Origin: a virus
DNA length: 32,481 nt
Direction: 5' to 3' (one strand)
Virus record (IMG/VR): IMGVR_UViG_3300031703_000031
Coordinates: 1 to 32,481 of that record
Each line of letters begins with the position of its first letter. Within the stretch, counting starts at the first letter, position 1. The position numbers and the translations under genes were made by a program. This document shows positions 1 through 32,481 of the stretch, piece by piece. The notes under the pieces are model-generated. The model had not been told where the DNA came from. It saw only the letters and a program-made list of their open reading frames with translations, and did not search any database.

Positions 1-1623
1 TCCGTTGTTATGTACAAGCACACCTACAACTGCTTTTTGATTAGGAGAAGAAGATCGTACCACTTTAAATATAGTGTTAGAGATGTCAACTTTAGATATG
101 CAAGAATGGTCAATTACAATATCACCAAAAGGTATTGAAGTTCCTGTAGGTATCAAGGCATCGTGAGACCCAGTGAAAGGTCCATAACCTGCACCATGCT
201 CTGCATAAAAAGAATATGCATTAGCTGGCCCTACTAGTCCAGAGGTGTGTACAACACTGGTATGCTGACCCCTAACCCCATGCTGGTGTACATTGCTGGT
301 TGAATGTGAGTTAAGACCCCATATTGCACAACCTGTACCTGAGTTAATTACTTTAAGTGAAGAAGTTATACCATTAACATTTCCAAAAATAGCAGACTGA
401 CCCTGAACTATTAAGTTATCTGCCTGTAAGAATCCTTGAGTGTTAACTTCAGTGTTGAAACCACCAGTTGTTCCTCCAGTACCTATACCTATAGTTCCAC
501 CAGTTATGTCAATGCCTTGTATAAGAACTCCGCTAAGAATACCACCATTTATTCTAGCAGCATTCAAAGTTCCTGTTGTTATATCTGTTGCACTTATAGA
601 TCCAGTTGTAATCTTCCCACCATCAATAGTGGTAGTACCTGTGGTAAACACATCAGAAGCACTAGCAGCACCAAAGGTGGTAGCAGTTACTGCATCTACA
701 CCTGTTACAATTAACTTAGTAGCACCAATGGTGTTAGCTTGTAGGTGGTTTGCAGTCAGTGAGCCGTCAACTATTACATCACCGTCAATCAGTTGAGAAG
801 GTGCAACCCAAGTGTCTGCTCCGCTTACTCTTTTAAATTGACCTGAGATTTTACCGTTATCATACTGAATGACAACAACAGTTCCGTACCCTAGTTCTTT
901 TTGATTGCTAAATGATAATCCTGTTTGAACAGAAGCTGCCTCAACTACATCAGTTATCCATTGAGAACTCCCAAGGGTTGGCTTACTGCCAGACTTTATG
1001 TACTTAACAAAAGGAATACCAAGCTCGTCTGCTTGTGTTGGGTATATCTGCCAAGCAGTCCAAAGACCACCAACATAAAACCTTTCAGCAACCCAAAAAG
1101 AAGCTGACGGAGGGTTTTGACCAGCAGATAAAGGAGTCCACACAACACCTGCTCCCGGAATATCGGGGTTACCAATGTTAACTAGCCTAGCAGAAGAGTT
1201 GGCCCAATACCTTTCCATAAGTGTGCCTGTTGCTACTGACACATTAAACCATTCGTATGCTGTAGAAGAAGTAGAGGCAGTGGAGCTACCCCAGTATAAC
1301 CCTCTAAATGCTTTCTGAACACCAGCACTGTTAAACGGTTGATCTGAAAAACCAGTTATATCTGATTGACTAGAAGCTTTATTATCAGCCCCAATGTTAA
1401 CTACATTGTCTGCGTATCTAATGTGTAAAACATCTGGTGCAATCTCCCAAACTCCACTTTTAAAAATCCAAAGGTTACCTGTAGTAGCGTTGTAATGCAG
1501 GTCACCTTCAGCATGGTTTCCGTTTTCAGGATCTTTATTTTCAAGTTTGCTTTTAGAGACTGAACCTTTTCTTTCAAGCAGTAGTAATCTTCTTTGTAAT
1601 TCAGTTTCACTTATGACCGCCAT
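1..1623 (-). CDS. Tail fibre / receptor-binding structural protein, 3' part cut by window edge
   Basis: The minus strand is open without a stop from the ATG at 1623 to base 1 (541 codons), so the C-terminus lies outside the window. The start has a good ribosome site (GGAG) just after the stop of the upstream gene. Residues about 25-55 (NPENGNHAEGDLHY, then LWIFKSGVWE) look like the short attachment module seen in marine phage fibres. The middle is Gly/Thr/Ile-rich with DGSLTANHLQANTIGATKL and repeated ITTGSI/ITTGTL steps, typical of triple-stranded beta fibre shafts related to the DUF1983/GpJ tail region. Near the cut end there is a GSHDAL motif followed by GDIVID, seen in the tip domain of many marine phage fibres. 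Inference: virion fibre contacting the host surface. The domain identity is from memory of such proteins, not from a search. Confidence 0.75.
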   Translation of the reverse strand, partial: MAVISETELQRRLLLLERKGSVSKSKLENKDPENGNHAEGDLHYNATTGNLWIFKSGVWEIAPDVLHIRYADNVVNIGADNKASSQSDITGFSDQPFNSAGVQKAFRGLYWGSSTASTSSTAYEWFNVSVATGTLMERYWANSSARLVNIGNPDIPGAGVVWTPLSAGQNPPSASFWVAERFYVGGLWTAWQIYPTQADELGIPFVKYIKSGSKPTLGSSQWITDVVEAASVQTGLSFSNQKELGYGTVVVIQYDNGKISGQFKRVSGADTWVAPSQLIDGDVIVDGSLTANHLQANTIGATKLIVTGVDAVTATTFGAASASDVFTTGTTTIDGGKITTGSISATDITTGTLNAARINGGILSGVLIQGIDITGGTIGIGTGGTTGGFNTEVNTQGFLQADNLIVQGQSAIFGNVNGITSSLKVINSGTGCAIWGLNSHSTSNVHQHGVRGQHTSVVHTSGLVGPANAYSFYAEHGAGYGPFTGSHDALIPTGTSIPFGDIVIDHSCISKVDISNTIFKVVRSSSPNQKAVVGVLVHNNG

Positions 1624-1625
1624 AG

Positions 1626-3203
1626 TTATCTCCTACTAGATATTTTTGCTCCAAACTGTAGAGTTGTTAGTTCTGGGTTTATAGCCCCTGACATAGTAAC
1701 CCTTAAGTTCATAAATCTACCAGAGTATCTTGCATCTATCTTATAAGAATTTGCAGGATTGAATAACCTTTCATCAGCGTTAAACAAAGTATAAAGTGCA
1801 GAGTCTGCAAGTTTAGATGCAGAACCTACTACAGCAATCTTAAGTTGACCTTTAGTTTCTATTAAGATTTCATTAATTTCTTTTATACCTTCGTTAGATT
1901 GGAACGAATCACTCTTACGTATAAACCAACCATCTGCTTCATACGAAGTAGAACTTAGTTCTTTTATAGTATTACCTTCAGCATTAGCTGCAAAGATTTT
2001 TAATTCTCCATTCAGCTCTGATTCAAACAAATCACTTATGTCTGGTAAGGATCTAATGTGCACTTTCTTATCTGAATAGTTAAATACGAAAGCCCTATCA
2101 CATCCACCGTTACTTGTTAGTCCTGATTTAAAACAAAACCAAACTTCTTTATCCCTAGTCTGTTGGAATACAAAAGCCCTATCTTTAGATGAAGCCTGAA
2201 CTAAATCAAACAATGTTTCTTGGAATAGTCCCTTTGCAATATCTTGTCGTTGAGATTGTCCATCATGTATGTATACACCATAGTTTCCAATAACTAAATG
2301 TTGAGAGTTTCCTATGTTTGTGAAACACCTTGTAGAGTATATGCCATCATCTTCAAACATAGATGAAAAGCCAAGTATAAAGTTATCACCTGTTTCGTAC
2401 ACTTTAACAATAGAGTCGCTTTTGTAAGCTATAAACGAATCACCTAACTGACCACCATCAAGTATCTTTCCGGGAGTCTGTGTTAAGAATGCATCACCTG
2501 CTGTGTTAGTGACTGAGGTTGACCACTCCGCACCTGCAAGAGAGTTAAGCCCTGTTATGTGGCTTGAGAAAGCAAAGTCTATTGGGAACTCTTCATCGTC
2601 TGCAGTTGAACTTGTACCTTTATCATTCAAGAAACTCATTGCCACTAGTCTATTTTTAAATGGTCTGATTATCCTTGCAATAGCTTTGTTATTGGTTCCT
2701 GCGTAAGTCATCCAATGAGGTAGATCAATCAAGCTTCCAGCAGTTGTTTCGTCAGCTGATATGTATTGAGGTGTACCAGTTCCGGGATTACATATAAGTA
2801 ATCCATTAAATACAAACAATTGAGGTGGGTACGTATCATCTATTTCAAAGTTAGCATTTGCGTTTGCATTAGTTATCTCTGCATTAACTGAGGTCTGTGT
2901 GTTGTACACAAACACTCGTCCCTTAGTGCCTGTAGTAGAAGCTGTGTCTTTTAAAATGTATGCTATGTTTAAGTAACTAGAACCAGCAGGTGTCCATTGG
3001 GACACTACAACTGCTTTAGAAGCTGGGTAGCCACTATCAACTGTGAATGAATCTGAAAAAGAGTTTACACCCTGAACAGATCCATCTTTGACTCTCACAT
3101 TAAGGCAGTCATTCCAAGCCCCTTGTGGTAGAGCATGTGCAGGTACGTCTGTGATAAGACCCACAGATGAGAAGTCTATCTCTGGGGTTATTGTAAATGG
3201 CAT
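1626..3203 (-). CDS. Tail-closure / packaged-DNA stabilisation protein (P22 gp10-like)
   Basis: A 525-residue protein whose N-terminus (MPFTITPEIDFSSVGLITD, then PAHALPQGAWNDCLNVRV) matches the start of marine phage proteins usually labelled stabilisation protein, thought to be equivalents of P22 gp10 that plug the portal channel. The body has repeated short beta segments compatible with a beta-propeller. A longer reading frame begins at 3284, but ATG 3203 has a perfect GGAGG seven bases upstream and leaves a 14-base gap to the gene before it, so I chose it. It lies between the lysis genes and the long fibre in the late block. Role in the short tail is inferred from family resemblance. Confidence 0.7.
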   Translation of the reverse strand: MPFTITPEIDFSSVGLITDVPAHALPQGAWNDCLNVRVKDGSVQGVNSFSDSFTVDSGYPASKAVVVSQWTPAGSSYLNIAYILKDTASTTGTKGRVFVYNTQTSVNAEITNANANANFEIDDTYPPQLFVFNGLLICNPGTGTPQYISADETTAGSLIDLPHWMTYAGTNNKAIARIIRPFKNRLVAMSFLNDKGTSSTADDEEFPIDFAFSSHITGLNSLAGAEWSTSVTNTAGDAFLTQTPGKILDGGQLGDSFIAYKSDSIVKVYETGDNFILGFSSMFEDDGIYSTRCFTNIGNSQHLVIGNYGVYIHDGQSQRQDIAKGLFQETLFDLVQASSKDRAFVFQQTRDKEVWFCFKSGLTSNGGCDRAFVFNYSDKKVHIRSLPDISDLFESELNGELKIFAANAEGNTIKELSSTSYEADGWFIRKSDSFQSNEGIKEINEILIETKGQLKIAVVGSASKLADSALYTLFNADERLFNPANSYKIDARYSGRFMNLRVTMSGAINPELTTLQFGAKISSRR

Positions 3204-3217
3204 AGTGCCTCCTGTTT

Positions 3218-3487
3218 TTATAGATCTCTCATCATGAATGCTGCGCCTGTAACTAGACAAGCAATTAGTAACCTGACAAACCACTCATTAGTTCCACTAG
3301 ACTTAGATACTACAGCTAGTTTAACAGCATGTTCATCTATAGCTTGACTGTGTTTATTTAAACGATTATCTTGTGTGTTGTTGTGGAAGAGAAGACCATC
3401 AATCTTTGTGTCTATCTCTACGAGTTTTACCATAGCTTCCGCTAGTCTGTCTAGCTTAGCCTCAAGTCTGTCAAATCGTGCATCCAT
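3218..3487 (-). CDS. Small membrane protein with coiled coil and C-terminal anchor (XhlA-like)
   Basis: An 89-residue protein. Residues 1-35 are a charged heptad-type helix (FDRLEAKLDRLAEAMVKL), a second helix follows, and residues about 69-86 (WFVRLLIACLVTGAAFMM) are one membrane segment near the C-terminus. This tail-anchored plan, with the bulk in the cytoplasm, is that of haemolysin XhlA-type proteins, which act with holins in lysis. It sits directly after the holin-like gene and the M15 endolysin, which supports a lysis role. The start has an AAAGGAC ribosome site. It could instead be a spanin or a tail-associated membrane protein; sequence similarity alone does not settle this. Confidence 0.55.
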   Translation of the reverse strand: MDARFDRLEAKLDRLAEAMVKLVEIDTKIDGLLFHNNTQDNRLNKHSQAIDEHAVKLAVVSKSSGTNEWFVRLLIACLVTGAAFMMRDL

Positions 3488-3511
3488 ATTGTAAAGTCCT
3501 TTATAGTGTGG

Positions 3512-3952
3512 CTACCTCATTCGTATCCTGTTGAATTGACCAGATATTAATTTAGTAAGTAAACCACGCATTCCAAACTTAACTACGTAAACACCTAAAA
3601 CTAAATACTGATACCACTCTGGCATAGAAGCAAATGATTCAAAAGCTGCTGTGACTTCAGCCTGATACCCTATAAACGAAGCTGCTATAGGTATTAGTAA
3701 TAGTGCAATCATAATTTCGTCTAGGAATGATTTGTCCATTTGTTGCATAGCCACAAGATCTAAATTAAACTCTTGTGTCTGTCCATTGTCTGCTAATTTG
3801 TGTGCTGCTTTAGCACTGGCAACCTTAACATCTGCATCTGCTTCAATGCTGATTATAGCTGCTGCTGATTTTGCCCTTGCAACTTGGTTCTTACCTTCTA
3901 GATAAGTACTACCCAAGTTTGCAATGGGGTTGAGGAAGCTAAGCCACCCCAT
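3512..3952 (-). CDS. Holin-like membrane protein, GTA_holin_3TM type
   Basis: A 146-residue protein with an amphipathic alanine-rich N-terminal half and a C-terminal half with a hydrophobic helix (IMIALLLIPIAASFIGY, about 80-96) followed by a weaker one (YLVLGVYVVKFGM). The pattern DKSFLDE, then membrane helix, then MPEWYQYLVLGVY matches the family called holin of 3TMs, first described from gene transfer agents, where D-S--DE and P-WY are conserved. Holins make the inner membrane permeable at the end of infection so that endolysin can reach the wall. The gene follows the M15 endolysin by two bases (TAATCATG), a classical lysis cassette. Confidence 0.65.
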   Translation of the reverse strand: MGWLSFLNPIANLGSTYLEGKNQVARAKSAAAIISIEADADVKVASAKAAHKLADNGQTQEFNLDLVAMQQMDKSFLDEIMIALLLIPIAASFIGYQAEVTAAFESFASMPEWYQYLVLGVYVVKFGMRGLLTKLISGQFNRIRMR

Positions 3953-3954
3953 GA

Positions 3955-4344
3955 TTAATCCTTAATCTCAAAGTGAGGATAATCTTGCCAAGATTTCCAC
4001 AGTCCACCCCACTTTAACTCATAACCTAACTGAGCCGATGCCTGTAACATTGCTGTAGCTATCGTAGTTAAATGAGATTTATTCCACGAAGCCTTACCAT
4101 CAACATAAGCATACACATCAAGTGCTTTACCTGATTGGTGATATGACTTGTTATTAACACCATCACATTTAGAAACACCATCTGTAAACAGCTTGGCTTG
4201 ATCCTGTTGGGTTCTTAAACCACCAGTAGATGGTATTCCAAAATCAATAGGAGATAGCTTAATAGCAACATCTGCAATATCAATAAGCCTATCATCCACC
4301 CCACTTAAATTCATAATACTGTTATTACTTAATTGAAACCCCAT
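3955..4344 (-). CDS. Endolysin, peptidase M15 (L-Ala-D-Glu / D-Ala-D-Ala peptidase type)
   Basis: A 129-residue zinc peptidase that cuts peptide crosslinks or stems of peptidoglycan. The signature is present: H69 and D76 in SYHQSGKALDVYAYVDG (H-x6-D zinc ligands), then D121 and H124 in WQDYPHFEIKD (catalytic acid and third zinc ligand). GGLRT at 41-45 is also typical. The size is that of single-domain phage endolysins; there is no signal peptide or wall-binding domain, so export must depend on the adjacent holin. The ATG at 4344 follows GGAGGAATATAC, a strong ribosome site. Every catalytic residue I can place is intact, so I expect an active enzyme. Confidence 0.88.
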   Translation of the reverse strand: MGFQLSNNSIMNLSGVDDRLIDIADVAIKLSPIDFGIPSTGGLRTQQDQAKLFTDGVSKCDGVNNKSYHQSGKALDVYAYVDGKASWNKSHLTTIATAMLQASAQLGYELKWGGLWKSWQDYPHFEIKD

Positions 4345-4357
4345 GTATATTCCTCCT

Positions 4358-4450
4358 TTAACTTTTCTTAAGCTTACGCTCAGCGCATTGCCTACAGACT
4401 TTTAAACCGGGCTTAACATCTCGAGATCCACATATTTTACATACTGTCAA
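4358..4450 (-). CDS. 30-residue zinc-ribbon peptide, TTG start
   Basis: The gap between the membrane-protein gene and the endolysin contains a short frame reading (M)TVCKICGSRDVKPGLK, VCRQCAERKLKKS. Two CxxC pairs (C4/C7 and C19/C22) 11 residues apart, with a basic tail, form a minimal zinc ribbon. No ATG is available; a TTG at 4450 lies nine bases after AGAGG and the stop is followed seven bases later by the strong ribosome site of the endolysin gene, so it fits the operon without waste. The function is unknown; small zinc ribbons usually bind nucleic acid or protein. It is real if relatives keep the four cysteines; the unusual start lowers confidence. Confidence 0.55.
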   Translation of the reverse strand: MTVCKICGSRDVKPGLKVCRQCAERKLKKS

Positions 4451-4455
4451 TTTAT

Positions 4456-4890
4456 TTAACCTCTCATGTATAGTGCAACACCAAACAAAGCTGCCATTAC
4501 TACTAACAAAGTTACCATTACTTGAATACCTAGTGTTACGTTTTCTTCTACTTTCTTTTGCCTAGCAGCTATTTTCTTTCTTTCTTCCAAAGCTGCTTCA
4601 CGTTGGTCTCGGGTATACTGTGCTTTAAATTCTAAAAAGTCTACCCACCCATGTAGTCGTTGCTTATTAAGCATAAACTTAAGGTCTTCTTCTTGTCTGG
4701 CTAGCTGCTCTTTAGCTTGGAAAGCTTCAAGGACATTACCAGAACCACTAGCTACTTGCTTTTGTATTGATTTCTCAGCACCAAAGTATTTACCTAGTGC
4801 TGCACCTGCGTCTGCGATTTCTCTACCATTTGAGAGTGTAGTCTTTATAACTTTAAAGGCAGCGTTGGCTATCATTAATTCAGCTAACAT
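4456..4890 (-). CDS. Conserved marine-phage membrane protein of unknown function
   Basis: A 144-residue protein beginning MLAELMIANAAFKVIKTTLS, with a long charged helical centre (about 60-115, rich in E, K, R, Q, coiled-coil-like) and one membrane segment close to the C-terminus (about 119-141, IQVMVTLLVVMAALFGVAL). I recognise this arrangement from small proteins of marine podoviruses placed among tail and lysis genes, without an assigned role. Of two in-frame ATGs (4896 and 4890), the second is eight bases after AGAGG while the first is only two bases away, so 4890 is preferred. It overlaps the end of the upstream gene by seven bases. It could be a tail-associated membrane protein or part of lysis control. 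Confidence 0.6.
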   Translation of the reverse strand: MLAELMIANAAFKVIKTTLSNGREIADAGAALGKYFGAEKSIQKQVASGSGNVLEAFQAKEQLARQEEDLKFMLNKQRLHGWVDFLEFKAQYTRDQREAALEERKKIAARQKKVEENVTLGIQVMVTLLVVMAALFGVALYMRG

Positions 4891-5066
4891 ATCCATATCC
4901 TCTTTGAGTAGAAATCACCTGCAGTTTCATACGGACCCTTAGGTGTCTGCACTGGCCTATACTCTTGTTGCTCCCTAAGTATCTTAGGCTCCCTGTCAGG
5001 AACAGATCCCTGAGGAGCTATCTCAGGGCTTAGGTGAACATAACCTAACCCTGTTATAGGTTCCAC
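4884..5066 (-). CDS. Small proline-rich hypothetical protein, probable GTG start
   Basis: A 60-residue frame, MEPITGLGYVHLSPEIAPQG at its start and rich in P, E, Q and R, ending in DFYSKRIWIC. The frame extends further upstream (to 5135), but that part overlaps the 33-codon gene and reads as a frame-shifted copy of its lysine tail; GTG at 5066 directly follows that gene's stop by four bases. The ribosome site is weak (AAGAAA), suggesting translation coupled to the preceding gene. No domain recognised. The unbroken frame fitted between two genes is the main support. Confidence 0.45.
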   Translation of the reverse strand: MEPITGLGYVHLSPEIAPQGSVPDREPKILREQQEYRPVQTPKGPYETAGDFYSKRIWIC

Positions 5067-5070
5067 AAAG

Positions 5071-5172
5071 TTATTTCTTTTTAGGCTTAGACACAGGTGT
5101 TGCTTTAGCTTTAGCTGCTGCCTTTTTGCCTGCATCTGTGTACGGGTACTTCTTACCTTTTACCATTGGCAT
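5071..5172 (-). CDS. 33-residue lysine-rich peptide
   Basis: Short frame MPMVKGKKYPYTDAGKKAAA followed by a Lys/Ala/Pro tail ending in three lysines. I know near-identical starts (MPMVKGKKYPYT) from small proteins in the structural region of many marine phages, so it is likely real despite the length. Strongly basic with a helix-prone Ala/Lys stretch: a DNA-binding or DNA-packing role in the virion is plausible but unproven. Its ATG lies two bases beyond the stop of the upstream gene and ten bases after AAGGA, so translation is probably coupled. Confidence 0.6.
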   Translation of the reverse strand: MPMVKGKKYPYTDAGKKAAAKAKATPVSKPKKK

Positions 5173-5174
5173 AA

Positions 5175-5339
5175 TTATTTCATCCTTTTCTTAACTGAAT
5201 CTGACAAGTCTTTTTTATGAAACAAGTCTTTACTGGTTTTAGTATGCGTGGCACCTGTCATCGCCATACCCTTAGATTTATGAATAGAACCCTTATGTTC
5301 AGTTCCGTTCTTTAAATAATGTTTCATTCCTGCTGCCAT
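5175..5339 (-). CDS. 54-residue basic hypothetical protein
   Basis: MAAGMKHYLKNGTEHKGS at the N-terminus, then Lys/His/Thr-rich sequence ending KKRMK. A longer frame starts at 5405, but ATG 5339 has AAGGAG with ideal spacing and the upstream extension overlaps the preceding gene, so the short form is chosen. Part of a consecutive group of tiny basic proteins (5071-6021) with high Lys/Arg and almost no hydrophobic core, as in histone-like or nucleic-acid-binding peptides. No family function known to me. Confidence 0.6.
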   Translation of the reverse strand: MAAGMKHYLKNGTEHKGSIHKSKGMAMTGATHTKTSKDLFHKKDLSDSVKKRMK

Positions 5340-5349
5340 AACATACTCC

Positions 5350-5490
5350 TTACTTTTTCTTTGCTGTCTTTTTTGCATCTCTAAAGTTCTTAGCTGTGGG
5401 TGCACCTTTAGAACCTACTGGACGCATAGTCTCTTTAGACCCTGCATCAATTCGTTTTTTCTTGGCATGTATGTTTGAATATAAACCCAT
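5350..5490 (-). CDS. 46-residue basic marine-phage peptide
   Basis: Reads MGLYSNIHAKKKRIDAGSKE, continues TMRPVGSKGAPTAKNF, and ends in a Lys/Ala tail. The N-terminal pattern MGLY-NIHAK-KRI-AGS-E is one I have seen repeatedly in marine T7-like and related phages, always small and unassigned. Strong GGAGG ribosome site seven bases before the ATG. Net positive and flexible; virion DNA condensation or assembly help are guesses. It is too short for ordinary gene-length cut-offs. Confidence 0.65.
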   Translation of the reverse strand: MGLYSNIHAKKKRIDAGSKETMRPVGSKGAPTAKNFRDAKKTAKKK

Positions 5491-5502
5491 AATGTCCTCC
5501 TG

Positions 5503-5733
5503 TTAAATGTTTCTTAAGTCTCTTGCACAAAACGCTGTGGTTATAGCTTTACTGTCAGTCTTACCAACTGCATATCCCATCAAGGGGTTTATTATAAGTT
5601 CATAATTAGAGATCTTTGAAATCTCTAGAAGTTCTGTTCTGCATTGTTTTAGTGTACTGTAACCTTGTAAGACTACAGGTACTTGTGCAATTCCACTACT
5701 TGAAAGTGCAATAGCTATTACTATTAGATACAT
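5503..5733 (-). CDS. Small secreted protein with signal peptide, two cysteines
   Basis: A 76-residue protein. Residues 1-16 (MYLIVIAIALSSSGIA) form a hydrophobic signal sequence with a likely cleavage after A16. The mature part of about 60 residues has two cysteines (C31 and C69), which could form a disulphide in the periplasm. There is no lipobox cysteine at the cleavage site, so it is not an obvious outer-membrane spanin. It stands out from its basic neighbours. A periplasmic role, for example blocking a second infection or helping lysis, is possible but not shown. AGGGG precedes the ATG with suitable spacing. Confidence 0.55.
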   Translation of the reverse strand: MYLIVIAIALSSSGIAQVPVVLQGYSTLKQCRTELLEISKISNYELIINPLMGYAVGKTDSKAITTAFCARDLRNI

Positions 5734-5742
5734 ATGTAACCC

Positions 5743-6021
5743 CTACCATTTTACCCTATCAGCCCAATATGCTGCAGACATCTTGCCCTTGGCAATATTC
5801 TTCCCATGTCGTGCTTTAAAGGATTTACGTTTAGCTTTCATAAGCATAGACTCACCAGCTTTTGGTGAACCTGCAGTGCTAGCACCTTGCTCTCCAAACC
5901 TAATCATTTTAATAGTTGAACCTTCTTTGGCTAAGACTACATGTGATTTAGTTGCATGATTAGGTGTTCTCTTAGGTTTGTTATAACCAGAGAAAGTTTC
6001 ACCCCTGTATGTTACAGACAT
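5743..6021 (-). CDS. Basic conserved marine-phage protein (RFGEQG motif)
   Basis: A 92-residue protein carrying IKMIRFGEQGASTAGSPKAG, then KAKRKSFKARHGKNI and a C-terminal AAYWADRVKW. This block (RFGEQG--G--KAGES--KAKRKSFKARH-KNI--GK-SAAYWAD-VKW) is very well conserved among marine podoviruses and myoviruses and has no agreed function. The centre is extremely rich in K and R, the ends carry aromatic residues; a nucleic-acid-binding virion protein is a fair inference. GGAGGG precedes the ATG. It is the first gene after the terminator hairpin at 6048. Confidence 0.7.
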   Translation of the reverse strand: MSVTYRGETFSGYNKPKRTPNHATKSHVVLAKEGSTIKMIRFGEQGASTAGSPKAGESMLMKAKRKSFKARHGKNIAKGKMSAAYWADRVKW

Positions 6022-6035
6022 TTATTTACCCTCCG

Positions 6036-6065
6036 TAAGATAATAAAGGGCTACCTAAGTAGCCC
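6036..6065 (-). terminator. Leftward rho-independent terminator
   Basis: On the minus strand a perfect seven-base stem (GGGCTAC with GTAGCCC, 6048-6054 and 6059-6065) closes a four-base loop and is followed by TTTATTATC. It lies between the 83-codon gene and the basic 92-codon gene, inside the late block, so it probably lowers rather than stops expression of the genes to the left. The U-run is interrupted, hence moderate strength. Confidence 0.65.
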
Positions 6066-6081
6066 CCTATTGTAGCTAAGC

Positions 6082-6333
6082 TTACTCTGCCTTTGGAACA
6101 ACTAGGTTCAGTTCTTCAAAGGTAGTGGCTGCTAAAACCGCAGCTTGCTTTGCAGCCCCTGCTGTTATAAGAACTCCAATAGCAGTTTGCATTGCAGTCT
6201 TTGCAGCACCTTTTGAATTAAGTTGATCTGAAATACTATATTCTGCGAGTATAGCTAGCTTTGTTTCTGCTTTAACGCCACGTACAATATCACCTTGTAT
6301 ATGGGCTAAATGTTCTATTGCTGGATATGCCAT
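6082..6333 (-). CDS. Small alanine-rich protein next to tail genes
   Basis: An 83-residue, mostly helical, Ala-rich protein: MAYPAIEHLAHIQGDIVRGV at the start and a VLITAGAAKQAAVLAATTF helix near the end. It begins one base after the end of the 286-codon tail gene and is followed by a terminator, so it closes a transcription unit. No domain recognised. By position it could be a fibre chaperone, an assembly factor or a minor virion protein. Confidence 0.5.
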   Translation of the reverse strand: MAYPAIEHLAHIQGDIVRGVKAETKLAILAEYSISDQLNSKGAAKTAMQTAIGVLITAGAAKQAAVLAATTFEELNLVVPKAE

Positions 6334-6334
6334 G

Positions 6335-7195
6335 TTATCGATCTCCGTGCTTTAAGGCGCATTGTGGGTACACTTTCCAAGGGTTGGAGTCGTTATACAT
6401 CTCCCCAACTAAACGGATGGTTGCCAAAGTGTCTAACATTCGCAAGTCACACACTAAACTTTTATCAGCTGTAAAAAAGTTATCTAGGTTGTAGAACATA
6501 TTAGAATCTTTAAACCAATAGGTAGTGTGATACCACCAACCAGATGTGTTCATAAGAAGAACTGTCGTATTAGCTGGTATGGATACACTAAAAGTTTGGT
6601 TGTAGTTACTCTCACTTGTGTGACTGTCGTTATTTACTATAGTCCATGTGCCAGATGTTACTTCTGAGTATTTAGCTGATCCCGGTGTGTACATAAGGGT
6701 AGAATGTCCACCATAATTACCACCAGAGCCAGTTCTAGACGCACCTATGGTTCTGGTAATAGAAGAACTAGTTGTGTTACGAACAGGCATACAGCGCCAT
6801 GTAGAACCTGAATACTGTCCAGTTTGGTTTTCATACTCAAAGCGATCTCTGTAGTAAAAACCCACACGCTTTTCTTGGCCCCACTCAATCTGTCGGTGCT
6901 CATTACTGGCACTGTCATTACTGTACTTAAAGCTAGTGTTATTATCTGGGTAGCCGTCACCCATAAACATATTCCAGCCCTGAGTTCTCGAGTTTGCATC
7001 CTGCCAATTATTGTAATAAGTTGTCCAAGGCCCGTTGTCGGACCACTGACCTGTGCTGTACACGTTTTCTCGAGATGATGAAGTCACCACACTTCCTACA
7101 AGGTTATGTGCATCCTCGGGAATTATCTTATCTACTGATGCGGCTCCTGTTGCTGATGCGGCCCCAAAAGCACTTGTTGTTGTTTTAAACGACAT
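6335..7195 (-). CDS. Probable tail appendage / receptor-contact protein, unknown family
   Basis: A 286-residue protein. The first 25 residues are low complexity (S/T/A), similar in style to the start of the neighbouring fibre proteins, and the rest is rich in W, Y, N, S and G with many short beta-type stretches (WSDNGPWTTYYNNW; HTTYWFKDSNMFYNL). Such aromatic and polar composition is usual for virion tips that bind sugars. No enzyme motif seen. The ATG follows AGAGGA by eight bases and the previous gene's stop is one base away. Function inferred only from composition and from its place between two other fibre-like genes. Confidence 0.55.
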   Translation of the reverse strand: MSFKTTTSAFGAASATGAASVDKIIPEDAHNLVGSVVTSSSRENVYSTGQWSDNGPWTTYYNNWQDANSRTQGWNMFMGDGYPDNNTSFKYSNDSASNEHRQIEWGQEKRVGFYYRDRFEYENQTGQYSGSTWRCMPVRNTTSSSITRTIGASRTGSGGNYGGHSTLMYTPGSAKYSEVTSGTWTIVNNDSHTSESNYNQTFSVSIPANTTVLLMNTSGWWYHTTYWFKDSNMFYNLDNFFTADKSLVCDLRMLDTLATIRLVGEMYNDSNPWKVYPQCALKHGDR

Positions 7196-7196
7196 A

Positions 7197-8429
7197 TTAA
7201 GAATCCTCTGTAATTTCTACGCCTGAGATACGAACATCATAAGACCTAGTTTCAGCTAAGATTGGCAGAGTAGCGAAGGCAAATCGATTACTATAATCGT
7301 AGTGAATTGAGAATCCGTGGCTACCCGTATTAGAGTAGTGTGCTTGTCCTGCACCTACGTTAACATTGATAAGACTAATTCTATCGCTATTTTCTCCAAA
7401 AACTAAGACGATACCCGGTGCTATCTCTCCAGCGCCTTGAGCATATTCAGTTGATGATGAAGAGCCGTTGCTAACACGAATTGGTGCATTACTAATAGAT
7501 GCTGCACTGAGATCCCACTTAGTCCAATAGTCTGTTCCTTGCTCTACTAAGTAAGTAGTACCTGCGGTATTAGTGGTAATTGCAGCCCCATCAGAGTAAC
7601 TGCCTACACTGAACGCACCGTGGCTGTAATAGTTAACAGCCCTTGTGCTTAAATTTAAACGATAAACCTCGCTTGAAGTTGCATATTCCTTGCCAAGAAG
7701 GTATTCATTGTCACCTTCCTTATAGTAAAGACCATAGGCACCTTGGTTGCCTTGAGGACCATACATGTTACCTGAGGTAGTCGCAATTGTGTCTACAACC
7801 TTGGTCACATAATTATACCTGTCTATAGCGGAACTACTACCAGCACGAATAGCGTAGATATATTTAACTCCGTCTGTACAGATGTTGTAACCATTGCCTC
7901 CAAAGCTAACGGCTGAGTTAGCTTCTGTACCATCTTCTTTGTACGAATATAACTGACCGCTATACTGTCGCCAAAATGTTATGGCACCTGTTGTTGCATC
8001 TCGGGTAGCGCATGCATCATCAGTTGCCTTAGCGCCAGTTGAATAATTCGTCACAGTCATAGCAGCGGCTTGTGACCCAGCTGCGTGAGTGCTTAAATAG
8101 TCACCATCTACCTTGTTGATACCATCTGACCCATTAGCAAAAAACATACCGTTAAGTGATTGAATGCCCATATCTGGGAATTTCAAAGATAATGCATTGT
8201 TGACGTCCATGATCAAATTACCAGATCCTTCCATAACACCTGCAGATGTGGAGGTCATAATAGTAGACCCACCCATTTCTAATGTGGCGCCTACACCTAA
8301 TCCTGTCGCGGATATTTGTTTAACGACAGATCGGGTGGTTGCTGCGTTTGTGAACATATTGTCAGAATGAGAAACCCCTGCAACTGCTTGCGATTGTACG
8401 TTTTTAAATACTTTTACTTGTTCAGCCAT
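7197..8429 (-). CDS. Probable beta-propeller-like tail protein
   Basis: A 410-residue protein. The first 100 residues are Ser/Thr/Ala/Gly-rich with a VKQISATGLGVGATLEMGGS stretch; from about 125 onward there are repeated units of the kind 'xxYIYAIRAG-DRYNYVTK', 'YLLGKEY-EVYRLNLST', 'TYLVEQG-YWTKWDLS', 'IVLVFGEN-RISLINV', spaced some 45-55 residues apart, as in kelch/NHL-type beta-propellers. It is flanked by the carbohydrate-binding fibre and another aromatic tail protein, so I place it in the tail or adhesin complex. The fold is inferred from the repeat rhythm; no family name can be given. Confidence 0.55.
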   Translation of the reverse strand: MAEQVKVFKNVQSQAVAGVSHSDNMFTNAATTRSVVKQISATGLGVGATLEMGGSTIMTSTSAGVMEGSGNLIMDVNNALSLKFPDMGIQSLNGMFFANGSDGINKVDGDYLSTHAAGSQAAAMTVTNYSTGAKATDDACATRDATTGAITFWRQYSGQLYSYKEDGTEANSAVSFGGNGYNICTDGVKYIYAIRAGSSSAIDRYNYVTKVVDTIATTSGNMYGPQGNQGAYGLYYKEGDNEYLLGKEYATSSEVYRLNLSTRAVNYYSHGAFSVGSYSDGAAITTNTAGTTYLVEQGTDYWTKWDLSAASISNAPIRVSNGSSSSTEYAQGAGEIAPGIVLVFGENSDRISLINVNVGAGQAHYSNTGSHGFSIHYDYSNRFAFATLPILAETRSYDVRISGVEITEDS

Positions 8430-8439
8430 GATTGAGTCC

Positions 8440-9873
8440 TTATGAATTAATTAAATATTTTGCAATGGTAGCGCCAGCGGCATTCTTCCATACAGGGTTT
8501 GCGTTGGTACCTTTTGTGGTTAATACCTGCCCATTGAGTCCAGCATTAAGAGCAACAGGGCCAGAAGCACCTCGGTACAGTAGATCTCCGTGTGAAGTTA
8601 TCGTTAATCCAACATCCGTTCCAGCATTGGCAAATGTTGCCCAATATGAAGAATCTCCAGCAAATGAACCTGATGTGTGATCTGCGGTTGCTACATATAC
8701 AGAACCACCAGAGTTAACAAGGTCATTTACTTTGTATGCGGTACTGGTTGTCCAGTTTCCTTTCCAATCAAGACCACCAGAGAATTGCTCCCATTTACTT
8801 GCTGCAAGGTCTGTTGCATGAACAGTAGATGCATGAGTAAGTAAAGCTTTAAATGTTTTACCGCCATAAGAAACAATATCATTTGCAAGGTAAGCAGTAG
8901 ATGTTGCCCATTGACCGCGTCCTCTTAGACCTGAAGCAAGCACTTCCCAAGAAGCTGCAACAGAATCTGGTAAATCACCTGTAGTTATGATGCGAGCTAT
9001 GTAGGTACTTCCTCCATAGACAACAACATCATCTGGTTGATAAGTAGTTCCAACGACCCATTGACCCTCAAACTGAATACCAGACGAAAGTACGTCCCAC
9101 TGAGCAGTGTTAACTGAGGGTGCGCTTCCAGCTGTGGGGTTGTCTGCAACTGCAATATATGCATTACCGCCAAAGGTAGCAACATCATGGATCTTGTAGT
9201 TAGATTTAGAAGTATCCCAAGCAGCAGTGTATTTAATTCCACTTGTAAGAACGTCCCATTTACTTGCATCGGTAGGTAGATTACCCACTGTGTCTAACTT
9301 AGCAATGTAAACACCAGCGCCATAAGTGACTACGTCATCTTTCTGGTAGCTAGTTCCGTTGTTATAAATACCTTCCCATTGAATACCGTGAGAAAATGTA
9401 GACCAGTATGTCCCATCGGTAGGTAAGTTTCCACCGGGAGAGTTGACAATACAAATATAAGTGTTAGCACCGTAGTAAACAATATCGTCTTTTTGGTAAA
9501 CAGTTGCGTTGTTGTACTCACCTTCAAACTTAATACCAGTAGCAAGTAGCTGCCAGTATGTAGCATTTGGTGGAGCATTACCTGCAGATGGTTCACTTAA
9601 AATATTAACGTATGCGTTGTTTGCGTGATGAACAACCTCATGCCGCTTATACGCAGTAGCTGCAACATACTCGCCTTTCCAAGAAAGACCTTCCTGTACT
9701 AAAGCCCAATATGTTGATTCTGTAACAGCTTGACCGCTAGTCTTTAGTGCATAGATATACACATAGACATCTCCACCATGCCGCACTAAATCATTGGATT
9801 CGTACTGGACATTAGATGCCCATTCCCCTACCCAGTTAAACCGTAGCTTACCTAAATCAATAGTTGTACTCAT
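8440..9873 (-). CDS. Tail fibre with eight carbohydrate-binding (CBM5/12-like) repeats
   Basis: A 477-residue protein built of eight tandem units of about 50-55 residues. Each starts with a W/F-x-G-x-W/Y step (for example FNWVGEW, LSWKGEY, IKFEGEY, IQWEGIY, IQFEGQW, LDWKGNW), then a tyrosine five to seven residues later, then D-[VIL]-V--G---Y. This is the pattern of chitin-binding type 3 / CBM5/12 modules, used by marine phage fibres to bind surface sugars. Units five and seven have lost parts of the opening motif. The C-terminus (GDLLYRGASG, GQVLTTKG) is a common fibre tail. A frame from 9909 exists, but ATG 9873 has GAGGTGG and overlaps the upstream stop as ATGA, so it is preferred. Confidence 0.8.
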   Translation of the reverse strand: MSTTIDLGKLRFNWVGEWASNVQYESNDLVRHGGDVYVYIYALKTSGQAVTESTYWALVQEGLSWKGEYVAATAYKRHEVVHHANNAYVNILSEPSAGNAPPNATYWQLLATGIKFEGEYNNATVYQKDDIVYYGANTYICIVNSPGGNLPTDGTYWSTFSHGIQWEGIYNNGTSYQKDDVVTYGAGVYIAKLDTVGNLPTDASKWDVLTSGIKYTAAWDTSKSNYKIHDVATFGGNAYIAVADNPTAGSAPSVNTAQWDVLSSGIQFEGQWVVGTTYQPDDVVVYGGSTYIARIITTGDLPDSVAASWEVLASGLRGRGQWATSTAYLANDIVSYGGKTFKALLTHASTVHATDLAASKWEQFSGGLDWKGNWTTSTAYKVNDLVNSGGSVYVATADHTSGSFAGDSSYWATFANAGTDVGLTITSHGDLLYRGASGPVALNAGLNGQVLTTKGTNANPVWKNAAGATIAKYLINS

Positions 9874-10109
9874 TTGTATACCACCTCTATATGACCATTG
9901 GAACCCCATTGGTACGTTAGTTTGTTTTGTGACCAGAAGTGGTCCTTATAATCATCGTCGTCTATAATGTTACTGTCAGGTAGTTTAACTGCACCTTCAT
10001 CAATTACATGTACAGTCAAATTTCCTGTAGACTTTTCAAGCTTAAAACCATAAAAAGTTTGATGGCTGTAACTAGGCTGATCGTTAGGTTGAGTTCCAAG
10101 ATAAGACAT
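9870..10109 (-). CDS. Small hypothetical virion-region protein
   Basis: A 79-residue protein (MSYLGTQPNDQPSYSHQTFY at the start; DDDDYKDHFWSQNKLTYQW in the middle). Both ends overlap neighbours: its ATG overlaps the stop of the 107-codon gene (TAATG) and its TGA overlaps the start of the CBM fibre (ATGA), so the three genes are translationally coupled. The opening 'MSYLG-QP' is common in marine phage fibre N-termini, suggesting a split-off or separate fibre-attachment piece. No catalytic motif seen. Confidence 0.6.
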   Translation of the reverse strand: MSYLGTQPNDQPSYSHQTFYGFKLEKSTGNLTVHVIDEGAVKLPDSNIIDDDDYKDHFWSQNKLTYQWGSNGHIEVVYK

Positions 10110-10432
10110 TAGCTAACCTCCAGTACGCTTAGAAAAGCAGTCATTAAGTTGTTATCAGAAGCTGAGACTTTTATACTGTCTCCAGTTTCTAAATTAATTG
10201 GTTTGTCAAAAGTCAGAGTACTACCCGGTCTTACAGGTGCTCGGTGAAGAACTACATAGTCTTGACTTGCAGACACATCATGTACAGTTAGGGATACAAA
10301 ACCTTCAAACCCATCTGTTATGTTTGTTAGGAAAACGGAATGTATCACGGACTCCTTAGAAGCTGGCGTGGTGTACATTGTCTGCATAGCATCTGTAAGG
10401 TTCAGACCTTTATTTTTAAATGCGTTTGCCAT
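10109..10432 (-). CDS. Small beta-sandwich structural protein of marine phages
   Basis: A 107-residue protein beginning MANAFKNKGLNLTDAMQTMY and ending GDSIKVSASDNNLMTAFLSV. The pattern 'MANAFKN-G--L----TLYT-P----VIH---L-N', then 'R-PI-PGSTL-FDKPINLE-GD-IK--AS' is one I know from conserved small proteins of marine phages beside fibre or neck genes. Predicted all-beta. Probably a minor virion protein or fibre adaptor, though no role has been shown that I know of. GAGAGGTCTAAATG gives a good start. Confidence 0.65.
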   Translation of the reverse strand: MANAFKNKGLNLTDAMQTMYTTPASKESVIHSVFLTNITDGFEGFVSLTVHDVSASQDYVVLHRAPVRPGSTLTFDKPINLETGDSIKVSASDNNLMTAFLSVLEVS

Positions 10433-10484
10433 TTAGACCTCTCTTTATTTTATTCATATTAAACCTCTATGTTCTTAAACGCAT

Positions 10485-11642
10485 TTATCCACCTAACGCA
10501 ATTGACATTGCAATGGCAGAATCGTCTTGAGAAGGTAAGTTAGTCAAGTTTGAACCATCACCGTTAGGTGCTAATACATCTGTACCAACCTGAAGACCTA
10601 AATTAATACGGCCCTGTACAGCAGTAGATGCTCCAGTTCCCCCATTTAAAACAGCTAAGTCTGTACCAGACCACGAAGAATTATTAATGCTAGAAATAGC
10701 TGCTGCTACAACTTGCCAATTACTTCCGTTGTAAACCTTCATAGCACTGGCTGACGAATCAAAATACAAGTCACCTGTAGCTATGTTTGTTGTTGGTTCA
10801 GTGCTTAAGGATCCATAAAATATTCCTTGGAATGTACTTAAGGATGCTGCTGCAGAAGTTGCACTATTAGATGCATTAGTTTCCGATACTCCACTGCTAG
10901 ATGCTGAGTTTGCAGCGTTAGTAGCTGAAGTAGAGGCAGCAGATACTGAAGACCCTATTGAGCTTAAGCTGTTGGCCGCTGCAGTAGCACTGTTAGCTGC
11001 ATTAGTCTCAGAAGCTCCAATACCAGATAGACTTGTTGCTGCACTTGTTGCGCTTGTAGCTGCGTTTGATGCACTGGTTGATGCATTTGTAGCTTGAGTA
11101 GACGCTATAACAGCTTGCGCCACTGCGGCTAATCTTGCAGTTTCTGCTGCAGAAGCACTAGCAGTAACCCCTGAGGCAGATGTGGCTGCATTAGCTGCAC
11201 TAGTGGCAGCATTAGTTTTAGATGCAGACGCTTCACTTGCTTTAGTGGTAGCTAGGGTTGCACTGGATGCTGCAGAAGTAGCACTACCAGATGCTGCGGT
11301 AGCACTGTTAGCTGCATTAGTTTCTGATGATCCAATGCCAGCCAGACTACTTGCCGCCCCTGTGGCACTGTTAGCTGCTGCTGTAGCACTGTTAGATGCA
11401 TTAGTTTCTGACGCACCTATAGAAGCTAAGCTGGTTGCTGCTGTACTAGCTGAAGTTTGTGCTGATGATTGTGCAAGCAAAGCTGCGGCTTTTGACGCCT
11501 CTGCTGCTATTTCAGAAAGCTTAGCTAGGTTGGCTGAAGTAAGAGCATTTGCTAGCTCAGTTAACCCTTCTGCTTTAAACGCTCCACCTTCGGAGGTTTT
11601 TGAAACTAAGGGATCTGGTCCTGAAGTATATGTAATTGCCAT
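10485..11642 (-). CDS. Alanine/serine/threonine-rich tail fibre with GxSETNAxNSA repeats
   Basis: A 385-residue protein. Residues 27-270 are almost entirely A, S, T and N in a helical pattern that suggests a long trimeric coiled-coil shaft. A unit G[AVS]SETNA[AS]NSA recurs at about 76, 104, 209 and 251, each preceded by SL-x-I/G, and the DNA for these units is itself repeated. From 275 a globular cap follows (YGSLSTEPTTNIATGDLYFD, then MKVYNGSNWQVVAAA), a module that often marks the junction in marine phage fibres. It sits directly downstream of the adaptor gene, where podoviruses keep a fibre that attaches to the tail hub. Confidence 0.7.
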   Translation of the reverse strand: MAITYTSGPDPLVSKTSEGGAFKAEGLTELANALTSANLAKLSEIAAEASKAAALLAQSSAQTSASTAATSLASIGASETNASNSATAAANSATGAASSLAGIGSSETNAANSATAASGSATSAASSATLATTKASEASASKTNAATSAANAATSASGVTASASAAETARLAAVAQAVIASTQATNASTSASNAATSATSAATSLSGIGASETNAANSATAAANSLSSIGSSVSAASTSATNAANSASSSGVSETNASNSATSAAASLSTFQGIFYGSLSTEPTTNIATGDLYFDSSASAMKVYNGSNWQVVAAAISSINNSSWSGTDLAVLNGGTGASTAVQGRINLGLQVGTDVLAPNGDGSNLTNLPSQDDSAIAMSIALGG

Positions 11643-11653
11643 CCTTTAACTCC

Positions 11654-12742
11654 TTATAATAACTCGGACACTTCATAAGTGACCCTATTGGAAGCTCCAG
11701 ATGTTCTGCGCCTCTGCTCGGCTCTATTTAATTCAATCACACCTTGTGCTTGTTTTTGAAAGTATTTCATTGATTGTGCTTCATCACCAAGGTACTCAAA
11801 TGCATGATGCAGTGCACCCCAAAGAAGTACACGCTCGTTCTCATCTCGTAACCAGTTGTAGACTTCATTTCCTGTGTAGTAAGCAGGTACGGGAGTGTTA
11901 GCTGTTCCACCCATTCCACTGTGGTTTGTGCAGTAGTAATATAAAACAGGTGCGCTGGCAGCTACAACTATCTGAGTATATGCCCCAACACTTCCGGGAG
12001 TCCCAACAACTGTAACACCTGTGGTGTACTCACTTCCACTAGCATGTGTACCATTAGATGTAGTTGAGAATCGTAAGGGGTGGTTGCTGTTACTGGATGC
12101 TGACTGATTAAATATGTAAGTGTTACCTTCTATAAGGTTAAGAGTAGCTTGTGAAGATCCGTCAATATAGTATTTATTACCTGACCCCACGTTATCCACT
12201 GTTACTACATAAGTAGTTGAGCCAGAAGCAGGGAACTGAACAGCTCCTGAATCTGCAGCAGCAGCTATTGCTGTGTTACCTGCAGTAATGTTACTTTGGT
12301 TTACAATGTAAGTTGCATCCATATCAAACAACCTGCGATAGTAGTGCAGCTCATAAACGTCACCTACCGCTGATGCAGGGAAGAACTCTATGTTTGATCC
12401 CTTTCTGGTAAAAGACATTCGTCCTTTAGCTGTGTTCTTATCTGAGAAAGACCTGATGTCAAGCTTGTTGTCAAAAACATAAGAGTTACCTTGACTGTCT
12501 TTAACCCTGAACATTATTATCTCACTCAAATTTGGAGGTATCTGCAGTACTGTTTCACCTGCAGTTTCAGCAGCGTCATATTGATATGTAAACTCCAAAG
12601 GAGGTATGCGAAGTTCTCTGTAGCAAAGGTCTGCAGAGTAATCTATAAAATCAGAGACTAAGGTGTCACTGAGTATTGTACTATCTCTGTTAGCCCAATC
12701 TCGCACTTTAGCTACTAATGCAGTGTACTTTGGAGTTGACAT
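11654..12742 (-). CDS. Head-tail adaptor protein with inserted cupredoxin-like domain
   Basis: A 362-residue protein. Residues 1-150 and 288-350 are the adaptor: helical start (YTALVAKVRDWANR, FIDYSADLCYRELRIPP), beta centre (YELHYYRRL) and helical end (ERVLLWGALHHAFEYLGD, MKYFQKQAQGVIELNRAE), the plan of phage adaptors binding under the portal. Between them, residues about 176-283, is a separate domain: YVVTVDN, LIEGNTYIFNQ, NHPLRFSTT, and LYYYCTNHSGMGG. This is a cupredoxin (plastocyanin/amicyanin-like) pattern, with H221, C271, H274 and M277 in the places of the four type 1 copper ligands. The C-x2-H-x2-M spacing is that of amicyanin. Copper binding is inference; the domain could be a purely structural decoration. 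Confidence 0.75.
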   Translation of the reverse strand: MSTPKYTALVAKVRDWANRDSTILSDTLVSDFIDYSADLCYRELRIPPLEFTYQYDAAETAGETVLQIPPNLSEIIMFRVKDSQGNSYVFDNKLDIRSFSDKNTAKGRMSFTRKGSNIEFFPASAVGDVYELHYYRRLFDMDATYIVNQSNITAGNTAIAAAADSGAVQFPASGSTTYVVTVDNVGSGNKYYIDGSSQATLNLIEGNTYIFNQSASSNSNHPLRFSTTSNGTHASGSEYTTGVTVVGTPGSVGAYTQIVVAASAPVLYYYCTNHSGMGGTANTPVPAYYTGNEVYNWLRDENERVLLWGALHHAFEYLGDEAQSMKYFQKQAQGVIELNRAEQRRRTSGASNRVTYEVSELL

Positions 12743-12757
12743 ATACGGTATCCTCTT

Positions 12758-13090
12758 TTATGTTTTTCTACGAGAGTGACCGTGCGTAAGTAGGTCTGGA
12801 TACTCGGAGATTATAATGCTTTTAAGTTTATTAACTAATTTCTTGTCACCCATAAAGTCAGTAGCATGTATATCTATCTGGTACTTCGTAAGGATATCGA
12901 TAGCAACAATATCTGGTATTATTGCAAAGGAGCGGTACCTGTTACCAGCTTCACTTTTACTATCGTAAAGGTCTCTCGACTCTTTAGCGTACTCTCGGTA
13001 TGCACTAATGTCTTGATCAAGGGAAAACTTACTTTGATCTGTTTTAACATTAAAGCTATGTTTGTTGTTGTCTTGGGACTTAAAATCCAT
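12758..13090 (-). CDS. Conserved small protein downstream of the capsid gene
   Basis: A 110-residue mostly helical protein. The first 35 residues are polar and probably disordered; the core has YREYAKESRDLYDSK, then RSFAIIPDIVAIDILTKY and IDIHATDFMGD, ending in a basic tail. The segment FA-IPDIVAI-I--KY-IDIH---FM is well kept in small proteins of marine phages placed just after the major capsid gene; I know of no assigned function. It follows the capsid terminator, so it would be made at lower level than capsid. GGAGGACACTGTC precedes the ATG. Confidence 0.6.
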   Translation of the reverse strand: MDFKSQDNNKHSFNVKTDQSKFSLDQDISAYREYAKESRDLYDSKSEAGNRYRSFAIIPDIVAIDILTKYQIDIHATDFMGDKKLVNKLKSIIISEYPDLLTHGHSRRKT

Positions 13091-13102
13091 GACAGTGTCC
13101 TC

Positions 13103-13135
13103 CTTAAAAAATAAGGGGTCCCTATTAAGGACCCC
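13103..13135 (-). terminator. Leftward terminator after the capsid gene
   Basis: On the minus strand a seven-base stem (GGGGTCC with GGACCCC, 13115-13121 and 13129-13135) around a seven-base loop is followed by TTATTTTTT. It stands 18 bases after the major capsid stop codon, a position where many phages place a partial terminator so that capsid is made in excess over the tail genes. Confidence 0.8.
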
Positions 13136-13153
13136 CTTTATGTAGCTTAGTGG

Positions 13154-14209
13154 TTAACCAGCTAAACCAACAATCAAGCCACAACCCTTAGGGTTACGAA
13201 CTTCTAAAGTACATTCTTCAACAATCTGACCAATAGTAGAGTCACCTGCTTGACCTACTTCTGTCTCATGCAAAGGACGCAAAGTAGCAATGTTGTACCA
13301 CTGTGGATCATATACAAGACATGAGAAGTCCTTAGAGTTTGAAGCAGCACCAGTACCATCAGTGTTGTGATCTAAACCCATGATGTAGTTTGGTACAATA
13401 CGGATAGCACCGAAGTCGGAGTCATACATCTCAACAGACTGACGAAGCTTACCGCTGTCATCAATGTTACGTTGTACGTTGCTATCAGCAGCTTGTGCTT
13501 TAGCAGAGAACTTACGCTTGTTAGATGGAGAGCACATCATTGTAGTGGCCTTACCACCTTCTTGATAAATGCTTTGCATGATATCATCAACATCACTTAG
13601 CTCAAGAGCAGCCAAGTTAGCATCAGAACCACCACGTACGATAGTACCTACAGTACCTGCACCAGTAGCACTAGGTGCAACGTAACCAGCAGCAGCGCCA
13701 GCTACAACTACGTTTACGTTAGTGAACGACTGATAGCCACCCATAGTACGAGTACCAGATCCATTAGATGGGTTCCAGCTGTGTACTAGGTCATGCTCAA
13801 CGTCACGACGAAGCTCAGTACCACGCTTCTTCAACTGGTAAGCATACTCGTCTGCAACGCCAGCTTGGTCAACTGCGCGCTTAGAACCAGATACTTCAAC
13901 AGTCTTAGAGTTGATCTGAGTGTAGTTACCTAAACGAGTGCGTAGAGGTTCTGCAACCTGAGCACCGTCTACAGTAGCAAAGCTTGAACCTTCAGCTACC
14001 GCATTCGCTCCGGGAGAAGCTAATTCATCTGTTTGCCATTCGTGAAGAATGCCTTTAGATTTTGTTTTGCCAATTGAAGAGTAGAATGGGCTTTCATCAC
14101 GTGTGATCAAACTAATGAAATTAGCTAAATCTTCGCGCTCAGATACATTCATTCCATTAGCACCAGCAGCAGCCTTAGGGCCACCTGTTGTAAAATTACG
14201 TCCAGCCAT
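13154..14209 (-). CDS. Major capsid protein, DUF5309 / SU10 type (HK97 fold)
   Basis: A 351-residue shell protein. Recognised by its beginning and middle: NVSEREDLANFISLITRDES, PFYSSIGKTKSKGILHEWQT, LGNYTQINSKTVEVSGSKRA and, near the end, DPQWYNIATLRPLHETEVGQ. These match the family known as SU10 major capsid protein (DUF5309), which has the HK97 fold. Length is normal. The gene follows the scaffold gene by 38 bases and is followed by a strong terminator. No N-terminal cleaved delta domain is apparent, in keeping with a separate scaffold protein. AAGGAAT precedes the ATG. Confidence 0.88.
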   Translation of the reverse strand: MAGRNFTTGGPKAAAGANGMNVSEREDLANFISLITRDESPFYSSIGKTKSKGILHEWQTDELASPGANAVAEGSSFATVDGAQVAEPLRTRLGNYTQINSKTVEVSGSKRAVDQAGVADEYAYQLKKRGTELRRDVEHDLVHSWNPSNGSGTRTMGGYQSFTNVNVVVAGAAAGYVAPSATGAGTVGTIVRGGSDANLAALELSDVDDIMQSIYQEGGKATTMMCSPSNKRKFSAKAQAADSNVQRNIDDSGKLRQSVEMYDSDFGAIRIVPNYIMGLDHNTDGTGAASNSKDFSCLVYDPQWYNIATLRPLHETEVGQAGDSTIGQIVEECTLEVRNPKGCGLIVGLAG

Positions 14210-14247
14210 GTTAAATATTCCTTATAGATAAAATAAAAAGTTAAGGA

Positions 14248-15345
14248 TTAGCGGAACTTGGATAGGTTCTTGAGGAAATCTAATTGATCACTCTCAGACC
14301 CTTCACCTGTAAGGACTTTGTTACGAACTGCGGTATTTACTTTACCTTGTTGTGCACTCTTAGTCAGACCCTTTTTAATAGGTGCTGATTTAGCTCTAGG
14401 CGCTGCCTTTCGCTTAACAGCTCCCTTAGTGGCTTTCTGCTTTAGCCTACGGTAATCATCAATAAATTTGATAATAGTTGCATCTTCAATGAGTGGAAGG
14501 AGTTCTTTTGGGATTCCCTCATCTAATGCAAACTGTTGTATAGCTTCTGCGTCTTCCACAAAAGATGGGACAAGTTGTGCAATATCAGTGTTAAACTTTG
14601 CAAATGTCTGCTGGTTTTGAAGTTCAAGCTGGGCTTGTTGTTTCTCTTGCACAGCAGCAGTCAAACCTTCACGCTTTTGTCGAGCGGTCCAGTAAGCTTC
14701 TTGAGCAGTTTCACGTTGATCTTTCAGTTCTGTGATTTCATAAGTACTACCCTCTTTACGGGCTTCCTTAATCTTTTCATCAAAGCTATGGTACTCAGCT
14801 GCAAGTTCGTTTTCTTCACCTTGAAGTTGTTCTTGTAGTAATGTAGCCATACCTTGTAAGTCATCAAGTTGTGACTGTTGTTCAGTCTCAAACTCTTTCC
14901 TTTGTTCGCTAATCTTGTTTCCCTTTTTAGACAAGCTTTGATCTGTCGCATAACCTTTACGGAGTTCTTCAAGAGTTAAGTGTTGCTCAACCCCATCGAT
15001 CTTAACTGGCACTTTATAGTCCCAATCAATATCCTCTTCTGTGAGTAAGTCGGAGTCTTGGGTAGATTCATCATCATCCTCTGTTCCATCTTCTTCAATT
15101 GAAGTGTCATCTTCTTGATCTAGTGTATCGTCTTCATCTGTATCGTCTTCAGTGGGTACTTCATCTACAGAATCTTCCGGGTCACCTTCTTCAGAATCTT
15201 CTGGTAGATCAGTCTCAATACCAAGATGTTTTGCCATAGGCCCCATCGGTACTGGAATGTCATCAAAATTCTGTGGTTGTTGACCAGCATTGAAATCAGA
15301 GTCATCTCCTGTGGAGGTAGACGCTGGAATGTTTTCGTTGCTCAT
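14248..15345 (-). CDS. Capsid scaffolding protein
   Basis: A 365-residue protein with the three-part build of phage scaffolds. Residues 45-105 are extremely acidic (long runs of D and E). Residues about 135-265 are a long charged coiled coil rich in E, Q and K. The C-terminus is strongly basic (VKRKAAPRAKSAPIKKGL about 317-334), as expected for the part that touches the capsid protein. It lies directly upstream of the major capsid gene. I see no protease motif. It would guide procapsid assembly and leave before DNA packaging finishes. Confidence 0.8.
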   Translation of the reverse strand: MSNENIPASTSTGDDSDFNAGQQPQNFDDIPVPMGPMAKHLGIETDLPEDSEEGDPEDSVDEVPTEDDTDEDDTLDQEDDTSIEEDGTEDDDESTQDSDLLTEEDIDWDYKVPVKIDGVEQHLTLEELRKGYATDQSLSKKGNKISEQRKEFETEQQSQLDDLQGMATLLQEQLQGEENELAAEYHSFDEKIKEARKEGSTYEITELKDQRETAQEAYWTARQKREGLTAAVQEKQQAQLELQNQQTFAKFNTDIAQLVPSFVEDAEAIQQFALDEGIPKELLPLIEDATIIKFIDDYRRLKQKATKGAVKRKAAPRAKSAPIKKGLTKSAQQGKVNTAVRNKVLTGEGSESDQLDFLKNLSKFR

Positions 15346-15371
15346 AATTTATTATCCCTGTTAGTCCTCGT

Positions 15372-15608
15372 TTACTTTACTTTCTTATTTGATTGAACCT
15401 TAGCTTTTTGTACAACAGGTACATTGTCAGCGTGGTTGTCAATAAGACTTTTTACTAGAATGAGTGCAGAAGACATTGCCTGTAGGGTGTTGGCATGTAA
15501 TCGGCTCTTCTCATTTCCTTTACCGATTTCTCGTATTAAGGATACCTGTGATCGCTGTAAGTCATACTCAGCTCTCGTTAACTCGTCTAGTGTATTAGTT
15601 GGAATCAT
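15372..15608 (-). CDS. Small helical hypothetical protein upstream of scaffold
   Basis: A 78-residue protein (MIPTNTLDELTRAEYDLQRS at the start, basic end VVQKAKVQSNKKVK), predicted all helical. Two starts are possible, ATG 15623 and ATG 15608; the second has GAGG nine bases upstream and is preferred, but both overlap the end of the gene before. No family recognised. Position between portal and scaffold suggests a head-assembly accessory role. Confidence 0.5.
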   Translation of the reverse strand: MIPTNTLDELTRAEYDLQRSQVSLIREIGKGNEKSRLHANTLQAMSSALILVKSLIDNHADNVPVVQKAKVQSNKKVK

Positions 15609-15954
15609 TATCTTGTTCCTCATCTTCTAAATGTGATTGATCAATAAATTCTTGGTTGAATCCATAAGTTTCTATTTTAATCAATCGTTCTTTTACTGAG
15701 CCTAAGCCCATTGCTACGTGGTATAAATACTCTCTCTCTTTCGTGCAGTGAGACTCAGTGTTTAACCATTTTAAAAATAGATCTGAAAGTATATCTCCGT
15801 ACGCTTCTGTGAAGAACTCATCTCTTTCTTTCTTAGAAAAAGTAGCTTTACCTAAAGCTGTTTGAGCATCAGAGAAAGGTCCGGGTCGATATGTCCCATC
15901 AGATTGAAGCTGTGGCTTGACCTTCTTGTCAATACCCGGTTTATACTTCTTCAT
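15595..15954 (-). CDS. Conserved head-region protein of unknown function
   Basis: A 119-residue protein: MKKYKPGIDKKVKPQLQSDG at the start, a core with ALGKATFSKKERDEFFTEAY and LYHVAMGLGSVKERLIKIET, and an acidic end (EDEEQDNDSN). Marine podoviruses carry a similar protein between portal and scaffold without an assigned job. Its acidic tail and helical core would fit a small assembly or terminase-associated factor, but no helix-turn-helix is obvious. It overlaps the next gene by 14 bases. Confidence 0.55.
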   Translation of the reverse strand: MKKYKPGIDKKVKPQLQSDGTYRPGPFSDAQTALGKATFSKKERDEFFTEAYGDILSDLFLKWLNTESHCTKEREYLYHVAMGLGSVKERLIKIETYGFNQEFIDQSHLEDEEQDNDSN

Positions 15955-15983
15955 CTTTTATATCTCTTGTACTAGGTTAGGTA

Positions 15984-16010
15984 GGGGTCTTAATTTAAAG
16001 CTGAGACCCC
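15984..16010 (-). terminator. Hairpin after the portal gene, terminator-like without a U-run
   Basis: A seven-base stem (GGGGTCT with AGACCCC, 15984-15990 and 16004-16010) with a 13-base loop lies in the gap downstream of the portal gene. On the minus strand it is followed by TACCTAACC, not by a U-run, so it may be an RNA-stability or processing hairpin rather than a real terminator. It uses nearly the same stem sequence as the terminator at 13115. Confidence 0.4.
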
Positions 16011-16045
16011 AAGCAGCTTAGATACAGTATCACCCCCTATATCGC

Positions 16046-18232
16046 TTAACCGGGCATACCATCCATTGGAGGTTCCTGAGGTAAAGCTGATTTGGATGCT
16101 CCAGATGCTCCAGCAGTTGTAGTCATAACATCAGCTACAAGTGTTTGTGCTTTTGCATATAGTACATCAATGTTAGTTTTAGTTGGCATGGCTTGCTGTT
16201 CCTTTCCAGCTTCTAAGGCTAACTTGGACCATTCTTGTTCGGATTTATCTAACGCAACCATAAGTTGTTTTAGGTTATCCTGAATGGCGTTCTGGGCTTG
16301 TACGTTTGTGAAGTCAATGTTAGCTTGTTGTAAATCTACTTCTAACTTCGCTGTCAACTCTTTAAGCTCTGTAGCTTTCGCCTGAGCTTCTTGATCTTTC
16401 TTTTGACCTTCTTCTGCTTTCTTTTTAAACTCATCTGTGTTGATATCAATAAGATAATCAAGAGGGTCTAAACCTAAAGCATCAAACGCTTGTACTGCAA
16501 TAGTTGAAGCTGCAGTTGGTGCTACAACAGCACCTGCACCAGCGTCCCGAAGGGCTGGCAGGATTTGTTGGCCTATCATTTGTAACTTCTGTAACTGGGT
16601 CTGATTGCTGGCATCGCCAACATCTGCTTCCACAGACATAAATTCAATTCCGGGTAAATCATTTATTAACACATCGAGATACCTTGCATTTCCTGTATAT
16701 GCCCCTACAGACCCACCACGCATTTCTTTTTGCATTGTACGGTAGATACCTTCAAGGAGTTCCCGACCGCCAGTTTCCATGAATCTACGAGCAATAAATT
16801 GTATGCGTATTTGTGCAGCTGACTGCACTTGTGACACCTTAGCTTCTGAATTACCAGACACGTATAAAGCATCGTTAAGTCCTTGGGCTGCCTTAGACAG
16901 ACCCGTGGCTTGTTCCTTGTGACCTTGCAAGAACTGAAGTAATGGGACAGTTCCTGTTGATATTTGCTCTGGTGGTAAAGATGCAACTGCACCCTGTGGG
17001 TTACCATTAGAGGCAATAATCTGCTTAGGCTTCATGTTTTGTAAAGCAGAGAAGTCGACTACATTGGGGTCTGCAATCTTAGGTGCATAGTTTGTCAAGT
17101 ATGTATTCTCAACAAAGCCACGTAAAATAGCTGTAGATGCCAATGTAGAAGGTCTAACCATATCTGACATAGATAAACCTTCAAGTTCGAATGGTATTTC
17201 AAACGGTGTAAAGGCTGCTACTTGAATATGATCTGCGTCTTCTTCTTCTAGTATAGTGTCGCCTACACGAACAATATACTTTAGTTCAGCGATACCATCA
17301 CCGTCACGATCTACATATACCCAACAGCGGAGTACTACAGCAGACTCTGTGGCTTCTAGTTGATTGTCATCACCTGAACCTAATAACAAGGTTGTACCGA
17401 TAGCTTGCTTACGTGCAAGGGAATCTGTATTAAGCTCGGACGCGTAATGCGTATTACTTTCTACAGTAGACCAATCAACACCTTCAGCTTTGTCAGGCCA
17501 ACGTTCTCTGATTTCGGATCTTGTCATCTCTTCTTCAAAACCTACAAAGGATGCATCATGTATACCTGTGGCGCCTCTTCCGACTCTTAGGGTCTCAGGT
17601 GGTACTGGTGATACAACAACTTTGTTGGTAACTTTTGTACGCTTAAGTCGTACATCAAGGTAGTTACCTGATTGTTCATCTAAATAGATATCACCTGTTG
17701 TAGTGATCTCTGGGTCTGATAGTTGCACATCTAGTGCAGTGCTAGCAATTGTTTCGTACTCTTCAAAAGAAATAGTTTCTTCTGATGCATATGTCCATGT
17801 AACTGCAGCTAGCTTCCACATAAGTGCTGACTTAAGCCATGTGTTAAGAACTGACCAACCACGGTTCTTAGTAAACAAACAGTGGTTTAACAGCTCTGAT
17901 GCTGCAGTAGCTTTATGGTATGCCAGTGGAGTACGATCATAAGACTTAAACTTTGCTAATTTATTGTTATCAAACAATAGCTCTGAGAGTATTGCAGTGT
18001 AACCTTCAATTGCTTCAACTGTGTCTGAGGACACAATACGAGATACGCCTTGTGGCTTTAAGTGGCCTTGGGGTATCATCGCGTATTCATAGGTTGACTT
18101 CTGACGTTCATCAGATAGCTCTGAGGTATCTAGGAAACTAGCACTAGCCTGTGCTAACTTGTAGTCGAGGAGTGTTGTTAGGTCCTCATCGGATACTGCA
18201 ACTTTGTATCCATCTTCATTATTACTTGCCAT
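16046..18232 (-). CDS. Portal protein
   Basis: A 728-residue protein, close to the 725 residues of P22 gp1 and typical of large podovirus portals. The N-terminus has YKVAVSDEDLTTLLDYKLAQ and VSRIVSSDTVEAIEGYTAIL; the centre has VVLRCWVYVDRDGDGIAELK; the helical region has QATGLSKAAQGLNDALYVSG and VQSAAQIRIQFIARRFMETG; the C-terminal 150 residues form a long charged helix like the portal barrel. These segments match marine podovirus portals. It would form the dodecameric ring at one capsid vertex that binds terminase, then the adaptor. It lies between the large terminase and scaffold genes, the standard order. Confidence 0.85.
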   Translation of the reverse strand: MASNNEDGYKVAVSDEDLTTLLDYKLAQASASFLDTSELSDERQKSTYEYAMIPQGHLKPQGVSRIVSSDTVEAIEGYTAILSELLFDNNKLAKFKSYDRTPLAYHKATAASELLNHCLFTKNRGWSVLNTWLKSALMWKLAAVTWTYASEETISFEEYETIASTALDVQLSDPEITTTGDIYLDEQSGNYLDVRLKRTKVTNKVVVSPVPPETLRVGRGATGIHDASFVGFEEEMTRSEIRERWPDKAEGVDWSTVESNTHYASELNTDSLARKQAIGTTLLLGSGDDNQLEATESAVVLRCWVYVDRDGDGIAELKYIVRVGDTILEEEDADHIQVAAFTPFEIPFELEGLSMSDMVRPSTLASTAILRGFVENTYLTNYAPKIADPNVVDFSALQNMKPKQIIASNGNPQGAVASLPPEQISTGTVPLLQFLQGHKEQATGLSKAAQGLNDALYVSGNSEAKVSQVQSAAQIRIQFIARRFMETGGRELLEGIYRTMQKEMRGGSVGAYTGNARYLDVLINDLPGIEFMSVEADVGDASNQTQLQKLQMIGQQILPALRDAGAGAVVAPTAASTIAVQAFDALGLDPLDYLIDINTDEFKKKAEEGQKKDQEAQAKATELKELTAKLEVDLQQANIDFTNVQAQNAIQDNLKQLMVALDKSEQEWSKLALEAGKEQQAMPTKTNIDVLYAKAQTLVADVMTTTAGASGASKSALPQEPPMDGMPG

Positions 18233-18368
18233 CTATGACACCTCTTTTATGTGGGTAAACACCCTACAAATCAATCTATTAAAATTAGGTGGTTTCATTA
18301 CTTATCTTTCCCGATACGCGAAGAAACCATAACAAACGTCTTTCATAGTGGAGGACTATGGGAAACTT

Positions 18369-20018
18369 TTAAAGCCACTGGGTATCATCAGTTATAAACG
18401 ATTGGTTCCTAAAAGAAACTTTTGTCGTTGATAACCTACCTCCGTGAGTACGGAGTACCTCTAAGGCTATTGCCGTTGCTATTACTGTGTCATCATGACA
18501 ACCTGAGATAGCATTTGTTTTACCACTGGCATCAGCCACATAGTTCATACACTCTTGTATGATAATGGGGGAGGCAAGAGAAATATCATCATTCTCTATT
18601 GCGTTCTTAAGATGCCCTATGATCATTGGCTTAGTAGCTTGGGTAGTCCTCCAACCCAGACGAGTACCTTCCTCATTAGATACATTAGCTACTTTAGTTT
18701 GATGGTATAAGTTCACGTAATCCATTTGTTTTAATCGGTTTAGTGTTGCTATACCTAAGGAATTAGATTCCACTGCAAGCAGGGAGTTGTTGTAGTATCT
18801 ACCTAAATAGAATAAAAGATCTCCGTATTGAGTGGGATCGATTTTATTATTCCGATAAACAGCACAGACTTCTCTGTCTGCATTAAGGACTACTGCTGCT
18901 GAGTAGTCTTGTCCAACCCCTAAAGCACAGTCAGCACCTATTATAAAGTTACTGTCAAACTTAGGGTACTTAAAGATCTCAAGGTGTCCCTCCCTGTGAT
19001 CGTCAAACGTACATGATTCAATACTGAAGTTTTGTCTTTTAACACAAATCTCTGGTTGCGTGTTTAATAGCTTACCCGTGTCAAATACGTTAGATCCTGA
19101 AACTATAAATGCTTCATTGGCTGTAGATGGGTACTCTTGTTTAAACTTATCCATACCCCCTTCGGCTATCTTAAGACGCCTCCAGTACAACTGTTCAATA
19201 TCTAATCCATGTAGTGTTTGTAACTCTTCCTCTGATTCTGTAATAGTATCTGAGAATACCTCAGGCTCTAATACAAATCGTCTGTACTCAGGCATTAAAA
19301 ACCACGGAACAAATATGGGGATATATTCATTCTCTCCAGCTACAGCACCCTTCCACAATCTATGAAACTCATTACCCACGCCATTGGCTGTGGACTCCAG
19401 GATTACTTCCGTACCGTCAGCTTGTGAGATACCTTGGAATAAACCAGCAAGAATCTTTGCATCATGAGTCCAAAAAGCAACTTCAGATAAGTGAGCAATA
19501 GTTGGTGTGGTTCCACGACCTGCCTCAGGGGAACCTGCTGTGTACAAACGATACCCTGAGTCATTGTGTTCAAACCCAATCTCCTTAGAGTTAGACTTCT
19601 TTAGCACAGGTTTAAACTCTGGCTTCATGTTTTGTATAATATTACGTGACATGGAGAAGAGTGCATCAGACGTTGCTGAGTCATGTGCCATAACAACTGA
19701 TTTGTTAAACGGTGTAAGGTACGACTTCCAGTATACACGTCCACAAGAGTAAGTTGATAAACCCATCTGCCTTGCCTTAAGTATAATAGCGCGTACCTTA
19801 CCTGTTTCTTTTAATTGTTTTTCTATTGCATCATCTACAATCTGTTGAGCTGCATTAAACTCTAAGGGTATAAAACCCCTACCTGCATCTTTTGGTAATA
19901 TACGGATCTGTTCTTTAGCGAAGTCTTGGAAGGACCCCTCGTATCTTACGAGATCCTTACGCTTCTGAATTTCTATTGCTAAAGCCAGCTTCTGTCTATT
20001 GGTTATTTTAGTTTCCAA
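18369..20018 (-). CDS. terL: Terminase large subunit (packaging ATPase and nuclease)
   Basis: A 549-residue protein that drives DNA into the capsid and cuts the concatemer. ATPase parts: variant Walker A LKARQMGLST (about 80-89), Walker B IAHLSEVAFW with the catalytic E (about 174-183), coupling motif ILESTANG (about 206-213). RNase H-like nuclease parts: IIGADCALGVGQD (first acid about 363), LAVESNSLG, and GCHDDTVIATAIA near the end. No ATG exists at the front. A frame from TTG 20075 has no ribosome site; TTG 20018 has GGAGG seven bases upstream and starts METKITNRQKLALA, so I chose it. It is the first gene of the leftward late block, below the tandem promoter-like elements at 20373-20430. 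Confidence 0.88.
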   Translation of the reverse strand: METKITNRQKLALAIEIQKRKDLVRYEGSFQDFAKEQIRILPKDAGRGFIPLEFNAAQQIVDDAIEKQLKETGKVRAIILKARQMGLSTYSCGRVYWKSYLTPFNKSVVMAHDSATSDALFSMSRNIIQNMKPEFKPVLKKSNSKEIGFEHNDSGYRLYTAGSPEAGRGTTPTIAHLSEVAFWTHDAKILAGLFQGISQADGTEVILESTANGVGNEFHRLWKGAVAGENEYIPIFVPWFLMPEYRRFVLEPEVFSDTITESEEELQTLHGLDIEQLYWRRLKIAEGGMDKFKQEYPSTANEAFIVSGSNVFDTGKLLNTQPEICVKRQNFSIESCTFDDHREGHLEIFKYPKFDSNFIIGADCALGVGQDYSAAVVLNADREVCAVYRNNKIDPTQYGDLLFYLGRYYNNSLLAVESNSLGIATLNRLKQMDYVNLYHQTKVANVSNEEGTRLGWRTTQATKPMIIGHLKNAIENDDISLASPIIIQECMNYVADASGKTNAISGCHDDTVIATAIALEVLRTHGGRLSTTKVSFRNQSFITDDTQWL

Positions 20019-20204
20019 AGGGAGTCCTCCAAGACTACGTTTAGGTAACCCCTGCCATGAGGGGTTTGTAAGCAATACAAAATAAATAAAAGAGTAGTTA
20101 CCTCATAGTACTACTAAGGGACCTATAGTACCTATAGTATCCCTAAGGAACTCCCTAGTATATAAGAAGGTATAGCAGTAGTAGTTAACCTTAGGTATCC
20201 TTAA

Positions 20205-20225
20205 GAACCTATAAGTACTTAACTT
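20205..20225 (-). promoter_or_regulatory. Variant of the promoter-like element, leftward
   Basis: On the minus strand this reads AAGTTAAGTACTTATAGGTT, the same TTAAGTAC and TTATAGG words as the tandem elements at 20373-20430 with one base missing between them. It points toward the terminase gene. Two more leftward CTATAGG words lie at 20122-20128 and 20131-20137. It could be a weaker or decayed copy. Confidence 0.4.
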
Positions 20226-20372
20226 ACTACTCTTGAGGGGGGTGTCTGACTGTTATATCTATATATATTAGATACAAGTACAGTGATGTAGCTACTCAGA
20301 GACCCCCTCGTATCTCTTAAGGTAGTACCTTACCGTGTCCAGTATCTGGTACTACCCTAGCTACTCACTAGT

Positions 20373-20396
20373 GTTCCTATAAGGTACTTAAAAGAT
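20373..20396 (-). promoter_or_regulatory. Phage promoter-like element, leftward (downstream copy)
   Basis: On the minus strand it begins with the 16-base core ATCTTTTAAGTACCTT and continues ATAGGAAC. It is identical over 25 bases to the copy at 20407 and 34 bases away from it. Both read toward the terminase and late block. TATAGGA at the end recalls the TATAGGG start region of T7-type promoters. The same core occurs before two rightward operons. Confidence 0.65.
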
Positions 20397-20406
20397 TATA
20401 TGTATT

Positions 20407-20430
20407 GTTCCTATAAGGTACTTAAAAGAT
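20407..20430 (-). promoter_or_regulatory. Phage promoter-like element, leftward (upstream copy)
   Basis: Second of two identical tandem copies (34-base period). Minus-strand core ATCTTTTAAGTACCTT followed by ATAGGAAC. A tandem pair before the late block would fit the high output that structural genes need. No such word was found inside any gene. Confidence 0.65.
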
Positions 20431-20487
20431 ATAAGGGTTTCACAGAAGTTTATCTAGGGGATACACGGGTAAGTCCCTTGATATACA

Positions 20488-20707
20488 GGGTACCTTCATT
20501 ACTTCGGTACCCCCCAAGATCCCCAAGGGGATCCCTCAGGATACCTAGGGTATCCCTTAGACACCCTCAGTATCCCGTAGGAATACTAAGGGGATCATCC
20601 AAACTAACCTTAGGGATACAAAAGGAGTCCACCTAGAGCCATAGAAGGGAGGATTATCCACTCGTAGTACCAAGGGGTCCCTTGGGATACCCAAAAGTAT
20701 CCCAAGG
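20488..20707. repeat. Cluster of perfect short inverted repeats
   Basis: Perfect dyads: GGGTACC/GGTACCC (20488-20494 with 20506-20512), GATCCCC/GGGGATC (20518-20524 with 20527-20533), GGATACC/GGTATCC (20539-20545 with 20549-20555), CCAAGGG/CCCTTGG (20670-20676 with 20679-20685) and an 11-base stem CCTTGGGATAC/GTATCCCAAGG (20680-20690 with 20697-20707). The last two overlap, so they are alternatives. None is followed by a clear U-run, so they do not read as plain terminators. Confidence 0.7.
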
Positions 20708-20926
20708 AACATCTATATATCTACCACAATACCCAAGGAGGATAACCTCAGGGGCTAGTGTAGTGGCAATACAATCAAGGTAGTATCTCAGTGTACTTTG
20801 GGAAATAGCTGGTTGACTTTCATCTAAAAGCAAATCATCTTGACTTCAACAATATCAGACCATCGACGCAGGTCGCTATCGCGCCCCCAGTAGCTTTCAA
20901 GATTACTTGATTGCCTTAAAAAACAA

Positions 20927-20946
20927 AGATTACCCTGAGGTAATCT
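20927..20946. promoter_or_regulatory. Perfect eight-base dyad before the first rightward gene
   Basis: AGATTACC and GGTAATCT (20927-20934, 20939-20946) flank a CTGA loop and end about ten bases before the AAAGGAG ribosome site of the gene at 20968. As DNA it is a good operator for a dimeric repressor; as RNA it is a stable hairpin at the messenger's leader. The sequence does not tell which. Confidence 0.5.
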
Positions 20947-20967
20947 CTAAACCAAAAGGAGTGACCT

Positions 20968-21411
20968 ATGTCACAAGCAAAAGCAGTATCTAAGCAGCAA
21001 GAGATTCATGTGGTTCGGAATTGTTCAATCATCAATTCTAGGACCATCGAGCCAGTGTACCGTTCATTCGGTGGGCAGTACACTCTGCTAGTAAGTGGTC
21101 ATGGGCTTGACCTAGTGACCAAAGGCAAGTCAAACGAAGATGGTTCCGTTTGGCTCAACCAAAACGCCACATATCCCAATGGGGATCCCACTGGCGGCAT
21201 AGAGGTGGTGACTAAAGCGTTGAAACCCTTTGATAAGGGCGAGTTAGGAGAGGGTACCCTAGTAGACCTCCTCTTTAACGTTGTTAGAGTAAAAAAGGAA
21301 GTGTATTATAATATTCGAACTATTCGAGTGTTAGACCACATAGCCCCTTTCAACCACTTATCAGCGTTCGGTGAAGATGACACCGATGATGTTAATGAAG
21401 GCGACTTTTAA
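20968..21411 (+). CDS. First rightward gene; small protein with acidic C-terminal tail (ssDNA-binding-like?)
   Basis: A 147-residue protein. The body has short beta segments (GQYTLLVSGHGLDLV, GTLVDLLFNVVRVKKEVYYN, IRTIRVLDHI) that would suit an OB-type barrel, and the last 15 residues are strongly acidic, ending EGDF (GEDDTDDVNEGDF). Acidic tails closing in an aromatic residue are typical of phage single-strand-binding proteins such as T7 gp2.5, where the tail recruits polymerase. The gene at 25717 has the same type of end. Strong ribosome site AAAGGAG, own leader dyad and own terminator: probably abundant and made early. Function is inference from composition only. Confidence 0.6.
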   Translation: MSQAKAVSKQQEIHVVRNCSIINSRTIEPVYRSFGGQYTLLVSGHGLDLVTKGKSNEDGSVWLNQNATYPNGDPTGGIEVVTKALKPFDKGELGEGTLVDLLFNVVRVKKEVYYNIRTIRVLDHIAPFNHLSAFGEDDTDDVNEGDF

Positions 21412-21434
21412 GCCTTTATACTAGATCTTCCCCT

Positions 21435-21470
21435 GAGGGGCTTCTACACGGAGCCTCTCACCTTTTTTTT
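21435..21470 (+). terminator. Rightward rho-independent terminator
   Basis: An eight-base stem with one mismatch (GAGGGGCT, 21435-21442; AGCCTCTC, 21452-21459) is followed by ACC and eight T residues. It ends the transcript of the gene at 20968. The base CCCC/GGGG pair at 21430-21440 is an alternative inner hairpin. Confidence 0.8.
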
Positions 21471-21472
21471 AA

Positions 21473-21543
21473 GGGCAACACCTTCGTGTTACCCCTCAAG
21501 CACACAAGTAAACTTGTGCTAACTCAATTGCCTCTGCGGCAAT
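21473..21543 (+). ncRNA. Array of three consecutive stem-loops
   Basis: Immediately after the terminator come three hairpins almost without spacing: GGG-AACAC/GTGTT-CCC with a CTTC loop (21473-21494), AGCACACAAGT/ACTTGTGCT with a two-base bulge (21499-21520), and ATTGCC/GGCAAT with a five-base loop (21527-21543). There is no reading frame. They could form a structured RNA processed from the following operon's leader, or be part of an origin. Type ncRNA is a tentative label. Confidence 0.4.
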
Positions 21544-21550
21544 CAAGCTC

Positions 21551-21636
21551 ATGCACACTCACGTGTACACTTATGCTACGCACTTATGCACACTCACGTG
21601 TACACCCATGCTACGCACTCATGCACACTCACGTGT
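21551..21636. repeat. 35-bp tandem repeat, about 2.5 copies
   Basis: The unit starting ATGCACACTCACGTGTACAC begins at 21551, 21586 and (partly) 21621; copies differ by two C/T changes. Each unit carries CACGTG and GTGTACAC palindromes and a second half ATGCTACGCACT that echoes the first. Repeats abut directly, with no spacers, and the region codes for nothing. Such iterons are usual at replication origins or at protein-loading sites. Confidence 0.75.
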
Positions 21637-21674
21637 GCCTTGGGCCAGCAGGTAAACCGACATAAGGAATTATA

Positions 21675-21845
21675 ATGTCTTACGAAGAAAAGTATTTAGA
21701 AAATGAAGTAGTAGAGGTAGTAGGAGTAAGTAAGAAAACAAACTCCTTCTCAACATATATCCAGAATAACGAAACTGTGGATAAACAGATGGATAACTTA
21801 ATGGAGTTCGTCTTTGGAGATGTTCTATTCAGGGAGGTAGAATAA
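21675..21845 (+). CDS. 56-residue acidic hypothetical protein
   Basis: Reads MSYEEKYLENEVVEVVGVSK at the start, ends in VFGDVLFREVE. Acidic, probably helical, no domain recognised. AAGGAA lies seven bases before the ATG, and its TAA overlaps the ATG of the next gene (TAATG), so the two are coupled. First gene after the hairpin and repeat region; small acidic early proteins in phages often bind and block host enzymes, but nothing here shows a target. Confidence 0.6.
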   Translation: MSYEEKYLENEVVEVVGVSKKTNSFSTYIQNNETVDKQMDNLMEFVFGDVLFREVE

Positions 21846-22027
21846 TGTTCATACTCTTAGTCCTAATGTTCGCAGTAGATAACCAAGACTTCTTAGAAGC
21901 AGTGGAAGTCAACAAGAATCAAGGAATGAAATGGACATATGTTGGTGCTCAAGATCCAACAAACAATCCATACGTACCTATCGTAAGAGAAGATGGTAAA
22001 GAAATAATAATCTTTAAAATGAAATAA
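21845..22027 (+). CDS. 60-residue hypothetical protein
   Basis: MFILLVLMFAVDNQDFLEAV at the start: a short hydrophobic stretch that is too short and too acidic on its far side to be a confident membrane segment. The C-terminal half (WTYVGAQDPTNNPYVPIVRE, IIIFKMK) looks like two beta strands. Start overlaps the stop of the gene before. No family recognised. Confidence 0.5.
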   Translation: MFILLVLMFAVDNQDFLEAVEVNKNQGMKWTYVGAQDPTNNPYVPIVREDGKEIIIFKMK

Positions 22028-22043
22028 TCCAAGAGGAAGAACA

Positions 22044-22316
22044 ATGTACATATTACACTTAATCATAAAAGACTATTGTAAGCACACAGTATGTGTGGAG
22101 TTCCGCAAAGGTGAAACAGCAATCACCGATGCAAAGAAAAAACTAATCAGCGAAGCAAAAGGCGAAGCTTGCGAAATAATCTTCTGCAACGATGAAGGAA
22201 TGCCCTTCAAATTTGAACCTGTAGCAGGTGATAACGCAGAGAATGAACATGTACATACTATTGCAGTGTGTCTATGTGTAGTAATCATAGTAGCAGCATT
22301 TACAGGAATATTATAA
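22044..22316 (+). CDS. 90-residue protein with C-terminal membrane segment
   Basis: Residues 1-65 are a small alpha/beta part (MYILHLIIKDYCKHTVCVEF, DAKKKLISEAKGEACEIIFC) with four cysteines; residues about 72-90 (IAVCLCVVIIVAAFTGIL) form one membrane helix at the very end. A tail-anchored small early protein on the cytoplasmic face of the inner membrane; takeover or exclusion functions are possible. GAGGAAG precedes the ATG. Confidence 0.55.
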   Translation: MYILHLIIKDYCKHTVCVEFRKGETAITDAKKKLISEAKGEACEIIFCNDEGMPFKFEPVAGDNAENEHVHTIAVCLCVVIIVAAFTGIL

Positions 22317-22392
22317 TTAACCAAACCTAGAACAGGCAAGTAGCTAGGTGAGAATTGGGATCTGCCATCAGCACACATACATAAGCTAATAT

Positions 22393-22445
22393 GAGCAACC
22401 TATGGATTAATAATAAACCTCACTATGAGAGGCCATAGTTTGCTC
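22393..22445. promoter_or_regulatory. Nested hairpin in the 204-base gap before the 91-codon gene
   Basis: A 13-base outer stem with one mismatch (GAGCAAcCTATGG, 22393-22405; CCATAGtTTGCTC, 22433-22445) encloses a smaller CCTC/GAGG stem (about 22418-22432). It is not followed by a U-run. It may be a processed RNA leader element, a terminator of unusual type or an operator. The remainder of 22317-22520 shows no gene. Confidence 0.5.
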
Positions 22446-22520
22446 TAACTTTAACGTAGTTCTGTACTATATTATTAGGGAAAGTGTACTAATCTATTTA
22501 TAAACCAACAGGAAGTAATT

Positions 22521-22796
22521 ATGCGAAGAACAGATATATTAAAAATGCAACTTAACAACAGCAGGGGTAGGTTCTTCACTGCTACCTACAAATCAGTAGT
22601 AGGTCAAATGAAAACTATGAACTTCAAAGTTAAAGAAGTTCTAGAGTTCAAGAACAACCACGTAAAATGTGAAGTTTACATTCCAAGAATCATGAGCACA
22701 GAAGTGGTTGTGTTCAACATCGGTCGAACAGGTGACCTACAATATCTAGCAGCAGATAAAAGCAAAATCAGCATGTCAGGTAAAGGTCTCTTATAG
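22521..22796 (+). CDS. 91-residue basic hypothetical protein
   Basis: MRRTDILKMQLNNSRGRFFT at the start, then TYKSVVGQMKTMNFKVKEVL, NHVKCEVYIPRIMSTEVVVF. Mostly beta with a basic face, size and pattern like small nucleic-acid-binding barrels. AGGAAG precedes the ATG. It has its own 200-base leader with a nested hairpin and is followed by the hairpin/promoter element at 22803. Function unknown. Confidence 0.55.
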   Translation: MRRTDILKMQLNNSRGRFFTATYKSVVGQMKTMNFKVKEVLEFKNNHVKCEVYIPRIMSTEVVVFNIGRTGDLQYLAADKSKISMSGKGLL

Positions 22797-22802
22797 TAAT
22801 CA

Positions 22803-22837
22803 GGTACTTAGAAGAATAATCTTTTAAGTACCTTTAG
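22803..22837 (+). promoter_or_regulatory. Promoter-like element before rIIA, overlapping an inverted repeat
   Basis: The core ATCTTTTAAGTACCTT (22819-22834) ends 27 bases before the rIIA-like start and points with it. Here TTATAGG is shortened to TTTAG. The core is also the right arm of a 13-base hairpin (GGTACTTAGAAGA, 22803-22815; TCTTTTAAGTACC, 22820-22832; one G-U pair, ATAA loop) followed by TTT, so it could serve as a terminator of the preceding gene as well as, or instead of, a promoter. Confidence 0.5.
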
Positions 22838-22863
22838 CACATCAAACCAATAGGAATAGAATA

Positions 22864-24942
22864 ATGCAATTATCCAACTATGGTAATGCGGCACAAGTAA
22901 TCGGTGTCCAGCACACCCAACAATTCCAGATGCAAATGAACGCTAAAATGTTCAGCATCTTAACCGATAAACTGTATCAAAACAAAGAAGGTGCAGTCAT
23001 TCGTGAGCTGTCTGCTAATGCAAGAGATGCACATGTTGCAGCTGGCAAAGCAGAGTTACCATTTCATATCACCTTACCCTCATGGATCTCGACAGAGTTC
23101 AAGATACGTGACTTCGGTACTGGCATAGATCCCGATGAATTTTATGATGTATACACAAACCTAGGACACTCAACCAAAGACCATGAGGATACCTCAATTG
23201 GCGCTTATGGATTAGGCTCAAAGACTCCGTTTGCTATCACTGACAGTTACACAATACGTAACTACTGGAATGGTATGGTCTATGTGTACACTGCATTTAA
23301 AGACTCAGGTATGCCCACAGTGTCCTTAGTAGGTTCAGAAGCTTCTGATGAAGTTAATGGACTTGAGATCAGTGTTGATATTGGTTCAGATGGTAATGTA
23401 TCTTCTTTCCGCAGAGAATGTGGAGAACAACTAGGATACTTCACTTTCAAACCAATCATACATAACTATGATGACTTCGTATGGCCTGAAATACCTGAGT
23501 TACACATGGGGTATGATGTAAAGTCTGGACACTATTCTTCTGAGATTACAGTAGTAATGGGCGGTATACCATATACCTCACCTATACGCTCACTTCCAGA
23601 AGGTTTAAAGAACTCTCTTTACCGACTAGACATAACTCTTGTAGCAGAGCTTGGTCAAGTGGATATACCACCATCAAGAGAGTCGTTAGAAATGACAGCT
23701 AAAACCATTGCATTCATTTCTGATAAGATTGCAGAAATATCTGGAGACTACATAATAGATTTCGAATATAGAGTAGAACATGCAGATAATCATGTTCAAC
23801 TAAATGCAATACTAAATAGCAGGATAGACGAATGGCTAAGTAATGGGCATTTCAATACGTCCAATTACAAATACAAAGGACTTACGTCTTCAGGTGAAAC
23901 GCTCACAGAACTACTTGATCAGGATCTAAAAACGTTTAATGCAAAGAAAAACGTTAGACATTACAAAAGCCTCAGGAATAACCACAATGGTTGTTCAGTA
24001 GGGTCACTTATAAACATGATGAAGAACTATAATCATGATAAAGATCAATCTACTCTGTACTTAAACGATTTATCACCAAGAGCTAACAAAGTAATAAATA
24101 GTAATAAAAGCGTACTGGAGACTAATTGTGTAGTTATCTTTCCTAATGAAAGAAAAACAAAACTGTTCTCAAAAGCTGTAAGTGAGGTACATGCAGAGTT
24201 AACTCAACTAGGTTTCAAACCTGTAAAGTTATCAACAATTCTGTCAATGCCCGTTGTAATTAAAAACACAACAAAAAGTAAAACGTATGACAAACCTGAT
24301 CAGGTATTCTTAACGAATAACAGAGGTGTTGTGCTTAAAGATTCAGTAAAAGAACTTCCAGAAGAAGGTTGTTTCGTAACAATGTCCAACTGGACTCTGG
24401 GTAAACGGGAATCATACATATCCTGTGTTAGGCTTTTACTTAACAAAGAAGTGTATGCTCTAAGAAGTCATGCTCAAGCTGCAGCATCTCGTTCAGGTAA
24501 GTGGACTTCAATCCATAAACTAGAAAGTGCCGTAGTAAAAGCATTAACTGCAAGACTAAAAAGAGCAAAAGATGCCGAAGAAACCTTGAGAATCCTAACA
24601 GTGCATGCAAACTGCGGACCATTGTTTGACGAAAACATAGAGAAAGTTGAACTAAACCCTAAGAAAAAGCTAGCAAAGCTTATTAAAGTTTGTAGGGAAG
24701 TACAAGTGGAGTTCAACAACTCTCGTCTGTCACGTGAAGAGGAATATCAAATCCTAAACTTAGGAATCCCCGAGTACAGGTCTGAAGCTAGGCCACCAGC
24801 GTACATAGTTAGGTACGCAAATGAAACGTCTGATAAGTGGTCTCTAATTATCATGTCAACGTTCTACCATAACAGGTGGAATGATGGAGGTAAGGAAGCA
24901 TTACGTCAGGCACTTAATCTAATCGAAGGTAATTTCAAATGA
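22864..24942 (+). CDS. rIIA-like GHKL-fold ATPase
   Basis: A 692-residue protein with an N-terminal GHKL ATP-binding domain: N-box RELSANARDAHVAAG (E48, N52, D55), G1 box IRDFGTGID (D83, G85, G87) and G2 box SIGAYGLGSKTPF (about 111-123). The remaining 450 residues resemble the long C-terminus of phage rIIA-like proteins. In T4, rIIA with rIIB lets infection proceed in lambda lysogens that carry the RexAB exclusion system and affects lysis timing; the biochemical role remains unclear. The next gene is the rIIB partner and overlaps by four bases, which makes the call firm. All ATP-binding residues are present. Confidence 0.8.
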   Translation: MQLSNYGNAAQVIGVQHTQQFQMQMNAKMFSILTDKLYQNKEGAVIRELSANARDAHVAAGKAELPFHITLPSWISTEFKIRDFGTGIDPDEFYDVYTNLGHSTKDHEDTSIGAYGLGSKTPFAITDSYTIRNYWNGMVYVYTAFKDSGMPTVSLVGSEASDEVNGLEISVDIGSDGNVSSFRRECGEQLGYFTFKPIIHNYDDFVWPEIPELHMGYDVKSGHYSSEITVVMGGIPYTSPIRSLPEGLKNSLYRLDITLVAELGQVDIPPSRESLEMTAKTIAFISDKIAEISGDYIIDFEYRVEHADNHVQLNAILNSRIDEWLSNGHFNTSNYKYKGLTSSGETLTELLDQDLKTFNAKKNVRHYKSLRNNHNGCSVGSLINMMKNYNHDKDQSTLYLNDLSPRANKVINSNKSVLETNCVVIFPNERKTKLFSKAVSEVHAELTQLGFKPVKLSTILSMPVVIKNTTKSKTYDKPDQVFLTNNRGVVLKDSVKELPEEGCFVTMSNWTLGKRESYISCVRLLLNKEVYALRSHAQAAASRSGKWTSIHKLESAVVKALTARLKRAKDAEETLRILTVHANCGPLFDENIEKVELNPKKKLAKLIKVCREVQVEFNNSRLSREEEYQILNLGIPEYRSEARPPAYIVRYANETSDKWSLIIMSTFYHNRWNDGGKEALRQALNLIEGNFK

Positions 24943-25700
24943 ATATAATCACAGATCATTCAGTAACGCTCTTTGACAATCTAAAACCTGTCACAGTAAC
25001 AGACTCCCATGCTCTGTTTGAAGATATAAAAGATCTAGTGTCAATGGGAAACTACAATGAAGCCCTAGACTTAATTGACAACAGGCGTACAGCTAAGAAA
25101 GCAATCACTAATACTGACTTTGAGTTAGTGGGTGACTGCTTGTACTTAGACGACTACCGAATCCCTGACAACATGGCTTCGCGTATCTTCGACCTAACAG
25201 CTAGCTACAACTCTGTAAAGCCACTGGAAAGGTTCTTCCGCAACTTACTAGCTAACCCATCATATCGTGCAGTACAGGAGTTATACGGCTTCCTAGAACT
25301 GTCTAAGCTACCAATCACAGATGATGGATACTTTGTTGCATACAAAGCAGTCAACTATGACTATCGTGATTGCTACACAGGCACTATGGATAACAGCGTA
25401 GGTGCACAACCGACCATGCCACGTAATCTAGTGGACGAAGATAAGAATCGTACATGCTCTGCAGGTCTGCACTTTGCAGGATATGAGTATGCACGTGGGT
25501 TTGTACCAAGTGAAGGCCATCTAATGGCTGTTCGTATTAACCCAAAAGATGTAGTCGCCATCCCTTCAGATTATAACAACATGAAAGGTCGTGCATCGAC
25601 TTATACTATTGTCAATGAGATCGAAGGTATGCATGACACACTAACAGATACGCCTCTGTATAAAGGCGACTTAGAAGCACAATCATCACTATCACTATAA
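24939..25700 (+). CDS. rIIB-like protein
   Basis: A 253-residue protein. The C-terminal part carries the block typical of phage rIIB-like proteins: LYGFLELSKLPITDDGYFVA, YKAVNYDY, CYTGTMDNSVG, MPRNLVDEDKNRTCSAGLHF and GYEYARGF (about 115-190). The N-terminal 90 residues include a helical repeat-like stretch (DIKDLVSMGNYNEALDLIDN). The ATG overlaps the rIIA stop (ATGA), so the pair is made together and probably forms a complex. Marine phages without other T4 features often carry such a pair; the role in them is not known. Confidence 0.8.
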   Translation: MNIITDHSVTLFDNLKPVTVTDSHALFEDIKDLVSMGNYNEALDLIDNRRTAKKAITNTDFELVGDCLYLDDYRIPDNMASRIFDLTASYNSVKPLERFFRNLLANPSYRAVQELYGFLELSKLPITDDGYFVAYKAVNYDYRDCYTGTMDNSVGAQPTMPRNLVDEDKNRTCSAGLHFAGYEYARGFVPSEGHLMAVRINPKDVVAIPSDYNNMKGRASTYTIVNEIEGMHDTLTDTPLYKGDLEAQSSLSL

Positions 25701-25716
25701 TCCAAAGGATATACAA

Positions 25717-26187
25717 ATGTCAGACACAAACTTAGGAACAAGCATCTTACGTAACGTAACACTCAACTATCTAAAAGTTGACCCATCAAAGCCAGTATCT
25801 CCTTTCGGAACATTGCAGTGGGAAGTTCAAATCGAAGTACCAGAAGATCGATCTGATGAAATCTCAGAGATGGGTAAACTTCGTACACTAGATAATGGTA
25901 ACGTAGCTGTAAACATCAAACGCAAAGCTTTAAAGCATGATGGGTCAGCAAACTTCCCAGTAGCACTTGTAGATGCTAAGAAACAACCAATTGAAGTTTA
26001 CACAAACATTGGTAACGGTAGTACAGGTAACGTCAAAGTATATCGTAATGAATACGATGTAGCTGGTCGTCAAGGTATCTCAACAAGCCTTAGTGCAATC
26101 CAAATCACTAATCTAATTGAGTACACAGGATCAGTAGATTTTGACATTGAAGCAGATGACGCAGTAGCAACACACGACGACTTCTAA
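25717..26187 (+). CDS. Putative single-stranded-DNA-binding protein
   Basis: A 156-residue protein: GTSILRNVTLNYLKVDPSKP, VSPFGTLQWEVQIEVPEDRS, NGNVAVNIKRKALKHDGSAN, then NGSTGNVKVYRNEYDVAGRQ, and an acidic end (FDIEADDAVATHDDF). Similar proteins in marine phages replace T7 gp2.5 and are described as SSB-like; the beta-rich body and acidic tail ending in an aromatic residue fit. It is the last gene of the rIIA operon, with a terminator right after it, as expected for a protein needed in quantity. Confidence rests on remembered family likeness. Confidence 0.6.
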   Translation: MSDTNLGTSILRNVTLNYLKVDPSKPVSPFGTLQWEVQIEVPEDRSDEISEMGKLRTLDNGNVAVNIKRKALKHDGSANFPVALVDAKKQPIEVYTNIGNGSTGNVKVYRNEYDVAGRQGISTSLSAIQITNLIEYTGSVDFDIEADDAVATHDDF

Positions 26188-26197
26188 ATAGAAACAA

Positions 26198-26228
26198 GAG
26201 AGGCCTAGCAAGCCTCTCACTATTTTAT
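26198..26228 (+). terminator. Rightward terminator after the SSB-like gene
   Basis: Perfect seven-base stem GAGAGGC/GCCTCTC (26198-26204, 26212-26218) with a seven-base loop, followed by ACTATTTTAT. The T-run is short, so some read-through into the next genes is likely, and no promoter is visible before the gene at 26359. Confidence 0.65.
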
Positions 26229-26357
26229 ATGTCAAGTGACAAAGGAATGTACCTAAAGTATCTAAAGGAACCGTTGAGGCAAGAAACTCAGATGGTTATG
26301 TTAATACCCACATTAATGTTCATATCTTTCATTCTAAATATGATCGACAGGAAGTAA
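26229..26357 (+). CDS. 42-residue membrane peptide
   Basis: MSSDKGMYLKYLKEPLRQET, then one hydrophobic segment (MVMLIPTLMFISFILNMI) and IDRK. It ends one base before the ATG of the GP88-like gene (TAA A ATG), and that gene's ribosome site lies inside its last codons, so translation is coupled. There is no ribosome site before its own ATG, which sits right beside the terminator, so it may be made poorly or start at an internal codon. Only the membrane anchor can be stated. Confidence 0.4.
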   Translation: MSSDKGMYLKYLKEPLRQETQMVMLIPTLMFISFILNMIDRK

Positions 26358-26358
26358 A

Positions 26359-27009
26359 ATGATTAAACTATCTAAAACAAGCAAGATGCCACGTAAATGT
26401 AAATCATGGTCGTTGGAAGCCTTGAAGACATGCCCCGGAAGTATTAAAGAAGTAGTCAAAGGAATTATAGAACTTGTAGATGCGTGTAAAGGTTGTTACG
26501 CAACAACTGGTATGTATAACATGCCTAATGTTAAAGCACCAAGAGCACATAACAAAGAAGATTGGAAAAGAAAAGATTGGGTTGCAGATATGATTGCATC
26601 AATACTAAATGATGAACTGTTTAGATGGTTCGACAGTGGAGACTGTTATGACGTACGTCTAGCAAGAAAGATTAAACAAGTTATAGAAGGGACACCAACA
26701 ACTAAACATTGGTTCCCAACAAGACAACACAAGTTCCCTAAATTCGCCAAGATATTAAATGAGATAGCTGCTATGCCTAACGCAGTAGTACGTCTATCCT
26801 CTGATTCTATCAATGGTGGTATCATAGAAGGTGAAACCACTTCAACTATATGGAGTGTTAAACCACCTAAAGAAGCCTTTGAATGTGGTGCATATACAAG
26901 AGAAGGTCAATGTAAAGATTGTAGAGCATGTTGGGATAAGACAGTAAAAGTAGTTGCATACCCCGGTCATGGGGCAAAGATGCTTAAAGTAATCAGAATA
27001 CAAGGGTAA
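26359..27009 (+). CDS. GP88-like phage protein with cysteine clusters
   Basis: A 216-residue protein resembling the phage family Gene product 88. Front: TCPGS (C25), then ACKGCYATTGMYN (C43, C46). Middle: ELFRWFDSGDCYDVRLARKI and TKHWFPTRQH, VVRLSSDSI, in the rhythm of alternating beta/alpha barrel elements. End: FECGAYTREGQCKDCRACWD, that is C176, C185, C188 and C191 in a C-x8-C-x2-C-x2-C pattern. Seven cysteines in two groups suggest zinc or an iron-sulphur cluster. The family has no known function to me; its shape recalls short radical-SAM-like barrels, but the classical CxxxCxxC loop is not present, so no activity is claimed. Confidence 0.65.
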   Translation: MIKLSKTSKMPRKCKSWSLEALKTCPGSIKEVVKGIIELVDACKGCYATTGMYNMPNVKAPRAHNKEDWKRKDWVADMIASILNDELFRWFDSGDCYDVRLARKIKQVIEGTPTTKHWFPTRQHKFPKFAKILNEIAAMPNAVVRLSSDSINGGIIEGETTSTIWSVKPPKEAFECGAYTREGQCKDCRACWDKTVKVVAYPGHGAKMLKVIRIQG

Positions 27010-27013
27010 TAAA

Positions 27014-27430
27014 ATGATAGAAGCAGCAATAATGTGCTTAGCACTAAATATATACCACGAAGCAAGAGATCAACCAATAGTAGGTCAAATAGCCGTAGGT
27101 TTTAGCACGTTAAATCGTGTAAAAGACAAACGATACCCATCAACTGTGTGTGGAGTGGTCAAACAAGCTAGGTATCATGAATGGAATACCGACTATCCAA
27201 TACGACATCGTTGCCAATATTCATGGTTTTGTGATGGATTATCAGACATACCTAAAAACGACAAAGCTATGCTAGAAGCGTCACTGCTTGCACATGCTAT
27301 CTTTTATGGGTCGGTAACTGATATCTCAGATGGTGCGACACACTACCATGCTACGTGGATTGATACGCCATATTGGGCAGATCATATGACTACAGTTTTT
27401 ACAATTGATGATCATATATTCTACCGATAA
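27014..27430 (+). CDS. SleB-type cell wall hydrolase
   Basis: A 138-residue protein of the SleB/Hydrolase_2 family. Signatures: ALNIYHEARDQPIVGQIAVG with the likely catalytic E16, LNRVKDKRYPSTVCGVVKQ, CQYSWFCDG (67-75) and GATHYHATWIDTPYWA. Family members are lytic transglycosylases that split the glycan backbone of peptidoglycan. There is no signal peptide or binding domain. It is the second wall-degrading enzyme of this phage, but is carried on the rightward strand, 23 kb from the M15 endolysin, with the GP88-like gene four bases upstream. It may help lysis or act at another infection stage. Confidence 0.82.
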   Translation: MIEAAIMCLALNIYHEARDQPIVGQIAVGFSTLNRVKDKRYPSTVCGVVKQARYHEWNTDYPIRHRCQYSWFCDGLSDIPKNDKAMLEASLLAHAIFYGSVTDISDGATHYHATWIDTPYWADHMTTVFTIDDHIFYR

Positions 27431-27457
27431 AGCATTGACGTCTAGGTTACTCTCTAG

Positions 27458-27480
27458 ATCTTTTAAGTACCTTATAGAAC
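27458..27480 (+). promoter_or_regulatory. Promoter-like element before the small-terminase operon
   Basis: Core ATCTTTTAAGTACCTT at 27458-27473 continues ATAGAAC, differing from the leftward tandem copies by one missing G. It lies in the 75-base gap between the SleB gene and the gene at 27506, 26 bases before that ATG, and reads with it. Nothing like a terminator is obvious in the gap. Confidence 0.65.
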
Positions 27481-27505
27481 TTATAATAACTACGGAGTAA
27501 CCTAC

Positions 27506-28000
27506 ATGAAAGATCACGTTAAGTACGTGGATGGCGTTGTAAAGCCTGAAAACCTAACAAAAAAGCCTAAGATTGCAATAACAGAATCTTCACTTGCAAA
27601 CCTTAAACCTAGATGGGATAAGGAACACATGAAAATGATGCAGGGTAAGAGTATAGAAAAGCGGAAATCTAACAAAGAAGCCCGTGAGAAAATGAAAGAA
27701 ACTGTTGAAATCTTAAAGTATTTATCAGATGGTGTAATTGCAGACATGCCAACAGGTCTAACAGTTATGCAAATAATGATGCTAAGGGCTATACAAGACG
27801 GTGATCCTGCAGAAGCATCTAAGCTTGCTGCAACTATAGCTGAATACCAACAGCCTAAACTTCAACGTAGTGAGAACATAAACACTAATATCAATTTAGA
27901 AGACCTTACTGATGAAGAACTAGCACAACAACTAGCAATCATAAATGAACCTAACCTAAAACCACTAAAAGATATAGAGGGTGAGGTTGTTAATGACTAG
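27506..28000 (+). CDS. Probable terminase small subunit
   Basis: A 164-residue helical protein. The middle (GLTVMQIMMLRAIQDGDPAE, ASKLAATIAEYQQPKLQRSE) and the acidic C-terminal LEDLTDEELAQQLAIINEPN follow the plan of phage small terminases: multimer-forming helices, a 'K P' turn, and a tail that binds the large subunit. The basic N-terminal half would hold the DNA-binding part. Its position away from terL, on the other strand, is unusual but is known in podoviruses. No helix-turn-helix can be picked with certainty. CGGAG precedes the ATG. Confidence 0.5.
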   Translation: MKDHVKYVDGVVKPENLTKKPKIAITESSLANLKPRWDKEHMKMMQGKSIEKRKSNKEAREKMKETVEILKYLSDGVIADMPTGLTVMQIMMLRAIQDGDPAEASKLAATIAEYQQPKLQRSENINTNINLEDLTDEELAQQLAIINEPNLKPLKDIEGEVVND

Positions 28001-28133
28001 CTACAACAACATAACTGGTGATGCGCTAGTATCTAAAAGTAATACTAAGAAGTTCAGAGATAATTACGACAAAATATTCTCTAAGCCTGATAAGGAAAAG
28101 AAAGATGAAAGAAAACTTAAAAGAGTTCCTTAA
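27993..28133 (+). CDS. 46-residue basic peptide
   Basis: Reads MTSYNNITGDALVSKSNTKK, then FRDNYDKIFSKP and a Lys/Arg-rich end. The pattern 'SYN-ITGD-L-(S/T)K-ST--(F/Y)R-NYD-IF' is a small conserved phage peptide I recognise, of unknown role. It overlaps the end of the small-terminase-like gene by eight bases and the next gene by 29 bases. Possibly co-operates with that terminase protein, given the coupling. Confidence 0.55.
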   Translation: MTSYNNITGDALVSKSNTKKFRDNYDKIFSKPDKEKKDERKLKRVP

Positions 28134-28209
28134 AGGAGCTACGTACACACTAGTTTTTATAACAGTATTAATCTTATTAATCAAAAATAGCTCAGAAGCT
28201 TTATGGTGA
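28105..28209 (+). CDS. 34-residue membrane peptide
   Basis: MKENLKEFLKGATYTLVFIT then VLILLIKNSSEALW: a charged N-terminus and one membrane helix (about 12-27). It starts inside the previous gene, with AAGGA nine bases upstream, and ends five bases before the next ATG. Tiny one-helix proteins in phages often act as pinholins or modulators; here nothing decides this. Confidence 0.45.
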   Translation: MKENLKEFLKGATYTLVFITVLILLIKNSSEALW

Positions 28210-28214
28210 ACTAA

Positions 28215-28496
28215 ATGACCCCTAACTTTTTAAGTGACGAAGCATGTCAGTTTTTAATAAAAGACTACTCTGCAAATCGTTGGAGTGATCCCGTACTAAA
28301 ACCTAAAATGATCGCAGTTAATGAAGAATACTTCAGATCAATCCAAAGAGATAGCGAGTTCTTAGAGATTCTAATGGAAAAGAAACTTGAAGAATGGGAA
28401 TCCTATGATGAATGTGTGAACGAACACGACAGGAATCTATCTGAATCAGAAATGGAAGGAGAAGAATATGCACATGGGAATCGTTTTCAAACCTAA
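28215..28496 (+). CDS. 93-residue acidic hypothetical protein
   Basis: MTPNFLSDEACQFLIKDYSA at the start; the C-terminal half is highly acidic (EKKLEEWESYDECVNEHDRN, SESEMEGEEY). No domain recognised. No clear ribosome site, so translation is probably coupled to the gene just upstream. Overlaps the next gene by 29 bases. Confidence 0.5.
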   Translation: MTPNFLSDEACQFLIKDYSANRWSDPVLKPKMIAVNEEYFRSIQRDSEFLEILMEKKLEEWESYDECVNEHDRNLSESEMEGEEYAHGNRFQT

Positions 28497-28716
28497 GATA
28501 GGTGAACACCTGCGTAAGTCAGAAGGGTACAGGTCTGATAAATACAGTGAAGAAGAGTTAGAAACAATCGTTCAACTTAGAGCCAATGGAGTCACATACA
28601 AAGCGTGTGGTGAATCTATAGGTAAACCAGTAGGAAGTATTGCTAACATGATAAGTTATCACGACCTTCAGTATAGAATTGATAAAGCAATAAAGCTTAG
28701 AGGATTAGGACTATGA
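28468..28716 (+). CDS. Small helix-turn-helix protein
   Basis: An 82-residue protein whose middle, YSEEELETIVQLRANGVTYK then ACGESIGKPVGSIANMISYH, has the spacing of a helix-turn-helix (helix of E/L/I, 'ANGVTYKACGESIG' turn, recognition helix 'PVGSIANMI'). Likely DNA binding: a transcription factor or a terminase-like recognition unit. Good ribosome site (AAGGAG) before ATG 28468. It overlaps both neighbours. Confidence 0.6.
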   Translation: MHMGIVFKPKIGEHLRKSEGYRSDKYSEEELETIVQLRANGVTYKACGESIGKPVGSIANMISYHDLQYRIDKAIKLRGLGL

Positions 28717-29432
28717 ACATAGTTCTTTCCCTCTATGATTACACTGGTGTAGCTGCAATACCTTGGGCTAAAACAGGGCATACATGCTATTGTTATGACA
28801 TACAACATGATGGTACACAAGTAGATAAGTATGAAGGTGGTGGTTCTATACACTACCTAAATGCAGACCTACACGACTACAGTTCCTTACTGTCTCTATG
28901 GCATAAGTTTAGAGATGCAGATAGTAACATTGTGTTTGCAATGGCATTCCCTGTGTGCACTGACTTAGCTGTAAGCGGTGCTGCATGGTTTAAAGCTAAA
29001 TACTTCAAAGATCCTCAGTTCCAAAGAAAAGCAGTAAGTTATGCAAGGTGGTGTGATGAATTATTCGCTGATCTAAAAGTTCCATACTATATAGAAAACC
29101 CAGTATCAGTCTTGTCAACAAAATGGCGTAAGCCAGACTATCGTTTCCACCCCTATGAATACGGTGGTTACATCAAAAAGAATGAAGAAATCCACCCACT
29201 GTATCCAGAATACATTGCACCAAGAGATGCATACTCTAAAAGAACATGTCTGTGGACAGGTGGTAAATTCAAAATGCCAGCAAAAGATCCAGTAAGTTGT
29301 GAAAACTATGGAGCAAGTACGCAACATAGTAAACTTGGAGGTAAGTCTATGAAAACAAAGAACATACGATCCGCAACTCCAAGAGGTTTTGCAGAAGCAG
29401 TGTATCAAGCTAATTCGGAAAATACATTATGA
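28713..29432 (+). CDS. DNA cytosine-C5 methyltransferase-like protein
   Basis: A 239-residue protein. VLSLYDYTGVAAIPWAKTGH (4-23) stands for the S-adenosylmethionine loop (motif I), followed by the acidic CYDIQHD; AMAFPVCTDLAVSGAAWF has the catalytic-loop P-x-C (80-82, motif IV); YYIENPVSVLSTKWRKP has ENP (128-130, motif VI). Matches a phage family annotated as cytosine methyltransferase. It is shorter than restriction-type enzymes (usually over 300 residues), and no target-recognition domain or QxRxR motif is visible, so the substrate is uncertain: phage DNA protection or another base modification. Overlaps both neighbours by four bases. Confidence 0.65.
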   Translation: MNIVLSLYDYTGVAAIPWAKTGHTCYCYDIQHDGTQVDKYEGGGSIHYLNADLHDYSSLLSLWHKFRDADSNIVFAMAFPVCTDLAVSGAAWFKAKYFKDPQFQRKAVSYARWCDELFADLKVPYYIENPVSVLSTKWRKPDYRFHPYEYGGYIKKNEEIHPLYPEYIAPRDAYSKRTCLWTGGKFKMPAKDPVSCENYGASTQHSKLGGKSMKTKNIRSATPRGFAEAVYQANSENTL

Positions 29433-29749
29433 AATCTAAAGTTGGTTATAGTATTGGTGAACCGTCTAAAGAAGAACCTTGGTTCGATGACTTCGGAGAT
29501 ACTGATAAATTATGTATAAGAAGTGCAACAAACTCACAAGTAGGTGGTGATCATTACAAAAACCAAGGAATACAACCACTTGAGGCTACCTTTGTTAACT
29601 TCGGTTACGAGGGAGTACGTGCATCAATCTATACAAAAGTAGGTAAATACCTAACACGCGATAAAGGTACACATCGTCAAGATATAACAAAAGCTATACA
29701 CGTATTGCAAATGCAAATAGAGTTCCTAGATAGAGACAATAAAGAATGA
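29429..29749 (+). CDS. DUF3310 protein (T7 gp1.7-related)
   Basis: A 106-residue protein with NSQVGGDHYKNQGIQPLEAT (35-54), the mark of DUF3310, then SIYTKVGKYLTRDKGTHRQD and a C-terminal helix. DUF3310 occurs in T7 gp1.7, a nucleotide kinase that makes dGTP and dTTP precursors. The rest of gp1.7 is missing here, so kinase activity cannot be assumed. It sits among nucleotide metabolism genes (redoxin, ribonucleotide reductase), which supports a nucleotide role. ATGA overlaps on both sides. Confidence 0.75.
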   Translation: MKSKVGYSIGEPSKEEPWFDDFGDTDKLCIRSATNSQVGGDHYKNQGIQPLEATFVNFGYEGVRASIYTKVGKYLTRDKGTHRQDITKAIHVLQMQIEFLDRDNKE

Positions 29750-30003
29750 TTACAATAGTAACTGAAATACTTTGGCTATCAACAGCACTTGCAGTGTTTT
29801 CTTCAGTAATACTCTTCATACTAAACCCACTGTATGCTTACTGGATAGAAAACAAATACCGTATAGATTTAGAAAGCGAACTGTACATAAAAGTATCGGA
29901 AGCTGTAGAAATAGCAGTAGAAGATGGATTACAAATTAGTATTAATTTCACAGTGGGAGAACCAGAAGTTGAAGAAGCCTCAAAAGAAAAAGAAAGTACC
30001 TAG
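29746..30003 (+). CDS. 85-residue membrane protein
   Basis: An N-terminal membrane segment (about 7-32: EILWLSTALAVFSSVILF then ILNPLYAYWI), followed by a charged helical part and a Glu/Lys-rich tail. The tail's DNA is also read in another frame as the start of PhoH. No family recognised. Its ATG overlaps the DUF3310 stop, and ribosome sites between these genes are absent, so coupling is likely. Confidence 0.5.
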   Translation: MITIVTEILWLSTALAVFSSVILFILNPLYAYWIENKYRIDLESELYIKVSEAVEIAVEDGLQISINFTVGEPEVEEASKEKEST

Positions 30004-30667
30004 TAACTCGCTAGGTTTGCAAGCGTTATCTCAAAACCAATCGCACTACATAAACTCAATAGATGATAATGTAGTGTCAGTTGGAACTGGTTTCGCAGGG
30101 TCAGGTAAAACATATATCGCATCTACATGTGCTGCTCAATTTATGATTGACAACAAAGATAGCCGTATCGTTTTATGCAGACCTAATGTATCTGATTCAA
30201 AATCTATAGGCTTCTTACCCGGAGAAGAATTAGATAAAATGGCACCTTGGATTACCCCATACACTGACGTACTACGTAAGCACCTAAATGGTACTTATGA
30301 GAAAGCTATGCAGTCAGGGTCAATTCAAGTAGTTCCATTCGAATACATGCAAGGTAGAACATTCGATAACTCTTTTGTTATCTTAGACGAAGCACAGCAT
30401 ACAACACCAAAAGAAATAGAAATGTTTCTCAAGAGAATAGGTAAAGATTCAAAAGTAGTTATATGTGGTGACATACCCCAAGCGAGATTAGGGCCTAAAT
30501 CAGGTCTTAATCTCTTAATAAACATGCACACCGACAAAACGTTACCTGAAGTGTCAGAGAACATCGGTGTGACAGATTTCAATAACCCAGATGACATTGT
30601 AAGGTCTGTATTCTGCAGAGAAATAACAAAAGCATTTGACAGATACTACACAATGAATGGAAATTAA
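29969..30667 (+). CDS. phoH: PhoH-like ATPase
   Basis: A PhoH-family P-loop protein, common in marine phages: Walker A GTGFAGSGKT, a CRPNVSDSKSIGFLPG segment typical of the family, Walker B FVILDEAQHTT and VVICGDIPQARLG. Members are RNA or nucleotide-associated ATPases whose role in phage is still unclear. An ATG at 29924 opens the frame, but its first 15 residues look like frame-shifted upstream coding sequence and lack a ribosome site; TTG 29969 follows GGGAG by nine bases and gives a basic start (MKKPQKKKK), 232 residues. I prefer the latter. Phosphate control is not shown here. Confidence 0.82.
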   Translation: MKKPQKKKKVPSNSLGLQALSQNQSHYINSIDDNVVSVGTGFAGSGKTYIASTCAAQFMIDNKDSRIVLCRPNVSDSKSIGFLPGEELDKMAPWITPYTDVLRKHLNGTYEKAMQSGSIQVVPFEYMQGRTFDNSFVILDEAQHTTPKEIEMFLKRIGKDSKVVICGDIPQARLGPKSGLNLLINMHTDKTLPEVSENIGVTDFNNPDDIVRSVFCREITKAFDRYYTMNGN

Positions 30668-30668
30668 T

Positions 30669-30845
30669 ATGGTATTCGACACAGGACAATGGCTAAGGTC
30701 AACAGTAATCTCATACAGGCGAGGGATACCCCACTTACTTCAGTACGAGTTAAGTGAAGAAGAAATAATAACACTAGCTCAACTAGTAGATGCCTTAACA
30801 GCAGCAAGAATAGAAGAAGCAATGAACAACAGAGGTGATGAATGA
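30669..30845 (+). CDS. 58-residue hypothetical protein
   Basis: MVFDTGQWLRSTVISYRRGI, then a helix ELSEEEIITLAQLVDALTAA and an acidic end. ATG 30669 has GGAA at good spacing; ATG 30657, inside the PhoH end, has none. No domain recognised. It overlaps the redoxin gene by four bases, so its expression is tied to that of nucleotide genes. Confidence 0.5.
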   Translation: MVFDTGQWLRSTVISYRRGIPHLLQYELSEEEIITLAQLVDALTAARIEEAMNNRGDE

Positions 30846-31075
30846 TTATCAAGTTTTACACAAAAGGTTGCCAACCATGCTATGCACTAAAAACATTGCT
30901 GGACAATCTAATGGTTGAGTATGTGTCTTGCAACATAGAAGAAGAATATCAAATAGCTGCTGATAATAAAGTAATGAGTGTGCCTACACTGCTAAACACT
31001 GAAACAGGCAAGAGACTTATTGGTTTCAAGAATGAAGAAAAAGTAAAGGAATTTCTAAATGACAATAACAGTTGA
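30842..31075 (+). CDS. Glutaredoxin/NrdH-like redoxin
   Basis: A 77-residue thioredoxin-fold protein. KFYTKGCQPCYALK has the redox pair C10-x2-C13 and MSVPTL the cis-proline P48. It passes electrons to ribonucleotide reductase, whose gene starts inside its last codons, a strong hint that it serves that enzyme. The CQPC motif is intact; relatives of this short type are known as NrdH or NrdC. A four-base overlap with the gene upstream and 17-base overlap downstream suggest one messenger. Confidence 0.85.
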   Translation: MIIKFYTKGCQPCYALKTLLDNLMVEYVSCNIEEEYQIAADNKVMSVPTLLNTETGKRLIGFKNEEKVKEFLNDNNS

Positions 31076-32481
31076 TTACGAACGTAACAGTTTTCTTTCA
31101 GAGCAAGCATACACCCTCCTTAAGGACTACTATTGTCGTGATGGGGAAGACCCACAGGACGCTTATGCAAGGGCAGCTATGGCATTCTGTAAGTCTGATT
31201 ATGAATTAGCTCAACGCATATACGACTATGCAAGTAAAGGTTGGTTTATGTTTAGCTCACCTATCTTATCTAATGCACCAGCACTTGGAGAAAAAGTACG
31301 TGGTCTACCTATTAGTTGTTTCTTATCTTACGTCCCTGATACTCTTGAAGGTCTTATTGGACACAGCACGGAATTACGGTGGCTATCCGTCAAGGGTGGC
31401 GGTGTTGGCGGTCATTGGTCTGACATTAGGTCTGTCAGTGATGTGGCTCCCTCTCCTATACCCTTCTTAAAGACTGTCGATAGTGACATGACTGCTTACC
31501 GACAAGGTAAGACACGAAAAGGTTCTTATGCTGCTTACATGGACATAACACACCCAGATATTATTGAGTTCATTAACATACGAGTACCAACAGGTGGTGA
31601 CCCTAATCGAAAGGCGTTCAATATACACAACGCAGTGAACATTACTGATGCGTTTATGGATGCAGTAACCTCAGGTGGTCAGTGGGACTTAATAGACCCT
31701 AATGATAAGACAGTTAGGGATACATTACCTGCAAGAGAACTGTGGGAACGTCTAATTGAGACACGATTCCGCACTGGAGAGCCATACCTTAACTTTATTG
31801 ATGAAGCTAACAGGCACTTACCCCCAGAAATGCGTGAGAAAGGTCTTACTATCAATGGTTCAAACCTTTGTAATGAAATTCATCTACCGACAAACGAAGA
31901 TCGGACAGCAGTCTGTTGCCTGTCAAGTGTAAACCTTGAGTATTACGAGGATTGGAAGGAGACCACTATGGTGTCTGACCTCATAACTATGCTAGATAAT
32001 GTAATAAGTTTCTTTTGTTTCCATGCTCCCAAAGAACTACGTAAGGCTGTCTACAGTGCTACACAAGAGCGTTCTTTAGGACTAGGGGCAATGGGTTTCC
32101 ACAGTGCATTACAGCGTGTGGGGATACCTTGGGAGACCCCTATGGCTACTGCCTACAATACTGAGATGTTCACTCATATAAAAGCACAAGCAAGAGCAGC
32201 ATCAGTGCACCTAGCAGAAGAACGTGGTTCATGTCCTGATGTAGATGGAATACGCAACTCACACTTATTAGCAATAGCACCTAACGCCAACTCATCAATC
32301 ATTGCTGGTTGTTCAGCATCAATAGAACCTCTTAAATCTAATGCATTTACCCATCGTACAAGGGTAGGCGCTCACTTAGTTAAGAATCCATACCTATCAA
32401 AAGTACTTGAAGACCACAGTGACAGCCCTGAATGGATTGAAGCTCAGTGGAAATCAATAATACTACATGAAGGTAGTGTAC
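31059..32481 (+). CDS. Ribonucleotide reductase large (catalytic) subunit, 5' part cut by window edge
   Basis: 474 codons without a stop, ending at the window edge. It turns ribonucleotides into deoxyribonucleotides. Visible sites: C87 in PISCFLSYVPDTL (the C225 place of E. coli NrdA), NGSNLCNEI with N269, C271 and E273 (radical cysteine C439 and its partners), C286 or C287 in CCLSSVNL (C462 place) and APNANSSIIAGCSASIEP. There is no N-terminal ATP cone, so no dATP switch there. The radical-transfer tyrosines and the C-terminal cysteines that separate class I from class II are outside the window. The ATG has AAGGA eight bases upstream inside the redoxin gene. Confidence 0.88.
   Translation, partial: MTITVDYERNSFLSEQAYTLLKDYYCRDGEDPQDAYARAAMAFCKSDYELAQRIYDYASKGWFMFSSPILSNAPALGEKVRGLPISCFLSYVPDTLEGLIGHSTELRWLSVKGGGVGGHWSDIRSVSDVAPSPIPFLKTVDSDMTAYRQGKTRKGSYAAYMDITHPDIIEFINIRVPTGGDPNRKAFNIHNAVNITDAFMDAVTSGGQWDLIDPNDKTVRDTLPARELWERLIETRFRTGEPYLNFIDEANRHLPPEMREKGLTINGSNLCNEIHLPTNEDRTAVCCLSSVNLEYYEDWKETTMVSDLITMLDNVISFFCFHAPKELRKAVYSATQERSLGLGAMGFHSALQRVGIPWETPMATAYNTEMFTHIKAQARAASVHLAEERGSCPDVDGIRNSHLLAIAPNANSSIIAGCSASIEPLKSNAFTHRTRVGAHLVKNPYLSKVLEDHSDSPEWIEAQWKSIILHEGSV

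Follow-up and report, generated by a model that had tools for sequence, protein, structure and literature searches.

The head-tail adaptor encoded in the window, by which we mean the whole 32,481-nucleotide stretch of viral DNA analyzed here, carries in one of its loops a separate domain that is predicted to adopt the cupredoxin fold and to hold the complete ligand set of a type 1 copper site. The explanation we favor, and consider probable, is that residues 176-284 of the adaptor are a mobile module of this kind which was acquired into the loop and fills an exposed accessory role. Judged from sequence and model, we are rather confident that the domain can bind copper at the predicted site; the exposed accessory or adhesion role, which is read from context, stands at about an even chance. 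The fold and the ligand set as such are already known, while a search of the open-licence literature returned no description of this domain; the phage cupredoxin-like branch recurring in virion connectors therefore appears to be new with respect to that literature.

The protein hosting the domain is an SU10-type head-tail adaptor by profile as well as by fold (features in Table 1). Its residues 5-144 match the Pfam family SU10_adaptor (PF24175) with an E-value of 3.6e-13 and 50.8 bits (cut-off 27), a search with the adaptor family profile recovers the SU10 adaptor (PDB 7z47; E 3.6e-9), and the modelled adaptor body retrieves the VP1, SU10 and Pa223 adaptors as fold matches in Foldseek. Together with the adaptor body, the window shares with SU10 and T7-type systems the gene order of capsid, portal and adaptor; unlike these adaptors, it carries about 109 extra residues in the loop between the dock domain and the C-terminal helices. 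The SU10 adaptor forms a dodecamer and consists of a helix bundle, a dock domain for the long tail fibre and an embracing loop (PMC9509320). The tail fibre gene of the window (8440-9909, minus strand), located two main genes downstream of the adaptor, contains six stretches of the chitin-binding module CBM_5_12 (E 3e-24), and on the strand opposite to the structural genes we observed rIIA-like (22864-24942), PhoH-like (29924-30667) and Gene product 88 family (26359-27009) genes, all on the plus strand.

Table 1. Positions in the window of the adaptor gene, its parts, the predicted copper ligands and neighboring structural genes.
Feature	Position	Strand	Basis
SU10-type head-tail adaptor gene with inserted domain, 362 aa	11654..12742	-	Pfam, PDB profile match, Foldseek
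Adaptor N-terminal part, residues 1-175: helices and fibre-dock beta domain	12218..12742	-	Alignment with insert-free adaptors; model
Cupredoxin-like domain (predicted), residues 176-284	11891..12217	-	AlphaFold2 model, Foldseek PDB, VIA-align
H221 codon, predicted first copper ligand	12080..12082	-	hhalign to amicyanin His53; conservation rank 3
C271 codon, predicted copper thiolate ligand	11930..11932	-	hhalign to amicyanin Cys92; conservation rank 1
H274 codon, predicted copper ligand	11921..11923	-	hhalign to amicyanin His95; conservation rank 5
M277 codon, predicted axial ligand	11912..11914	-	hhalign to amicyanin Met98; conservation rank 2
Adaptor C-terminal part, residues 285-362: linker, helices, embracing tail	11657..11890	-	Alignment; model
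Major capsid protein, SU10 type, two genes upstream of adaptor	13154..14209	-	Pfam SU10_MCP, E 5.5e-76
Portal protein, SU10 type	16046..18232	-	Pfam SU10_portal, E 6.2e-109

Alignment with adaptors that lack the insert places the insertion point between FPASGST and YYTGNEVYNWL and confirms that the adaptor is interrupted there by roughly 109 additional residues. A preliminary description of the sequence had located the domain at residues 176-283, with coordinates that agree exactly with the codons (12217 for the first letter of residue 176, 11894 for the last letter of residue 283); the location stands, but the homologous unit spans about residues 176-284 and thus reaches one residue beyond that end. 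The insert-free relatives (L085-L096 and L343-L373) are 248-253 residues long and 56-78% identical in the flanks, and a search of the available sequence stretches around them revealed no copy of the domain. The insertion site is permissive, since the same region differs in length by tens of residues in more distant adaptors. In the full-length model of the adaptor, the N-terminal part has pLDDT values mostly above 70 up to residue 138, helices are found at residues 300-349, and the insert follows the dock beta strands and precedes the C-terminal helices; because the insert is covered by one alignment row, residues 139-298 are unresolved in this model, which does not tell how the domain is oriented relative to the adaptor. 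Residues 176-284 thus form a separate domain in a length-variable loop of the adaptor.

The cupredoxin-like fold claimed in the preliminary description is borne out by the predicted structure of the domain. From an alignment of 37 divergent copies, AlphaFold2 returned a model with a mean pLDDT of 91.8, a pTM of 0.86 and eight strands, as expected for the Greek-key beta-sandwich of cupredoxins. The top Foldseek matches of this model in the PDB are all cupredoxins, rusticyanin first, followed by plastocyanin, pseudoazurin, small laccase and amicyanin; the probability is 1.00 for rusticyanin and plastocyanin, with TM-scores of only about 0.4-0.56. Superposition with VIA-align gives Z-scores of 8.3 for rusticyanin (3.1 Å over 105 residues), 8.2 for a nitrite reductase cupredoxin domain, 7.9 for auracyanin and 7.3 for plastocyanin. 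According to the tool's own warning, a Z-score near 8 could by itself reflect a common arrangement, and independent sequence evidence for kinship with cupredoxins therefore matters. The single domain gave no useful match against Pfam, NCBIfam or PDB sequences, and cupredoxins were reached by a divergent profile only. Built from 12 copies and searched by sequence alone against the PDB, this profile has copper nitrite reductase, pseudoazurin and amicyanin among its best matches, all covering the Cys-His-Met loop, with E-values from 0.016 to 0.9 of which none is significant singly. For amicyanin the profile E-value is 0.37, and hhalign gives an E-value of 9e-4 at 23% probability; what links the domain to the amicyanin family proper is the spacing of the ligands. 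In hhalign with an alignment of amicyanin, plastocyanin and pseudoazurin, the match extends over the same residues, with an E-value of 4.5e-4 and 33% probability. The Pfam family Copper-bind (PF00127) is matched by 3 of the 37 divergent copies, at best with E 0.01, and not by the window copy up to an E-value of 10; Ig-like families do not occur among the Pfam matches of the 37 copies. Compared to the type 1 copper proteins amicyanin, plastocyanin, pseudoazurin and rusticyanin, the domain shares the eight strands and the His preceding one of them, and with amicyanin also the Cys-x2-His-x2-Met following a strand. It differs in its extra DQSDSSN and GTPGSxGAYT segments and, as noted, in its Pfam behavior, and it resides in or on phage virion proteins rather than being a soluble electron carrier.

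The predicted ligands follow the register of a type 1 copper site, His...Cys-xn-His-xn-Met. H221, C271, H274 and M277 are all present, and C-x2-H-x2-M is indeed the spacing of amicyanin (CTPHPFM, checked against the sequence of 1aac), with which hhalign pairs the four residues one by one as H221/H53, C271/C92, H274/H95 and M277/M98. In the model, H221 is placed just ahead of one strand, C271 closes another, and H274 and M277 lie in the next loop, a placement consistent with the four residues converging on one metal site. We looked for free variation of the ligands among homologues, which had been named as the outcome that would speak against a copper site, and found instead that H-C-H-M is kept in 400 of the 447 aligned rows. 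Among 29 representatives less than 60% identical to each other, the columns of C271, M277, H221 and H274 rank 1, 2, 3 and 5 of 95 in conservation. Such recurrence of a whole domain of about 108 residues, with the ligand columns in top ranks, lies far beyond chance. The codons drift silently between CAT and CAC at H221 (223 and 176 rows) and at H274 (226 and 173), and between TGT and TGC at C271 (272 and 127), which argues that it is the protein letter that is held. Since baits containing the CxxH motif bias the ligand counts, we also scanned with the first 48 residues of the domain only; all four ligands are kept in 14 of the 19 representatives (80% identity) obtained with this ligand-free bait. 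They are likewise retained in copies that are missing the two long loops (L182, L221, L186).

The alternative that survives best is that the domain is a structural relic, a copper-protein descendant that now serves as a metal-free beta-sandwich ornament and keeps H-C-H-M through packing or recent shared ancestry. In its favor, copies devoid of H-C-H persist in virion genes, and for these the claimed retention of all four ligands, which holds for the bulk of the aligned rows, fails. The ligand positions read D-A-T-M in gp80 of Cyanophage PSS2, which has relatives of the same kind, further losses occur in the second copies of cyanophage gp7 and in a group of large structural proteins, and they read F-A-L-M in the adaptor fusion L223. 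The latter shares 72% overall identity with the adaptor fusion L156, a 023Pt_psg01 protein that has H-C-H; identity between the two is 77% over the adaptor body and 62% over the domain. Copper is thus not obligatory for the fold. Packing alone, however, would not predict that the ligand positions show the highest conservation within the domain below 60% identity while their codons drift, nor the pattern in which ligands are lost or replaced. Loss of C271 goes with loss of H274 (Fisher 3e-5 with ancestry ignored), and on the tree they change together in all three independent pairs, a number too small for a test. Where H-C-H is intact, the axial Met gives way only to Gln (4 rows, from closely related loci) or Leu (1 row), which are natural axial variants of type 1 sites, Gln in stellacyanin and Leu in ceruloplasmin (PMC4059628). 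Packing alone is therefore disfavored, and we regard the relic as improbable: across the sequences the fold survives without the site, yet the site is kept in most lineages. Large structural proteins with several side-by-side copies of the domain (L175, L174, L172, L169; about residues 141-266) were also observed, one of the copies having an axial Gln, one a His only, and one being intact or changed at a single position.

A site for another metal such as zinc, or a metal-dependent glue between neighboring subunits, is considerably less probable still. A cluster of Cys, His, His and Met is able to bind other soft or borderline metals, and the domain turns up repeatedly in symmetric proteins of connector, baseplate and fibre; ligand order and spacing are those of type 1 copper, though, the axial Gln and Leu are those of copper proteins, and related adaptors assemble without the domain.

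The predicted cupredoxin module is widespread. We found it in 192 annotated phage records, mostly from Synechococcus and Prochlorococcus phages but also from Pelagibacter and Methylophilales phages, in at least 599 IMG/VR viral stretches, and in 22 contigs from genome collections, where some of the copies are in phage genes and others look cellular, Prochlorococcus proteins among them. In another cellular-looking case, a 1.06 Mb contig of a Bacteroidetes single cell encodes the domain within a frame of 2759 residues (L254:2-8278), amid repeated beta-rich segments. Phage carriers include gp7 and gp9-type baseplate proteins, tail proteins and tail fibres, and in Cyanophage S-TIM5 the carrier is a structural gene two genes past the portal. 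The suggestion that the segment is a mobile module of marine phage structural proteins is hence well founded, as the same domain sits on many different virion carriers; in the sequences collected here, it is a mobile module associated with virions and found almost exclusively in marine phages. It resembles in this respect the Ig-like accessory domains of phages, which are also promiscuous beta-sandwiches on unrelated virion proteins and patchy between close relatives, but it differs from them in its fold, its conserved metal-ligand set and the lack of any match to Ig-like families.

Amongst these carriers, the head-tail connector stands out. The commonest arrangement consists of one adaptor (A), a small protein of the phrog_28581 type with the domain at its C-terminus, and a second adaptor (B). 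Adaptor A lies directly upstream of 99 of the 125 phrog_28581-type carriers and adaptor B directly downstream of 64, many of the remaining carriers being cut by contig ends. In an independent sample, for which the small protein alone served as bait, the domain is found between A and B in 53 of 80 loci, on the small protein in 34 of them and in a separate adjacent gene in 19. The products of these separate genes start with MAKQ[ST]VGIGSSANDGxGDTLRxG (for example L506:1545-2195, L521:1541-2191 and L529:2711-3361). We rejected the idea that a programmed frameshift fuses the domain to the small connector protein, as the 19 cases are separate adjacent genes. At one locus (L179:2581-4170), the small connector protein and the downstream adaptor form a single frame of 530 residues through an apparent frameshift within the domain, the remainder of which continues in another frame. 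In one phrog_28581 protein (L247:3515-4324), the pairs CDRCG...CRSC resemble a zinc ribbon, whose cysteines are lost in most relatives. The domain is also found at the N-terminus of adaptor A (L065, L156, L223, L530, L532), where L065 matches SU10_adaptor with E 6.2e-14, and inserted into adaptor B at a different site near the dock loop (L401). According to these sequences, the domain has reached SU10-type adaptors at least three times, via three different joints. The three joints, together with the frequent presence of the domain nearby when the adaptor itself is without it, suggest that its function is exercised at the connector, whatever the carrier. The connector is not the sole site of function, as baseplate and fibre carriers exist.

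This distribution bears on a reading in which copper serves as bait for receptor binding, a copper counterpart of the "Ferrojan horse" in which virion copper is offered to host uptake systems or copper enzymes. The near confinement to marine phages and the frequent occurrence in fibre and baseplate proteins fit such a role, and for iron in phage tail fibres the proposal is established (PMC11705849). The iron sites at T4-type tail fibre tips are likewise metal ligands in phage tail proteins, marine carriers included, but they consist of HxH histidine pairs on a trimeric fibre (PMC11705849), while a single-chain Cys-His-His-Met site is predicted here. The adaptor ring is not at the distal tip of the virion, and we hold the bait to be quite unlikely. 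A redox trigger, in which the oxidation state of copper in the adaptor ring gates DNA release, fits the location in a head-tail adaptor and the redox competence of the ligand set, but it is the least credible of the alternatives, given that closely related adaptors do without the domain, that the ligand-less fusion L223 exists beside the ligand-bearing L156, and that the same domain occurs on baseplate, fibre and giant bacterial proteins where there is no such gate. More generally, the existence of insert-free and ligand-free relatives makes an essential role in assembly or ejection unlikely, and with it a copper-stabilized interface or redox trigger on which the adaptor would depend, two of the roles that the preliminary description had considered.

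Surface display or binding is the role left likeliest for the cupredoxin-like module, as far as its context indicates. If the adaptor ring is dodecameric as in SU10, up to twelve copies of the domain could surround each virion connector. The cytoplasm contains too little copper for loading, so the domain would be made copper-free in the cytoplasm and would take up copper at or after lysis and release. It might then act as an exposed display or adhesion module in which the copper site stabilizes the domain or joins in binding; a purely structural metal is rather unlikely. Adhesion, copper chemistry and plain stabilization are each compatible with the present sequence and model data.

A wider proposal would make copper metalloproteins of the virions in a large share of marine phages, with a dedicated phage cupredoxin branch at connectors, baseplates and fibres in which copper is functional, be it in host recognition, redox sensing or copper delivery. 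We advance this tentatively, as a possibility less likely to hold than to fail. With hundreds of marine viral contigs encoding the domain, cultured cyanophages included, copper-carrying virus particles become a testable idea, for which the natural ligand-free variants of the domain provide built-in controls. Even without copper, the domain is a well-bounded mobile virion module that occurs repeatedly in the connector on different carrier proteins. If virions do carry blue copper, a metal cofactor would be added to what is known of head-tail connectors, and marine viruses might contain a copper pool of their own.

Follow-up and report, generated by a model that had tools for sequence, protein, structure and literature searches.

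Repeated motif in the phage window

The stretch of DNA analysed in full, hereafter the window, is the 32.5-kb virus record IMGVR_UViG_3300031703_000031 from a marine phage. Its features include terL, which is the first gene of a leftward structural operon, an rIIA gene, and a 164-aa gene that opens a rightward unit (Table 1). An exact search of the whole window located four copies of the 16-mer ATCTTTTAAGTACCTT, at 20381-20396 and 20415-20430 on the minus strand and at 22819-22834 and 27458-27473 on the plus strand. All four are situated outside genes with database support and are oriented with the next gene, which confirmed an earlier sequence-only reading with respect to their places, intergenic position and direction. 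The two copies facing terL share 25 identical bases and are spaced 34 apart; the same reading had described this pair correctly except for the left edges, which were one base off.

Table 1 Coordinates of the promoter sites, hairpin arms and genes in the window
Feature	Position	Strand	Remarks
terL, terminase large subunit	18369..20075	-	PHROG terminase match; 55% identical to CRP-7 TerL
Predicted promoter copy 2 before terL (late)	20372..20396	-	Same 25 bases as copy 1; predicted +1 G 20377
Predicted promoter copy 1 before terL (late), ATCTTTTAAGTACCTTATAGGAACA	20406..20430	-	Predicted +1 G 20411; exact repeat and weight matrix
Inverted repeat GGTACTTAGAAGA-ATAA-TCTTTTAAGTACC	22803..22832	+	Core of the rIIA promoter serves as 3' arm; retained in relatives
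Probable variant promoter before rIIA, ATCTTTTAAGTACCTTTAGC	22819..22838	+	Without TATAG, spacing one base shorter; candidate start near G 22837
rIIA gene	22864..24942	+	PHROG RIIA, E 7e-104
Hairpin 5' arm TAGGTTACTCT	27443..27453	+	Missing from RNA begun at 27477
Predicted promoter before 164-aa TerS-like gene, ATCTTTTAAGTACCTTATAG	27458..27477	+	Predicted +1 G 27477
Hairpin 3' arm GGAGTAACCTA	27494..27504	+	Includes Shine-Dalgarno GGAG of 164-aa gene
164-aa gene, TerS-like candidate	27506..28000	+	Distant similarity to CRP-7 gene beside terL

When up to three mismatches were permitted, five matches to the 16-mer were detected, compared to a mean of 0.66 in shuffled sequences, and none of 100 shuffles reached five; the claim that the repetition exceeds chance is thereby upheld. 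The window holds a repeated, intergenic and co-oriented sequence of about 20 bp, as is characteristic of T7-type phage promoters. The core runs on to TATAG(G/A) in three copies, in agreement with the TATAG(G) previously noted there, and to TTTAGC in the copy before rIIA. A TATA-like melting region followed by a G and purines at +1 to +3 is present at the terL and 164-aa sites and absent from the rIIA site. Only the three TATAG sites exceeded the cut-off in a weight-matrix scan of the window, and the weaker sites formerly suggested at 20205, 20122 and 20131 scored below it. The site before rIIA is probably a weaker promoter variant because TATAG is absent and the spacing is one base shorter; rIIA would be transcribed from this weaker variant. 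A search of the window DNA against phage records returned no match. The copy at 20415 runs antisense within a 78-aa mechanical ORF (20400-20636) that has no database support, and both terL-side copies are located in a palindrome-rich non-coding stretch.

The phage RNA polymerase

The sequence-only reading had proposed that a polymerase encoded outside the window reads these sites, and had advised searching the fuller genome for a single-subunit enzyme. Such a gene was found in two near-identical records. G002 (51.7 kb) matches the window at 99.5% over 1-20635 and 99.99% over 25674-32481, G005 is identical to it over 22579-32481, and both encode the same T7-type RNA polymerase (RNAP) of 752 aa. 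The gene begins 6.7 kb past the right end of the window (13554-15812 in G002, 39227-41485 in window numbering), downstream of the 27458 promoter, on the same strand and in the same rightward unit as the 164-aa gene. The protein matches PF00940 (E 9.5e-52) and retains the catalytic motifs PVDGS, AKRGSMTRAY and IHDSF, corresponding to the DG, K..Y and HDSF signatures of this enzyme type. Its predicted structure, which is of moderate confidence (mean pLDDT 69.6), has the T7 RNAP-promoter complex 1cez as best PDB match (E 4.6e-24, TM 0.67 by query length), consistent with a T7 RNAP fold. Among the matches listed, the closest Autographiviridae-type enzymes show about 24% identity to it. The RNAP was also present in each of the six related records of the first set that measure at least 29 kb. 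The phage encodes a putative cognate polymerase of its own.

Sites across relatives

To establish the distribution of the motif, an exact 19-mer was scanned against 2.9 million viral contigs in IMG/VR. The 19-mer occurred in 41 stretches, 36 of which belong to the window phage group and five to one other, unrelated family, with none elsewhere. Within the group, 46 distinct core sites were counted (31 before terL, 10 before the 164-aa gene and 5 before rIIA); all 46 are co-oriented and none is inside a named gene. The further intergenic, co-oriented copies anticipated in relatives were thus recovered, with no exception across the 36 stretches. With the predicted +1 as the reference point of the alignment, almost no variation is seen from -18 to +1, a purine occupies +2 and an A occupies +3; the flanks are variable. 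An exact-match search favours fixed positions, and loci found via the 164-aa protein largely agree with this pattern.

The motif changes together with the polymerase. The relative whose RNAP is 74% identical carries TTTATAGTACCTTATAG at the same gene positions, and those with RNAPs 63-65% identical carry ATTATAGTACCTTATAG or CAATTA(A/G)GTACCTTATAG, again at the same gene positions. In these diverged relatives the upstream AT block is altered and GTACCTTATAG is kept, in parallel with a specificity loop, GLGQIGHSIK, that is largely kept. In G018, the site before rIIA has the form of that genome's own clade. We would regard this co-variation as a stronger test of the promoter reading than the conservation of the sites. 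Coding coincidence was considered as a source of the words; it is a risk for the shorter clade-B/C word and none was seen for the 19-mer. Five of the eight non-family matches of the shorter word fall in one context and one frame, which we read as GIIVPYRDR.

Among cultured phages, Roseobacter phage CRP-7 (MK613349) is the closest relative. It has the genome plan in common, a TerL 55% identical and an annotated T7-like RNAP (gp30) 39% identical to that of the window phage. CRP-7 lacks the window motif and has instead its own candidate, TATAGTCC(A/C)(T/C)TATTAAAAGG, in five copies that are co-oriented, intergenic and alignable to the window motif; one of them is 25 nt before the RNAP gene. The paper describing CRP-7 does not mention promoters. 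Together these sequences supply predicted pairs of polymerase and promoter for marine phages of a widespread, uncultivated group, along with a candidate set from a cultured phage.

A predicted promoter nested in a hairpin

The promoter before the 164-aa gene is located in the loop of a hairpin in which TAGGTTACTCT pairs with GGAGTAACCTA. The leader RNA around the 27458 promoter folds at -20.9 kcal/mol (z -3.47), and RNA begun at the predicted G 27477 is almost unstructured (-0.1). Across 13 aligned sequences, 86.6% of cells are paired versus 30-47% when the partner is slid, and three double changes were identified; the hairpin is weak in L223, L225 and L226. These results support the structure and indicate that a hairpin pairing with the Shine-Dalgarno sequence is conserved among relatives. 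In read-through RNA the hairpin would hide the ribosome-binding site and the gene would be silent, whereas RNA from the nested phage-polymerase promoter lacks the 5' arm and would allow the 164-aa gene to be translated. Translation would therefore depend on initiation at the nested promoter. In bacteriophage T4, the ribosome-binding sites of genes e, soc, 49 and I-TevI are hidden in long early RNA, and late-promoter RNA of gene e without the 5' arm is translated well (PMC3014915). The window phage resembles these four genes in that the promoter is placed so that its RNA omits the 5' arm, and differs from T4 in its promoter, which would be that of a T7-type RNAP, and in its gene, a TerS-like candidate. 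The arrangement suggests T4-like timing in a phage that encodes its own RNAP.

The identity of the 164-aa gene merits caution. Comparison with PHROGs gave no match and comparison with Pfam gave no TerS match, and the gene is a candidate small terminase solely on the basis of its distant similarity to a CRP-7 gene adjacent to terL. The small-terminase operon that had been proposed to start at 27458 accordingly stands in that a predicted promoter precedes the gene, and falls short in that its TerS identity is unconfirmed by either database.

Interpretation of the repeats

The repeats are very probably promoters of the phage's own divergent T7-type single-subunit RNAP, and this judgement extends to the operon and nested-hairpin scheme. 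The T7-type reading first made from the window is supported by the RNAP gene, the placement of the sites and the change of motif with the polymerase, the transcription starts being predicted. Positions -18 to +3 would constitute the recognition unit of the RNAP and, by analogy with T7, would comprise an AT-rich upstream part, the core GTACC, the melting region TTATA and the start G with purines. The tandem copies would drive transcription of the leftward structural operon that terL opens, and the 27458 copy would drive the rightward operon from the 164-aa gene, including the polymerase gene. Location of the RNAP gene within the operon of its own promoter would produce positive feedback, and its first transcription would need a host promoter. 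What counts against these sites being promoters is the missing TATAG before rIIA and their number, about four per 50-60 kb genome, which is few compared to T7.

Small numbers are known elsewhere. The VSW-3 promoter, TTAATTGGGCCACCTATA followed by GTA, occurs at four sites (PMC9624206) and is a close functional precedent, and KP34 has four promoter copies (PMC6834552). The window sites are like the T7, T3, SP6, VSW-3 and KP34 promoters in being about 20 bp long with an AT-rich upstream part, a class-specific core, and TATA followed by G; they are unlike the known T7-type promoters in their core GTACC and in their divergent 752-aa RNAP. Such promoters alone would be a known kind of element, and the nested hairpin would appear to be a new variation on them.

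Operators are likewise typically strictly conserved, intergenic and repeated, and the rIIA copy forms part of an inverted repeat, so that a reading as promoters for host sigma factors, or as sites bound by a regulator from host or phage, has to be considered. We judge this explanation very unlikely, given that the motif has a direction, finishes with TATAG and purines, and varies with the RNAP clade. Twenty fixed bases would also be unusual for host promoters, and no sigma-70-like pair (-35/-10 with a 16-18 bp spacer) scored at the four sites, the one 9/12 pair being just downstream of the rIIA core only. The position of two copies in the palindrome-rich non-coding stretch adjoining terL would suit part of a replication origin, a packaging signal or a mobile repeat. 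This possibility seems hardly credible when further copies stand ahead of rIIA and the 164-aa gene, every copy is co-oriented, and the motif changes along with the polymerase.

Foreign copies in temperate phages

The five remaining carriers of the 19-mer (L045/G007, L005, L020, L026 and L044) form one family of T7-type phages that have an integrase and a tRNA-like attachment site, and their RNAP is about 25% identical to that of the window phage. The family has several promoter classes that vary with the RNAP; the window motif was consequently rejected as a promoter of their own, since their own promoters differ and follow RNAP class. An antisense ORF in G007 (9443-9724, '..SYKVLKR..') was likewise rejected as the cause of conservation, its frame being broken by stops or shifts in relatives.

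Each of the five leaders before the RNAP gene contains one class-f, one class-e and one window-phage promoter. Each contig has a single copy of every foreign promoter, confined to the RNAP leader and to the RNAP-coding strand, and the array is placed between the tRNA-type attachment site and the phage's own RNAP gene. Long words shared between the five leaders and those of class e and f phages are almost only promoters; these words reach 21 bases and have no homology on either side. Among these contigs, which were found by exact match, the 20-base window-type motif does not vary, and its flanks are about 50-75% identical between diverged lineages. RNAP classes a and c have the same foreign-promoter set. 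In G007, a strong terminator-like site precedes the array, and no terminator-like site scored on the RNAP strand from the array to the RNAP gene.

One tentative explanation, which we hold possible and short of probable, is that an array of rival phages' promoters upstream of the RNAP gene acts as a rival-phage sensor: a rival polymerase in the cell would transcribe the resident's RNAP gene and the resident temperate phage would be switched on. The copies could instead represent a second specificity of the phages' own RNAP or neutral recombination leftovers. The RNAP of KP34 recognises two promoter classes that are unrelated to each other (PMC6834552), and the leader regions of the family are mosaic. 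This alternative is itself somewhat doubtful, as the foreign promoters are single per contig and confined to the RNAP leader and strand, and as identity to other phages' leaders is confined to the promoters themselves, which does not resemble a recombination tract. The window-type motif, in contigs found by exact match, is moreover invariant amid flanks that share 50-67% identity, and the identical set recurs in two RNAP classes.

Phage satellites such as P4 respond to the transcription machinery of a helper phage. If the array works, the carriers would be like them in that one element responds to the transcription machinery of another phage, and unlike them in that the carriers possess an RNAP, a terminase and an integrase of their own and resemble complete temperate phages, and in that one leader represents three foreign polymerase classes. 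A literature search, covering mostly papers open without subscription, found no relevant report of a promoter array of this kind, and the array appears to be the most novel part of the present analysis. If it works as it looks, temperate phages would sense rivals via the rivals' promoters, a new kind of phage-phage interaction.

Window-type phages are also present in the source metagenomes of three of the five carriers (3300009512, 3300027668 and 3300025276). When species genomes were scanned for the G007-type RNAP, one contig only was detected, in a Bermanella MAG, and a scan for CTTTTRAGTCCCTTAAARAA located it only in L005 and L020. G007 and the window have a ribonucleotide reductase region in common, with 77% DNA identity.

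Putative promoter arrays upstream of RNA polymerase genes

In the leader of G007, a contig from a temperate T7-type phage family (L249 3250-4000), an attachment site is followed by a co-oriented promoter array and then by the RNA polymerase gene, and the same array also lies upstream of the polymerase gene in L231, L233, L234 and L235. Judged by sequence, its three promoters (E1-E3) appear to match polymerase classes belonging to other phages. An additional promoter-like copy, CTTTTRAGTCCCTTAAARAA, occurs upstream of E3 in L231 and L234, to which it is limited among viral contigs, and perhaps serves a further CRP-7-type polymerase. The cultured Roseobacter phage CRP-7 (MK613349.1; L046/L047) carries five copies of TATAGTCC(A/C)(T/C)TATTAAAAGG, all intergenic and co-oriented and one directly preceding its polymerase gene, which are candidate CRP-7 promoters.

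Array promoters of G007-type leaders and CRP-7 motif copies
Feature	Location	Orientation	Match or motif
E1	G007-type leader	co-oriented with other array promoters	class f polymerase promoters
E2	G007-type leader	co-oriented with other array promoters	class e polymerase promoters
E3	G007-type leader	co-oriented with other array promoters	window type
CRP-7 copies	MK613349.1 at 2029, 7150, 14767, 38262, 57212	+, +, +, -, -	TATAGTCC(A/C)(T/C)TATTAAAAGG

The shorter clade-B/C promoter word of window-phage relatives was found again in L267, L274, L280, L281 and L288, in a single common context that reads GIIVPYRDR and is probably coding; 17-mers can recur through coding.

Shared and non-coding regions

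The ribonucleotide reductase region (window 30971-32375; G007 20942-22346) has 77% DNA identity between phages otherwise unlike, which suggests gene exchange and shared hosts.

Ahead of rIIA lies a near-perfect inverted repeat (window 22803-22832), with the promoter core as its 3' arm; at the corresponding position, the further record G004 carries another, dissimilar inverted repeat. Some 890 non-coding bases (window 20076-20968) separate terL from the next gene, possibly as an origin or structured leader. This stretch is rich in short palindromes of the CCTAGG/GGTACC type.
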